IMG/VR virus record: IMGVR_UViG_3300044972_000465
Span: 1-53,574 of that record
DNA: 53,574 nucleotides
Origin: a virus
Direction: 5' to 3' (one strand)
In this document: piece by piece, positions 1-53,574 of the stretch
Numbering within the stretch: the first letter of the stretch is position 1
How the letters are laid out: each line of letters opens with the position of its first letter
Program-made: the position numbers and the translations under genes
The notes under the pieces: model-generated
Database searches by the model: none
What the model was told of the DNA's origin: nothing
Seen by the model: the letters and a program-made list of their open reading frames with translations, nothing else

Positions 1-70
1 AGAAGCGCCTAAGCGCCGTGGTCGTCCACCTAAAGCAGAAGCCACGGTGAGCGATGCAACCAACGGATGA
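1..70 (+). CDS. C-terminus of a protein with an AT-hook-like tail (partial)
   Basis: An open frame enters from the left edge (first full codon at base 2) and stops at TGA 68-70. The visible 22 residues include RRGRPPK, which matches the basic RGRP core of AT-hook DNA-binding tails, followed by a short polar end. It overlaps the start of the next gene by 17 bases, as is usual in this compact genome. The rest of the protein lies outside the window, so its function is unknown. DNA binding is only suggested by the motif, and an ordinary basic tail would look the same. Confidence 0.55.
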   Translation, partial: EAPKRRGRPPKAEATVSDATNG

Positions 71-356
71 TTTACTAAGTCAGTGGGAAATCATTGTCGC
101 AGAAGTAAATAAAACCGATGTGCCGCTTGAGTGTATTAAAAAGATTGTATTTAAATTAACTAATGGTAAACAACGTACAATCAACATTCATACACTCAAG
201 AAACAAGGGTTAAATATGGATGATCTTGAGTTGATAGTTGCTAGAACTTTTAGCGAACTTGATACCGAGATCAAAGATGTCGAATTTGTAGTTGACATCA
301 AAAGTGTTGCAGCGTTAGTACAACCTGAAACAGACAAACTATTAGGAAAACTTTGA
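54..356 (+). CDS. Small conserved phage protein of unknown function (100 aa)
   Basis: Function unknown. The protein is a soluble 100 residues with mixed charge, no signal peptide and no membrane segment. The middle is lysine-rich (KKIVFKLTNGKQRTINIHTL) and the C-terminus reads VQPETDKLLGKL. From memory, proteins of this size and pattern occur in T4-like aquatic phages, but I cannot name a domain. The ATG at 54 lies inside the end of the upstream gene, and the stop overlaps the TTG start of thyX. It is therefore almost certainly co-transcribed with thyX. No catalytic motif is visible. Confidence 0.75.
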   Translation: MQPTDDLLSQWEIIVAEVNKTDVPLECIKKIVFKLTNGKQRTINIHTLKKQGLNMDDLELIVARTFSELDTEIKDVEFVVDIKSVAALVQPETDKLLGKL

Positions 357-1030
357 AAGTAACATTAGTATCATCAAGTCAGCCTAGTAAGGAACTAGAA
401 GCACAGGGTATAGTAAATGCTCAAGAACTAGTTGCTTACTGTGCTAGAGTTAGCAATCCTGCTAATCAAAACAACACAGACACAAGCGAAAAATTAATAC
501 GCTATCTTATTAAGCATCAACACTGGTCACCTCTTGAGATGGTTAGTGCTTGTTTAGAAATTGAAGTAACTCGTGATATCGCACGACAAATATTACGTCA
601 TCGTAGTTTTAGTTTTCAAGAGTTCAGTCAAAGATATGCTGTTGCTGATCTAGGGTGGGAATTAAAACAACCAAGATTACAAGACACAAAGAATCGCCAG
701 AATAGTATTGAAATTGCTGGAGATAACTTAATTGAGCAAAATTTAATGGAACAATGGCGTTGGAAACAAGAATCAGTTATCGCTTCTGCTCAAAGTTCAT
801 ATGAATGGGCTATTAAACAAGGTATCGCTAAAGAACAAGCTCGTGCTGTACTGCCAGAAGGACTTACCCTTAGTAGATTATACATGCAAGGCACATTACG
901 ATCATGGCTACATTACATAGAACTGCGTAGTGGCCCAGAGACACAAAAAGAACATAGGGAAGTGGCAGTAGCTTGTGCAAAAGCAATTGAATCAATATTC
1001 CCCATGGTGAACGAATTTCTAGTGGCATAA
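353..1030 (+). CDS. thyX: Flavin-dependent thymidylate synthase ThyX
   Basis: ThyX methylates dUMP to dTMP using methylenetetrahydrofolate and reduced FAD, and supplies dTMP for phage DNA synthesis in the cytoplasm. The diagnostic ThyX motif is present as RHRSFSFQEFSQRY (pattern RHRxxSxxxxSxRY), and the C-terminal part has the expected substrate-binding segment around ARAVLPEGL. At 225 residues it has the family's normal length. The start is TTG at 353, overlapping the TGA of the previous gene. AGGA at 344-347 gives a suitably spaced ribosome binding site, and no in-frame ATG lies nearby. It sits upstream of a small gene and a sugar epimerase. Confidence 0.95.
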   Translation: MKVTLVSSSQPSKELEAQGIVNAQELVAYCARVSNPANQNNTDTSEKLIRYLIKHQHWSPLEMVSACLEIEVTRDIARQILRHRSFSFQEFSQRYAVADLGWELKQPRLQDTKNRQNSIEIAGDNLIEQNLMEQWRWKQESVIASAQSSYEWAIKQGIAKEQARAVLPEGLTLSRLYMQGTLRSWLHYIELRSGPETQKEHREVAVACAKAIESIFPMVNEFLVA

Positions 1031-1266
1031 TAGTACACACATTTGTAATAGGCGATGTAGAAGACCCTGATATCTACGCTGCCAATCCTCTTTGGGAATG
1101 GCAAGAAAGCAAAATGGGCAAATGGGTGATGGAACACGCTATAGAACCTCCTGAATGGCATCGTATGACTGATTCATTGAGTTATGGATATCGTTATAAT
1201 GTTATTGCCAAACTCACTGAGCAAGATCAAACTTTTTGGACACTAAAGTGGAAAGATATTAAATGA
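1030..1266 (+). CDS. Small phage protein (about 78 aa) with a non-canonical start
   Basis: The frame is open from 991 to TGA 1264-1266 and encodes an acidic and tryptophan-rich peptide containing VIGDVEDPD, NPLWEWQESKMGKWVMEH and YGYRYNVIAKL. It looks like a real small T4-like phage protein, but function is unknown. It fills the gap between thyX and the epimerase exactly: its stop overlaps the epimerase ATG as ATGA, and the junction with thyX is TAATA, where other junctions in this phage read TAATG. The likely start is therefore ATA at 1030. The first normal in-frame ATG (1114) would remove the GDVEDPD region. A start at ATT 1015, or an ATG-to-ATA change, are alternatives. Confidence 0.65.
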   Translation: MVHTFVIGDVEDPDIYAANPLWEWQESKMGKWVMEHAIEPPEWHRMTDSLSYGYRYNVIAKLTEQDQTFWTLKWKDIK

Positions 1267-2207
1267 ACATACTAATTACCGGTGGCATGGGATTTATAGG
1301 TCACAATGTAGTTCGTGTACTAGAAGATTTGCACCATGAAGTTAGAATCATAGACAATCGTACCGATTATGGTATTATCCCTAGGACAGAATTAGACTAT
1401 CTAATGAATGAGAGAACTACCAAAATTCATTCTAAAGACATTGTATTAGCGGATATAGCAGAAACATTAGATGACAAACTATTTGATGATATTGATGTTG
1501 TCATTCATTTAGCTAGTTTTCCACGACAAAAAGTTGTAAACAAAAATCCAGCAGCCGGCAGTAGAGTAATGAGTGAAGGATTACTTAACTTACTTGAGCT
1601 ATCAGTTAAACATGGTGTAAAAAGATTTGTGTACGCTAGCTCAAGTATGGTTTATGGCAACTTTGATCATACAAACATCAAAGAAGATACTTCCTGTGAG
1701 CCTATCGGGCAATATGGAATAATGAAGTTAGCAGGCGAATGGTTAGTACGTGATTATACTAGACAATATGGGTTAGAACATACTATTGTTCGCCCTAGTG
1801 CTGTATATGGACCGTGTGATGTTGAGGATAGAGTTATTAGCAAATTTTTTGCTGCTGCTATGCGCGGAGACAAGCTGTTAGTAAATGGCCCTGAAGAAGT
1901 ACTGGATTTTACATATGTTGATAATACTGCTATGGGTATAGCCCTAGCAGCAATCAGCGATGCATCTAAAAATGACACATATAATATATCAAAGGGGCAA
2001 GCAAGAACTTTATTAGAAGCTGCTAGTCTAGTAGTTAAGATAGTAGGCAAAGGTTCAGTAACAATCAATCATCGTGATATGTCATACCCAGTACGGGGAC
2101 AACTAAGCATAGAAAAAGCGAAAAAAGATTTTGGATATAATCCTAAAATTGATCTAGAACAAGGATTAGTTAAGTATTACGAGTGGCTTAAACAAGTAAA
2201 ATTATAA
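1263..2207 (+). CDS. NAD-dependent epimerase/dehydratase (extended SDR)
   Basis: This is a nucleotide-sugar epimerase or dehydratase of the extended short-chain dehydrogenase family, cytoplasmic and NAD(P)-dependent. The Rossmann glycine motif is GGMGFIG at residues 7-13, the acidic end of strand 2 is IIDNR near 29-33, the catalytic serine region is SSSMVYG at 126-132, and the YxxxK pair is Y151/K155. Its 314 residues are standard for UDP-glucose 4-epimerase-like enzymes, but the exact sugar cannot be read. It starts at ATG 1263, overlapping the previous stop as ATGA. It could supply activated sugars to the glycosyltransferase-like proteins elsewhere in the window. That link is inference. Confidence 0.9.
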   Translation: MNILITGGMGFIGHNVVRVLEDLHHEVRIIDNRTDYGIIPRTELDYLMNERTTKIHSKDIVLADIAETLDDKLFDDIDVVIHLASFPRQKVVNKNPAAGSRVMSEGLLNLLELSVKHGVKRFVYASSSMVYGNFDHTNIKEDTSCEPIGQYGIMKLAGEWLVRDYTRQYGLEHTIVRPSAVYGPCDVEDRVISKFFAAAMRGDKLLVNGPEEVLDFTYVDNTAMGIALAAISDASKNDTYNISKGQARTLLEAASLVVKIVGKGSVTINHRDMSYPVRGQLSIEKAKKDFGYNPKIDLEQGLVKYYEWLKQVKL

Positions 2208-2777
2208 TATATACTGCGACATATTGTTATACCAAAGTTCAGGGCCTGTTTCAGTCAAATGATGTAGCATGACCCATTGTTGGCAACTTTCAGGAACAGG
2301 ATCTTTAGCACCACATACATTGTACTTAGAAGATTCCATGGTAAAATTAATAGAACAATTTGTTTTAATTAACTCCGAATATTTGTTGAACGCAAGCAGA
2401 TTATGTTCGCGGCTAATAAATAAACAGTCAAGATTGTTTAGTTTAGCTACATTGAATTGTATGGGTAAACAGTAAGTTGTATTAAGGAACTTATCTCCGC
2501 CACCAAACTTAGATAGTCCATGTCTATAATCAGGATGTATCCACATTCTAGTACTACATCTTCCAATACCTTTTGCCCAACGTTCATCACTAATTTGTAA
2601 CGCACTGAAACATACAATTTTATCATTTATAATAACAACCGGAAATGATAAAAAATCCCTAGGATCTAATCCTAAATAATTTTCTTTAAGCTCGTCGGTT
2701 GTGTTAATGAGATATTCTTGATATTGTTCCCACAGTTTTTTGTCAAAATTTGTAGCAAAATCAACTATTTTTTTCAT
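2202..2777 (-). CDS. GNAT-like protein of unknown substrate (191 aa)
   Basis: The central part (VVIINDKIVCFSALQI, then MWIHPDYRHG) resembles the strand-turn-strand and post-strand-4 region of GNAT-type acyltransferases, and the 191-residue length fits. The acetyl-CoA pyrophosphate loop is not clear, so this is a fold-level guess. The gene runs against its neighbours and overlaps the end of the epimerase by six bases. Its ATG at 2777 lies seven bases after a TTAAATA box that is half of a palindrome shared with the desaturase gene. It has no Shine-Dalgarno sequence. It looks like a single-gene insert with its own promoter. An unrelated phage hypothetical is the alternative. Confidence 0.6.
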   Translation of the reverse strand: MKKIVDFATNFDKKLWEQYQEYLINTTDELKENYLGLDPRDFLSFPVVIINDKIVCFSALQISDERWAKGIGRCSTRMWIHPDYRHGLSKFGGGDKFLNTTYCLPIQFNVAKLNNLDCLFISREHNLLAFNKYSELIKTNCSINFTMESSKYNVCGAKDPVPESCQQWVMLHHLTETGPELWYNNMSQYIL

Positions 2778-2784
2778 CGTACTA

Positions 2785-2798
2785 TATTTAATTAAATA
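2785..2798. promoter_or_regulatory. Bidirectional late-promoter-like palindrome
   Basis: TATTTAATTAAATA is a perfect 14-base palindrome in the 25-base gap between divergent start codons at 2777 (-) and 2803 (+). Each strand reads ATTAAATA, a variant of the T4 late box TATAAATA, with four bases (+) or seven bases (-) before the ATG. Neither gene has a visible Shine-Dalgarno sequence. Promoter function is inferred. Confidence 0.45.
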
Positions 2799-2802
2799 CC
2801 TT

Positions 2803-3633
2803 ATGCCTAAAATAAATTCATTCTTATACTACATACTTTATCCAATACATGCTGTAGCATGGATAGGTACAATATTATTTCTTACATTTTTTGATTTTAC
2901 ATGGACTAACTTTTGGCAATTGCTAATTGGCTGGATCATAATAGAAGGGTTAGGCGTTGCAGTAGGCCTACATAGATACGTTAGTCACAAAGCTGTTGAA
3001 CTACGACCAGGATTAAAGCCAATTTTACTTTGGATTAGTTGCTTATCACTACAGGGCAGCCCGCTCGGCTGGGCAGCAGTACATAGAGGTAGTCATCACC
3101 GATACAGCGACACAGAAAAAGATGCCCACACCCCCTCTAAGGGCTGGTGGTACGCTTGGCACATGTGGTTACATGACTGGGACAAATACTTTAATCCTAA
3201 GTACGCAATAGATTTGATCAGAGATCCTATGCATGTATGGATAGCTAAGAATTATAACTATATTATTCTGGTAACTTATGTTATAGTAGGTTTGATTAGT
3301 TGGGAACTGTTGCTATTTGGGTTCATTGTGCCAGCAGCATTGAGCTTATACATGGAAAGTAACATTAATATATTTTGCCACAGTCCTGGTTATGGTTATA
3401 GAAATTTTGATACAAAAGATCAAAGTCGTAATGTATCATTACTAGCTTGGATTACATGGGGACAAGGATGGCACAACAATCATCATGAAAAAGCAAGTAG
3501 CTATGACTTCGGATCTAGTATAAGTGGCAAGTCAAGCGAGTGGGATTTTAGTTTAATCTTTCTACCATTGATTGCGACTAAAGAAAGCAGACAGAAAATT
3601 TACAAAGAGCGCAATGACAAACTTCACACATAA
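2803..3633 (+). CDS. Membrane fatty-acid desaturase (acyl-CoA/lipid Delta9 type)
   Basis: This is an integral-membrane di-iron desaturase that introduces a double bond into fatty acyl chains. All three histidine boxes are present: HRYVSH at residues 57-62, HRGSHH at 94-99 and WHNNHH at 223-228. Hydrophobic segments lie before the first box and around residues 150-185. The 276 residues are slightly short for the family but complete in motifs. The frame is open further upstream, but ATG 2803 is preferred: it lies just after a TTAAATA box and avoids overlapping the divergent gene. It could change host membrane fluidity or lipids during infection. The acyl carrier (CoA, ACP or lipid) is not determinable. 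Confidence 0.9.
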   Translation: MPKINSFLYYILYPIHAVAWIGTILFLTFFDFTWTNFWQLLIGWIIIEGLGVAVGLHRYVSHKAVELRPGLKPILLWISCLSLQGSPLGWAAVHRGSHHRYSDTEKDAHTPSKGWWYAWHMWLHDWDKYFNPKYAIDLIRDPMHVWIAKNYNYIILVTYVIVGLISWELLLFGFIVPAALSLYMESNINIFCHSPGYGYRNFDTKDQSRNVSLLAWITWGQGWHNNHHEKASSYDFGSSISGKSSEWDFSLIFLPLIATKESRQKIYKERNDKLHT

Positions 3634-4531
3634 TAATCATCTTGTATATAGCATAGGAGGGCGTGACTATGACTATAGAAAGAATTCAACAGAAAAATAT
3701 TCAGTAAGAGTCGGCAAAATAGACCCAGAACGATATGCTGCTAGCTCATATGCAGACGAATTACATCGTACTGCTCAGTTAGTAAGAAGTGATTTTGGCA
3801 AGGATCTTGTATTATTTTTATCAGGAGGCACCGATAGTGAAATAGTACTAAGAAATTTCGTAGCAACAGGATTCAAACCACGCTGCGTTACTCTTAGATT
3901 TAAAAATGACTACAATGCCAGTGATTTAGTCGAAGCACAAGCAATAGCTGATGAGTTAGACGTTAAACTAGATATCATTGATATAGATATTGAGGATTTT
4001 TACTATTCAGGCGAAGCTAAAGAGTTTGGCGAACAAATACAATGTACTCAAATAACTTATATCATGGTTTACAGGAGTGTAATGAAGCTAGGTGCGCCTG
4101 CTGTCATGGGAGGTGAAGCATTACTTACTAGACAAGTAAATCTTAATGATAGTTATTGGTATTATACACTTAGGGAAAATGAAGATGCCAGTGCTATGCG
4201 GTTCTCTGATAAATTTGGAGTGCCATTGGTAAATGAATGGTTTAGCTATACGCCTGAGTTGCTATTATATTGGTTAGAAAATCCTTTAGTAAAAGAACTT
4301 GTGTCTAATCGTTACAACTACAAGCTAAACTCTGCCAGCAGCAAGAACTCAATTTTATCTACACTATACAAAACTAGGCCTAAATCAAAAACACATGGAT
4401 TTGAAAAGCTACTAGACTTTAATCAAGAAGTATACAAAGAATTAGGAAGAACACAAATCAAAAGGCTAGAAGCCAATGTAGATGGCATACATTATGATAC
4501 AGTAATACAACAATTGAAAGGAAAGCTATGA
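3614..4531 (+). CDS. PP-loop ATPase (adenine nucleotide alpha-hydrolase family)
   Basis: This belongs to the N-type ATP pyrophosphatase/asparagine-synthetase-like family, which adenylates a substrate before amidation or thiolation. The PP-loop is LFLSGGTDSE with SGGTDS at residues 70-75. A segment with GGEALLTRQ later in the protein may form part of the substrate pocket. It has no glutaminase domain and no zinc-binding cysteine set as in QueC. ATG 3614 is chosen over the upstream ATG 3572 because AAAGAG lies at good spacing. It overlaps the desaturase end by 20 bases and the next gene by ATGA. The true substrate is unknown. Context suggests joint action with the oxygenases downstream. Confidence 0.75.
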   Translation: MTNFTHNNHLVYSIGGRDYDYRKNSTEKYSVRVGKIDPERYAASSYADELHRTAQLVRSDFGKDLVLFLSGGTDSEIVLRNFVATGFKPRCVTLRFKNDYNASDLVEAQAIADELDVKLDIIDIDIEDFYYSGEAKEFGEQIQCTQITYIMVYRSVMKLGAPAVMGGEALLTRQVNLNDSYWYYTLRENEDASAMRFSDKFGVPLVNEWFSYTPELLLYWLENPLVKELVSNRYNYKLNSASSKNSILSTLYKTRPKSKTHGFEKLLDFNQEVYKELGRTQIKRLEANVDGIHYDTVIQQLKGKL

Positions 4532-5046
4532 AAATTGTAGAATTAAATTTATTATATAGAGAACTTGTTAAACCATTATTCACAGTGGATGCTTTATATA
4601 ACAGATTTATAGACACTTATCTATCAGGATTAACCAGTTACAAAGCATTTGGAATAGAACAAGAAAATGGTAGCATAACTTCTTTTATATCATTTTATAT
4701 AAGCCGCGATGACGCTTGTTGGTATATTACCGACATAAAATCGAATGATACCAAAGACGAACTTCGCACATTGATAAGCTCTGCAATGGCATACAATGAA
4801 GGCATGGGTAGATTAAAGTTTTACTCACTGATTGATGCTGATGATGTTGGATTGATAGATATTGTGTTTAATCTAAGATACAAATATGTAGATGAATGTA
4901 TTGTTCCTGCAAAAACAAGATGTTTATACAATAACTATTGGCAAATACTGTATAATCGTATGTTGCCAGAAAGAGATACAGTAGTACGTTGTTCATTTCT
5001 AAAACAAAAGCATAGAAGATTACTTCCTGTCGGTGGTAATATATGA
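4528..5046 (+). CDS. Uncharacterised, weakly GNAT-like protein (172 aa)
   Basis: No firm family. The middle part (KAFGIEQENGSITSFISFYIS, then WYITDIKSN) has the alternating hydrophobic strands seen in GNAT-like phage proteins, but no acetyl-CoA loop is clear. The C-terminal 30 residues are basic. The gene is locked between the PP-loop ATPase and an oxygenase by ATGA overlaps at both ends, so it very likely belongs to the same translation unit and pathway. No signal peptide or membrane span. A stand-alone phage protein with no catalytic role is equally possible. Confidence 0.6.
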   Translation: MKIVELNLLYRELVKPLFTVDALYNRFIDTYLSGLTSYKAFGIEQENGSITSFISFYISRDDACWYITDIKSNDTKDELRTLISSAMAYNEGMGRLKFYSLIDADDVGLIDIVFNLRYKYVDECIVPAKTRCLYNNYWQILYNRMLPERDTVVRCSFLKQKHRRLLPVGGNI

Positions 5047-5651
5047 ATAGCTTAGTTAGTCCATTCAAAATATTTGATAGTGACTTAAACTATGTAAAAA
5101 TAGGATCAAATAAAGAATTAGGTGATGAAGTAAGAGCTTATCTATCAGATACAACTAACCATCATTTATGGAAGCTCAGTACTCGTAGACAAACTACAAC
5201 ACATGCATTACGATTTACAGAATCTATACATTTAAGATTGTTAAAAGATCTTCCAGCCAAAATATCTACTATAGAATCTAATCAATGGATGGAAATTGGA
5301 GAAACCCCCATCGCAAATGAATATGTTTTTAAAAAAATTATAAATTGGTTTAAGCAAATGTTATTAAACACAGGCGCAGAACAAGTTGAATTTGGAAGAA
5401 TTTTTATTAGCAAATTGGCAGCTAACTCTGTTATTGATTCACATGTTGATAGTGGAAAATATTTTAGTTACTATGATAGATTTCACTTTACTGTTACCGC
5501 AGCCACAGAAAACATCTTTATGATTAGAGATGAAGAATGTATATTAGAAAGTGACTCGTTGTATTGGGTCAATAATCATGTACCTCATTGGTTAGAAAAT
5601 CGTAGCAATGAGGACAGGATAAACTTTATTATAGACGCAAGATTATCATGA
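5043..5651 (+). CDS. Aspartyl/asparaginyl beta-hydroxylase-like 2OG oxygenase
   Basis: A double-stranded beta-helix, Fe(II)/2-oxoglutarate oxygenase related to the aspartyl/asparaginyl beta-hydroxylase family. The iron-binding HxD is SHVDSG with H134 and D136, the distal histidine is H182 in NNHVPHWLEN, and R192 in NEDRINF fits the 2OG-binding arginine. Its 202 residues form a compact phage-type version with a short N-terminal helix region. The substrate could be a protein side chain or a small molecule. It is joined by ATGA overlaps to the gene before and after it. A second member of this family lies at 15104. Confidence 0.8.
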   Translation: MNSLVSPFKIFDSDLNYVKIGSNKELGDEVRAYLSDTTNHHLWKLSTRRQTTTHALRFTESIHLRLLKDLPAKISTIESNQWMEIGETPIANEYVFKKIINWFKQMLLNTGAEQVEFGRIFISKLAANSVIDSHVDSGKYFSYYDRFHFTVTAATENIFMIRDEECILESDSLYWVNNHVPHWLENRSNEDRINFIIDARLS

Positions 5652-6523
5652 AAATAACTGATATACATAGTAATTGGGGATCAGTTATACAGTTAGAATC
5701 TCCGACTGAGTTCTTTCTATACAGCACTGATTATTGGCGTGATTTAATATATAAACGTAGTGTTATATTCTTCAAAGAAGTCAAATTTACCAATGCTGAA
5801 TATGCGGAGTTTAGTCTACGCTTTGGCGAACCGTGGCAATCAGATGATTATGCGTATTCGAGAGAAAAAGCAGAGTCTGTGGATACTGAACACGGCGAAA
5901 TGACATTAAGTCCAATAACTAATACAGCAAAACGATTAGGCATGAGTGAAATGCCATGGCATGCTGACATACCAAATAGAACATATAAGCCATTTCCATT
6001 TAGAAGCTTGTGGATTGTGGCAAATCCCAACCCTACAGAGTCAGGCAAGACATCTTGGCTAAATCTTGAACATGCTATAGATTATCTTACTCCAGAAATG
6101 AAAAGTCTGTTGCCCCGTGTAAAAATTATACAACAAAGTTGGTATACTCCTGGCACAGATATTAAAGAATTTGATTTGTTAAAGACTCATCCTATCACCG
6201 GACGACAATCTCTTAGATTAAACTATTATAACTGGGAAAAGAATACAGAAGCTTGGATATGCGGAATAAAAATTGATGGGGTATTGCAAACCGATTGCTC
6301 ACTAGTACGAGAATGGTTGTCTTACCTAGAAAAAATACCTGAGCTAACATATACTCACACTTGGGATACATATGACATATCAATCTATGACAATTGGCCG
6401 TTTGTACACAACCGATCTGAACTAAAATTCAATAGCGATACTGAAATAAGAAAGTTTTACCGAATCAACATAGATCATCTTACAGACTATGAATGGCAGC
6501 AACATACTGCAAAATATTTTTAG
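5648..6523 (+). CDS. TauD/TfdA-family 2OG-Fe(II) dioxygenase
   Basis: An Fe(II)/2-oxoglutarate dioxygenase of the TauD/TfdA/CAS-like group. The HxD motif is MPWHADIPNRT (H105, D107), followed by a typical FRSLWIVANP strand. The distal histidine is H254 in WPFVHNRS, with R256 close by and another arginine in FYRINI. The 291 residues match the family. Members hydroxylate or desaturate small molecules such as taurine, amino acids or peptide intermediates. The substrate here is unknown. It closes the ATGA-coupled operon that begins with the PP-loop ATPase. A 30-base gap with a new promoter-like box follows. Confidence 0.85.
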   Translation: MKITDIHSNWGSVIQLESPTEFFLYSTDYWRDLIYKRSVIFFKEVKFTNAEYAEFSLRFGEPWQSDDYAYSREKAESVDTEHGEMTLSPITNTAKRLGMSEMPWHADIPNRTYKPFPFRSLWIVANPNPTESGKTSWLNLEHAIDYLTPEMKSLLPRVKIIQQSWYTPGTDIKEFDLLKTHPITGRQSLRLNYYNWEKNTEAWICGIKIDGVLQTDCSLVREWLSYLEKIPELTYTHTWDTYDISIYDNWPFVHNRSELKFNSDTEIRKFYRINIDHLTDYEWQQHTAKYF

Positions 6524-6537
6524 ACTATTATATATGT

Positions 6538-6546
6538 AGTTAAATA
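6538..6546 (+). promoter_or_regulatory. Late-promoter-like box
   Basis: AGTTAAATA lies in the short gap after the dioxygenase gene and ends seven bases before ATG 6554. T4-type late transcription from this box would start within a base or two of the ATG, giving a near-leaderless mRNA. No Shine-Dalgarno sequence is visible. Confidence 0.4.
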
Positions 6547-6553
6547 CTAACCT

Positions 6554-8167
6554 ATGCTAAACATCTATCAAGTACCCACAGAAGAAGTTACAAAAATTGA
6601 ATGGAAAGATGATTTTGTTGATTATGATCGTCAACTATCTCAACTAGGTAATGGACATGACGAATTCTTAGTTGTCAATCCAGAATTTGAAGGCACTGGA
6701 TTATATAAAACCATTGAAAATATTCCCCCTACTCCAGGAATTAAATGTATAGTATGGAAATTTAATGGTAAATGGGTAGCAAAATATTTTCACAAGTCAT
6801 GGATACCCGATATGGGTCATTGGCCAGCAGTAATTTATAATGATATAGTGTGGGAAAGAAATCCAGATATACCTGATTCTATACCGTTTTTTAATGACCC
6901 TTCTAAAATTAAATTAGAAGAATTAGAAGGATTATCATATCAGTTAATATGGTATTTAGATCCCTCATATAATCCTACTGATGATAAAGTTTGGGTTATG
7001 AAATGTTCATTAAAGGATTGTCCCGTTACTGGCACAAAAGACATGGGCTATATTAGTCCTAAAGTTAGAATAAAATATAATCCTGATATTCCTAAAATAG
7101 ATTTTGATTTCAGCTTTTTAATTCCATGGTATGACTTAAAATATGAACACGTATGGCATTTGGACGAAAGGTTTAACCCCACTGAAGATAAGATTTGGGC
7201 TATCAAACTAAAGTTAATGAATGGCATGCCTAAATCTGTAAAAGACATGGGATATGTTAGTCCTACAATAATTTATAATCCTGAATTGCCAGTACTTGAT
7301 TATACTATAGATGATCATATTCCTTATTATGATTTAGCATACGAACATGTATGGACCGTTGATGAAAGATTAGTCAATAGCTACGAAGAGGTATGGGCAG
7401 CAAAAATTGTTCCACATGAATCAGAAGGTGTTAAAGTAGTCGGAAATATCAAATGTAATCTACCTGAACAATTAGATGTAGTGTTTATCAGTTATAATGA
7501 ACCCAATGCAGAAACTAATTGGCAAAAGGTATTAGCAAAAGCTCCTAATGCCAAGAGAGTCAATGGGGTAAAGGGTATTGTAGCTGCACACAAACAAGCG
7601 GCATCTATAGTAACCACTGATATGTTTTATGTAGTTGACGGTGACGCTGACTTAGCTGACTATTGGGATTTTAAGTTTCAACCAAACTTGTTTGATAGAG
7701 ACTGCGTTCATGTTTGGCGTAGTATTAACCCTGTAAATGAGTTAAAGTACGGATATGGCGGAGTTAAATTATTTCCAACTACGTTAGTTATATCTGCAAA
7801 CCCAAACAACACCGATATGACTACTAGTTTAAGTGATAAATTTAAATTAATGCCTAAAATTAGCAATACTACTGCCTTTAACAGTGATGAGTTTAGTACT
7901 TGGCGCAGCGCATTTAGAGAATGTGCTAAATTGTCCGGCAAAGTACTAAAACGACAAATGGTTCGTGAAACAGAAAAGCGTCTAGACATTTGGTGTACAC
8001 TGGGCAATGATAAACCTTTTGGAAAATATGCCATAGCAGGTGCAATTGCCGGCAGAAAATTCGGAGAAGAAAACCAAGGCAATGACAAAATATTACAAAA
8101 AGTAAATGACTACGATTGGCTTAAATCAAAATTTAATGAGAATGTGCTAAATAACATTGATAGTTAA
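6554..8167 (+). CDS. Repeat protein fused to a glycosyltransferase-like domain
   Basis: A two-part 537-residue protein. Residues about 128-300 contain three imperfect repeats of about 65 residues with the signature YEHVW-LDE-P-DKIWA-K-GTKDMGY-SP-YNPELP. From about 306 onward there is a GT-A-like domain starting LDVVFISYNEPNAE, with AKRVNGVKG, AHKQAA and the DxD-type VVDGDAD (D362/D364). Similar repeat-plus-transferase proteins are, from memory, frequent in aquatic phages, but the sugar and acceptor are unknown. The C-terminal domain is paralogous to the protein at 20358-21290 (shared SYxEP, AKRV, GVxG, AHK, DGD, STWR/QAWR and FRE motifs). The repeats may bind the acceptor or virion. Confidence 0.75.
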   Translation: MLNIYQVPTEEVTKIEWKDDFVDYDRQLSQLGNGHDEFLVVNPEFEGTGLYKTIENIPPTPGIKCIVWKFNGKWVAKYFHKSWIPDMGHWPAVIYNDIVWERNPDIPDSIPFFNDPSKIKLEELEGLSYQLIWYLDPSYNPTDDKVWVMKCSLKDCPVTGTKDMGYISPKVRIKYNPDIPKIDFDFSFLIPWYDLKYEHVWHLDERFNPTEDKIWAIKLKLMNGMPKSVKDMGYVSPTIIYNPELPVLDYTIDDHIPYYDLAYEHVWTVDERLVNSYEEVWAAKIVPHESEGVKVVGNIKCNLPEQLDVVFISYNEPNAETNWQKVLAKAPNAKRVNGVKGIVAAHKQAASIVTTDMFYVVDGDADLADYWDFKFQPNLFDRDCVHVWRSINPVNELKYGYGGVKLFPTTLVISANPNNTDMTTSLSDKFKLMPKISNTTAFNSDEFSTWRSAFRECAKLSGKVLKRQMVRETEKRLDIWCTLGNDKPFGKYAIAGAIAGRKFGEENQGNDKILQKVNDYDWLKSKFNENVLNNIDS

Positions 8168-8179
8168 TCTACTATCAAT
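8156..8179 (+). terminator. Weak hairpin at the end of the glycosyltransferase-like gene
   Basis: ATTGATAG (8156-8163) pairs perfectly with CTATCAAT (8172-8179), with the stop codon in the eight-base loop. The stem is AT-rich and only a short T run follows, so intrinsic termination would be inefficient. Another RNA role, or none, is possible. Confidence 0.25.
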
Positions 8180-8235
8180 TTCCCATAAAAGTTGTTTTCC
8201 CCTTCTCGTTCGTGTACACTATACACATAAGTACC

Positions 8236-8244
8236 TTTAAAATA
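8236..8244 (+). promoter_or_regulatory. Possible degenerate late-promoter-like box
   Basis: TTTAAAATA ends four bases before ATG 8249, in the same position as the TTAAATA boxes of other genes here. The core differs by one inserted A, and no Shine-Dalgarno sequence is visible. GTGTA and TACAC form a small inverted repeat just upstream (about 8211-8226). Confidence 0.25.
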
Positions 8245-8248
8245 TCCC

Positions 8249-9541
8249 ATGACACAAGAACAAACTAAAATTATACCAATTATTTCCGAGAACGCTAGCT
8301 CAACAATATGTGCTGTGCCTTGGATGCATCTTGCATTTGAACCTAGCGGCAAAGTACTTCCATGTTGCTTAACTGCTTCACATAAAGTGTTTTCAGGTGA
8401 TCTTAAAACAATGACACTAGAAGAAGTATGGAATAGCGACAATCAAAAATCCATCCGAAAGGACATGATTGAAGGTAAAGAGCCACCCATATGCTCTAAA
8501 TGTTTCGACCGTGAACGAGTTACAGGCGAAAGCGCAAGAACATACCACCGTAGAGATTTTCAAGACGTAATTGACTCTATTCCAGACATTACTGAAGCAG
8601 ACGGCACATGTACTACCATGGATTTAAAATATTGGGATTTTCGTTTTAGTAACTTATGTAATTTTAAATGTCGCAGTTGTGGGCCAGCGTATAGCTCAGC
8701 ATGGGTACCAGATGCCACTAAGCTAGGCTATGCTGATCAAGAAAAAGTATGGAGTATTGGCAACGTAGGCGAGCAAACCAATTATGATTTCTTATATGAC
8801 CAAATTGACAATGTGCGACGAATATATTTCGCAGGCGGTGAGCCATTGCTTATGCCTGAACATTGGCAAATCTTAGATATGTTGGTTGCTAAAGAACGGT
8901 TTGATGTAAAACTAAGTTACAATACTAATTGTTCTGTGCTAGAGTACGGCAAGAAAAATATTATGGATTATTGGAGTAAATGGCAGTATGGTAAATTAGA
9001 AATATGGCCAAGTATTGATGAGATTGGAGAACGAGCAGAGCTAATACGATCAGGCACAGTATGGCCTAAGGTAGAAGCCAATTTGAAAAGACTGGCAACA
9101 TTAGACAATATCATACTTCGTCCGGGACTTACCATAGGAGCATTTAATGTGTTCCGATTGCCTGAAATGATTACTCATTTAGTTGATATCGGTGTTATTA
9201 GAGGTGATCCAAAGCGTAGAAGTCAAAATCACAATAACTTCTTTATTAATTTGTTAGAAAGTCCTATTTACTATCATGTAAGTATTCTGCCAGATGACTT
9301 CAAACACGAAATCATTCTTAAGTTGGAAAATTTTATAACAGAATTTAACGAGAAGCATGGAACTAACATTAGTAAATTGTTTGAACACATCTTATTTGAA
9401 TTAACTAAGCCGTTCAATGTATCAGCAGCTAAACATTTCTTAAGACAAACAGCAAAATTAGATGCGTTACGCAATGAAGATACATTTGAGATTATACCAG
9501 AGCTAAAATCAGTAAAGGTAGCATTAAATGTGGAAAAATGA
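8249..9541 (+). CDS. Twitch-domain radical SAM protein
   Basis: A radical S-adenosylmethionine enzyme with an N-terminal twitch-type iron-sulfur domain. N-terminal cysteines are C21, C39/C40 and the pair C82/C85 in PPICSKCFDRE. The core [4Fe-4S] motif CxxxCxxC is LCNFKCRSCGP (C137, C141, C144), and the SAM-binding GGEP is at 196-199 (YFAGGEPLL). The 430 residues fit known phage twitch radical SAM proteins, whose substrates are not known. It overlaps the next gene by 14 bases, so the two are probably co-translated partners. Four more radical SAM genes follow within 12 kb. Confidence 0.9.
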   Translation: MTQEQTKIIPIISENASSTICAVPWMHLAFEPSGKVLPCCLTASHKVFSGDLKTMTLEEVWNSDNQKSIRKDMIEGKEPPICSKCFDRERVTGESARTYHRRDFQDVIDSIPDITEADGTCTTMDLKYWDFRFSNLCNFKCRSCGPAYSSAWVPDATKLGYADQEKVWSIGNVGEQTNYDFLYDQIDNVRRIYFAGGEPLLMPEHWQILDMLVAKERFDVKLSYNTNCSVLEYGKKNIMDYWSKWQYGKLEIWPSIDEIGERAELIRSGTVWPKVEANLKRLATLDNIILRPGLTIGAFNVFRLPEMITHLVDIGVIRGDPKRRSQNHNNFFINLLESPIYYHVSILPDDFKHEIILKLENFITEFNEKHGTNISKLFEHILFELTKPFNVSAAKHFLRQTAKLDALRNEDTFEIIPELKSVKVALNVEK

Positions 9542-10547
9542 TCGAAGTTTGATAGTAACAGTTAGTAATAAAAACAATGAGCAGTTACATATTAAATTTA
9601 AAATTTTAGATACTGATCTAGGTGATAGATGGTTGGCAATGATCAAACAGAATCAAGAAGCCAATCATACTATACAAGCCAACTATAGAAGAATCTTAAG
9701 TCCAGAAGATCGTAAGGAAAACTTTGCTGAGTTTAGAGACAATATATTAAAAATTAACTCCATGTATGATGTTGCGTTAGATGATATTATATCATTAGAA
9801 CACTTACATGCCACCCAAGATGTACTTAATGATTTACATGAAGAATATGAGATTTATGGCGACAGACTACAGGAATTATTAGATACAAAATATTTTAATA
9901 ATCCTGATGATAAGCCTGAGTTAGCAAACGCAATATGGCCAGGCAAATGTCAAAACTTTGAACTACATGATAGATTCTTACGTTTAAATGAGCAGATACA
10001 TAATTTTGAAGCTATCTTTAGAAATTGGGAAACTCCTGATCAAGGACTATGTACTTGTTTAGTAGATTACTTACCAGCAGGCATACATCAGGATCTTAAA
10101 CCAGAAGACTTCTTCTTATTTGGTTCAGACTTGCAATGGGGATGGATGTACCTAGGGTACAACACCTTAGGTAAACATTGGTCAAGCGTACTAAATGAGA
10201 ATGATATTGAAGTAGTGAAACGGCATGCTGTTCGACCACAAGCAAGATTTGCGGCTGAGTTCTACATGCACTTTGGCCGTCCATCACTTACCTATGTCAA
10301 CAGAGTAAAGTTCTATAACTGGTGGATGAAGAATAATTTATCAGAAGTTCATGATCCTAATATGAAACTGTCTGAATTAGCATTAGGTTATATACCATTA
10401 GCCAGAATATCAGATTATAAAATTGGAGATGGTGAATCAATAACAATACCATTTACATACTCACACAAAGATGCAAAGGAATGGAATGTCAATGTCTGGA
10501 GTAAGTTTAATAAAATAGTTAGTATACAGATATTAGACGCTGGGTAG
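9528..10547 (+). CDS. Uncharacterised protein coupled to the radical SAM gene
   Basis: I do not recognise a family. The first 180 residues are rich in charged helices (EDRKENFAEFRDNIL, LNDLHEEYEIYGDRLQEL), and the middle is tryptophan- and aromatic-rich (FGSDLQWGWMYLGYNTLGKHW). It ends in a beta-rich tail. No signal peptide or membrane segment. Its ATG lies inside the end of the upstream twitch radical SAM gene (14-base overlap), which suggests a partner, substrate-handling or substrate protein for that enzyme. Its end overlaps the end of the opposite-strand gene by 15 bases. Confidence 0.7.
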   Translation: MWKNDRSLIVTVSNKNNEQLHIKFKILDTDLGDRWLAMIKQNQEANHTIQANYRRILSPEDRKENFAEFRDNILKINSMYDVALDDIISLEHLHATQDVLNDLHEEYEIYGDRLQELLDTKYFNNPDDKPELANAIWPGKCQNFELHDRFLRLNEQIHNFEAIFRNWETPDQGLCTCLVDYLPAGIHQDLKPEDFFLFGSDLQWGWMYLGYNTLGKHWSSVLNENDIEVVKRHAVRPQARFAAEFYMHFGRPSLTYVNRVKFYNWWMKNNLSEVHDPNMKLSELALGYIPLARISDYKIGDGESITIPFTYSHKDAKEWNVNVWSKFNKIVSIQILDAG

Positions 10548-11159
10548 AGCAGGTTGGTAATGATATATGTCATTACCAAGATACTTCCAATCAGTATTAG
10601 TATTTAAATTTATAAGGGAACTATGATTCTCAGAAAGAATACAATTTTTATTAGTTAGTATATTAAGATCAGTACCTTCTTCTAATATAGATTTGTATCC
10701 TAATGGACGATTCCTAACACATTGTTCCCATGCTGCTCCAAAAAAATATATATTTTTCACTTCAGGATGTAATAACAAATAGTATTCTAACTCCCACCAC
10801 CAATACATAGCCACTTGGTATTTTGATGGGTTTAGATAATTCCATATAATAGGATCTGTTTGTTCTGATTTAAAATTGTTATTACTATTAGCATATAACA
10901 AATCAAATGCTAATTTTAAATCAATAATTTTTTTTCTTATTGGATTTGTAAACAATGACATGTTATTATCAGCCCAAATAGAGTCGGGAGTGTATCGTTC
11001 TGTGTTACAATTGTAAGTCGCAAGTACTACTGTAGTAATACTTGCAGTAGTATCTAAGAAATTTATAATATTATTAAAACATTTTTTTGAACTGCTATTT
11101 TCTATGGGACTTTTCCAACAATCTATTAGAATGGCAATGCTGGGCAAGGAAATAATCAT
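10533..11159 (-). CDS. Uncharacterised phage protein (208 aa)
   Basis: No firm family. It starts with a hydrophobic strand and an acidic turn (SLPSIAILIDCW), has a second strand (TTVVLATYN) and a later LHPEVKNIYFFGAAWEQCV segment. This is an alpha/beta Rossmann-like order reminiscent of isochorismatase-like proteins, but the catalytic set is not evident. An upstream ATG at 11177 also fits, but it would place the CACTAAATA promoter-like box inside the coding region. ATG 11159 lies five bases after that box and is preferred. It is a lone minus-strand gene within the plus-strand cassette, probably a separately acquired unit. Confidence 0.55.
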   Translation of the reverse strand: MIISLPSIAILIDCWKSPIENSSSKKCFNNIINFLDTTASITTVVLATYNCNTERYTPDSIWADNNMSLFTNPIRKKIIDLKLAFDLLYANSNNNFKSEQTDPIIWNYLNPSKYQVAMYWWWELEYYLLLHPEVKNIYFFGAAWEQCVRNRPLGYKSILEEGTDLNILTNKNCILSENHSSLINLNTNTDWKYLGNDIYHYQPALPSV

Positions 11160-11164
11160 AAAAG

Positions 11165-11173
11165 TATTTAGTG
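11165..11173 (-). promoter_or_regulatory. Late-promoter-like box, left half of a divergent pair
   Basis: Reads CACTAAATA on the minus strand and ends five bases before ATG 11159. It is the exact reverse complement of the box at 11188-11196, forming a 9-base inverted repeat with a 14-base spacer. Confidence 0.45.
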
Positions 11174-11187
11174 ACATAAAATATAGG

Positions 11188-11196
11188 CACTAAATA
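11188..11196 (+). promoter_or_regulatory. Late-promoter-like box, right half of a divergent pair
   Basis: CACTAAATA reads rightward, 54 bases before ATG 11251. The leader that follows holds a small hairpin (TAGAAT 11212-11217 with ATTCTA 11223-11228). It mirrors the box at 11165-11173 and would drive the radical SAM operon. Confidence 0.45.
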
Positions 11197-11250
11197 GTGT
11201 TACAAATCAACTAGAATAATATATTCTACCTTAAATTAACATAGATACCA

Positions 11251-12189
11251 ATGAACAAAATAATTAGAATTCAGCAGCCGGATAATGCTCCTATGCATCT
11301 TACATGGATGATTAACAATATATGCACTAACCATTGTAGTTATTGCCCACCTAACTTACACGAAGGGAAGAATCATCATTATGAATGGGAGAATGCTAAA
11401 CGGTTTTTTGAAATATTATTTAAGAGATATCCAAAAATACATTGTAGTGTCAGTGGTGGAGAACCAAGTTTAAGTCCATTCTTCCCAGAGATTTGTAAAA
11501 CATTTCATGACGCAGGACATTCGATTGGATGTACATCTAACGCTGCTAAGCCGGCAAGTTATTGGCGAGATATTGCTCCTTACTTAGACTACATTAGTTT
11601 TTCATGGCATCCTGAATTTCCAGATAAAAACTTTTTAGAAAAAGTAGTTGCTGCTGCTAGACAAATAACTGTTACTGTTCGTGTAATGATGCTATCTAGT
11701 AAGTGGGACGAATGTATTTCGATGTTCAATGAATTCAGTGCCCGTTGGGAGTTTGTAACAGAACCAGTAAAAATTATGCCATATAATGATACTGATCCTA
11801 TATCATCGGTCTACACCGACGAACAATTAGCATGGTTTAATAATAATCAAGGAAATCATCGCATTTTAAAACACGTCCCTTATTATGAACCCGTTGAGAT
11901 AATAAGTGACTTTTATTTTGATGATGGCACTATCATAGAAAAAGCTAATGCTAGTGACTGGGTCAATCGTGGATATACTAATTTTAACGGATATACTTGT
12001 GAAATAGGTAAAAAATCATTATTTGTCAGGCCCAATGGAATAGTATACTTGGGCAATTGTTTAGTCGGTGGGAAAATTGGAAACATTAATAAACCTGAAA
12101 AAATTATGTGGCCTACTGATAATATCAAATGTAATATTGATTTATGTAGTTGCTCGAGTGATGTTAACATTAACAAGTGGATTGAATGA
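11251..12189 (+). CDS. Compact radical SAM protein, paralogue 1
   Basis: A radical SAM enzyme of 312 residues. The core cluster motif is NICTNHCSYCPP with C25, C29 and C32, and the SAM-binding motif is SGGEPS with GGEP at 70-73. The C-terminal third has a conserved cysteine set (TCEIGKKSL, GNCLVGG, KCNIDLCSCSSDVNINK), which could ligate an auxiliary iron-sulfur cluster in SPASM-like fashion. It starts with NKIIRIQQP directly before the cluster, with no twitch domain. It is followed immediately by a close paralogue (ATGA overlap at 12186), and a third lies at 19389. The substrate is unknown. Confidence 0.88.
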   Translation: MNKIIRIQQPDNAPMHLTWMINNICTNHCSYCPPNLHEGKNHHYEWENAKRFFEILFKRYPKIHCSVSGGEPSLSPFFPEICKTFHDAGHSIGCTSNAAKPASYWRDIAPYLDYISFSWHPEFPDKNFLEKVVAAARQITVTVRVMMLSSKWDECISMFNEFSARWEFVTEPVKIMPYNDTDPISSVYTDEQLAWFNNNQGNHRILKHVPYYEPVEIISDFYFDDGTIIEKANASDWVNRGYTNFNGYTCEIGKKSLFVRPNGIVYLGNCLVGGKIGNINKPEKIMWPTDNIKCNIDLCSCSSDVNINKWIE

Positions 12190-13136
12190 ATAAGATAATT
12201 AGGGTACAACAACCTAATAATGCTCCACTAAATTTAACATGGATCATTAATAATATATGTACTAACCATTGTTCATACTGTGCAACCAATTTACATATGG
12301 GCAAAAATCATAACTATGAATGGGCTAATGCCCTTAGATTTTTTGAAATGCTATTTAAAAAATATCCCAAAATACATTGTAGTGTCAGCGGAGGCGAGCC
12401 TAGCGTCAGTCCATTCTTTCCTGAAATTTGTAAACTGTTTTACGATCGTGGGCATACTATCGGGGTAACAACTAATCTAGCAAAACCTGTTAGGTATTGG
12501 AAAGAGTTAGCACCGTATCTAAATTACGCATCAATTTCGTGGCATTCGCAATTTGTTGATATAAACTTTTTAGAAAAAACATTAGCAGTAGCAGAATTAA
12601 TTCCAACTAATGTCCGTATATTAATGCTGCCTGGACAATGGGAACAATGTGTGGCGGCATACAATAAGTTATCTAAAATAGATAAATTTACAATAGAACC
12701 AGTAATGATACAGGACAAACGTGGGATGGATTCAAGTGCTCATGTATATAATGTTCCCCAACAAATGTGGTTTGAACAAAATAGACCTGACAACACAGGC
12801 AAGATGTTGCATTTGAATCGTAGAGATGTACCCGGACTAGGTGCTACATATTTTTTCCAAGATGGTACAAGTATAGAAAATGCCAATACCACAGACTTAG
12901 TTAATAGCGGGTTAACTCATTTTAAAGGATATGATTGCGAAATCGGATTAAAATCACTTTACATTGATTACAATGGAGTAGTATTCGCCGGTAACTGTTG
13001 TGTCGGAGGTCCATTGGGATCTATTAATGATCCAGAAAATATCACATGGGTAACACAACCTGTTAAATGTAATGTAAATTTATGCCATTGTGACACTGAT
13101 GTTTCTATCAATAAAAGGATTGATAATGTTTTGTAA
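12186..13136 (+). CDS. Compact radical SAM protein, paralogue 2
   Basis: Tandem paralogue of the preceding gene, 316 residues. It has the same core spacing (NICTNHCSYC, C25/C29/C32), GGEP in SGGEPSVSPFF, and the same C-terminal cysteine pattern (DCEIGLKSL, GNCCVGG, KCNVNLCHC) ending in DVSINK. The two differ most in the segment between about residues 150 and 230, where a radical SAM enzyme usually contacts its substrate. They may therefore act on different substrates or different sites of one. It overlaps the next radical SAM gene by 11 bases. The operon structure suggests a joint pathway. Confidence 0.88.
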   Translation: MNKIIRVQQPNNAPLNLTWIINNICTNHCSYCATNLHMGKNHNYEWANALRFFEMLFKKYPKIHCSVSGGEPSVSPFFPEICKLFYDRGHTIGVTTNLAKPVRYWKELAPYLNYASISWHSQFVDINFLEKTLAVAELIPTNVRILMLPGQWEQCVAAYNKLSKIDKFTIEPVMIQDKRGMDSSAHVYNVPQQMWFEQNRPDNTGKMLHLNRRDVPGLGATYFFQDGTSIENANTTDLVNSGLTHFKGYDCEIGLKSLYIDYNGVVFAGNCCVGGPLGSINDPENITWVTQPVKCNVNLCHCDTDVSINKRIDNVL

Positions 13137-14274
13137 ATTTTTAACTAATACCTATCATTTTACCTATGATAATGTAAAACCATGTTGCTGGATTAAGCAT
13201 ACTCCACAAACGCAAGTTAATATACTTGACATAGATAAAATTAAAGAAACTTTTTTAAATTTAAACAAAGTTGATGACTGGCTTCCAGAGTGTAGCTATT
13301 GCTATGATTTAGAAAAAGCTGGAACTGATTCTCCTAGAACTATATCCAATACTAATACGTCAGTATACACTAATAACGATCCAATTGGTGATCCTATTAA
13401 AATTGAATTGCAATTAGATGATGATTGTAATGCCGCTTGTTTAATGTGTGGGACTTGGAATAGTACTACATGGCAGCAATACGAAACAAAAACACTCAAA
13501 CTTAAAAGTCCAACCTATAGATGGAATACAACTGTCGAAGACCGTATTAATACTGTCACTGAAATAATTGATTTTTCTAAAGTAAAACAAATACATTTCT
13601 TTGGTGGCGAACCATTCAAAACTAATACACAACTAAGAATGTTAAAATTAGTTAAAAATCCAAAGGATGTAAACCTTGTATATGTGACAAATGGAAGTTT
13701 GTTTCCATGTGAAGAAACACTAGAATTATGGAAAAAATTTGGAGATGTAAATGTAGCAGTTAGTATTGATGCCATTGGTGAACAATTTAATTATTTAAGG
13801 TGGCCATTACAATGGCATCAAGTCGAAGCTAATTTAGAAAAATATTTTTTATTAAAACATTCTAATTTAGTGATAAATCTTAGTTTTACTGCCACTCCTT
13901 TTAACATGTTTTACATAGATACCTATACCGAATGGGCAAAGAAATTTGCTATTGGAAAACATAATACTACTAAGATAGAAAAATGGTTTCTTAACCCGCA
14001 TCCAGTCGTTGGTCTAGAAATGAATATGAACTCTATACCCCCTGCCTTACAAGAAGTTATTAAACAAAAATATGGTGAAGATAGTAGAATTTCTAAAATA
14101 ATGAGCCCATTTGATGTACAGAAGTGCCAATACATGCTCAATTATATTAACTATCACGATAGACATAGAAAATCAAATTGGAAAGAAGTATTTCCAGAAA
14201 TTGTAGATTATTTTGATATGGATAAACTATCACCAGTACCAAAATACAAAGTTTGGGAAATAAAAAGTATATGA
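13126..14274 (+). CDS. Twitch-domain radical SAM protein, second copy
   Basis: A radical SAM enzyme of 382 residues with an N-terminal twitch-like domain. The N-terminal cysteines are C3, C20/C21 and C56/C59 (PECSYCYDLE); the core CxxxCxxC is DDCNAACLMCGT (C101, C105, C108); GGEP is at 160-163 in HFFGGEPFK. Distantly related to the protein at 8249. ATG 13126 is chosen over 13090 because AAAAGGA precedes it at normal spacing and residues 1-3 then provide a family-typical early cysteine. It overlaps the SGNH hydrolase gene downstream by ATGA. Confidence 0.88.
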   Translation: MFCKFLTNTYHFTYDNVKPCCWIKHTPQTQVNILDIDKIKETFLNLNKVDDWLPECSYCYDLEKAGTDSPRTISNTNTSVYTNNDPIGDPIKIELQLDDDCNAACLMCGTWNSTTWQQYETKTLKLKSPTYRWNTTVEDRINTVTEIIDFSKVKQIHFFGGEPFKTNTQLRMLKLVKNPKDVNLVYVTNGSLFPCEETLELWKKFGDVNVAVSIDAIGEQFNYLRWPLQWHQVEANLEKYFLLKHSNLVINLSFTATPFNMFYIDTYTEWAKKFAIGKHNTTKIEKWFLNPHPVVGLEMNMNSIPPALQEVIKQKYGEDSRISKIMSPFDVQKCQYMLNYINYHDRHRKSNWKEVFPEIVDYFDMDKLSPVPKYKVWEIKSI

Positions 14275-15107
14275 AAACATTAAGAATATACGGCGATAGT
14301 TTTGCCGCAAGAGAAGATGTTGGACGTCCTCCGCTTGCTTCAGGTTGGGGTGTAATGCTTGGAAATTTATTAGGACTTCCTGTAAAAAATAAGGCTATAT
14401 CTGGTAGTAGCACAGAATATGCCATCAAATTATTTGTAGACGATGTTGAAAATAATATCATAGATGATAATGATATTATCATATTTTTACCAAGTTCGAC
14501 TGGTAGATTGTATTTCACCTATCAATTAACAGAAGCTCCAGAAACAGCTAGTCTTTATTTACATGTCCCACAACACTATGTTCCGCAAGAATGGTATTGG
14601 AAAAACAAAGATCATATTGAATGGTGGATGGTCAATCATAATCGACGTATGCAAGAAATTACACATGAATCATATATACAACTTTTAAAAAATTTTGCTG
14701 TTAGCAATCCTTCGTGTACCGTTATAGTTTTGCCTACTTTTCCCGGAAAGTATAAAAAAAACATTTTTGATAATATAACTTCTACAAATTTTTTAAGAGC
14801 CAATATCTTTCTTATGAATATTAATCAATCCGAAGTAGGAATAAAACACGAAGAAAATTTTGATTATAAATGGTGGACTGAATTTACTAAAATTGATCCT
14901 AGGTCCAATCATTTAACTATTCCTAATTTAACTATACTAGCTAATTTGTTGGTAGAATCAATTCAAAATTCATCAATCGACAATATTACATATGATAAAT
15001 TTAAAACTAATGTTATTGAAAAAATTACATCCAAAGAACAATATTTAAAATATGTAGCGAATGGGCTAATACCAAATAGATATGATATATTAAATAATCT
15101 TAAATGA
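14271..15107 (+). CDS. SGNH/GDSL-family hydrolase-like protein A
   Basis: A 278-residue SGNH-type hydrolase, probably an esterase or deacetylase acting on carbohydrate. Block I is RIYGDSF with catalytic serine S10, a block II-like glycine is in AISGSSTEYA, and the block V Asp/His pair is in DPRSNHLTIPN. The segment KDHIEWWMVN and a C-terminal DKFKTNVIEKITSKEQYL signature are shared with the proteins at 17139 and 18032, so these form a paralogous trio. ATG 14271 overlaps the twitch radical SAM stop as ATGA. No signal peptide, so it acts in the cytoplasm or is carried on virions. Confidence 0.75.
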   Translation: MKTLRIYGDSFAAREDVGRPPLASGWGVMLGNLLGLPVKNKAISGSSTEYAIKLFVDDVENNIIDDNDIIIFLPSSTGRLYFTYQLTEAPETASLYLHVPQHYVPQEWYWKNKDHIEWWMVNHNRRMQEITHESYIQLLKNFAVSNPSCTVIVLPTFPGKYKKNIFDNITSTNFLRANIFLMNINQSEVGIKHEENFDYKWWTEFTKIDPRSNHLTIPNLTILANLLVESIQNSSIDNITYDKFKTNVIEKITSKEQYLKYVANGLIPNRYDILNNLK

Positions 15108-15778
15108 ACACACAACCAAATTTTCCGCCAGATCTACTTGAGTTTTATAATCAAAACAAAGACTTCGCAAATCCAACATATACTAACTTTCAAGAATCAC
15201 ATGATGATCCAGAATGTGTGTATTATCCTATCAAGTTTGACTTTGATACTGAATTATTACTAACCGAGTGTAAGTCAGTAGATGACTTGTACTTCAATCA
15301 TCGAGGACAAGACAAGAAAAAAGGGTACGGACACGAAGGGTGGCAAAGTTTGACACTACATGGTATTGACAAACACAAGACCGAGCATTATACTAAGTAT
15401 GGGTTCACAAATGCTACAGAAGCTGGATATCATTGGACCGATGCGTGTGAGCGTGTACCTAACTTATACAAATTTTTAAGTAGTTTACCATTTACAGAAT
15501 TTGATCGTGTACGTATTATGCGACTTGCGCCAGGTGGATACATTATGCCACATAGTGATAATAAATTTGAAAGAGCATTTAGTCCATTAAATATTGCTAT
15601 TAATAATCCAGAGGGATGTCATTTTGTTTTTAAGAATAAAGGTATAGTACCATTTAAACCTGGTACTGGATTAGTGTTAGATGTTGGCACTGAACATATT
15701 GTCATTAATAACAGCAATGAAGTTAGATACCATGTCATTGTACATGGAAATTACGATAAAGGGTTTTACAGTTTATGA
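15104..15778 (+). CDS. Aspartyl/asparaginyl beta-hydroxylase-like oxygenase, second copy
   Basis: A 224-residue 2OG/Fe(II) oxygenase-like protein of the same broad group as the one at 5043. The HxD is GGYIMPHSDN with H150 and D152, the distal histidine is H198 in GTEHIVINNS, and R208 in EVRYH is the probable 2OG-binding arginine. The N-terminal half (WQSLTLHGIDKHK, YHWTDACERVP) is a phage-specific extension. It is ATGA-coupled to the SGNH gene before it and to the 455-residue protein after it. The substrate is unknown; protein or glycan hydroxylation is possible. Confidence 0.8.
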   Translation: MNTQPNFPPDLLEFYNQNKDFANPTYTNFQESHDDPECVYYPIKFDFDTELLLTECKSVDDLYFNHRGQDKKKGYGHEGWQSLTLHGIDKHKTEHYTKYGFTNATEAGYHWTDACERVPNLYKFLSSLPFTEFDRVRIMRLAPGGYIMPHSDNKFERAFSPLNIAINNPEGCHFVFKNKGIVPFKPGTGLVLDVGTEHIVINNSNEVRYHVIVHGNYDKGFYSL

Positions 15779-17142
15779 ATGTAGTATACACAAGACGATT
15801 TTTTGAAGGTAAAAAAGTAAAATTTGCTGTTGTTGATGAAGCAAGAGTGGCCGAAAAACACACTGAACTGTTTAATAAAGTTCGTGACTTAACTTTCTCA
15901 CTGACTTCAAGAATGATAACTCCTATCGTCGAAGGTAAAGTTATGTTTTATAACAACATTGATGATGCAATGAATGATAGTTTAGATTTTGATTTAATCT
16001 TTATTCAATCAGTTGGTAATCTAATCAAAAGCAATGTATTACTGGAACAAATTGAACAGTATAGTATAGACAATCCAGACTTTTTTACGTTGGCATTTAC
16101 ATTGGATTGGCAAAGTGAGAATGGTTCCGGGTGGGTTGAAATACATCATCAGATGATGTTTGTTAACATCAACAAATGGAAAGAGATAGGATCTCCTAAA
16201 TTTGGCGGGTGGGATACAGTAACAGAAGAACTTCCTAACTATATACGTTCAAAAGAGAACTTTCATGATCGATATACACCATATTGGATGCAAGGTTCTG
16301 AAGGCACAACAGTAGGCACTAGAACTAGCCAAGGATATGGATTTCTAAAAGCTGCGTTTGCCAATGGTATTAAGATAGACAACTTTACTGATGAAATGCG
16401 TAAATGTAGATTGTTTATCTATCCTGAATCAGATACAGATAACCTATATGAAGCATTTATAAAACGTAATACAAAGTTAGTATCCAACTCTAATCAAAAG
16501 AAATGGATAAAAACATTCAAACTTGCGCCTACTATTTGGGTATATAACAGTGAACGATATTACTTTCATGGTAATAAAAAGTGTGATACGTACTTTGGCA
16601 CAGCATCAGGGTTTAAATATCTTGATATACTAAATGGAAATGATACTGTGAAATTTGTGTTTTATGACTTTCATGAAAAATCACTTGACTGGATCAAAAA
16701 ACTTAAAGAAACTTGGGATGGCAATGATTTTCCAAAGTATCTAGCAAAACAGTCAGATGACTTTAAGCAATATTACAAATACATCAATGGCAGCATTGAA
16801 GAAAATCAAAAACTTTTGTTTTCTGACTTTGGCAGTGAAGAAAAATTCAAAGAACTATGGAATAGATTTAAAACCTGTGAAGTTGAGTATGTAAAATGCA
16901 ACTTATTTGAACTTGACGAAGTTAAAAGTTTGTTGTCTAAGACTATAGGAGGCACTCCGTTCTTTTTTTATAGTAACATATTTGCCACTGACTATACTAT
17001 GATAAATTTTACACTAGAAGAAATAACCAAAAAATATAATGACTTTTTAGATGCGATATTTGCAGCATACCCGACTGCTATTACAAATGGCAGCACTCAA
17101 CTAGGCGATTGGGTAGAATATACAGTAACGGATAGGCAATGA
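15775..17142 (+). CDS. Uncharacterised two-domain phage protein (455 aa)
   Basis: I cannot assign a family with confidence. Residues about 1-260 contain FDLIFIQSVGN and LAFTLDWQSENGSGWVEIHHQMMFVN, an alpha/beta layout similar to nucleotide-sugar-binding phage proteins. From about 265 on a second region reads CDTYFGTASGFKYLDIL, VKFVFYDFHEKSLDWIKKL and GTPFFFYSNIFATDY, which has the strand/acid/strand order of class I methyltransferase-like Rossmann folds. A glycosyltransferase-methyltransferase fusion is one reading, and a novel phage fold is the other. It is ATGA-coupled on both sides, between an oxygenase and an SGNH hydrolase. Confidence 0.65.
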   Translation: MNVVYTRRFFEGKKVKFAVVDEARVAEKHTELFNKVRDLTFSLTSRMITPIVEGKVMFYNNIDDAMNDSLDFDLIFIQSVGNLIKSNVLLEQIEQYSIDNPDFFTLAFTLDWQSENGSGWVEIHHQMMFVNINKWKEIGSPKFGGWDTVTEELPNYIRSKENFHDRYTPYWMQGSEGTTVGTRTSQGYGFLKAAFANGIKIDNFTDEMRKCRLFIYPESDTDNLYEAFIKRNTKLVSNSNQKKWIKTFKLAPTIWVYNSERYYFHGNKKCDTYFGTASGFKYLDILNGNDTVKFVFYDFHEKSLDWIKKLKETWDGNDFPKYLAKQSDDFKQYYKYINGSIEENQKLLFSDFGSEEKFKELWNRFKTCEVEYVKCNLFELDEVKSLLSKTIGGTPFFFYSNIFATDYTMINFTLEEITKKYNDFLDAIFAAYPTAITNGSTQLGDWVEYTVTDRQ

Positions 17143-17942
17143 AAACATTAAGAGTATATGGTGATAGTTTCGGTGCTAATATGCAGGTTATGACATGGCC
17201 TACTATGCTTAAAGAAAAATTACAAATCCCACTAGTCAATAAAGCTATACATGGCGGCAGCACAGAATATGCTTCGTTACAATTTGTCAACGATGTGAAT
17301 GTTATCGGCGATGATGATATCGTCATTTATATTCCCAGTACTAAAGGAAGATTGCACTTTGATTTCCAAATTTCAAATCGGCCAGATACAGCAGCAGACT
17401 ACTGTCATGAACCCAATGTACGACCAGATTATGACAATAGTTGGTACTATAAAAATAAAGAACATATAGAATGGTGGATGGTTAATGCATCACATGATGT
17501 AATTTCTATGAACTTTGAAAGTTATGTACATGTAATAAGCAATGTAGCAAGATCAAAACCCAATGCTACGTTTATAATGTTAAAACACCAACCATGGGAT
17601 CATATTCCTAATATAGTTCACCCTGCCAATTTTTTAATTCCTCCTATATCATTTACTAACATAACTTCTAATGAAATTATCGGAGGGTATAATTATACGG
17701 ACTTTGTAGAATTTACTAAAACTGACCCTAGGTCCAATCATTTAACTATTCCCAATTTAAAAATATTAACTGAGCTAGTACACGAAACTATTATCACACA
17801 ATCTGTAGAACATTTTACAATGGATAAATTTAAAACTAATGTGATTAAAAAAATAACTTCTAAAGAGCAATATTTAGAATATGTTACACAAGAGTATGTG
17901 TATTATAGACACGCAATATTAAACAATTTGCCACAGTTATGA
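17139..17942 (+). CDS. SGNH/GDSL-family hydrolase-like protein B
   Basis: A 267-residue member of the SGNH trio. Block I is RVYGDSF with S10, followed by HGGSTEYA; the Asp/His pair is in DPRSNHLTIPN, with the shared KEHIEWWMVN and C-terminal DKFKTNVIKKITSKEQYL segments. It is much closer to the copy at 18032 than to the one at 14271, down to a 92-base identical DNA stretch near the end. The ATG overlaps the stop of the 455-residue gene. Its own stop overlaps the start of a broken methyltransferase-gene remnant, which marks a tandem duplication. Confidence 0.75.
   Translation: MKTLRVYGDSFGANMQVMTWPTMLKEKLQIPLVNKAIHGGSTEYASLQFVNDVNVIGDDDIVIYIPSTKGRLHFDFQISNRPDTAADYCHEPNVRPDYDNSWYYKNKEHIEWWMVNASHDVISMNFESYVHVISNVARSKPNATFIMLKHQPWDHIPNIVHPANFLIPPISFTNITSNEIIGGYNYTDFVEFTKTDPRSNHLTIPNLKILTELVHETIITQSVEHFTMDKFKTNVIKKITSKEQYLEYVTQEYVYYRHAILNNLPQL
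17795..17886 (+). repeat. Copy 1 of a 92-base exact direct repeat
   Basis: These 92 bases, from CACACAATCTG to GAATATGTTA, recur without mismatch at 18703-18794. They encode the conserved C-terminal segment of SGNH proteins B and C. The surrounding genes are also similar at DNA level, so this is the best-preserved part of a tandem gene duplication. Confidence 0.9.
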
Positions 17943-18016
17943 TACCAAAGTATGCATTTTCAAACGAGCAAACGGATAGTAAACTATACTACAACTCTAG
18001 GTTAAATATACAGTGA
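17939..18016 (+). pseudogene. Remnant of the duplicated methyltransferase gene (first 25 codons)
   Basis: ATG at 17939 overlaps the stop of SGNH protein B as ATGA and opens a frame of 25 codons, ending at TGA 18014-18016. Its peptide (MIPKYAFSNEQTDSKL...) matches the start of the methyltransferase at 18847 (MINKDAFSNGQMDSKL...), and the DNA matches too (GCATTTTCAAA, GGATAGTAAACTAT versus GGATAGCAAGCTAT). The similarity then stops. This is what remains of the methyltransferase copy after the SGNH-methyltransferase pair was duplicated in tandem. It could still be translated as a short peptide. Confidence 0.75.
18001..18008 (+). promoter_or_regulatory. Late-promoter-like box
   Basis: GTTAAATA lies 23 bases before ATG 18032, and the leader carries AGGTGA as a Shine-Dalgarno sequence. 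It arose within or next to the broken methyltransferase remnant and would restart transcription for the second SGNH copy. Confidence 0.4.
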
Positions 18017-18031
18017 TTGATAGGTGATAAC

Positions 18032-18850
18032 ATGAAAACATTAAGAATATATGGCGATAGTTTTGGTGTCAGCAATGATCCAGGAATGCAGACATGGGCA
18101 GTACTGCTCAAAGAAAAGTTACAAATTCCACTAATCAATAAAGCAGTAGGAGGGGGTAGTACCGAATATGCTGCACTACAATTCGTAAATGATGCTCAAA
18201 ATAATGTTATCGGAGATGATGATATTGTGGTTTACATACCTAGCACTAAGGGGAGATTACATTTTGATTTTCAAATTTCAAATCATCCAGAAACAGCGGC
18301 AGGTTATTGCCATGGTCCCGACACAAGACCACATATTGACAATAGTTGGTACTACAAAAGTAAAGAGCATATTGAATGGTGGATGGTTAATGCGTCACCT
18401 GATATAATTTCCATGAACTTCGAAAGTTATGTACATGTAATAAGCAATGTAGCAAGATCAAAACCCAATGCTACATTTATAATGTTAAAACATCAACCAT
18501 GGAAACACCATATTCCTAATATAGTTCACCCTGCCAATTTTCTAATACCTCCAATACTTTTTACTGATATTACAACAAGAGAAATTATCGGAGGGTATAA
18601 ATATATGGACTTTGTGGAATTTACTAAATTTGATCCTAGAGCTAATCATTTAACTATTCCCAATTTAAAAATATTAGCTGAGTTAATATACGAAACCATT
18701 ACCACACAATCTGTAGAACATTTTACAATGGATAAATTTAAAACTAATGTGATTAAAAAAATAACTTCTAAAGAGCAATATTTAGAATATGTTAACCAAG
18801 GGTATTTGGATTATAGCCATTACATACATAAAAATTTAATAAATCTATGA
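18032..18850 (+). CDS. SGNH/GDSL-family hydrolase-like protein C
   Basis: A 272-residue SGNH-type protein, the recent duplicate of the one at 17139. Block I is RIYGDSF (S10), with GGGSTEYA, the pair in DPRANHLTIPN, and the shared KEHIEWWMVN and TNVIKKITSKEQYL segments. The frame extends to TTG 18017, but ATG 18032 is preferred because AGGTGA precedes it at good spacing and the protein then begins MKTLRIYGDSF exactly like copy A. Its stop overlaps the methyltransferase start as ATGA. Having three copies suggests either different acyl/glycan substrates or hetero-oligomers. Confidence 0.78.
   Translation: MKTLRIYGDSFGVSNDPGMQTWAVLLKEKLQIPLINKAVGGGSTEYAALQFVNDAQNNVIGDDDIVVYIPSTKGRLHFDFQISNHPETAAGYCHGPDTRPHIDNSWYYKSKEHIEWWMVNASPDIISMNFESYVHVISNVARSKPNATFIMLKHQPWKHHIPNIVHPANFLIPPILFTDITTREIIGGYKYMDFVEFTKFDPRANHLTIPNLKILAELIYETITTQSVEHFTMDKFKTNVIKKITSKEQYLEYVNQGYLDYSHYIHKNLINL
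18703..18794 (+). repeat. Copy 2 of a 92-base exact direct repeat
   Basis: Identical to 17795-17886. The 908-base offset between copies gives the period of the tandem duplication that includes the SGNH gene and the start of the methyltransferase gene. Confidence 0.9.
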
Positions 18851-19389
18851 TAAACAAAGACGCATTTTCAAATGGGCAAATGGATAGCAAGCTATGGCTA
18901 TGTCGTGAACTTGAAAATTTAGGATGGGATAGTAAACTTACCCGTATATATGCCGGATGGTATGGTATAACTGGATTCTTACTGTTAAGTAGAGAAAAGT
19001 TTATGGTTGATCGTATTGAAAGCTATGATTTAGATCCTACTTGTGAATCAATCGCTGACATGATAAATGAAAATTGGGTTATTAAGGAATGGAAGTTTAA
19101 AGCATATACAAAAGATTGTAATATAGAATTGCCTGGAAACCCAGATTTAATAATTAACACTAGCACAGAGCATTTTGACTCTATGGATTGGTTTGATAAC
19201 ATTCCTAAGGGAACTAGAGTTATACTTCAAGGCAATGATATGCCGCATGACGATCATGTGGTGCATTCTGCTACATTGGATGATTTCATTGACCAATATC
19301 CGCTAACAAGTATTGATTATTACGATAGTTTAGACTTTGTGTATCCTGATTCACAGTTTACACGTTATATGATAATTGGAGTTAAGTGA
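18847..19389 (+). CDS. Class I SAM-dependent methyltransferase-like protein
   Basis: A 180-residue protein with a Rossmann-type methyltransferase layout. LTRIYAGWYGITGFLL (31-46) is the strand 1/SAM-binding region, though glycine-poor. It is followed by the acidic-end strand 2 IESYDLDP (57-64) and a strand-4-like PDLIINTSTEHF followed by a RVILQGND strand. Small stand-alone methyltransferases of this type occur in T4-like phages; the substrate is unknown. It is ATGA-coupled to SGNH protein C, and a broken copy of its start follows SGNH protein B. The next radical SAM gene begins at TGATG. Confidence 0.72.
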   Translation: MINKDAFSNGQMDSKLWLCRELENLGWDSKLTRIYAGWYGITGFLLLSREKFMVDRIESYDLDPTCESIADMINENWVIKEWKFKAYTKDCNIELPGNPDLIINTSTEHFDSMDWFDNIPKGTRVILQGNDMPHDDHVVHSATLDDFIDQYPLTSIDYYDSLDFVYPDSQFTRYMIIGVK

Positions 19390-20357
19390 TGGCATTACCT
19401 AAAATAAACGTAGTAAGACAGCATAGTGAAAGTGTAACTCATATTACTTGGATTGTCAACAACATTTGCCCAAACAGTTGTGTTTACTGTCCACCCTCAA
19501 CACACAATGGCTCTAATCACAATTACGATTGGGACAATGCCAGAAGATTCTTAGACTTATTATTCCAACGATACCCTAAATTACATTTCTCTATCGGGGG
19601 CGGTGAACCTAGTATGAGTCCATTCTTCCCAGAGTTGGTCAAACTGATACATACCGCAGGGCACAGTATTACTATAACATCAAACGCATACAAAAGTCAA
19701 GAGTATTGGCAAGAAATCGGCCCTTACATTAATCAGATATCCTTTAGCTATCATCCTGAATTCTCAACAGATCAATACTTCAACAATGTCCTAGCAACAG
19801 CGGAGGTAACCCGTGTATCGGCCCGTGTAATGATGCTAAGTAGTCACTGGGATAAGTGTATCCAAGCATATAACAAGCTACTAGAACATGATGGGTATAG
19901 CGCAGAAGTTGTGCGAGTGTATGAGTGGGGGCGACAAAACAGCAGCGACAAATATACACAGGAACAGATTGAATGGATGGATACAGCCAAACCACGTTTT
20001 CCACGAGCAGACAATCCACACAGACATAAACCCTGGTTCAACTTAGGAGCTGAATACATATTTGATGATGGCACAATAGGGTACAGTAAAGATCAAGTAT
20101 ATTATATTAACCGTGGACAAACAAACTTTAAAGACTACGAGTGTGATGTAGGATTACGCAGCTTATTCATTGGAGCTACAGGTAACGTTAAAAGAGGTAA
20201 CTGTATGGCAGGAGGAATTATAGGTAACATTAATACACCTGAGTTCATACACTGGCCAACTGAATCTATTATCTGTCCATACAATATATGTAACTGTTCA
20301 AGCGATGTTAACATTAATAAGCGTAGAATCCCAATAAAAATACTTAATATTAAGTAA
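19389..20357 (+). CDS. Compact radical SAM protein, paralogue 3
   Basis: A 322-residue radical SAM enzyme paralogous to those at 11251 and 12186. The core motif is NICPNSCVYCPP with C27, C31 and C34, GGEP is in GGGEPSMSPFF, and the C-terminal cysteines are in ECDVGLRSL, GNCMAGG and ICPYNICNCSSDVNINK. It is the most diverged of the three, separated from the other two by the SGNH block. A GTG at 19386 is in frame just upstream, but ATG 19389, one base overlapping the previous stop (TGATG), is the likelier start. Its stop abuts the stop of the opposite-strand gene, with no spacer. Confidence 0.88.
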   Translation: MALPKINVVRQHSESVTHITWIVNNICPNSCVYCPPSTHNGSNHNYDWDNARRFLDLLFQRYPKLHFSIGGGEPSMSPFFPELVKLIHTAGHSITITSNAYKSQEYWQEIGPYINQISFSYHPEFSTDQYFNNVLATAEVTRVSARVMMLSSHWDKCIQAYNKLLEHDGYSAEVVRVYEWGRQNSSDKYTQEQIEWMDTAKPRFPRADNPHRHKPWFNLGAEYIFDDGTIGYSKDQVYYINRGQTNFKDYECDVGLRSLFIGATGNVKRGNCMAGGIIGNINTPEFIHWPTESIICPYNICNCSSDVNINKRRIPIKILNIK

Positions 20358-21290
20358 TTACCAACCTTCTTGTCTGCGTATTACATCAATTTCACGAACC
20401 ATTATGCCTTGGTTGTGCCAGTTACTATGATAGTGACGCTTAAAAAACTTACTAGCAGTTTCATCTAGCATTGTTATCGGAAGATCTAATTGTGTATGCA
20501 AATCAGGCGCAATCCTAGCAGCAACATGCTCTGGGTTATGCCCATCGATAGTATCATATATCAGTTTAAGCGCATTAAAATCTTGTACCTGTGTGTAATC
20601 CCAAGTTGAGTTAATCATAAGCATGTAGGTGCCCATACGAGCTCCCAATATAGCCCAAATACCATTCTCAACATCTCTGCCTACATTATGCCATATAGTT
20701 AAGTGATCAAGATTACGATGATGAACACGTTTTCTAAAATCTTGTATACTAGGTTTAGATCCGCGATCTAAACACATCTTAACCCCTTCCCTAAACCCAG
20801 CTCTCCATGCTTGAAACGGTGATCCATTTGGATATGTTGTTGAATAACAGTCATGCATAGCCCAGTATAATGGATCAAAGCAAAATTCTACTTGAGTTTC
20901 AACTTTGCCATCAGTATTTTCATGTGTTTTCATGTCATTGATAAACGTGCGAGTCCATGAACTAATTCCTCCATTGCCATACATCAATCCATTAATATTA
21001 TTACGTGCTCTCCATCGATATACAGCTTGTTCCCATTGTTCATCTGGAAATTCAAGTATTAGATCAAAAAAATCATCTTCAGGAAGATTATCACCGTCAA
21101 TTAAAATAAATCTTTCAGTTTCACTAGCAGCAGCAGCAGCTTTATGGGCCGCATCTGATCCAACAACTCCGTCGACCCGCTTTGCCCAGGGCACTATGTT
21201 TTTAATGTTGACCCAAAACTTTTCTTTTTGTGGTTCGTCATACGAAAGATATACTACATCTAAATCTGCTACATCTACTCTTGTCGTCAT
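20358..21290 (-). CDS. Glycosyltransferase-like protein, stand-alone paralogue
   Basis: A 310-residue GT-A-like protein. It opens with LDVVYLSYDEP, then AKRVDGVVG, AHKAAA and the DxD-type ILIDGDN (D65/D67), and later YGNGGISSW and FQAWRAGFREGVKM. These match the C-terminal domain of the protein at 6554 in order and spacing, so the two are paralogues. This one lacks the N-terminal repeats and has its own C-terminal helical part (DYTQVQDFNALKLI onward). The start is ATG 21290, overlapping the upstream stop as ATGA; a longer frame to 21356 would run through the neighbouring gene. The donor and acceptor are unknown. Confidence 0.75.
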   Translation of the reverse strand: MTTRVDVADLDVVYLSYDEPQKEKFWVNIKNIVPWAKRVDGVVGSDAAHKAAAAASETERFILIDGDNLPEDDFFDLILEFPDEQWEQAVYRWRARNNINGLMYGNGGISSWTRTFINDMKTHENTDGKVETQVEFCFDPLYWAMHDCYSTTYPNGSPFQAWRAGFREGVKMCLDRGSKPSIQDFRKRVHHRNLDHLTIWHNVGRDVENGIWAILGARMGTYMLMINSTWDYTQVQDFNALKLIYDTIDGHNPEHVAARIAPDLHTQLDLPITMLDETASKFFKRHYHSNWHNQGIMVREIDVIRRQEGW

Positions 21291-21604
21291 ACTATATTCC
21301 AGTTTACATGAGGCAATGCTGTGCCAACCACTATACTTACATCGTGTGGGTGACATGGTACTCCATATGTTGTAGGAGTTATTTTTGTTATTACATTTGT
21401 ATCAAGAGTCACTAGTTTACCATCAATTACTCGAATGTGAGTATGAGGTGTATTGTATGTAGTCTGATCAAGATCTATATAATTACCAGGTAAATCTTCT
21501 TGACTAAAAAATAATGGAAGTCCTTGTTCGTCATGATACAGCCTATAAAATACAGGTTTTATCTCTATAGGCTGCAATGCTGCCCAAAATTCTTCTTCAT
21601 TCAT
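21287..21604 (-). CDS. Small conserved phage protein of unknown function (105 aa)
   Basis: Begins MNEEEFWAALQP and contains YRLYHDEQGLPLFFSQEDLPG and a beta-rich C-terminal half (IRVIDGKLVTLDTN). From memory, proteins of this size and opening are common among aquatic myoviruses, but no function is known to me. It is soluble with no catalytic motif. It is coupled on both sides (overlap of eight bases upstream, ATGA downstream) within the glycosyltransferase operon, so it may assist those enzymes. Confidence 0.7.
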   Translation of the reverse strand: MNEEEFWAALQPIEIKPVFYRLYHDEQGLPLFFSQEDLPGNYIDLDQTTYNTPHTHIRVIDGKLVTLDTNVITKITPTTYGVPCHPHDVSIVVGTALPHVNWNIV

Positions 21605-22331
21605 TTGCCATCTCTTTGATATAATAATGAACTAATCCCCATTGTGCTACTGTATTGATTCTAATGCCAGGATTTGTATGTTCACATACTAACTCTTTAC
21701 TCCAATCTTCCGATAAAATAGGTATCATATGTTTCTTCATATGTACTATTGTCGGGCCTAGTCCTTTCGGTAAGGTTACATCTTCAACTCCCATTATAAT
21801 AGCGGCCATAGCATAAACTACATCAGTGGTAGCTTTTTCATCGGGAAATTTTAACAAAGTCTTATACTTTTCCCAATTTTCAAATATACTACGCACTAAT
21901 TTGAAAAATTCAGTGGCTGTATCACTTGTTTGCCAGTATGTAATGGCATTATACACATCAGGCAAGTTGTTATCATCAAATATCTTGCGATAATATCTTG
22001 ATTTACCAGCTTTATCGTAAAAATCTCTACATCCTTGACTAATAACTAGATCCTTGGTCATGAATAAATCCCACCAATGATCAATCGGACTAGCACACCA
22101 CATATCAGCTTCTAATTTGATAGTATGTTTGTATGGACTAAGCAAACAACATTGCCAATCATTAGCATATCCTCCAAGATTTCCATATGGTAACATATCC
22201 TCAGTGATAATAGTGTAATAAGCATTAGGATGCCACTGACGTATACTATAAACTAACTTATTAGCACACTCAATATATTGATCACCGATAGCAGGGATCA
22301 AATATCCTCTATCCGATATCACTGGCAACAA
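21597..22331 (-). CDS. GT-A glycosyltransferase-like protein (244 aa)
   Basis: Resembles small phage nucleotide-sugar transferases. The N-terminus (YLIPAIGDQYIECANKLVYS) has the Rossmann-like start of GT-A folds, and a DxD-like position is filled by EAD in IKLEADMWCASPIDHW (74-76). The later GLGPTIVHMKK could be the metal-binding histidine strand. It pairs with the upstream gene, which has a true DAD motif. The EAD substitution may lower or change metal dependence. Its start lies 23 bases inside the upstream gene. Substrates are unknown; phage DNA, virion protein or host glycan are possible acceptors. Confidence 0.65.
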   Translation of the reverse strand: MLPVISDRGYLIPAIGDQYIECANKLVYSIRQWHPNAYYTIITEDMLPYGNLGGYANDWQCCLLSPYKHTIKLEADMWCASPIDHWWDLFMTKDLVISQGCRDFYDKAGKSRYYRKIFDDNNLPDVYNAITYWQTSDTATEFFKLVRSIFENWEKYKTLLKFPDEKATTDVVYAMAAIIMGVEDVTLPKGLGPTIVHMKKHMIPILSEDWSKELVCEHTNPGIRINTVAQWGLVHYYIKEMANE

Positions 22332-23112
22332 TATCTCCTAAATGTCTCTTACCCATTGCATGAAAATCCTGATTAGATAAAGTTATATATCTTGGTTTTT
22401 GATCCTGTGTTAAAAAATCTACTTGATATATGTCGTTTGCTAGTTTTTTCAGCGCATGGTCAGGAGTTACTGATGCTAGGTTCCACGGAATGTCGGTATG
22501 ATCAAGTGTATGCCCATGAATAATACCTAAAGCAATACTTAGAGCAAAATCATTGCGATAGGTTGATTTTGAAATCTTATACAAATTTCTATAATGCTGC
22601 CAATTTTGCTTAATCATATTCATTGCGTTAAATAACATCTCAACTTCTGGATCTCGCCTAAACATCATTACTGTAGCCCACCACATTGGCATGTTAAAGT
22701 TGCCAAAGTTGTTTAATTCATCAAAATTATCTAGATTTACAACATCATATGCTGTTTTATGTGCCGCAAAAGTATGTGGCATAGCTAATAATGTCTTTAG
22801 TTGATCACTTGCCACGACATAATCAGCATCTATTACTAATGTCTGTTCCCATGGAGTTAACCCATATGCGTCAACGCGGTTACCATTATACCAGGTTACA
22901 TCATTGTCTTGATCAGCAAACCTTCTTGAATGAGCTCCTTCTGGTTTGGCAAAAATACATTGCTCATATTCTTTAGGATCAAATTGCGTATCTGTCACAA
23001 TAGCAGTTGGGATATCTAAATGCCTCAGAATATTGGCAGCTGTCCATCGTGCCATAGCGAGATAATCTATGTGCTCATTATTAAAAGCGAATATAAGTGC
23101 ACCGGTAGTCAT
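22309..23112 (-). CDS. GT-A glycosyltransferase-like protein (267 aa)
   Basis: A GT-A-type protein of 267 residues. It starts GALIFAFNNEHIDYLAMARWTAANI, typical for phage sugar-transferase-like proteins handling a nucleotide sugar, and carries a clear DxD in LVIDADYVV (D95/D97). A GT8-like WATVMMFRR segment follows. It shares general layout with the next gene of the operon, but sequence identity is low. The start overlaps the end of the 101-residue gene by four bases. The acceptor is unknown. With the epimerase at 1263 it may belong to a virion or host glycan modification set. Confidence 0.7.
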   Translation of the reverse strand: MTTGALIFAFNNEHIDYLAMARWTAANILRHLDIPTAIVTDTQFDPKEYEQCIFAKPEGAHSRRFADQDNDVTWYNGNRVDAYGLTPWEQTLVIDADYVVASDQLKTLLAMPHTFAAHKTAYDVVNLDNFDELNNFGNFNMPMWWATVMMFRRDPEVEMLFNAMNMIKQNWQHYRNLYKISKSTYRNDFALSIALGIIHGHTLDHTDIPWNLASVTPDHALKKLANDIYQVDFLTQDQKPRYITLSNQDFHAMGKRHLGDIVASDIG

Positions 23113-23414
23113 CGTTTTTTGTTTAATTCTTCGTATTCAGTATGCCAGTCTTGCATACATACTTCCCATTTATCACGCATAAGGCTTAATAGAGTTGCTG
23201 CGTGAACTTTAATGGGATTTCCATACATATCCAACACAACAACTAGTTTATCACCACACAGGGCAAAAAATGTAATCATTTCAGGAGTTGTTTCAAACAT
23301 GCCTCCATTCCAGCCAAAAATTAGCCGTGCTTGATATTTTTCTTTGAGAGTTCGTTTTGCGGCGGCGTGGTCAAACCTAGCCCGCGAGTGTGCGACTAAT
23401 TTATCAGTATCCAT
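23109..23414 (-). CDS. Small conserved phage protein of unknown function (101 aa)
   Basis: A 101-residue helical protein with ARFDHAAAKRTLKEKYQARL near the start, a FGWNGGMFETTPEM turn and an amphipathic helix at the end (WEVCMQDWHTEYEELNKKR). I recall similar proteins in T4-like aquatic phages, without known function. It is the first gene after the structural terminator, so it opens a new transcription unit that continues into the glycosyltransferase genes. A TATAATA box lies just before its ATG. Confidence 0.7.
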   Translation of the reverse strand: MDTDKLVAHSRARFDHAAAKRTLKEKYQARLIFGWNGGMFETTPEMITFFALCGDKLVVVLDMYGNPIKVHAATLLSLMRDKWEVCMQDWHTEYEELNKKR

Positions 23415-23419
23415 ATGAT

Positions 23420-23427
23420 TATTATAC
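23420..23427 (-). promoter_or_regulatory. Possible promoter of the glycosyltransferase operon
   Basis: GTATAATA on the minus strand, five bases before ATG 23414, right after the terminator. It can be read as a TATAAT -10 box or as a degenerate late box; no -35 element is clear. Confidence 0.3.
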
Positions 23428-23431
23428 TACA

Positions 23432-23467
23432 GAAAAGAATAAAAGTAAAGGGACCTAAAGTCCCTTT
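23432..23467 (-). terminator. Intrinsic terminator ending the structural gene unit
   Basis: AAAGGGAC (23447-23454) and GTCCCTTT (23460-23467) form a perfect 8-base stem with a five-base loop. Read on the minus strand it is followed by a T-rich run (ACTTTTATTCTTTTCT) and lies just downstream of the stop at 23478. The plus-strand side lacks a T run, so it works leftward. Confidence 0.85.
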
Positions 23468-23477
23468 GGTAAAACAA

Positions 23478-24431
23478 TTAAACTACAGAAGCTGCTACAG
23501 TTGGTGTTCCCCAGACGTTAGCAAGATATGTTGTTTCAGGAGGAAAATATGTAACTACTGTTGCCGGAGCTGTGCCAAAAGTAATACCAGTAGTTGCTGT
23601 ACCGCCTGTAATAGCTGCTCCAAATGGATCGCCAGCATCAGACCACAGAGTAGTAAGTGTTAACACAGCACCACTAACTGAGGCATTAACTTGCACAAAA
23701 TTTGAAGAATAAGGTGAGCCAACAGCAAATTGTTTATAAATTGTAACAGGCGAAGATGTTAATTGAGCAAATCCTGTACTTGTTGTTAAAGTAGTAGGAG
23801 TACCATTACCGCCAACTTTAGTTGTACCTGTATACGTGTTACCGCTAAGAGTTTTGCTGGCTGCTGTACTAGATAGAAAAATTGTGCCGCATACATTCCC
23901 AATAAATGAGTTCCATTGGGTATCTTGGGCTGTTCCAGTTGAAGTTTTGCTAAATTGAGTTTTAATTAATCCACCAGAATTAAAGAAATTACTAGCAGCG
24001 TTTGTATTGGCAAAAGTAACTGTATTAGTAAATGTAATAGTCCATGCTGCTGTACCAGAACCGGTTCCTGTAGTTTTACTAGCAGTACCAGTCCATGCTG
24101 TATATTGTGAACCCTGTGTGGCAGCATTAAAACGATTAGTATAGCAACTAGTAATGTCTGCATTAACGTTTGCTAATACAGCAATTACGTTACCCGCCAC
24201 TGGATTTGTTCTTGATGTAATAGTAGTACCTTGATGGCTTCCCATAGTACTAATATTTGCATTCAATGTTGACCATTGAGTCGCTGTTACTGTGCCAGCT
24301 GCTGCTACAGTAGACAATGCTGTTTGTCCGTATGTAGTATTCATAGTAGCATTAATATTAGCACCAACTGTAGTGGAAACAAAACCATTATAGTCTGTTG
24401 CCTGTATTAAATTTCCTGTAGAGTAAGTCAT
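23478..24431 (-). CDS. Tail fibre or tail-tip structural protein (317 aa)
   Basis: A low-complexity, Thr/Ser/Gly/Ala-rich protein. It starts MTYSTGNLIQATDYNGFV, then GQTALSTVAAAGTVTATQW, an opening seen from memory in small structural proteins of aquatic phages. The C-terminal two thirds are beta-rich (TAAWTITFTNTVTFANT, VQVNASVSGAVLTLTTLW) and end in PPETTYLANVWGTP. It is the last gene of the late structural unit, followed by the terminator. CAGGAAAAC gives its ribosome binding site. Its probable place is the distal tail or fibre. Receptor binding is possible but not shown. Confidence 0.65.
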   Translation of the reverse strand: MTYSTGNLIQATDYNGFVSTTVGANINATMNTTYGQTALSTVAAAGTVTATQWSTLNANISTMGSHQGTTITSRTNPVAGNVIAVLANVNADITSCYTNRFNAATQGSQYTAWTGTASKTTGTGSGTAAWTITFTNTVTFANTNAASNFFNSGGLIKTQFSKTSTGTAQDTQWNSFIGNVCGTIFLSSTAASKTLSGNTYTGTTKVGGNGTPTTLTTSTGFAQLTSSPVTIYKQFAVGSPYSSNFVQVNASVSGAVLTLTTLWSDAGDPFGAAITGGTATTGITFGTAPATVVTYFPPETTYLANVWGTPTVAASVV

Positions 24432-24453
24432 TACCGTGTTTTCCTGTTATAGT

Positions 24454-25656
24454 TTATTTAATTGTAACAATAGCTTCAACGGTACCTAAACCTGAATCTA
24501 ATTTGTCATTGAGTGAACGCCCTATTACATTGAATGCTGTCGCTTCACCAGCTGCTGCGGCTCTTGCTATGCCGTTACCTGCTGATACTAAACGATCTCC
24601 ACGCTGTACGACACCTGTGACCTGAACTGGAACACGGCCTGTCATAGCAACTGGAGGGTGGGTTAAATCATTACCTGCACCACCATTCATTAAATAGGCT
24701 GCTCTTGTACTTATGACTCCAAACACAGATTCGCTTAATGCGGTGTTAGATCTTGTAATTTCTGCTGATCCACCTAACTCAACAACAGTACCTGGAGTAT
24801 ATGCTTCGTCAGAAGCAAAACGTTCTGCTACGTCAGCATATTGTGCTGAAGTAGCTGTAGCAAATATTGTATTGAATGGGACCGAACTACTGCCAATGTT
24901 GCCAACAGCAGACCCAGCTGCGTTAATAAGAGCAACAGCAGCACCTGACGAGTTAATAGTAATACTACCACTAGTAGATGTATTTTGATCTGACCTCATG
25001 AATGAGCTAGCAGTAACGTTACCTAAAGCCTGTGAGTTAGTAGCAGTTCCTTGGAATAACGGAACTTGTCCGCCGACTGTTGTAGCTAGAGTAATACCTG
25101 GACGAACTGTTGTAAATCCAGAAATACTTGGACTTGGAGTAAATGCAGCATCTTCGGAAATAAATCCAACAATTGTATCATTTACGTAAAGTTCAACAAC
25201 AATATGAGAAGCAGCAGTATTATCAGTAACTACAGCCGGAACCGCACCTGTAATACCAGTAGATGCACTATAAATTGGACCAACTAATAACCAAGCTGTT
25301 CCAGTATATACATTTAATTGCTGTGCAGTTGTATTAAACCACAAATCACCTATAGCGTTGTTCAATGGAGCACTAGCTGCGGCCTGTGCGCTACCAAGAG
25401 TTTTAAAATCTGCGCCATTGTATACTTGTAATACACCTAATGTAGTATCAAACCATAGTTGACCAGTTAATGGTGCAGTTGGTTGAGTAGAATCAGCCCC
25501 GCATTCTAACAAATGAACGAAGTTGTCATCCAAAAATTGTCCATATCCAGCATAATTTTTGCCTATCAATGCCTGCGAGCAGGTAGTAGTATCGATTGTA
25601 CCGTCTGGAACAGTAACTAATAAATTACCGTTGGTTAAATTGATTGTATAACTCAT
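24454..25656 (-). CDS. Tail fibre protein with C-terminal trimer-type domain (400 aa)
   Basis: A 400-residue fibre-like protein. The N-terminus contains two repeats of the form PTAPLTGQLWFDTTLGVLQVYNG / PLNNAIGDLWFNTTAQQLNVYTG, known from phage tail fibre stalks. The C-terminal part begins near YADVAERFASDEAYTPGTVVEL and contains VFGVISTRAAYLMN and HPPVAMTGRVPVQVTG, a beta-domain common at fibre ends. It probably binds host surface or caps another fibre. It has a near-perfect late promoter and GGACGGAG before its ATG, implying strong late expression independent of the giant gene upstream. Confidence 0.75.
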   Translation of the reverse strand: MSYTINLTNGNLLVTVPDGTIDTTTCSQALIGKNYAGYGQFLDDNFVHLLECGADSTQPTAPLTGQLWFDTTLGVLQVYNGADFKTLGSAQAAASAPLNNAIGDLWFNTTAQQLNVYTGTAWLLVGPIYSASTGITGAVPAVVTDNTAASHIVVELYVNDTIVGFISEDAAFTPSPSISGFTTVRPGITLATTVGGQVPLFQGTATNSQALGNVTASSFMRSDQNTSTSGSITINSSGAAVALINAAGSAVGNIGSSSVPFNTIFATATSAQYADVAERFASDEAYTPGTVVELGGSAEITRSNTALSESVFGVISTRAAYLMNGGAGNDLTHPPVAMTGRVPVQVTGVVQRGDRLVSAGNGIARAAAAGEATAFNVIGRSLNDKLDSGLGTVEAIVTIK

Positions 25657-25679
25657 ATTATTACTCCGTCCTTGTATAG

Positions 25680-25687
25680 TATTTATA
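25680..25687 (-). promoter_or_regulatory. T4-type late promoter
   Basis: Perfect TATAAATA on the minus strand (context GGCTATAAATACTATA), 23 bases before ATG 25656. GGACGGAG lies in the leader. This is the clearest late promoter in the window. Confidence 0.75.
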
Positions 25688-25707
25688 GCCGTTTAATATA
25701 TACATAT

Positions 25708-26313
25708 TTATGCGGCGCTTAGGTTCGTCAAAGTCTGAATTCGTAACGTATAATCTATTTGGATTTGACGATTCAAACTCTTTTGTACTGGGTGAAAAAT
25801 AACATGAGTAATTAAGAATAAATTATTAGCTGAACCATCCCAGCATTGTAATCCTAATTCATCAAATACATATTCACCATTAAAATTGGTACTATTATCA
25901 AATGCTTGTTGTCCAGCTGGTTGCCCATAATCTAATAAACATGATACTAGTATATCTGTGTACGGATTGCCTGACGTATGCAATACTGTCATGTTATTAT
26001 TGACAGGATCTAAATTATTAGCTGAATTTTGATCTACTACTTGAGCATAAGTTTCATTGTACAAACTAGCATTTTGCCCTACTACATTCGGGGGAAGATA
26101 TGTAATAACTCCTGTCGGATCTACTGCTGATCCGCCATTACCAAAAGCCATGGTGTAAATCCAGCCTTTTCCTTGATCTGCAAGAGCATTTGCCATAGCA
26201 ATTGATATATTTTCGTAATTAATGGCGTTCTTTTTATCAACTAAAACCTCGCCAGTTACAGCATCAGTAATTTTAATAAATCCTTCAATTTTTGCTAAAC
26301 CAGGTTGTATCAT
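25708..26313 (-). CDS. Virion structural protein (201 aa)
   Basis: A beta-rich protein beginning with GLAKIEGFIKITDAVTGEVLVDKKNAIN, then MANALADQGKGWIYTMAFGNGG and TGVITYLPPN. From memory, this pattern is found in tail or baseplate accessory proteins of aquatic myoviruses. The C-terminal end (HVIFHPVQKSLNRQIQIDYTLRIQT) is a conserved-looking beta region. It lies between the giant protein and the fibre, and its ATG overlaps the stop of a 45-residue gene whose C-terminus resembles its own N-terminus. It is probably part of the distal tail; its exact position is unknown. Confidence 0.7.
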   Translation of the reverse strand: MIQPGLAKIEGFIKITDAVTGEVLVDKKNAINYENISIAMANALADQGKGWIYTMAFGNGGSAVDPTGVITYLPPNVVGQNASLYNETYAQVVDQNSANNLDPVNNNMTVLHTSGNPYTDILVSCLLDYGQPAGQQAFDNSTNFNGEYVFDELGLQCWDGSANNLFLITHVIFHPVQKSLNRQIQIDYTLRIQTLTNLSAA

Positions 26314-26447
26314 GCTTTTTGCTCCACAAATACCTTACGTGTTTTTGGATCAAATATCTTTACAAAAGCATCCACAGATACAGATCCTGTGTCGTTAGGC
26401 TGTTTAGTAGGATTAGATTGTTGCTGAGTAGATGTTGTATTTTCCAT
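26310..26447 (-). CDS. Small protein resembling the N-terminus of the next structural protein (45 aa)
   Basis: An ATG at 26447 opens a 45-codon frame ending in TGA at 26310-26312, which overlaps the next ATG as ATGA. The first 22 residues are polar and disordered. The rest (AFVKIFDPKTRKVFVEQKA) aligns with GFIKITDAVTGEVLVDKKNA of the 201-residue neighbour. This suggests that a small beta-hairpin module was duplicated. The exact gene coupling and the promoter-like box before it support a real gene. It may be a tail accessory or assembly peptide. It is too short for automated calls with a length cutoff. Confidence 0.65.
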   Translation of the reverse strand: MENTTSTQQQSNPTKQPNDTGSVSVDAFVKIFDPKTRKVFVEQKA

Positions 26448-26454
26448 TGTTCTT

Positions 26455-26462
26455 TATTTATT
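26455..26462 (-). promoter_or_regulatory. Late-promoter-like box before the 45-residue gene
   Basis: AATAAATA within TATAATAAATAAA on the minus strand, seven bases before ATG 26447. The region is AT-rich, so chance matches are likely. Confidence 0.35.
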
Positions 26463-26500
26463 ATAATTTATAACTAAGTAAAAACTTACAGTTATTTATT

Positions 26501-29500
26501 TTAATTTATACCCCTTAGAAATAGAGCTGGGATAGTATTGGTTTCTTGTAAAGGCACCCCGTTTGATGCAGTTGGAGGATTAATACCCTGTGCATACCAA
26601 GTTGACCCGAATTTTACCAATACAGTTACTTCTACTCCATCTGCTGGCGGAGTATTAAACGATATTACAACAGGATCTGTGTTTGTTACCGCATACCCAC
26701 TAGTTTGCAATTCTCCTGCTAGATACACTTGAATTGCTTCTTGAGTTCCAGCAAATCCGTAATCAAAAGATAAAGTTTCACCAGTTACATCACCCTCATC
26801 AAACGTAGTACTGTCAAACGGCTCTGTATTTTCCCAGAAATTAGCATAGTTAACATTAATGGTAGTAGTAAATGTATTTGTTGTACCATTACAAATAAAC
26901 GAACTGCTTTCAACATAATCTTGGAATTCAGGAGATAATAAATTACCACGTCCCATATCATAAACATACTCACCTACATTGTGTGCTGCTGCTGCGGTAC
27001 CTGCGGTTCCACGAAGTAAACTACTAATAGTGTTTGTTGTAAAATCAATCTCTCGATACATAATACGCTCGCCATTAATAGTTGCCACACCCCATATATT
27101 AGCAGCAAAATTAGGAATACTTAATGCACTAGCATCAACTACATATATAGTATCATCATCTTGCGCTACTTGCTGTGCTACAGTAGTTGTAGTATTAGGA
27201 GTAATACGATAAGTTGCTTGCACTCCTCGCATATCTTGGAATATTCTAAATGCCATTGCAGCAGGAACCACTGAATTAGTCACATTGGTTACTATTAATG
27301 TATCTGTAACTCTTATTGTACCAGAATTTAATATTAACAAATTACCTTCGATAGTATAATCTAAATATGCTGTTAATGTTCTTCCATTCAATGAAACCCA
27401 TGGGCGAGAAATATCTGCATATGTTTGATATAATACAAAATTATTATTTTGTACTACTGTGCCAATAGTACCATCAAATATATTGCCAAATCCAGTTGTA
27501 TCAAATCCTTCGGTAACAACAGCACCTTCTGTTATAGGGCCAACAAATATCTGTGTTGATAATCTTTGTTCACGGGTATCATTAAACGTAGTTACTGAAA
27601 TTACTTGACCCACAAATGGATTTATACCTGTATTTTCAATAAATGTTAACGTCATGGCATCTGCATCAATCAAATACTGTGCTGTAGAATCAACCGCAAT
27701 ATAAATTTGAGCTCCGTCGTCTGGTGCAGTATCTAATAATACATACAATATTCCAGCATCAAGATCAAACGGACCTGCTGAGAAATAATCAACAGAACTA
27801 TCTGAGCTAAATCCGTCAGATACTTCTAACTCGTATGTTGTTGGATTTTGTAATATACCATCAATATAAACACTTACGTTAGCTTTTACAATAGTAATTG
27901 GGTTAGCTGAAATGCGTTGTGGCAATATGTATGTATAGGTGCTACCGTCACCAATGTAAGGAATTCCTGCTGACCCTCTTGCAGTAACTCCACCTACTGT
28001 AACAATTGCTGTGACAGGATTAGTATATTCTAAACTAATTGCTGGATCTAAATTGAATACCGTTTGCCCCGATGTTGATACTGTAAAACTTTGTGTTACT
28101 GGCAGACTCCATTCATAATCTGTAATTACAGAGTTAACAGTAGTAGGACCAAAGGCCGCTAAACTAATAAAATCAGTCGAAGTGTAAGTATCATCGAATG
28201 TAATAGTAGTTGTACCAAATGCTGTGCCAGCAGTATATGTATAATTGACATTAGACAAATAACTGCCGTTAACAAATATAGCAAACCCGTTATCATTAGA
28301 CAACAATAAATTATCATCAACAGGAACTGTTAACTCATCGCCAAATTCATTGCCGAGATATGTATTTTTAAATAATTGATTACCACCACCAAGATCATAT
28401 ACATAAACACCAAGCTGATCGCCGTCTACCACTCTTATAAAATTTGATATAATAGTGAATGTTAAATTTGGCCAATCAATTGTATAGTCTGTACCTTCAA
28501 CTAAATTATATCTCTGAGTCGCATTGGTTATTTCTAAATTAAATGGATAAGTTACTAAATTAGCAAAACTTATAGTCGGACTGTTGATATTATAGATGAC
28601 TTGCACTAATCCTTGATTGAACCCATGTCCTAACCCTCTCCAATCAGCACCCGGAGTTGTGTAAACACGCATATCTAACGTGTCAAACTCTATGCCTGGT
28701 ACTAATTCTTCAGGAGCATGGCTTTCAAACACATCAACATACTTGCCGCCATCAATATTAATATCACTTGGGCGAGTTCCTAAGTATGGATCTAAATAGC
28801 TACTTTCAAAAATAGTATCAAGTATATTTAAATCATATGTTGGTGACCCATTAGCATCTAATGAGTAATTATCAAACGGATTAATGTCAAAGTTACCACG
28901 ATCAAACCCAGTGTCTTGGTTAAAGTTTAATCCGGATACTTGCACTCCTGGGTATTCAACTCCGTCTATCAATAATGGTAATGATAATCCTGGAGTATTA
29001 ACTGTGCTGACATAGTAACCCATTGTACGATTAACCCCGCTCAATGTACTAGCCTCAACTTGAGTCCATTGCTCTGGATCAAACACTGGATTAGTTATTG
29101 TACTGTCTGCACTCCAAACAATGTTGTCAAACCGAACTTGAGTTCCAGCTGCATATGTTGTATTAGCTGTCCATTCAACAATATTTGATGAATACTCATA
29201 TCTGTCGTATTTTAGTGTTGCATTAAATGTACGAGCCAATGAGTGCCCAGAAGGATTGCCCATTACTACACCAGCTTTGGCAATTTGACCCACGAATGCC
29301 AGAGTCGCTGTGCCATTTACTTGATTTGTTTGCCCAACTGGCGCCACTCCATCTAATATTCCAGCAACTGTTACTTCAAATATGTTGTTAGTAGGAGTAA
29401 TAATATAACTATTTGAAACCACAGCTAAATTAGCAGCCCAGGGTATAGTAATACCCGGCAATCCGCCACCCGTAATGTTCACAGTAGCATCAGTAATATA

Positions 29501-32500
29501 ACCTTTGCCTGGATTTGTCACTGTAATAGAAATAATACTACCGTAGGTATTAATAATACAAGTACCAGTTGCAGGGTACCCTGCATATGCAAGAGTTGCA
29601 CTACCATCTAATACTGAACCAAAAGTAAATGTCGGAGCAGTTGACCCAGTAATACCCGGAACTGTAACAGTATATAAGTTATTGGCATAATAAACTTGTT
29701 GCCCAAGTGAATAAGATGTGTTGGCTTGCCATACTGTACCAAAAGTTATTATAGGTACTGTTGTGTATCCTACTCCAGAATTTACAAGTGTTACACCTTG
29801 AACATTTAATTCATAATTGTTAAACCATTGACTATATAAACTTGGTGTTAACCATAACTGATCATTTGGTGCTGTATTGCTTGCCAACGAATTGTTTGTA
29901 GTTATCGCTTGAGTATACGGAGTTAATATTGGACTTACAAATTGCGGAGCTGGTAATGCCGAATTCCAATATGCTGGTAAATCAAAGTCAGTAATATCAC
30001 CTTGGAAATTATCTTCGCCATTATAAATTAAATTAAACTGACGCACTTGCACATGGTATGGCTTAACTTCTTGGAAATAATCTAATACAAAGTCTTGATT
30101 ATCAGCAAGATAAGTCTGATATGGCTGCAATGCACGAATGTTATGATTAACGTCAACATAACTTGTCTTGATTAACCAAGATGGATTAGTAAATTCACTA
30201 TACACATAGTTAAACATTAATATTAAACTGCTATTTCTTTCAAGTGCTAACTCTTCGACATAAATTTCTTCATTCAATGCTCGAAGAACAAATCGTGTTT
30301 CAATTTGAGGAGCCTGATCAAAATGCTGCGAATCAAAGGTTTGAGCGCCAAATCCATAATTGCCAACTGAATAATTCCATAATTCTTCTTTAAAAGCTAT
30401 TGTACCATCTTCGAGTCCAACACGTTGCCATCCAGTAGCAGGATTAGTACCTGTACGTAAATAAATTTCCCATTTTCCAGATCCGTTAGCAATAACACGT
30501 ACCGAAGCACCTATAGGAACAGCCGCATAACTTAATGTAGCTAATTGCCCGTAATTCTGTACAGCAGCAACCGGAGCAATACTTGAATTATATCCGGGCA
30601 AATACCAATTAACATAATACCAATATAACGATGTATCGTAACTTTGTACTTGTACTAAAGTTAATGTTCGATTTGCACCAACTGCATAGATTGTCCAAGT
30701 GCCTTGGTGAGTGCTGTCACTTAATACAAGATATTTGTATCCTACTGGTATTCCCGCAAGATTTTGATAACCTAAAATTTCTAAATTTGGCACTACAAAA
30801 TCCCAAGCTCCAGAATCTGCAGATGGAGTTGGTTGTGATGCAGTTAATAAATTAAAACTACACGTTTCAGTAATAGGATATTTTGATAATACAGTATTAG
30901 CACGACCTAAATAGTTTTCCAATGCTGTAAATCTATCAGCAAACATCGTCTGTCTTGGACGGAATTGAACTCCGTATTTCATTCCCAAACTTAATCTTGG
31001 ATCAGGAACTGTATTGCCTACTGTGTCTATACCGCATAAGCTGTCTAAAAATTTTCTGTATAAATTAGTATTAAGGAATGAATTAGCAACACCATCTGTA
31101 ATAATCTGATATTCTTGGTGTACTACATCATCATTTAATTGCTGATCAAACCCAATACTTAAAATGGTATTGTTACCATTTAACAATCCTTGAGCATTAT
31201 ATATAGCAATAGTAGAAGCATTAAGCCCGGCAATATATGGCAATCCGCTGCTACGAGGATCGAGAATATAACTTGCAATGCCATCAACACTTAACGTTTT
31301 TCCTGACCCAGAAGCAATAGTAGTAATTCCTCTAACCCAGAAATAATAAAGTGTATTAAAAACATTATTAGCACCTAATACTGATCCTATAGAATAACTT
31401 GTAGGACTTAAAGGTGTACCTGATCCGGAATAAGAAGACGGCGGGGTTGAACTTTCAACCCATTGATATACATCTGCTCTGCTTCCAGGAAAAGTTGTTC
31501 CCCAACGACGACTAGCATATACTATGTCATCCTGGTTAGGATCAATAAATCTTATAGTATCAGTATCCCACCAAACTTGTCCAAGATGTTCAGCACCCCA
31601 TCGTTGCCCATTATTATGTACAGTACCCTGATTGTATTGTGCTGGATCAACAGCTCCTATATAATCTATATTCTTACGTGCTATTCCAAGAATTTTACCT
31701 TGTAATGGATCAAAGAAATCAAAATAAGTTTGATATCCCCCATTCACGGTATCGTTAATTCCTACAGCTTGAGTGCCGTTATAACTGAATACATTATTAA
31801 TAGCATATACATCAACTACTGGTTGTTGAACACGTATTGGCTTCCAAGTTGGTGTATTATCAGGATTATTATATACTACAGTATAGCCTAAACTGGTTGT
31901 ATTATTAGGAGTGCCGCCCGGGGCACCTACCATTAATCTGCCATTGGTATAATTAACCGCCGTAGCGAAAAAATCACCTTGTTCTATAACAGTATTATAA
32001 ATTTGTTGTCCAAATGCAAACTGTCCTGGATTATTAATGTTATTTGTACTGCTTGGGAAGAAATCATACGTATATGCCACCCCTCCATTATTAATCGGAT
32101 TATAAAATGTAGTACTGTGATCGTCAACATATGTTTGCCCAGCATCAAACGTTGTTGGTTCATATACATTACCGTTTGGTGCACCAACAATTAAATTAAC
32201 TGCACTGGAATCAATACTTAAACTTGCACCAAATTGGGCGTTGAACGCAGGTGCTGGACTTAAAATTTGTTGAGTAACCACCATGGTATTGAACCCCAGT
32301 GTATCAAAAATCGAAGATGTTACACCCGGAGTTACTGTAATTAAATCGTTCAAAACTCCAGCGTTGGCGTTTTGTACCGATATAGTTAATCTGCCAGAAA
32401 CAACCGTTATTAATACTCCTGTCAAAGGAATATACACAAAATTAATAGTTTCAGTCGAAGGATCATAAGAATAATCTACACCAGGCAGTTGTAATACTTC

Positions 32501-35500
32501 ATTTATATATACCACAGTATTATATGAACTAGCATTAGTATATAAAGAACCTATATTAAATGTTTTTGTAGTTCCGTCGCCAGTAAAAGTTAAATCAGTA
32601 GTAGGCAAAGCTACAACATTTGGAATTCCTGCAGCGTTAATTGCTGCTGCAAATCCAGCTATTGTATTATTTGGGTTCAAAGGAACGGTTACAATGCTAT
32701 TATTAATACGTATTGTACCATATGGTGGTAAAATAGGATTAGCTATAGTAGATGTAATGACACCATACACACGTGATTGGTTAACTAGATGGTCAACTGA
32801 ACCAGCTTCGTCTAAATAGGTACTATCAAATGGTGCACCAACATATAAACTACAACTTAATGGACATGCATCAATTGCCGATCCATATTGAGCTGATTGA
32901 TTTTGTGTCGAACTAATTAACTCTTGTGTTTGTGTGAACTGATTTGTACCAAATTCAATAATATCGCCATAATTAAATGTTATATTTGCAAACGTAACAG
33001 TATTACCACTTAGACTATATTGTCCGTTGACAGATTGTGAAGTAGTTAATAATACCACATTGTTTACCGTTACTACCAATGGAGCGTTAATATCACCAGG
33101 AATAGTATATACCATTTGTGTTGGTGTTGATACTATATAACGAATTACACTTCTGTCAATTGTATAAACAATTCCAGAATCTGTTATATCATTACTTGTG
33201 GCATTAGGCGCACCTACAAATACTTGCCGTCCGTCAGTGGTAGTAGATACAGTAGCTCCAAAGTTATCACCTGCTAATGAATCAGTAGCAGTAATATTTG
33301 CTACATATTGCCAATAAGTCGGAGTTGCTGCAATAATAACTGCACCCTGCGCCGGGATTGTTAAAAATGTTAAAGTTGTTGTTTCTGCATCAAATGTATA
33401 ATCAAAATATGGACGCTGCATTACTTGATTTACAGTCACTGTGAAATTTTCAATGGAAGTGGCATTATACAAATAGTCACTAAGAATAAATTCGTCAGCT
33501 GAATACACACCTGTGCCAGCTAATGAAAATCCAACCATTGTGCCGCCATTTATAACACTACCTACAGTTATTGATAAATCATTAGCCGGTGTTGTTCCAC
33601 CTAATTGCGTACCATTAATAACAAGTATATCATTAACAGCATAGTTTTGCCCGCCTGTTACCAATGATGCAGTATATAACCCTCGAGTATTAGTAACTGT
33701 AAACACCGCACCATATCCCGATCCTGAGGCTGAATCTGGTTGTATTACATGATATGTTTGAACATCTAATTGCTCTGAAACATTACGTGATATTATCAGT
33801 GTTTGCCCATTGCCTGGAGGGAACGCCAAAATCACATTATTTTGATCTAATGTATAATCTATTCCGCTAGATAATGTATTGCCTTCTAGAGTGATCAACA
33901 ATTGATTTGGATTCAAATAATCAATTTGAATTGTAGTGGCATAGTTATATGCTAATATATCCCTAGAAGCTGTATATGTAATAGACTGATCTACTACTTC
34001 TACCTTCTCATAAGCATATACTACATTATTCCCAGGTGCACCAATGTACATCCATTTCTCATCTTGACTAATTGCCCCTGATGTTCCAAATCTTATTGGA
34101 TCAAAATTTTGATCAGGCGGAACTAATAATTGTGTAATAGAAAAATCATTTATGTTAGGATTTCTATAAATTACTGCGGCATACCCCATATTTGATAAGC
34201 TAGTGTTAGCCCCTGCTACTGCCCACTCAGAATTACCAAAGGATATCATATTACCAAAATTACTCGAGTCTATTGCTCCTAACTCTAAGGAATTATTGTA
34301 TTGATAATTAGTCAGTACACCTCTAAAATAAGTTAATATTCTATTACTTCCAGGTGCACCTACTAAAGCTGCAAAGTTAGATTCTGCTTGTGCAATACTT
34401 GATCCGTATTGTGAAACTGCAGAAAGTCCTGGAGTAATGATTGAATCTGTAATAAATGGATCTTGTTTTTGTACCGTTACCCAATGTCCAGATCCATCAT
34501 TATCAACCCAAGCGATTGCTCCACGTGCTAAATCATTTACATAAGGCAATGTTGCAATATCACTGGCTTGACTTACCCGAGCACTTTGTAAATGAAATGC
34601 TAATCCTGTTCCTGATAATGTTGTTACATTATAATTAAGAAATGAATACGCAATAATAATTGTAGTTGGGGTAGGTACTGCCAATACACGATATACTCCG
34701 TCTACTGTATCATCAAAATACTTGATAATAATTAAATCAGATATGTTCAATCCGTGATAAGCAGTGAATCTTACTATACTAGTGTTATTAAGATTATCGG
34801 ATATTTGTAAAATTTGTCCAGGTACACCGGCTACTCGATACACACCCCAATCATAGGTATTAATTTTAGCAGCCCAAATATAAGTACCAATGCCTATATC
34901 GCCAATAGCAGCATCAATTGAACTTGGATCTTTAAGACTGAATACTGTAACATCGACATCGTCTAAACATACATAGCCTGCAGATGGCAAAGCCGTAGGT
35001 AAACTACTAGTTTCGTAAACTGTAGGCAAAATTTCATTGCTGGTAATATTGAAACTTTCTTTCCATAAATCATCTACATATAATGACTGATTAGCTTTAC
35101 TTGTTTGTCCTGGTGCTATGATTTGTATAGTAGAAGGATTATAGGATAGCAATGCTTGATTCATCCGAATTTCAAAGGAACTTCTGTTAGCTTGTGCCCC
35201 GTAAGTTCCTGCTAATATACCCCAATTCTCGTATACATTGTAATCCCCGCTTTCTTTCTTATTAAGTTGTGCTAAATTAAATATTTCAGCGGCTTGTAAT
35301 GTGCCTTTTGTTCCAATTAATTGTTGATATAACTGAACTTGCGTTACCCCATTTAAGTTCATATTAGTCATGTAAGGACGAGGACGGAATCCAATCAATC
35401 CAAATGCAAATAAATCATTGTCGCTTGTTAAATTTGCTTGATATACATCATATGCACTGACTAACTGATCTGCTTTGTTAGCTAAATTAGGTAATAATCC

Positions 35501-38500
35501 GTTATCAATAAGTTGATAATCGCTCTTGATCCAATTGTTAAAATTAAATTTTTCTGCTGGGTCACTGATAACCAATGACTGCCAATAGGTATTTTTATAT
35601 AATACAATCATACCTTTGGTATACTTGGTATTTGGTTTCCATTCTTCTACGTTGTTTAAATTAAGTATGAACCCTTGTGCGTTAAGTTGACCGTCCCATT
35701 CAGCAGTAGTAGAAGCAATTAAACTTAACCGATATTGTCGAGCAGCAGTAATTGGATCATAAATTAAATCATTAAACTGTGTTGTATTGTTCAACACAAT
35801 CATATCTTCGTAATTTGTAAATTTCAACGTCAGAAAATTAATTGTTTGCCCAGTTGTAGTTGTAACTGAAAAACGATTGCCATTTCGATTAACTATCATT
35901 TTGCTAACATCTAAAGCAAAACGATTTTGATCCAGTAACATGTTTTCAGGAGTTACACTGGCAATAGTATCTACAATAGATATCGGCTGACTAGCTGAAA
36001 TTGTAGTGGCACTAGGGTTTAAATTAATCATTGTATTTGGTTGCCATCCTTGGGCTCCAAAATACAAGAATTCCTGTGCCATCTGTTTCCAATCTAACGT
36101 ATACCCATTATATACATCAGCAAATACTAACCCTTGATTTTCTAAATAAGCCCCATAACTTAATAAAAAGTCACATACACTGGATGCACTAGTGAATACA
36201 TACCCATAAGGAATTTGTCTAATATTTTTAGTATATTGAGACGGAATTTGAACCGTTGTATTCCCGGCGCTAATAGTTTGATAAGCTCCAACTGGGCTGC
36301 TTACTAAGATATTAAAATAAGGTTGTACATTGCTATACCCGAAAACACTATATCCAATACCGCCAGTTCCCAATTGTTCTACTTGTACAATTACTGAACT
36401 ATATGTGATTTGTTTAAACGGTTGATTTTTATAAAACAACAATTCATAACTTGAAGCCGGAATTTCTAAACTATTATTAGTGGAATTTGGACCGCCACGT
36501 TCAGTGAATAACTGTACATACGCAGGATCGCTAAACGATGCCATGCGGTAACATAATCGCACATCTAAATTTGCCAATGATTCTGTTAACGCTGATGTAC
36601 TATTAACTCCGGTTTGCTGATTATAATCAACAATCCAGTTAATATAACTTGCCTTACTTACACCATCACCGTATACTTGTACACCGGCTGCATCTAAACG
36701 ATAGCGATTGTTTAGTAAGTACTGTCCTATAGTAGTATTATAACGATATAAATCTCTGTCAGCAAATAATGAGAAAAATTGAGCTGGCTTAGTAAGAGCT
36801 AATAAACGCATTATTGCATATGGGTAAGAACTACTATTCCACCACGATGATTGAACTGGTCCGCCATCGCCTGCTGCCCATGATTGCTGGAATCCATAGG
36901 GATTATTCAATCCAACTATACAATCTATTGGAGCTAATAATTCACCTTCTGGGCCTGCTGGTATAATACTTGCTAAGCCAGGACGAATATACTCAGGTAA
37001 GATGTATGGGCCCGCTGGATCTCCCACAATCCCAGCTTCTAAATCATCCCATAGCACAGTATTACCCGATGTATATGGTGCTGGGCCGTATCTGATAATC
37101 CACCATGCTGGCTCTTCAGTAAAACCAACCATTTCCCATGGGGTTGTGTTAGGAGTTTCTGTATCGTAAAAATAACGATAGATGCCGCGCCAATTTCCTT
37201 GTAGGAATTTTGTTTGATCAATTCGATTAGCAGCTTGACTATAATTGTATGTAAATGGATTACTAGCAACATAATCTTGTGCTGTATAGTCTACTTTATT
37301 TTGTCCGACCCAAGTTAAAAAATCTTCATTCATTATTTGGTTAACTTCGTCGTAAGTATAAGGTGTTTTACGGAAGTAACCTGGTAATAATGCAGTAGTT
37401 TCCACTGGATAAAAATATGGATTTACTTGATCCGTGGATAATGGTATTGGATTCTCATCAACTTTGATATTATCGTATATGCGTTTTTCAAATTCAAACA
37501 ATATTTGATCACGAATATCCCCGAATGCAATAGTAATTGACCCATCATGTCCTTGGATTACTACAGTCGGCTCTGAGTAAGTATCGTCTACATAAACAGA
37601 AGGAGTATACTTTGGATACAATCCCATTTTGCTAGGAGTATTCGGACACCAGTTAGCTACTGTAGTAGGATATTCATTAATAGTAACTATATCACCAATG
37701 TTTAATGAAACCAATATAGTTAATTTAGCAGCATCAGATGATACTGTATACTCAGTTCCGCGTATTAATAATACATTGTTAACATAAACTAATAATCCAA
37801 GATAGTTACTTGATGTAAAATCATAAACTTGTGTTGTGTTAAAAGTTTGAGTTGTAATTGGGTTAACTATAGTCGTATTTGATGTATAATTAGTACCGGT
37901 TGGGAACATATCTGACCAATAAAATGAATCAGAACTTGTCAAACTTTTTGTAATATTAGATACTGCTAAATCAAAAATTTGTGCCACTGTCTCGGATCCA
38001 GTAAGATCCAAACGAGTAACTTCCGTTAATAATTTGTTTTTGTACTTGGTATATTCTCTGCTATTGTAATCTAATGAAGCAAATATATCATAATTAATAT
38101 TTCGTAGGAAAAACCCAGCTAAAGTCAATGGAGAAGATTGCTGTAAAATTAATTGACCGTAAGGAACTATGTTACCTAAGTCACGAGTATTATTACGTCC
38201 ATTGATAGGACCGTTAAGATCAACTAAATTTTCACATATTGTCGAATAATGTTGTCGTACCGTGCCAAGACTAAATTGTTTACTATTACCATTAAACGGA
38301 TTATTTTCTAAGTTTATAGGAACTTCATAAAATGCCACATTACTAACTTGTTGACTGTACGCTAATACTTCGACAATATCTCCAATAATATAACCATTAC
38401 CAGTCAACGTGATAGATGATACATTAGTTGCACTATCGACTGATAAGGTATAAGTTGATGGCAATTGGTACACATCATTAATAAAAATTTGTACTGGAGG

Positions 38501-41500
38501 AACATTGAGTGTTGTTTCAACTACCACATCTAACTGTAGTGGTTGCCCATCATAGGTAAATTGAAATTGTTGTCTAGGCAATGACGGAATTGCCGCGGTT
38601 TGCCATCCAATCTCAGGAGTGAACGAAATTCTATCAAGATATCGATATACAAATCCATTACTAACATCAACAGTAACACCAGCTGTTTCTGATGGAGTGT
38701 ACACAAACGTATCAGTATATAAGTTATTAGTGAATAAAATATCACCAATGTTATTAATACTAAAGAAAGCTAATGGGATTCCTAATACAGAATCGACTGG
38801 GTTATTTGAATTTTCTGTATAACTTAATAGTTTACAACCTGTAAAATTAGAACTTGGATATATTGTTGAATCACTGAAGCTATATCCACTACTATCAAAT
38901 ACATCAAATAGCGGAGCTTGATTAACTGACGTTTTTTGTTGTGACTCTACCCAAGTTGTACCATTATAATAAAAACTTTGACCCTGCACACCAATTGTAC
39001 CACCTGAAACATAAGTGGTTGTAGTATTACTTGTAAAACTTACTGACGATGTTGTACATGCCGTTACAATATAATTGCCGTTATAGGATGCAGGTGTTAT
39101 TCCTGCTACAGAAATAGATTGGCCTACAACATAAGGTACACTTGATCTTGGAGTGAAATTTAATGTCACTATAGTGCCTGTACCTGATGCCAATGTAACC
39201 GGCAATGTAAGCCCGTTTAAACATACTGTAGTTTGATCAGGCAATACTGGACTATAACTTGTAGGCACCAAATCAATGATAGGAACTGTTGTAGTTTCAG
39301 GATCAGGAACAATAAAGTTCACAGTGAAAATTTGATTACGCACATCTGGATTAGAATCAGCAGCAAATATAACTAAACTACCTTGCTCAAATTCATATCC
39401 GTTAGATCCATACCCTATTTGCCCATTTACATTTAATAATGCATTAGTTTGCGTAAAATCAATAATGTTAACTGCTGGCACACCTTCTGTGCCAAAATTA
39501 AATAATTTTGTACCTGCACGAAATTCTAAGATAGGACGATTAGCTCGTTGCAACCCAGTATAAGAGGGAGTTACATTATTATAAGCGGCTGCGGCATCGA
39601 TAACATCGACGTGAAACCAACGATTTCCACGAGTCCATGGATTAAGATCAAGACTTGCCATATTAATAGTAATATAATCAGGCACAGTTGGCTGACCATT
39701 AACATCAGTTGCATAAGATTCTACAACTACTAATAAAGATTCAGGTACTAAAGTAATACTAGTTCCAACTCCTTGTACATAATAGGTGTTGTTAATGTAT
39801 GATGTAGGGAATACATTTCCTTTCAATACAATCTTAAGCCCATTAGTAAATGTTATACCGTTTGGACTAGTATAATTTTGTTGCCCTAAGATATCAGTTT
39901 CAACATTGATATAAGAATTGATACTAACAGAATTTATCACCCCTCCGCTACTATATGTGCCAGTGTAGGTGCTTGCATAAGTTACTGAAGTACTGGTACA
40001 ATCCAATACTGTGTAATTGCCATTATATCCAGTTGGAATAATCTCAGATACAATAATTGTACTACCAATAGAATATGGTGCAGATGTTTGTTGTGCAAAA
40101 GATAAAGTTACTTGCGATCCTGTTGAAGCAAGCCCAGTAATAGCTAATGCCGGAATATCTGGATTAATGTTACCTTCGATAAGATTAATCACACCAAAAA
40201 TACTTGGATCTTGACTATCTTGGTAATATAACTGTGGTAATGCCGCAGTAAGTAATGGCATTTGTGTAAAGAATCCAGATGAATTCTTGTACCACTGTGT
40301 ATTAACGTATTGTGCACCGAATGAAACAATAAATTGTGTTAAATTGGCTATAGGTAAAATGCTATTAAGCTGAATAAAATCAACACCGTTTTTGTTTACA
40401 TACTGAATTTGCCATAAACTTGCTTGTATAGCGGGATCAGTAATTGGAATAGTTTCCGAAAATTGAGTAGTATCATAAGATCCTACTTGATAATCTTGTC
40501 CAGTCAGTAGTGGATCAAATGGTTGTACGTTATACCACCCGCCAGGCGCAGGATCAGACGATTGAGTAGGAAATACAATAGTTCTACCATTAAGATTAGT
40601 AATACCATCAATACCGTCTGGGTAAGCAGCTAAAAATTCATCTACAGTGATACCATTGATTTCGTCATACAATACATTAGAAATTAAATCTACCGCCCCT
40701 GTTGTGGCAGTAGGATAACCAATGTAAGGCATAGAATAATAAAAATTCTGTGCGCTAATATCAGGGACATTGAATGTAACTGTTCCTAAATCTGTGCCAT
40801 TGTTTGACACACCTAATACATCACGGCTACTGATATTTTTTGACCAAGGCAACTTACCATCAATGCCAGGGGCAGACTGAATCCAAAAGTCCGGCCCTGT
40901 GCCAGGCTCTGCACTGACAACATTAAATTGTCCACGTAGATTGAATTCTAGATCATTACTATAGTATAATGTATTAGGAGCATTTTGTGGTACTGTAAAT
41001 GTAATTAAACCTTGGCTAGCACCATTATTCGTAACTCCGTCGGTCCATAAGTTTGTAGTGCCAAAACTTGGCTGCGTTTTGATATAAAACGCAAGATCAA
41101 CAGTTTGCACTAAATTAAAAACATATGTGTTGCCACGAATAAGAGTTAAGGTAGGATTAGCTGTAGCATCGATAGTCCAACTACTAGTTCCGTTGTTAGT
41201 AACACGATATTCTATAGTCGCTGGCGTATTTTGTGCCACAACAAATTTGTATCTACCATTGCGTACTAAAGTCAATGTTGGATTAGTGCCAGCATAATCA
41301 GTAAATGAATAAGCCCCGTTACCGCGTGTAACATTAAATGTTTGTTCGGTTGGGATTGATGTAGGAGCAACAGTAACTAAATCTGGTCCGTCAGGCATCC
41401 AATAATATTGAGCATAATTATTATATTTGTCAAAATCTACAAATGGATCCCAACTATAGTATTCACTTTCAAACAATCTATCTGCTTGATTAGTAATACC

Positions 41501-41806
41501 GCCTTGTATGGCTAATGCATTAATAATACCCGGATATGTAATGGCATCTTTAATTTTTGATGTTGTTGGGTCTAAACTCACTACACCTGGTTCTAATTGA
41601 TAATTGTTACGATTTGCTGTTGGTTCGACTACATATCCATCAGTCGGTATGACTCCGGGTCCAACTTTTTGACCAATAAACCCTTGTGTTTGTTTATATT
41701 TAGGTTCTTGAATTAATTGATCAAGTGTAGCTGTTAAAAACTGAGTGTTTACCGGAGTTTGAAATATCTCAGGTAAAAAATCAACAGAACGAATTTTTGC
41801 GGCCAT
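26501..41806 (-). CDS. Giant multidomain baseplate/tail protein (5101 aa)
   Basis: A single 15.3-kb gene, intact in frame. The N-terminus (IRSVDFLPEIFQTPVNTQFL) resembles N-termini of large baseplate-associated phage proteins. Many beta-sandwich units of the type VYINEVLQLPGVDYSYDP..NFVYIPLTGV follow, plus two copies of a YNGNY module (about 39950-40160 and 39010-39190). Seven FG-GAP-like repeats (YGSS..LVGAP, FG..VFVGAP) lie between about residues 2450 and 3320 and could close a seven-bladed propeller. A later segment, FVLDYFQEVKPYHVQVRQF, is also found in phage tail proteins. It follows gp6 by a TAATG junction, the place of gp7-gp10 in T4, so it may replace several T4 wedge and fibre-attachment proteins. 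Confidence 0.8.
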   Translation of the reverse strand: MAAKIRSVDFLPEIFQTPVNTQFLTATLDQLIQEPKYKQTQGFIGQKVGPGVIPTDGYVVEPTANRNNYQLEPGVVSLDPTTSKIKDAITYPGIINALAIQGGITNQADRLFESEYYSWDPFVDFDKYNNYAQYYWMPDGPDLVTVAPTSIPTEQTFNVTRGNGAYSFTDYAGTNPTLTLVRNGRYKFVVAQNTPATIEYRVTNNGTSSWTIDATANPTLTLIRGNTYVFNLVQTVDLAFYIKTQPSFGTTNLWTDGVTNNGASQGLITFTVPQNAPNTLYYSNDLEFNLRGQFNVVSAEPGTGPDFWIQSAPGIDGKLPWSKNISSRDVLGVSNNGTDLGTVTFNVPDISAQNFYYSMPYIGYPTATTGAVDLISNVLYDEINGITVDEFLAAYPDGIDGITNLNGRTIVFPTQSSDPAPGGWYNVQPFDPLLTGQDYQVGSYDTTQFSETIPITDPAIQASLWQIQYVNKNGVDFIQLNSILPIANLTQFIVSFGAQYVNTQWYKNSSGFFTQMPLLTAALPQLYYQDSQDPSIFGVINLIEGNINPDIPALAITGLASTGSQVTLSFAQQTSAPYSIGSTIIVSEIIPTGYNGNYTVLDCTSTSVTYASTYTGTYSSGGVINSVSINSYINVETDILGQQNYTSPNGITFTNGLKIVLKGNVFPTSYINNTYYVQGVGTSITLVPESLLVVVESYATDVNGQPTVPDYITINMASLDLNPWTRGNRWFHVDVIDAAAAYNNVTPSYTGLQRANRPILEFRAGTKLFNFGTEGVPAVNIIDFTQTNALLNVNGQIGYGSNGYEFEQGSLVIFAADSNPDVRNQIFTVNFIVPDPETTTVPIIDLVPTSYSPVLPDQTTVCLNGLTLPVTLASGTGTIVTLNFTPRSSVPYVVGQSISVAGITPASYNGNYIVTACTTSSVSFTSNTTTTYVSGGTIGVQGQSFYYNGTTWVESQQKTSVNQAPLFDVFDSSGYSFSDSTIYPSSNFTGCKLLSYTENSNNPVDSVLGIPLAFFSINNIGDILFTNNLYTDTFVYTPSETAGVTVDVSNGFVYRYLDRISFTPEIGWQTAAIPSLPRQQFQFTYDGQPLQLDVVVETTLNVPPVQIFINDVYQLPSTYTLSVDSATNVSSITLTGNGYIIGDIVEVLAYSQQVSNVAFYEVPINLENNPFNGNSKQFSLGTVRQHYSTICENLVDLNGPINGRNNTRDLGNIVPYGQLILQQSSPLTLAGFFLRNINYDIFASLDYNSREYTKYKNKLLTEVTRLDLTGSETVAQIFDLAVSNITKSLTSSDSFYWSDMFPTGTNYTSNTTIVNPITTQTFNTTQVYDFTSSNYLGLLVYVNNVLLIRGTEYTVSSDAAKLTILVSLNIGDIVTINEYPTTVANWCPNTPSKMGLYPKYTPSVYVDDTYSEPTVVIQGHDGSITIAFGDIRDQILFEFEKRIYDNIKVDENPIPLSTDQVNPYFYPVETTALLPGYFRKTPYTYDEVNQIMNEDFLTWVGQNKVDYTAQDYVASNPFTYNYSQAANRIDQTKFLQGNWRGIYRYFYDTETPNTTPWEMVGFTEEPAWWIIRYGPAPYTSGNTVLWDDLEAGIVGDPAGPYILPEYIRPGLASIIPAGPEGELLAPIDCIVGLNNPYGFQQSWAAGDGGPVQSSWWNSSSYPYAIMRLLALTKPAQFFSLFADRDLYRYNTTIGQYLLNNRYRLDAAGVQVYGDGVSKASYINWIVDYNQQTGVNSTSALTESLANLDVRLCYRMASFSDPAYVQLFTERGGPNSTNNSLEIPASSYELLFYKNQPFKQITYSSVIVQVEQLGTGGIGYSVFGYSNVQPYFNILVSSPVGAYQTISAGNTTVQIPSQYTKNIRQIPYGYVFTSASSVCDFLLSYGAYLENQGLVFADVYNGYTLDWKQMAQEFLYFGAQGWQPNTMINLNPSATTISASQPISIVDTIASVTPENMLLDQNRFALDVSKMIVNRNGNRFSVTTTTGQTINFLTLKFTNYEDMIVLNNTTQFNDLIYDPITAARQYRLSLIASTTAEWDGQLNAQGFILNLNNVEEWKPNTKYTKGMIVLYKNTYWQSLVISDPAEKFNFNNWIKSDYQLIDNGLLPNLANKADQLVSAYDVYQANLTSDNDLFAFGLIGFRPRPYMTNMNLNGVTQVQLYQQLIGTKGTLQAAEIFNLAQLNKKESGDYNVYENWGILAGTYGAQANRSSFEIRMNQALLSYNPSTIQIIAPGQTSKANQSLYVDDLWKESFNITSNEILPTVYETSSLPTALPSAGYVCLDDVDVTVFSLKDPSSIDAAIGDIGIGTYIWAAKINTYDWGVYRVAGVPGQILQISDNLNNTSIVRFTAYHGLNISDLIIIKYFDDTVDGVYRVLAVPTPTTIIIAYSFLNYNVTTLSGTGLAFHLQSARVSQASDIATLPYVNDLARGAIAWVDNDGSGHWVTVQKQDPFITDSIITPGLSAVSQYGSSIAQAESNFAALVGAPGSNRILTYFRGVLTNYQYNNSLELGAIDSSNFGNMISFGNSEWAVAGANTSLSNMGYAAVIYRNPNINDFSITQLLVPPDQNFDPIRFGTSGAISQDEKWMYIGAPGNNVVYAYEKVEVVDQSITYTASRDILAYNYATTIQIDYLNPNQLLITLEGNTLSSGIDYTLDQNNVILAFPPGNGQTLIISRNVSEQLDVQTYHVIQPDSASGSGYGAVFTVTNTRGLYTASLVTGGQNYAVNDILVINGTQLGGTTPANDLSITVGSVINGGTMVGFSLAGTGVYSADEFILSDYLYNATSIENFTVTVNQVMQRPYFDYTFDAETTTLTFLTIPAQGAVIIAATPTYWQYVANITATDSLAGDNFGATVSTTTDGRQVFVGAPNATSNDITDSGIVYTIDRSVIRYIVSTPTQMVYTIPGDINAPLVVTVNNVVLLTTSQSVNGQYSLSGNTVTFANITFNYGDIIEFGTNQFTQTQELISSTQNQSAQYGSAIDACPLSCSLYVGAPFDSTYLDEAGSVDHLVNQSRVYGVITSTIANPILPPYGTIRINNSIVTVPLNPNNTIAGFAAAINAAGIPNVVALPTTDLTFTGDGTTKTFNIGSLYTNASSYNTVVYINEVLQLPGVDYSYDPSTETINFVYIPLTGVLITVVSGRLTISVQNANAGVLNDLITVTPGVTSSIFDTLGFNTMVVTQQILSPAPAFNAQFGASLSIDSSAVNLIVGAPNGNVYEPTTFDAGQTYVDDHSTTFYNPINNGGVAYTYDFFPSSTNNINNPGQFAFGQQIYNTVIEQGDFFATAVNYTNGRLMVGAPGGTPNNTTSLGYTVVYNNPDNTPTWKPIRVQQPVVDVYAINNVFSYNGTQAVGINDTVNGGYQTYFDFFDPLQGKILGIARKNIDYIGAVDPAQYNQGTVHNNGQRWGAEHLGQVWWDTDTIRFIDPNQDDIVYASRRWGTTFPGSRADVYQWVESSTPPSSYSGSGTPLSPTSYSIGSVLGANNVFNTLYYFWVRGITTIASGSGKTLSVDGIASYILDPRSSGLPYIAGLNASTIAIYNAQGLLNGNNTILSIGFDQQLNDDVVHQEYQIITDGVANSFLNTNLYRKFLDSLCGIDTVGNTVPDPRLSLGMKYGVQFRPRQTMFADRFTALENYLGRANTVLSKYPITETCSFNLLTASQPTPSADSGAWDFVVPNLEILGYQNLAGIPVGYKYLVLSDSTHQGTWTIYAVGANRTLTLVQVQSYDTSLYWYYVNWYLPGYNSSIAPVAAVQNYGQLATLSYAAVPIGASVRVIANGSGKWEIYLRTGTNPATGWQRVGLEDGTIAFKEELWNYSVGNYGFGAQTFDSQHFDQAPQIETRFVLRALNEEIYVEELALERNSSLILMFNYVYSEFTNPSWLIKTSYVDVNHNIRALQPYQTYLADNQDFVLDYFQEVKPYHVQVRQFNLIYNGEDNFQGDITDFDLPAYWNSALPAPQFVSPILTPYTQAITTNNSLASNTAPNDQLWLTPSLYSQWFNNYELNVQGVTLVNSGVGYTTVPIITFGTVWQANTSYSLGQQVYYANNLYTVTVPGITGSTAPTFTFGSVLDGSATLAYAGYPATGTCIINTYGSIISITVTNPGKGYITDATVNITGGGLPGITIPWAANLAVVSNSYIITPTNNIFEVTVAGILDGVAPVGQTNQVNGTATLAFVGQIAKAGVVMGNPSGHSLARTFNATLKYDRYEYSSNIVEWTANTTYAAGTQVRFDNIVWSADSTITNPVFDPEQWTQVEASTLSGVNRTMGYYVSTVNTPGLSLPLLIDGVEYPGVQVSGLNFNQDTGFDRGNFDINPFDNYSLDANGSPTYDLNILDTIFESSYLDPYLGTRPSDINIDGGKYVDVFESHAPEELVPGIEFDTLDMRVYTTPGADWRGLGHGFNQGLVQVIYNINSPTISFANLVTYPFNLEITNATQRYNLVEGTDYTIDWPNLTFTIISNFIRVVDGDQLGVYVYDLGGGNQLFKNTYLGNEFGDELTVPVDDNLLLSNDNGFAIFVNGSYLSNVNYTYTAGTAFGTTTITFDDTYTSTDFISLAAFGPTTVNSVITDYEWSLPVTQSFTVSTSGQTVFNLDPAISLEYTNPVTAIVTVGGVTARGSAGIPYIGDGSTYTYILPQRISANPITIVKANVSVYIDGILQNPTTYELEVSDGFSSDSSVDYFSAGPFDLDAGILYVLLDTAPDDGAQIYIAVDSTAQYLIDADAMTLTFIENTGINPFVGQVISVTTFNDTREQRLSTQIFVGPITEGAVVTEGFDTTGFGNIFDGTIGTVVQNNNFVLYQTYADISRPWVSLNGRTLTAYLDYTIEGNLLILNSGTIRVTDTLIVTNVTNSVVPAAMAFRIFQDMRGVQATYRITPNTTTTVAQQVAQDDDTIYVVDASALSIPNFAANIWGVATINGERIMYREIDFTTNTISSLLRGTAGTAAAAHNVGEYVYDMGRGNLLSPEFQDYVESSSFICNGTTNTFTTTINVNYANFWENTEPFDSTTFDEGDVTGETLSFDYGFAGTQEAIQVYLAGELQTSGYAVTNTDPVVISFNTPPADGVEVTVLVKFGSTWYAQGINPPTASNGVPLQETNTIPALFLRGIN
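31860..34420 (-). other. Seven FG-GAP-like repeats inside the giant protein (candidate beta-propeller)
   Basis: Seven copies of the pattern [FY]G....(10-20)..[VIA].GAP/GAN. They lie near 34370 (LVGAPGSN), 34220 (AVAGANTS), 34040 (YIGAPGNN), 33220 (FVGAPNAT), 32840 (YVGAPFDS), 32190 (IVGAPNGN) and 31920 (MVGAPGGT). FG-GAP repeats form blades of integrin-alpha-type seven-bladed propellers. Beta-sandwich units are inserted between blades 3-4, 4-5 and 5-6. Positions are approximate. The count and pattern are read directly; the fold is inference. Confidence 0.7.
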
Positions 41807-44800
41807 TAAATTGCTCCACTACCAGGGGCAGTTTGTAAGTTGGTGCTAGTTAACGTTTGAATAATTTCAATATTGTTAATAGTAGCACCATTGACGAAAA
41901 TTTGATACGGAGCACATTGTACTTCGTATAAATCACCGAATGATTTTTGCGGATTAAGCGGAACTAATACTACAGATGCTACGTAAGTTCCAATTTGATT
42001 ATGTATATAAGACGCTAATTCAGAGAAATAAAACGTTTGTCCAAAATTCCAATTAGCAATGTCAAAATATGCATTCATAGTCGATAATACTAAATTTTGA
42101 ATTTGATTATTGCTAGCATTGGTATTTGCAGCCGGAACAACTCTAATAATAGCTCGCAATGCCTCTGGAGCTTTGCTACCAAATAACGGCAAAAATTCCA
42201 CGCTATTGAGAATCATATTATCGCTTATCATTTTATAATCTTGCAATCCAGCATAAGCTGTTGTCAATTCATTAATAGTTGGAGGCAATGGTTGTGAAAC
42301 TGTACCTGTTGTATCGCGTATCCATTGTGAATACGCTGTATAATAAGCCAATGTTACTACATACAAATCAATGATATTTGTACTGCCTGGATCAATAAGA
42401 TTAGTCAATGATGAATTATGACGATATTGAAAATATAAATCTTGACGACCAACTTGTGCTAACCATCCTTGTGTCAATGATAATGTTCTAGTGCCTGTTA
42501 ATGTTAATGTTAACGTATAAAAATTATTTTCTTGGTAAGCATAAAATATCTGTCCCGTTGGGTATTGTTCTTTCACCAGTTGAATTTGTGATAATGTAGC
42601 ATAATCATCGTCTACAATTCCGTTTGGTTGTAACAAATAACGTTCTAAATTGTCAAAATCAACAGTCAGTTGGAAATAAACATATGGCTGCGGAATAGTA
42701 GTACTTGCTGGAGATACTCCGACAATTTGTTGGAAAAAATCTGGATCATCAGGAATACCATCATTGTTAAAATCTTGGTAACCAACTAATACTTGATAAT
42801 CATCAACTAATCCATCACTTAACACTGGTTGTCCAATAATTTTAAGTGGTATGTCCGTTAATAACGGAGCATTGTTTGTTGGCTGACTATTCGATCGTAA
42901 AACTTTAGCAAAATCTGATATAACTGTGCCAGTACGACTATCATAAATCGCTTGAGCAGAGTCAAAGAAAAACCGCACTTCTAACACACTGCCAAAATAA
43001 TAATTAAGACTGCGTGATATCACTGTGTATTGCGAACCATCAAAAGTTGCTTGTACCAGCCAACTGGCATCAAGATTTGCACCTGCTGTATTACCAGCGT
43101 TTGTTTGACTCCAAGTCGCACCTGTATCAAGATTAGATGAAGTTATAATGTACCACGAGTAAGCAGTTCCAGTAATTGCACCAGTACTATCATATCCAAG
43201 TCCAAAATTTTGTTTCAAATAAATTTGATTAAGTATAGAACTTTGTAATGTTGAATCAAAAATAGTAGTTAGAATAGGAATAACTTCTGTTGGAATAGCT
43301 CCTGTTGGAACATATGTATTCAGTACTACTGGCCCTGTGCCATCTGTTAAATTACCTGCCCCACTATTAGTACCATCTCCATAAAGTGCAGTTATACTAG
43401 CCCAAATTACTAAATGGTCATCTGCTTCAGTGGGTACACCAGGTTTTAATTCATTATTAGTATCAAAGTGATATCCACTAGGTGGAACAAATTTAACTAG
43501 GGCCGTTTCATTAATAAAAAAAGCATCATTACTAACTGTTGGCCCAACTGGCATAGGAACACCGCTACTATTTTGAAAATAACCAGTAGTTTCATTTACT
43601 ATAGTTGTGCTTTTACTCCATGTGTAGTTTAAATACGTTAAACTTGGGCGTGGGAAATATGCGTAATAAAATTGTTTAAACGTTACTTTCGATAATATAG
43701 GTGTAATATCATTCAAGATAACATTATTAATATCATTATTAGTTTGGAATGTAAACGTAAACGCAGGAGTATTATTAATATACCATAATGCACCATCGGC
43801 ACCAAATACATTCGTAGATGAATACTTACCTGTGGGATCAACTAAATCTAAGTATCGACTAGTTCCTATTGAACTACGATTAAGTGCAGAACTTTTAATG
43901 ATAGAATTATAAGTTGTGAATGGAAAATTAGTGTAATCTTCACCGTTAACCATACGATTTTGTGTATAATAACGAGCAGGAGCACGTTGTTTAATTTGAT
44001 CGATAGTTTCGCGAGCCGCGGCGTTAGTTACCGGAGTAGTAATACCACAATTAAAAGTTAAAGTTTCAAGTTGTCCAGTTCGACTAACATAAGATATAGG
44101 AATCTGTATTGACTGCATATTTTCTGGATTAATAACATATTGTAATCCATTAGATGCACGAACATAGTTACGGAATTGCCCAACCGGAATAGCAGCAAAA
44201 ACATTATCACCAAAAGCTAATGTAATTTGATCATTGGTACGACTTGTTACTGAATATGCGTTACGCAGATTAGGAGACATTTGCTCTACTGCTGCTGCGT
44301 AAATTGAAGGAACTTTTGACCAAATTTCACTAACATTTCCTACATTGTCAAGTTGATATAACCAAACATCTGTATTATTAATACCTTCGATATTAATATC
44401 AACCGTACGATTGGCAATTTGCTCTACTAAGTTAAAATCTTGATTTTGTAAAGATCCTTGTTTAAAATAAAAGAAAAATCCGGTATTAGCTGACTGAAAC
44501 CCTAGTTGATCGTTTCGATATAAAATGTTAAACTGACCATTTGGCAATGGAGGCGGTTCATATATATAAGTTTCGCCAAGAGAAGTGGCATTAACTGCTT
44601 CGAATGGCATGCTAACACCATTAATAGTTGCTGTATACGGCACTACTGGCAAATATCCAGGAACTAAATTGATAGTATATTCTTTTGTGTCTATACCTAA
44701 TATAACTTGATCATTGCCGGGAGAACCTATATTTTGTGTATCAACTAAAGAAGCATTAATAATAGCTGTAAATTGTTCTTGCCAATCAAAATTACTAGGA

Positions 44801-45237
44801 TCAGCCCAGTTAATTGTAAGGTTAGCTAAGTTTATTCCGTTATAATCTGTTATATTTTCAGTAGTTTGTACTGAAAATACTTTAAGATATCCATTAGCTT
44901 CTGTATTACGTTGTGGATTATAAGAAACTAAATTAGCAAGTTTAATAACGCTGTCACGACGTTCTGCTGTGTCAATATAGTTTTCGCGTGTATTTAAATC
45001 TGTACGAAATGCCAATGCTTGACCCATAAATGCCATAACATCAAGCAATGCAATAAATTCTGATGATTCAATATAATCATTGAATGTTTCTGGATAGTAC
45101 TGACGTAGGTAATCTATGAAACTCTTACGTAAGGTTTCAAAATCATAGCTTTGAAAATTGCCTTCACTATAGGTTTGATAGATTCTTTTCCAATCTTCAA
45201 CTCCAAATAATACTGTTTGTCTTGTAGATGTAGCCAT
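41806..45237 (-). CDS. 6: Baseplate wedge protein, T4 gp6-like
   Basis: A gp6-type baseplate wedge protein of 1143 residues, about twice the length of T4 gp6. The N-terminal part (FETLRKSFIDYLRQYYPETFNDYIESSE, ALLDVMAFMGQALAFRTDLNTRENYIDTAERRDSV) is typical of T4-like gp6 proteins, which dimerise to form the ring of the baseplate. A long middle region is specific to this phage group, and the C-terminal part contains PLFGSKAPEALRAIIRV. A CATAAATA late box lies 19 bases upstream. The stop shares one base with the start of the giant gene (TAATG), with GGAG as its coupled ribosome binding site. Confidence 0.85.
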   Translation of the reverse strand: MATSTRQTVLFGVEDWKRIYQTYSEGNFQSYDFETLRKSFIDYLRQYYPETFNDYIESSEFIALLDVMAFMGQALAFRTDLNTRENYIDTAERRDSVIKLANLVSYNPQRNTEANGYLKVFSVQTTENITDYNGINLANLTINWADPSNFDWQEQFTAIINASLVDTQNIGSPGNDQVILGIDTKEYTINLVPGYLPVVPYTATINGVSMPFEAVNATSLGETYIYEPPPLPNGQFNILYRNDQLGFQSANTGFFFYFKQGSLQNQDFNLVEQIANRTVDINIEGINNTDVWLYQLDNVGNVSEIWSKVPSIYAAAVEQMSPNLRNAYSVTSRTNDQITLAFGDNVFAAIPVGQFRNYVRASNGLQYVINPENMQSIQIPISYVSRTGQLETLTFNCGITTPVTNAAARETIDQIKQRAPARYYTQNRMVNGEDYTNFPFTTYNSIIKSSALNRSSIGTSRYLDLVDPTGKYSSTNVFGADGALWYINNTPAFTFTFQTNNDINNVILNDITPILSKVTFKQFYYAYFPRPSLTYLNYTWSKSTTIVNETTGYFQNSSGVPMPVGPTVSNDAFFINETALVKFVPPSGYHFDTNNELKPGVPTEADDHLVIWASITALYGDGTNSGAGNLTDGTGPVVLNTYVPTGAIPTEVIPILTTIFDSTLQSSILNQIYLKQNFGLGYDSTGAITGTAYSWYIITSSNLDTGATWSQTNAGNTAGANLDASWLVQATFDGSQYTVISRSLNYYFGSVLEVRFFFDSAQAIYDSRTGTVISDFAKVLRSNSQPTNNAPLLTDIPLKIIGQPVLSDGLVDDYQVLVGYQDFNNDGIPDDPDFFQQIVGVSPASTTIPQPYVYFQLTVDFDNLERYLLQPNGIVDDDYATLSQIQLVKEQYPTGQIFYAYQENNFYTLTLTLTGTRTLSLTQGWLAQVGRQDLYFQYRHNSSLTNLIDPGSTNIIDLYVVTLAYYTAYSQWIRDTTGTVSQPLPPTINELTTAYAGLQDYKMISDNMILNSVEFLPLFGSKAPEALRAIIRVVPAANTNASNNQIQNLVLSTMNAYFDIANWNFGQTFYFSELASYIHNQIGTYVASVVLVPLNPQKSFGDLYEVQCAPYQIFVNGATINNIEIIQTLTSTNLQTAPGSGAI

Positions 45238-45256
45238 GGTCGTTCCAATGTTACAG

Positions 45257-45264
45257 TATTTATG
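45257..45264 (-). promoter_or_regulatory. T4-type late promoter
   Basis: CATAAATA on the minus strand, 19 bases before ATG 45237 of the gp6-like gene, in the 52-base gap after the gp25-like gene. One base differs from the T4 consensus. Confidence 0.6.
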
Positions 45265-45289
45265 GTATTAATAATCTGGGGTGTTTAAG

Positions 45290-45664
45290 TTAAACGTAAC
45301 TAGCAGACCGTTGGCTTTCATTAAAGAAAATAGATAATATTTGAGCCGATGTTGTTGCCACCGTTTGTAAATTAAGCTGTAATAATATACCGTTGTTTTG
45401 TGGATACATAGTAACATTATTAAGATATAATCTAGGATCTCCGGCAATTACACGCTGTACTTCATTATAAATGGCAGTTTGCAACTCAGGAGTTTGGTTT
45501 TCAAACAAATAAGTCCATAACAATGTGCCATATCCTGGTCGACCCACTACTTCGCCTTGTCTAATATTAAAAGCGTTAAGTAAATCCTGTTTGATTAACT
45601 CGTAGTCAACTAATACAAAATTTTTGTTTTGTCTAACTGTAGAAAATCCAATAAAGGTTGCCAT
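45290..45664 (-). CDS. 25: Baseplate wedge protein, T4 gp25/gpW-like
   Basis: A 124-residue member of the GPW/gp25 family. It is related in fold to a lysozyme-like baseplate component that starts sheath assembly. The family signature is NIRQGEVVGRPGYGTLLWTYLFE, with acidic and arginine residues in the right places, followed by LQTAIYNEVQRVIAGDPR. Normal length and position, just before gp6, as in T4. The ATG at 45664 lies six bases after a GGTAAATA box and has no Shine-Dalgarno sequence, so it may be translated from a near-leaderless mRNA or by read-through from upstream. Confidence 0.9.
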   Translation of the reverse strand: MATFIGFSTVRQNKNFVLVDYELIKQDLLNAFNIRQGEVVGRPGYGTLLWTYLFENQTPELQTAIYNEVQRVIAGDPRLYLNNVTMYPQNNGILLQLNLQTVATTSAQILSIFFNESQRSASYV

Positions 45665-45670
45665 AATATG

Positions 45671-45679
45671 TATTTACCC
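45671..45679 (-). promoter_or_regulatory. Late-promoter-like box overlapping the upstream stop codon
   Basis: GGGTAAATA on the minus strand follows directly on the stop of the 512-residue gene (its first G is the last base of TAG) and ends six bases before ATG 45664. The core differs from TATAAATA in two positions. Confidence 0.35.
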
Positions 45680-47217
45680 TATCTAATGTTAACTATTCTA
45701 CTGCCTATGTTTGATTGTACTAGATTTAATATTTTTTTAGCAGATCCAATATCTGCCAAAATACCCAAACTTTTAATAGATGGTATTTCATACATAGGAG
45801 GATTAATAAGAGGAGATCCTATCACTCGAGATACTGCTGCATCAAGCGTAGAGCGATTTACTGTATTATTAAACCCAGCTGCTGGTTGTATACCTGATAT
45901 TAACCCGCTTAGTGAAAAATTACTAAAACTAGAAGCAAATTGTGCTGCTTTTGCAATAGTATTAACTGCTGTATTAATTTTAGCACTGATTTTTGCTAAT
46001 CCCGGAGGTATTGGAACCAAACTTCCTACTAATGCTCCAATGCCGGCTGCAGATGATATAACTCCAGATGCTGACCCTGATGCCCAGCTACTAGCAAGTG
46101 CAACACCATACTTACTTCCTATTGCCATTAATGCACCTACATCTCCGCTAATCCTTGATCCTATTAATGCAGATACTCCTGCTGCGGTGCCGGCTGCTAA
46201 TCCTGTGGATAATCCTGACAATTGACCTGGCCCAGTATTAAATCCGACTGCCCCAGTAGCCAATGATGATAATCCATAACTATAAATTGCACTGGACTCT
46301 TCTCCGAGATTTTTTATTTCCTGTGGCACAATGCCAACGGGAGTTAAACTAGCATCAAGAGCTCCATTAGTTAATGATGGAGTTGATGTAAGTAATGTCA
46401 ATGATGATGCTGATGCTAGTGTACCACCGGCTGTATACACTCTTCCAGTGCTTACACTTGGAGTTGTTACCCTTTGCTTCGGCGGAATAATCACACCACT
46501 AGCTACAAGTTGATTGTAGCTACGATCTAATAATATTTCTTCTATTTGATTTTGTATTGCAGCATCGCCTAATATATCAAACACACTAGTAACACCAAAT
46601 AATCCTGTCCAAGGGGTCGGTGAACTCATAAAATCAACAAAATTAGCAGGATTATCACCCGTAGTTTCATCAAGTGGGCAATACAATTCACTCATACCTG
46701 GTTTAATTAATCCTGCTTGTTCCAGTTGATTACAATTAAATCCATAAATTCCAATTCCATCAGCTTGCGTAAATGTGTTAACATCATTGTTTGCTATTGC
46801 TGATAGCTGTGCCATTAGCGATTGAGTTTCCTGCGAAGTTAACTGTCCAGCTTGCAAAGTTATAGTAGTTCTACCTACTGGAGTACTAGTTACTTTGATA
46901 TAACTAGCTTGACTAATTGGATTACTTACAGGAACAGATGTTAATATGGGCAATTCAACAACTATAGGCAAATTCGCAACAACAGCCATTAACGTTTTAT
47001 CATCAACTCCTGCTGTACCCCTTTGTAAACGTGATAACCCAAAATTAGTTAATACTTCTACCGGATTTAATAATGTGTCGCCCTTAGTATATCCAACAAA
47101 TGTTCCTGCGGCCACTTGTGAATAAAAAATATTATCTGCTTCTACTTGTGTCGTGCCATTAGGTGCATTTAATTGATATTTTGCCCCAGAAGGTAATGTA
47201 TAATTATAAATTGCCAT
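45679..47217 (-). CDS. Baseplate hub-region protein with a Gly/Ala-rich hydrophobic stretch (512 aa)
   Basis: Not assignable to a named T4 protein. The N-terminal 70 residues form a small beta domain (YNYTLPSGAKYQLNAPNGT). Residues about 160-185 contain YGFNCNQLEQAGLIKPGM, a short helix-turn motif recalled from phage tail-lysis or hub proteins. From about 330 to 440 there is a long Gly/Ala/Ser-rich, membrane-like stretch (GLSTGLAAGTAAGVSALIG, GVISSAAGIGALVGSLVPIPPG). It lies between the spike and gp25. A hub plug, tape-measure-like or membrane-inserting role at DNA injection is possible but not shown. Confidence 0.6.
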   Translation of the reverse strand: MAIYNYTLPSGAKYQLNAPNGTTQVEADNIFYSQVAAGTFVGYTKGDTLLNPVEVLTNFGLSRLQRGTAGVDDKTLMAVVANLPIVVELPILTSVPVSNPISQASYIKVTSTPVGRTTITLQAGQLTSQETQSLMAQLSAIANNDVNTFTQADGIGIYGFNCNQLEQAGLIKPGMSELYCPLDETTGDNPANFVDFMSSPTPWTGLFGVTSVFDILGDAAIQNQIEEILLDRSYNQLVASGVIIPPKQRVTTPSVSTGRVYTAGGTLASASSLTLLTSTPSLTNGALDASLTPVGIVPQEIKNLGEESSAIYSYGLSSLATGAVGFNTGPGQLSGLSTGLAAGTAAGVSALIGSRISGDVGALMAIGSKYGVALASSWASGSASGVISSAAGIGALVGSLVPIPPGLAKISAKINTAVNTIAKAAQFASSFSNFSLSGLISGIQPAAGFNNTVNRSTLDAAVSRVIGSPLINPPMYEIPSIKSLGILADIGSAKKILNLVQSNIGSRIVNIR

Positions 47218-47218
47218 A

Positions 47219-48733
47219 TTAATTTGTCTTAGTTATAGAAGTACCTGATGGAATAGTCGGAGCACTAGGCGGACTTGAGTTAGTTCCATCACCTAAATCA
47301 ACGCTAACTTGAACACCTTGATTATGATAAGGCCATGGTTCATGAGCCGGTGCTCTAGTAACAATACTTTCAGTACCTGCTGATTCAACTTTAAATCCCG
47401 ATGAGGTATTAAAACTACTTGCTGGCATTGTATATTTTATTAACCCTGTGGGCACAGATACACTTGCTGCCGAACCTGAATTCAAATCTATCAATCCTGC
47501 TTGCAATGCTAAACTACCACCCGATGCCCATGCTCCTAATTTACTATCAAGAGTTAATTGTCCGTTACTTTTAACTCCTATCGTAGATTGACTAAACAAT
47601 AACAATTCTTCGGTGGTGGCACAAGTAAATTTGCCCTCACTTTGCATTGTTGTGGATACATTACTCATCATATTGATATTTCCACCGGCCCACACATTGA
47701 AATCTTTATCAGCATGTAAATTTATAGTGCCTTCTGTGCGTAAATTAATAGAATTTGTAGTGTACACATCTAATGTTCCTTCTTGACCAAACTCTAACCA
47801 TACTTGACCGTTAGCATGAGCAATATAAAGATTGTTACCATCATCACTCATTGTAACTTGATGACCTTTGGCTGTACGAATACGAACAATTGCCGTTTTG
47901 CCATCAGTTGCACCGTCATCCATTACTACACTATGCCCGCCAGTTCTTCCAACAATAGTAGCATCTTCTTCAGTTACTTCACCAGAAGCTACTTTTTGCG
48001 TAATAGTTGGATCTTTTAATCCACCTTGATAAATTGGTCTACCAGGTGTGCTAGTTCCAGTAACATTACTTGGACTTTCACGCTGACTAGACGAATCTAT
48101 TGGGCCACGTATAGGATCACTAACAGTACCCTGCTGAAACATAGTAGCTGCTACATAACTGTGTACCGGTTTTTCTTTATTAAAAAATTGCGGATCCTCT
48201 GTAATGGCAGTATTGCTCGAAGAGGTATTAATTTCAGTGGTTGGTAATTGAGGACTTTTTTCTAAATATGTCTCTTGATCTGCATTTTGTTTAACAGCAT
48301 TCTTTGCTGCACCTAGTGCTGGTACCATATGATTAGCACCTTGTGCAGGAACTATTCCCAGATAATATCCTCCGTCAGGATCTCCTGCAACAAAAGTACA
48401 TAATAATTTTGTTCCGAGATCTGGAGAACCTGCGGCTGCTCCATAACTTTGTTGATTACTATTTGATCCATATGATCCAGGCCCTGTTGACGAACTTGTT
48501 TGCGGCGTAGATCCTCCTTGAGTTTGTAATGGACGTACTGTACGCCATAATTTGTCATTTTCTTTATCGTTACCGGCAAATTGTGTAATGTAAACTTGAA
48601 GGCGCCCGCCGCGTGTTGGATCAACATTATTCATTACCTCACCAATGAATGTGCCTACATCTGCAGGAGTATTACCTTTATCAAATTTAAATGACTGCGA
48701 CCTGCCAGTAATTCTTGCTATATTATTTGCCAT
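47219..48733 (-). CDS. 5: Baseplate spike protein, T4 gp5-like (no lysozyme domain)
   Basis: A gp5/VgrG-type spike of 504 residues. The N-terminal OB-fold region (VGTFIGEVMNNVDPTRGGRLQVYI ... LLCTFVAGDPDGGYYLGIV) matches the gp5 OB domain. The C-terminal half is a regular beta-helix with short strands (VYTTNSINLRTEGTINLHADKDFNVWAGGNINMMSN). The lysozyme domain of T4 gp5 is absent: residues about 110-230 form a Ser/Pro/Gln-rich linker. Peptidoglycan cutting must therefore come from another protein. Its start overlaps the stop of the hub protein at 48733. Confidence 0.85.
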   Translation of the reverse strand: MANNIARITGRSQSFKFDKGNTPADVGTFIGEVMNNVDPTRGGRLQVYITQFAGNDKENDKLWRTVRPLQTQGGSTPQTSSSTGPGSYGSNSNQQSYGAAAGSPDLGTKLLCTFVAGDPDGGYYLGIVPAQGANHMVPALGAAKNAVKQNADQETYLEKSPQLPTTEINTSSSNTAITEDPQFFNKEKPVHSYVAATMFQQGTVSDPIRGPIDSSSQRESPSNVTGTSTPGRPIYQGGLKDPTITQKVASGEVTEEDATIVGRTGGHSVVMDDGATDGKTAIVRIRTAKGHQVTMSDDGNNLYIAHANGQVWLEFGQEGTLDVYTTNSINLRTEGTINLHADKDFNVWAGGNINMMSNVSTTMQSEGKFTCATTEELLLFSQSTIGVKSNGQLTLDSKLGAWASGGSLALQAGLIDLNSGSAASVSVPTGLIKYTMPASSFNTSSGFKVESAGTESIVTRAPAHEPWPYHNQGVQVSVDLGDGTNSSPPSAPTIPSGTSITKTN

Positions 48734-50562
48734 TATTGATCCTTTGGCGCTGTTGTTTGTGTGCTTGTACCCGTTTGTATGTCAGGCGTTTGACTTGCAT
48801 CGACTGCTGATTTCCATGCGTTTCTAGCAGTATTTACTGCTTGCTGTGCCTCAGCTACTTGATTAGGATAATATTTACGTGCTTGTCTAAGATCTTCCGT
48901 TGCATTTTGATAAGCATTTTGTGCCTGAGATATTCGTTGTCCGGCAGCTTTGCTGATAGGTGCTGGAGATGTTGCTGCTGGTTTTGCCGACCCTACTGGA
49001 ACACCATCTGACGTAGGAGCACCAGCAGCTTTAGCTGGCGCCACTGAAGGATTTATTACTGAAGTTGCAGAATTTTTTTCGGCAGGAGTCACTTGTGTTG
49101 CCCCATATTTTTGACCACGACGAGAAGCTAATGGATTTCCAAATGCTGCACCATTAGGACCTTCTTCAAATGCTAATGGTTTCCGTGGAGTTGTAGGTGT
49201 AGTAGGAGTTGCAGATGAGGTCGGAGTTACCTTTTTAGTTACAACCGGAGGTCTATATTGATTGAGATCTGTTTTTGCCAGATTTTTAATTCGAGTCCCA
49301 GTCAACGATTGTTCAAATTTACCTCTGCTAAAAGTAGAAACTACAGCAGTTGCTTTATATGCTGCACTTGCTTCAGTAGCTGTTTTTGATAATTTATTAG
49401 AATCACCTTTTGTACCGCCTATGTTGATATCCATCAATCCAGTGCCGCTATATGGCCCATTTTCTCCATTGTTATAATCTGCAGGAGTATTGAAATTTAT
49501 AACAAAAACTGCATCTTGTTTTTCTGAACATATGGTGCCATCAGGCCACCATCCTGTCGCATTAGTTAAAGATTCTTCAGTTACTCCGACAAGTTCTCCT
49601 TGAAAAAGCCACGCAGGATCGCCAACAATTTTAATAGTACTTTGATTCTGATCATTTGCACTATACAAAAAATCGGCCGCAGTTGCTGCCGGAGTATTAG
49701 CATCGTTTGTTGCTGATTGTACTGTTTGATTTGGAGGGTTAGGAGTTTTAATTGGAGGACCAAGTGTATAAACATCTCCGACTTTATCAGTTTGTGCGTT
49801 AGATGGAGATTGTAATGCTTTTATTCCTTCTGCTATACTTCCAGCACCAGCCACAACACGATATACAGTATTGAAATGTTGCTCAAAATGCAATACTTGT
49901 GTATTCAACCCGGTAAACCAATAATTATAAACTTTGTGTGCGCCTCTAAATCGTGCTTCTGGAAAATAATCACTTTGCATATCATTGATGGCATATGTAG
50001 TTACAAAATATTTTATATTATAAGCATAATCATTTCTTTTTGTATCTACTCTATTTCCTATTGGTGTTGCAGTAACTAAAATTTTAAACCAAGTGGTAGG
50101 ACCAGTACCTTTTGTAGTAGTATTTGGTATCAACGCCGCAATTGGGTTTAATGGGTCAGGGCTGGCTAATTGTTGATCGGTAATATAAGAACTATTACGA
50201 ATAGTTCTTTCAATAAATTGTATAATTTGAGTACCTTGTGACGCTGATAAATTTTTAGCTTGTGTATTAACACTATTCTTATCAGAAGAAATTGCTGCCA
50301 CCGCAGTATTCTCTTGTTGCATTGGAGTTTGAGTTTTATCTGTTGGGCCTTTAGTTGTAACTTTTGCCGAAGCCAAAGAAGCTGGCGCAAATACTATATC
50401 GTAAACATTGGCAATTTCAAATTTTCCATCTTTAACATATTGTTGTTCTTGCGAATTCATTGCATCGCATAAACTATTGTAGGCAAACTTAGTAGTGCCT
50501 CCCGGAGCAGCATCAGCTTTGGGAGGAGCACTAGTAGAGGTTGCATTACCATTAGTTGCCAT
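48733..50562 (-). CDS. Probable baseplate hub protein (609 aa)
   Basis: A structural protein with a folded N-terminal part and a long disordered C-terminus. The segment FRGAHKVYNYWFTGLNTQVLHFEQHFN (about 210-240) resembles gp27-like hub and tail-tube-adjacent proteins. Residues from about 440 on are Pro/Thr/Ala-rich, contain NGAAFGNPLASRRGQ, and finish with a helix (QNAYQNATEDLRQARKYYP). Placed directly before the gp5-like spike, where a gp27-like hub would be expected. Ribosome binding site AAGGGAG. A hub role is inferred from position and the short motif. Confidence 0.65.
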   Translation of the reverse strand: MATNGNATSTSAPPKADAAPGGTTKFAYNSLCDAMNSQEQQYVKDGKFEIANVYDIVFAPASLASAKVTTKGPTDKTQTPMQQENTAVAAISSDKNSVNTQAKNLSASQGTQIIQFIERTIRNSSYITDQQLASPDPLNPIAALIPNTTTKGTGPTTWFKILVTATPIGNRVDTKRNDYAYNIKYFVTTYAINDMQSDYFPEARFRGAHKVYNYWFTGLNTQVLHFEQHFNTVYRVVAGAGSIAEGIKALQSPSNAQTDKVGDVYTLGPPIKTPNPPNQTVQSATNDANTPAATAADFLYSANDQNQSTIKIVGDPAWLFQGELVGVTEESLTNATGWWPDGTICSEKQDAVFVINFNTPADYNNGENGPYSGTGLMDINIGGTKGDSNKLSKTATEASAAYKATAVVSTFSRGKFEQSLTGTRIKNLAKTDLNQYRPPVVTKKVTPTSSATPTTPTTPRKPLAFEEGPNGAAFGNPLASRRGQKYGATQVTPAEKNSATSVINPSVAPAKAAGAPTSDGVPVGSAKPAATSPAPISKAAGQRISQAQNAYQNATEDLRQARKYYPNQVAEAQQAVNTARNAWKSAVDASQTPDIQTGTSTQTTAPKDQ

Positions 50563-50572
50563 GTTAACTCCC

Positions 50573-51919
50573 TTACATTATATTATTAGAAATATCAAAC
50601 GACATAGAATCTGCTTTCGTAGATTCTCCCGTTTGGCTAGTTGGAGGCGATGAAGAATTTGTATTTTCTCTGCCGCCTGATGCAGCTGAAATTAAAGAGT
50701 TAAGAGCAGATGTGACACTATTCTGACTTGCAGACAATACTTGACTTACCGTTTCTCCACTAAGTTCAAAATTAGCCGGTATACTACCAAGACTAGTTGA
50801 TGCTGCTTTAGCATAATTTTTTGGCTGACCCGTCACTTCATATATGATATTTTTTCCGTCTATTTTAAATGTTACATCAATTATTGTAAATGGGTAATAC
50901 CTTGTAAGAATTGCATTTGAAATACTTGGAGTTGCCCCTGGAGTACCTGTAGTTCTTGTTGGATCAGTTATTAAATTTCCATTAATATCCCAGCCATAAA
51001 ATTTCACAACCATACAATAGTCAGCATTGAGAGGACTAGAGTTAAACTCCCTGCCGGCATAATTAAGATTGGGAATTAATGTTATACCGTTAGGCTCAGA
51101 TACTTTAAATGATATTTTGGTAAATTGACTAGCAGATACTCCAGTTACCGAAGTTTCTATAGTCAAATCATCTAAAAAATAATCAAGAGTAAAATATTTG
51201 TTGCGGTTAGGAGTAACTATTTTGGTCAACGGCCCATTGATTGGAGTATCTTGCCCAAAATTAACACCCTGATTTGACACTCCTTGCTGCTGTTGTGCTG
51301 CACCTCCACTTTGTACTAATAAAGACCAGGAATTTACATTAATTCTTGATGTAGAAACTACTGCGCTATATTGTTCAGGAGTAAGGCCGTACCAAGCAAG
51401 ATTGTAGGTATAGCTAGCAAATTGATCTAGCACGTTAGGTCGAGGCTGAATAGGTAACCCTGGCTGAGTACCTGTGTTAATTAATATCTCTTGCTGTATT
51501 GAATTTGGTGGGTTATTAGGATTATCATCTTTTGTTGTTGCTATCGAAGTTGATTCGACATTAGTAGGCGCCGTAGGAGGTGGTGAAATAATGGGAATAT
51601 TAGCAGATGTAGGAGTAGTGGGTGTGGTTGGAGTGGCTGGTGTTGGTACAATAGTAGTAATTGCCGAATCTGCTGATACAGCAAGACGATTTTCATTTTG
51701 TCTTAAAGCACGAGCTGTGGCGCTGGGCACACCAAATGCTGCGCCATTTTCAACATTAGTAGTAAATCCCACTGGATGTACATAAGGCTTAGGCCCTGCT
51801 GGAGTTTGTGTAGATGTACTTTGAGTTTGTTCTGTGGTACGTTTAGGTGCAGATGTCCCTGTATCTACAGAAGATACAATTATTCTTCGAGATCTTAATC
51901 CACCATTTGTTGCTGACAT
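50573..51919 (-). CDS. Virion structural protein, baseplate/hub region (448 aa)
   Basis: Function not known precisely. The first 150 residues are a Thr/Pro-rich linker that contains NGGLRSRR (5-12) and NGAAFGVP (58-65). The folded part begins near LDQFASYTYNLAWYGLTPEQY, which I recall from baseplate proteins of aquatic myoviruses, and continues with YFLDDLTIETSVTG, FKVSEPNGITLIPNL and YCMVVKFYGWD, all beta-rich. It ends in another Ser-rich tail. It has TAGGA before the ATG and follows the gp53-like gene by one base. Part of the central baseplate by context. Confidence 0.7.
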   Translation of the reverse strand: MSATNGGLRSRRIIVSSVDTGTSAPKRTTEQTQSTSTQTPAGPKPYVHPVGFTTNVENGAAFGVPSATARALRQNENRLAVSADSAITTIVPTPATPTTPTTPTSANIPIISPPPTAPTNVESTSIATTKDDNPNNPPNSIQQEILINTGTQPGLPIQPRPNVLDQFASYTYNLAWYGLTPEQYSAVVSTSRINVNSWSLLVQSGGAAQQQQGVSNQGVNFGQDTPINGPLTKIVTPNRNKYFTLDYFLDDLTIETSVTGVSASQFTKISFKVSEPNGITLIPNLNYAGREFNSSPLNADYCMVVKFYGWDINGNLITDPTRTTGTPGATPSISNAILTRYYPFTIIDVTFKIDGKNIIYEVTGQPKNYAKAASTSLGSIPANFELSGETVSQVLSASQNSVTSALNSLISAASGGRENTNSSSPPTSQTGESTKADSMSFDISNNIM

Positions 51920-51920
51920 T

Positions 51921-52229
51921 TTATAATCCTAATACTGATTGAAGAGTAGTAATTTTTGGGAGATAAATTTGTGTCCCTGATATAAAATCTAATGGAGGTT
52001 TAGACAATGTATTTGGATTACGTTGATAAAACACCCACCATAAATTGCTATTATCATATAAATCGTATGCTAATAAATCTGGACGATACTGATATGTTAA
52101 ATTTATTGCAAAATATTGATCATCATTTAATTTCGGAATAGGTCTATTAATCATTACATCTAGGAAATATTGACTATATCCTGTTGCATAGTAGGGACTA
52201 GATTGATTGTATGATGATGCCATTACCAA
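51921..52229 (-). CDS. 53: Baseplate wedge protein, T4 gp53-like
   Basis: A 102-residue gp53-type protein that binds wedges together in the T4 baseplate. The family pattern is clear: LTYQYRPDLLAYDLYDNSNLWWVFYQRNPN, followed by a LysM-like end (PLDFISGTQIYLPK). T4 gp53 is about twice as long, so this is a short form, as in many aquatic phages. Its ATG lies inside the end of the upstream gene (seven-base overlap). Another Met sits two residues later and could be the true start. Confidence 0.85.
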   Translation of the reverse strand: MVMASSYNQSSPYYATGYSQYFLDVMINRPIPKLNDDQYFAINLTYQYRPDLLAYDLYDNSNLWWVFYQRNPNTLSKPPLDFISGTQIYLPKITTLQSVLGL

Positions 52230-53506
52230 AATCCTCCTCTGAGTAAATTGCCATTGGCAAATTGTTTAAGACTAAATTGATTACTGATTTGTTGACGAGT
52301 ATTGACTGGCAATAAGGTAATAGTAATATCCATTTTAGTTGGTACATACGTAGGTGCCCCTGATGCCAACTCAGGAGTAGATGGAGCAGATCCAAAGGGA
52401 GTATTTGGTAATGCACCTTTATCTAGTCCAGCATTGCTTAATCTATCACCGGCTGCTGCATTTGATGATGTTGCTACGCTTTTTTTTACGTTATTTTGTT
52501 GAGTTAAATTAGTTCCTATTTGATTAGTAACATGAGCACGAATATAATCTACATCTTCAGGCAAGCCATATGTAAAACTACTAAGCAACACTGGATGTTT
52601 ATTGAATTGATATTGCCCTAACCCTGTTAAAAATAACAATGGCGGAGGGGTACCGCGTTGTGCATCTTGCCCATAAAACATTTTGCCAGCAGAACGGAAA
52701 AAATGTATAACTGCCAACAAATAATTTGCTTCAAATGTATTCTGTGCTGTAAAATGAGCTGTAATACTAATATCACCCACTTGACTATTTTGATAATAAT
52801 AACCGCGAAAATTAGAATGTGTTACATCGTAGGGTGAATAATTTGTTTTATAGGATGTGTCAATTTTTGGAGTATAAGGAAATATAACTCCGTTAGTAGC
52901 TAATAATGGTTGCAATATTCCTGGCTGAGGATCATTATAAAGGTAATTGGCATTTTGTCCTAAACTTAATCTAACTCTCCAATCACCATTACTAGCTTCA
53001 TTACCTAATATTACCGTTTGTGCCGGTTGATTTTGTGCATTTTCAATGCCTGATTGAATTTCACCCGCTAAAGGACTTTCTGGTTGTACTTCTTCAAAAT
53101 GTTTCTTAGCGTCTATTGTTTCTCTAGTAACTTGTTTAGGACGAATTCCAGTAGCTGCGCCGCCCTCATTATTAACAAATTCTCGATTTGATGCCGAAGC
53201 AGCTTCAGGATCTACCTTTGGGTTTACTGTAGGAGGCAATGTAGTTGCACGTGATCTAAGACCACCATTGTTTGTATTGGCATTAGTTCTAGTTGATGCT
53301 GGATCTACTGCCGGATTTACTGATGTAGGCGACGGATTGGGTTGTTGTGCCTGCCCTCCTTGTGCATAAAACTGTGCTAATACCGCAGGATTAACTGTAT
53401 TGCCCATCGCTAACGCAACAGAAACTGCTGTCATTTGAATAGACGTCAACTGTGACCCGGGAGTCCACGGTTGTCCACCTATTAGTAGTATCGAGGCTGT
53501 TGCCAT
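52223..53506 (-). CDS. Baseplate/tail-tube-associated structural protein (427 aa)
   Basis: Residues about 60-165 form a disordered linker containing NNGGLRSR and EGGAATGIRPK. The folded C-terminal half contains VIFPYTPKID, NFRGYYYQNSQVGDISITAHFTAQ, ANYLLAVIHFFRSAGKMFYG, and GTPPPLLFLTGLGQYQFNKHPVLLSSF. This pattern is recalled from baseplate/tube-cap-like structural proteins of aquatic myoviruses, in the role T4 fills with gp48 or gp54. It is the first gene of the late block visible here, with its own CATAAATA promoter and AGGAAAAA as ribosome binding site. Confidence 0.75.
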   Translation of the reverse strand: MATASILLIGGQPWTPGSQLTSIQMTAVSVALAMGNTVNPAVLAQFYAQGGQAQQPNPSPTSVNPAVDPASTRTNANTNNGGLRSRATTLPPTVNPKVDPEAASASNREFVNNEGGAATGIRPKQVTRETIDAKKHFEEVQPESPLAGEIQSGIENAQNQPAQTVILGNEASNGDWRVRLSLGQNANYLYNDPQPGILQPLLATNGVIFPYTPKIDTSYKTNYSPYDVTHSNFRGYYYQNSQVGDISITAHFTAQNTFEANYLLAVIHFFRSAGKMFYGQDAQRGTPPPLLFLTGLGQYQFNKHPVLLSSFTYGLPEDVDYIRAHVTNQIGTNLTQQNNVKKSVATSSNAAAGDRLSNAGLDKGALPNTPFGSAPSTPELASGAPTYVPTKMDITITLLPVNTRQQISNQFSLKQFANGNLLRGGFW

Positions 53507-53525
53507 TGTATTTTTCCTATATTAA

Positions 53526-53533
53526 TATTTATG
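53526..53533 (-). promoter_or_regulatory. T4-type late promoter
   Basis: CATAAATA on the minus strand (context ACACATAAATATTAATA), 19 bases before ATG 53506, with AGGAAAAA in the leader. It has the same box and spacing as the gp6-like gene's promoter. Confidence 0.6.
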
Positions 53534-53574
53534 TGTATATTAATGTATCCATATTATGTCAAATAGGTTGACAA

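What the first reader, a model, noticed from the sequence alone, without database searches (positions are those of the whole stretch)
8249..20357. Five radical SAM genes in 12 kb of a phage genome
The sequence shows five proteins with CxxxCxxC and GGEP: two with N-terminal twitch-type cysteines (8249, 13126) and three compact paralogues with a SPASM-like C-terminal cysteine set (11251, 12186, 19389). They are linked by ATGA-type overlaps to SGNH hydrolases, an AspH-like oxygenase and a methyltransferase. Single twitch radical SAM genes are known in phages; a coupled set of this size suggests a multi-step modification pathway of unknown product. The variable region between the GGEP motif and the C-terminal cysteines could give each compact enzyme its own substrate.
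Basis: partly seen in the sequence, partly recalled or inferred. Interest (0 to 1): 0.85.

Follow-up and report, generated by a model that had tools for sequence, protein, structure and literature searches.

The report
Radical-enzyme island beside phage tail genes
This virus of bacteria carries five enzymes of a powerful radical-chemistry family beside the genes for its tail tip; a relative of the same enzyme sits at that place in every adequately long related virus contig checked, which suggests that such viruses chemically decorate their attachment proteins or their host's surface by an unstudied route.

Summary
Five intact radical SAM (rSAM) genes lie at 8249-20357. Two belong to the known N-terminal-twitch family NF033640. 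Three are compact paralogues that match no named family. All are under purifying selection.

They form a real unit. N-twitch rSAM, compact rSAM, an AspH-type oxygenase, I15775 (GT-A-like plus methyltransferase fold) and G9528 (no PDB match) co-occur across dozens of independent viral contigs. They also occur as natural fusions (NTwi=cSAM, G=cSAM, cSAM=I, G=AspH, AspH=I).

A wider rule appeared. When I searched with the neighbouring tail protein O, all 56 loci with at least 6.5 kb beyond O carried 1-6 N-twitch rSAMs, almost always in the order Q-P-O-N-M-L-J-NTwi. The five-gene cluster is thus an elaborate case of a fixed tail-locus feature.

Multi-rSAM phages were already reported, so cluster size is not new. 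The composition, fusions and tail linkage appear to be, though only open-access literature was searched. Chromosomal relatives of the compact rSAM lie in microcin-like clusters with GG-leader precursors, which hints at a protein substrate.

Best reading: a post-translational modification island for the phage adhesin (0.42). Main rival: host-envelope glycan remodelling (0.30). No substrate is proven.

The parts
8249..9541 (+). rSAM1: N-terminal-twitch radical SAM protein (NF033640)
   Evidence: 359 bits vs cut-off 170; N-terminal SPASM segment PF13186; dN/dS 0.02-0.03
9528..10547 (+). G9528: core protein of unknown fold; no PDB match, relatives only in phages among those found
   Evidence: AlphaFold pLDDT 81; PDB no match; BFVD matches in uncultured phages and Agrobacterium phage Atu_ph07; found fused to compact rSAM and to AspH
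10533..11177 (-). H10533: unknown, only in close relatives
11251..12189 (+). rSAM2: compact radical SAM with C-terminal Cys set
   Evidence: PF04055 above cut-off; invariant Cys; dN/dS 0.04-0.07
12186..13136 (+). rSAM3: compact radical SAM paralogue
   Evidence: PF04055 above cut-off; dN/dS 0.03-0.04
13090..14274 (+). rSAM4: second N-twitch radical SAM (ATG at 13126)
   Evidence: 186 bits vs cut-off 170; most divergent rSAM of the set, about 66% aa identity to orthologues
14253..15107 (+). SGNH-like protein 1 (ATG at 14271); missing from two close relatives
   Evidence: GDSF and DxxH motifs by eye; no family hit; absent from G003 and G004
15104..15778 (+). AspH2: aspartyl/asparaginyl beta-hydroxylase-type Fe(II)/2OG oxygenase
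   Evidence: PF05118 46.6 bits vs 22.6; HxD/E present in 45/45 relatives; fused to I in 4 clusters and to G in 2
15775..17142 (+). I15775: GT-A-like N-terminal domain plus class I methyltransferase-like C-terminal domain
   Evidence: AlphaFold pLDDT 89; Foldseek to NNMT-type methyltransferases, PBCV-1 capsid glycosyltransferase, COLGALT1; fused to AspH or to compact rSAM in relatives
17139..17942 (+). SGNH-like protein 2
   Evidence: motif only; tandem copy of SGNH3
18017..18850 (+). SGNH-like protein 3, the conserved copy
   Evidence: present in G001, G003, G004
18847..19389 (+). MT18847: methyltransferase-like protein
   Evidence: motif only, no Pfam hit; recurs in 22 of 67 clusters
19386..20357 (+). 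rSAM5: compact radical SAM paralogue (ATG at 19389)
   Evidence: PF04055 above cut-off; absent from relative G001
20358..21356 (-). J: GT-A-like protein with DGD motif, often the immediate neighbour of the N-twitch rSAM
   Evidence: no Pfam hit; 52/58 clusters in the tail-seeded search; J-NTwi overlap of about 6 bp is common
21597..22331 (-). L: glycosyltransferase-like (EAD motif)
   Evidence: motif only; 56/58 clusters
22309..23112 (-). M: glycosyltransferase-like (DAD motif)
   Evidence: motif only; 56/58 clusters
23109..23414 (-). N: small conserved protein between the tail gene and M
   Evidence: 56/58 clusters
23478..24431 (-). O: Thr-rich (22%) tail-locus protein; candidate substrate
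   Evidence: composition; followed by N-twitch rSAM in 56/56 adequately long loci
24454..25656 (-). P: tail fibre/virion protein
   Evidence: PHROG tail fibre and virion hits; homologue in Atu_ph07 at 306 bits
25708..26313 (-). Q: conserved phage protein
   Evidence: phrog_11259
26501..41806 (-). Giant 5101-aa structural protein upstream of Q-P-O
   Evidence: homologue in G001; similarly placed giant structural gene in Atu_ph07
6554..8167 (+). F6554: has a domain related to J (GT-A-like)
   Evidence: 31-35% identity to J over about 211 residues in orthologues

Best explanation
This is a post-translational modification island at the tail-tip locus of a large tailed phage. The most likely job is to modify the phage's own attachment protein(s), with O (23478-24431) as prime candidate. 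Proposed course: AspH2 hydroxylates side chains. GT-A-like enzymes (J, L, M and the N-terminal domain of I15775) glycosylate them, and I15775 and MT18847 methylate the product. The N-twitch and compact rSAMs make radical changes (cross-link, epimerisation, C-H functionalisation) on the protein or its attached sugar. SGNH proteins trim or transfer acyl groups. Gene-by-gene variation between phages would then vary the decoration and so receptor recognition. Shown: gene content, catalytic motifs, purifying selection, co-occurrence, fusions, and the fixed tail-locus position of N-twitch rSAM. Inferred: the substrate, the chemistry and the order of steps.
For: Tail linkage: all 56 loci with at least 6.5 kb beyond O carry 1-6 N-twitch rSAMs, on the tail-gene strand in 55, in the order Q-P-O-N-M-L-J-NTwi. 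Coupling: in I-seeded contigs 31 of 32 clusters have G, 31 AspH, 27 N-twitch, 19 compact rSAM; in G-seeded contigs 35 of 37 have N-twitch. Fusions NTwi=cSAM, G=cSAM (4 clusters), cSAM=I, G=AspH (2), AspH=I (4). Peptide hint: chromosomal compact-rSAM relatives in 5 genomes all sit in one cluster with GG-leader precursor, HlyC, GT2, HlyD and Peptidase_C39 ABC exporter. Fold: I15775 resembles GTs that act on proteins (PBCV-1 capsid GT, COLGALT1), weakly, plus a methyltransferase. Parallel: in Atu_ph07 and Phosso the same tail position, after homologues of Q and P and a giant structural gene, holds an rSAM/SPASM gene next to a protein ending CHxSCHxSCHxSRxRR. That rSAM's best NCBIfam matches are peptide maturases. 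Selection: dN/dS 0.02-0.07 for rSAM1, rSAM2, rSAM3, MT and I.
Against: No protein or peptide substrate is identified. No precursor-peptide gene fits between the module genes. O in this family has no RiPP-like tail. Sugar-nucleotide, carbamoyltransferase and dehydrogenase genes often lie nearby, which fits a free glycan equally well. In a 22-locus T4-like cluster G and an AspH=I fusion sit among replication genes with no rSAM within 10 kb, so the sub-module is not tied to the tail. The G-AspH-I core is absent from nearly all O-seeded loci. The bacterial relatives of the compact rSAM are only distant (about 220-228 bits to the profile, one interrupted copy lower).
Confidence: 0.42

Rival explanations
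1. Host-envelope remodelling: the enzymes build or tailor an unusual sugar on host LPS or capsule during infection, to block superinfection or hide receptors. The tail position reflects the phage host-recognition island, where such genes gather.
For: Neighbours in independent phages include GDP-mannose dehydratase, NAD epimerases, UDP-glucose dehydrogenase, GT7 and NodU-type carbamoyltransferase. The window has an epimerase-like ORF at 1263-2207. A relative has a sugar-modification-like set beside an N-twitch rSAM. Pelagimyophage authors propose O-chain modification for GTs in the same kind of island (PMC7029224). Vibrio phage K566 interleaves four N-twitch rSAMs with GT-like genes and has a PagP-annotated gene nearby.
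Against: Does not explain why N-twitch rSAM follows O in 56/56 loci. Chromosomal compact-rSAM relatives sit with GG-leader peptides rather than in O-antigen clusters.
Confidence: 0.3
2. A secreted or intracellular small molecule or modified peptide (RiPP-like) is made by the cassette and acts on the host or on competitors.
For: Compact-rSAM relatives in bacteria are in microcin-like clusters with an exporter. The toolbox (rSAM, hydroxylase, methyltransferase) resembles proteusin-type pathways (from general knowledge).
Against: No exporter, protease or precursor gene in the window cluster. The tail-gene linkage is unexplained.
Confidence: 0.1
3. Nucleotide or DNA hypermodification: oxygenase, GT-A and methyltransferase act on phage DNA or precursors.
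For: In one T4-like group G and AspH=I lie among clamp, clamp-loader and recombination genes.
Against: AspH (PF05118) is a protein/lipid hydroxylase family as far as known (general knowledge). The N-twitch linkage is to tail genes.
Confidence: 0.05
4. No shared pathway: an unrelated pile-up of auxiliary genes in a hypervariable region.
For: The region is variable: rSAM5, SGNH1 and the 2740-6523 block come and go among close relatives.
Against: Core co-occurrence, recurrent fusions and low dN/dS.
Confidence: 0.05

Closest known systems
N_Twi_rSAM (NCBIfam NF033640), twitch domain-containing radical SAM proteins
   Same: rSAM1 and rSAM4 exceed the curated cut-off; multiple copies per phage, as in Vibrio phage K566
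   Different: The model name gives no function; linkage to the Q-P-O-N-M-L-J tail block was not found in the papers searched
Campylobacter group II phages CP220/CPt10 rSAM modules (PMC2853527)
   Same: Many rSAM genes (11-12) in one phage, five in one exchangeable module
   Different: Those clusters each carry a putative glycine amidinotransferase; authors suggest metabolic fitness; no AspH/G/I core seen in the passages read
Pelagimyophage host-recognition cluster with GTs and radical SAM cassettes (PMC7029224)
   Same: Tail fibres, GTs and rSAM cassettes in one variable island
   Different: rSAM mentioned only as variable cassettes; no N-twitch/O linkage, core or fusions in the passages read
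Jumbo-phage rSAM clusters with cupin or 2OG oxygenases (FLC6, SURPRISE13, pPa_SNUABM_DT01, Atu_ph07, Phosso)
   Same: Several rSAMs, some with 2OG oxygenases or a cupin, next to structural genes; Atu_ph07 and Phosso share the Q-P-giant context
   Different: rSAM/SPASM genes there resemble RiPP maturases and sit beside proteins with a CHxSCHxSCH tail, absent from this window
Microcin-like chromosomal clusters with GG-leader precursor and a compact rSAM relative (found here)
   Same: Compact rSAM homologue at 220-228 bits to the phage profile
   Different: Dedicated C39 exporter and short precursors, which the phage lacks

Membership tests
Radical SAM superfamily | CxxxCxxC cluster motif and GGEP in the core domain | tested here: met
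   All five ORFs; invariant in compact relatives; 117/117 and 116/117 in N-twitch relatives; PF04055 curated cut-off passed by four, rSAM1 below it
N_Twi_rSAM NF033640 | Score above curated cut-off 170 bits over the full model | tested here: met
   rSAM1 359.1 bits, rSAM4 186.0 bits; rSAM5 only 18.2, and rSAM2/rSAM3 not listed
SPASM/twitch auxiliary-cluster proteins | SPASM domain hit and Fe-S ligation by auxiliary Cys | tested here: inconclusive
   rSAM1 N-terminal PF13186 hit above cut-off; compact proteins no hit but 4-5 conserved C-terminal Cys; ligation not testable here
AspH-type Fe(II)/2OG oxygenase (PF05118) | Curated cut-off and HxD iron-binding motif | tested here: met
   46.6 vs 22.6 bits; HxD/E in 45/45 relatives
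RiPP biosynthetic gene cluster | Short precursor-peptide gene beside the maturase | tested here: not met
   Module genes overlap or are at most 75 bp apart on the + strand; the only longer gap holds H on the - strand; tail proteins O lack a Cys- or Gly-rich core
Phage host-recognition island with rSAM cassettes (pelagimyophage type) | rSAM genes contiguous with tail fibre and GT-like genes | tested here: met
   Window layout; near-universal in relatives
Pelagimyophage lineage itself | Phylogenetic placement by core genes | not tested
   No core-gene tree was built; host unknown
Bifunctional glycosyltransferase-methyltransferase (I15775) | GT-A fold with catalytic site; class I methyltransferase with SAM site | tested here: inconclusive
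   Fold matches to both but weak (best E 5e-4); by eye no DxD at the expected strand end

The most novel reading that the evidence does not exclude
A large group of tailed phages uses radical SAM chemistry, together with hydroxylation, methylation and glycosylation, to mature its own tail-tip adhesin. This would be a virus-encoded post-translational modification system that diversifies receptor binding by chemistry rather than by sequence.
Probability: 0.38. Interest if true: 0.88.

Novelty: new variant of a known kind. Interest (0 to 1): 0.7.

Why it matters
Phage rSAM genes have been noted since at least 2010 without a proven function. Here one family (N-twitch) is tied to a specific place, beside the tail-tip genes, in every adequately long contig tested, and a defined enzyme core is tied together by natural fusions. 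That turns a list of auxiliary genes into a testable system. Cultured phages with related clusters exist (Vibrio phage K566, Agrobacterium phage Atu_ph07, Burkholderia phages FLC6 and SURPRISE13), so virion mass spectrometry could settle the substrate. If virion proteins prove to be modified, phage host recognition gains a chemical layer invisible to sequence-based host prediction.

Tried and rejected
(1) PDB sequence search: only distant rSAM relatives (tetraether synthase, viperin-like), no functional lead.
(2) tblastn of rSAM5, I15775 and G in cultured phages: little or nothing, as the module as a whole was not found in that collection.
(3) Genome-contig scan with the compact profile: only two contigs of one Rickettsiales MAG, which carry phage tail genes.
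(4) G9528 against PDB: no match.
(5) Glycine-rich substrate idea, from the Gly-rich microcin precursors: the window's tail proteins are not Gly-rich.
(6) CH-tail RiPP idea for this window: O proteins have no such tail; kept as a separate observation.
(7) Bacterial hit to the I15775 methyltransferase domain (G356): uninformative neighbourhood.
(8) A first co-occurrence count used an I profile contaminated by AspH=I fusions; it was redone with clean profiles.
(9) 'DNA modification' was considered because of the T4-like replication-region loci and given low weight.
(10) Literature search for the CH-tail motif returned only noise.
Full report
WHAT IS THERE. The window is a 53,574-base IMG/VR phage fragment with baseplate, hub and virion genes on the minus strand. 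Five intact radical SAM (rSAM) genes lie on the plus strand between 8249 and 20357 and are the only five PF04055 matches of the contig. rSAM1 and rSAM4 are members of NCBIfam NF033640 (N-terminal twitch; 359 and 186 bits, cut-off 170). The three compact proteins match only the general rSAM core and score far below cut-off for every named family. Between them lie G9528 (unknown), AspH2 (PF05118), I15775, three SGNH-like proteins and a methyltransferase-like protein, mostly joined by 4-base overlaps. The SGNH and methyltransferase (18847) calls rest on motifs only.

CLOSE RELATIVES. Three non-identical IMG/VR contigs keep the gene order at about 83-97% protein identity for most genes. rSAM4, SGNH1, the epimerase-like gene and, in one case, rSAM5 are more divergent. 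rSAM5 is missing from one (and the third ends before it), SGNH1 from two and SGNH2 from all three. The 2740-6523 block (desaturase, PP-loop protein, GNAT-like, AspH1, TauD) is missing from one. dN/dS is 0.02-0.07 for rSAM1, rSAM2, rSAM3 and MT, with I at 0.06-0.07, AspH2 at 0.06-0.08 and G at 0.05-0.09; rSAM4 and SGNH1 are looser at 0.16-0.23. The set is therefore used, not decaying.

DISTANT RELATIVES. Searches of the viral collection seeded by the compact rSAM (73 loci), by I15775 (80 kept of 218) and by G9528 (78) give 67 nucleotide-level clusters. With clean profiles, I-seeded clusters contain G in 31/32, AspH2 in 31/32, N-twitch rSAM in 27/32 and compact rSAM in 19/32. G-seeded clusters contain N-twitch rSAM in 35/37, and I and AspH2 in 28/37 each. 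AspH2 and N-twitch were not used as seeds, so their presence is not an effect of selection. Single ORFs fuse NTwi=cSAM (735 aa, L110), G=cSAM (4 clusters), cSAM=I (813 aa, 1 cluster), G=AspH (2 clusters) and AspH=I (4 clusters). Fusions of this many pairs are strong evidence for one pathway or complex.

THE TAIL LINK. Relatives often carry the same genes before the rSAMs: Q, P, O, N, M, L, J, which are the window's minus-strand genes from 26313 down to 20358. I therefore searched with O alone (at least 518 relatives, best 80 kept, 58 clusters). P and Q are present in 58/58 clusters, N, M and L in 56/58, J in 52/58 and N-twitch rSAM in 50/58. Of the loci with at least 6.5 kb beyond O, 56 of 56 carry N-twitch rSAM, 43 of them two to six copies; J often overlaps the first one by about 6 bases. 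So N-twitch rSAM is a constant partner of this tail block, while G-AspH-I-compact rSAM is an accessory sub-module (nearly absent from the O-seeded set, present in more distant phages). In the window and its closest kin the island faces the tail genes from the opposite strand; in 55 of 56 O-seeded loci it runs with them. Caveat: the 80 loci are the nearest to this O, not a sample of all phages, and some are related to each other.

PROTEIN STRUCTURE. I15775 is modelled well (pLDDT 89) as a GT-A-like domain plus a class I methyltransferase-like domain. The best PDB matches are NNMT-type methyltransferases, AGPase-type nucleotidyltransferases, the PBCV-1 capsid glycosyltransferase and collagen hydroxylysine galactosyltransferase; all are weak (E 5e-4 and worse). 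No DxD is visible at the usual place (by eye), so GT activity is not certain. G9528 (pLDDT 81) has no PDB match and only phage matches in BFVD, including cultured Agrobacterium phage Atu_ph07.

WHAT KIND OF SUBSTRATE. Two lines disagree. (a) Neighbour genes in independent phages are rich in sugar enzymes: carbamoyltransferase, GDP-mannose dehydratase, epimerases, UDP-glucose dehydrogenase, GT7, and cultured Vibrio phage K566 interleaves N-twitch rSAMs with GT-like genes. (b) Chromosomal relatives of the compact rSAM (5 of 395 genomes of one order, one gene interrupted) all lie in one conserved cluster: HlyC, SelO-like, GT2, a GG-leader precursor (MYNLSVDEISMVDGGGDG plus a variable core), rSAM, HlyD, Peptidase_C39 exporter, hexapeptide acyltransferase. 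This looks like a peptide-maturation system. A sixth chromosomal relative (G344) had an uninformative neighbourhood. In Atu_ph07 and Phosso the same tail position holds rSAM/SPASM genes whose best NCBIfam matches are peptide maturases (DynA, PapB), next to a protein ending CHxSCHxSCHxSRxRR. Together with the constant tail linkage I favour modification of a virion protein (0.42) over host-glycan remodelling (0.30). The two are not exclusive: a glycosylated, radical-modified adhesin would fit both lines.

WHAT IS KNOWN. Multi-rSAM phages are not new: 11-12 in Campylobacter phages CP220/CPt10, including an exchangeable five-gene module (PMC2853527); 12 in a TARA T4-like genome (PMC5332604); rSAM cassettes in pelagimyophage host-recognition islands (PMC7029224); rSAM plus 2OG oxygenases in jumbo phage FLC6 (PMC8066314). 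I found no description of the five-family core, its fusions, or the N-twitch/tail constancy in the held open-access library; subscription papers were not searchable. I therefore file it as a new variant of a known kind.

LIMITS. No substrate, product or host is shown. SGNH, MT18847, J, L and M are motif-level calls. Cluster counts depend on contig length and on degenerate-pattern scans that miss divergent members.

Noticed in passing
L268:16119-17009 (Atu_ph07), L269:13062-13982 (Phosso), L270:15060-15620 (FLC6), L271:15025-15561 (pPa_SNUABM_DT01), L272:15060-15620 (SURPRISE13); 120 viral stretches: Phage proteins with differing N-terminal parts share a C-terminal tail CHxSCHxSCHxSRGRR, beside rSAM/SPASM genes resembling RiPP maturases. 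The scan found 136 ORFs with this tail at the C-terminus, 84 with an rSAM-like ORF within 3 kb; no match in 398 Pseudomonadota genomes. Possibly RiPP-like maturation of phage proteins.
   Followed up: partly
G005 contig C6 (NZHE01000012.1) = L395-L396, 6906-34077: A contig with phage tail genes, binned in a Rickettsiales MAG, carries about 17 rSAM-like ORFs in 27 kb after P-O-N-M-L-J, the first being a natural N-twitch=compact fusion.
   Followed up: partly
L417:5162-14220 and L423-L426: Conserved microcin-like bacterial cluster: HlyC, SelO-like, GT2, GG-leader precursor(s), compact rSAM, HlyD, Peptidase_C39 ABC exporter, hexapeptide acyltransferase; an undescribed-looking peptide system.
   Followed up: partly
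window 2740-6523: Fatty-acid desaturase, QueC/PP-loop-like, GNAT-like, AspH and TauD genes form a block that is cleanly absent from one close relative (G003); a distant compact rSAM sits with similar genes in L107.
   Followed up: partly
G001 (IMGVR_UViG_3300003375_000013) 40696-48868: Sugar-modification-like gene set (by eye: GT2, C-methyltransferase-like, cupin, SDR, nucleotide-sugar dehydrogenase, epimerase) followed by another N-twitch rSAM, in the 177-kb relative.
   Followed up: no
L150 and the 21 other loci of its cluster: T4-like genomes with G and a fused AspH=I protein among clamp and clamp-loader genes and no rSAM within 10 kb, so the sub-module also exists apart from rSAM and tail genes.
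   Followed up: partly
L033:4770-5806: G9528 orthologue split into two overlapping ORFs in relative G003 (frameshift or assembly error).
   Followed up: no
window 26501-41806: A 5101-aa structural ORF; Atu_ph07 and Phosso carry similarly placed giant structural genes (about 4450 and 4555 codons from their coordinates).
   Followed up: no
L185:12006-13463 and other neighbours: NodU/NolO-type carbamoyltransferases recur beside the core: 7 of 121 sampled neighbour proteins.
   Followed up: no
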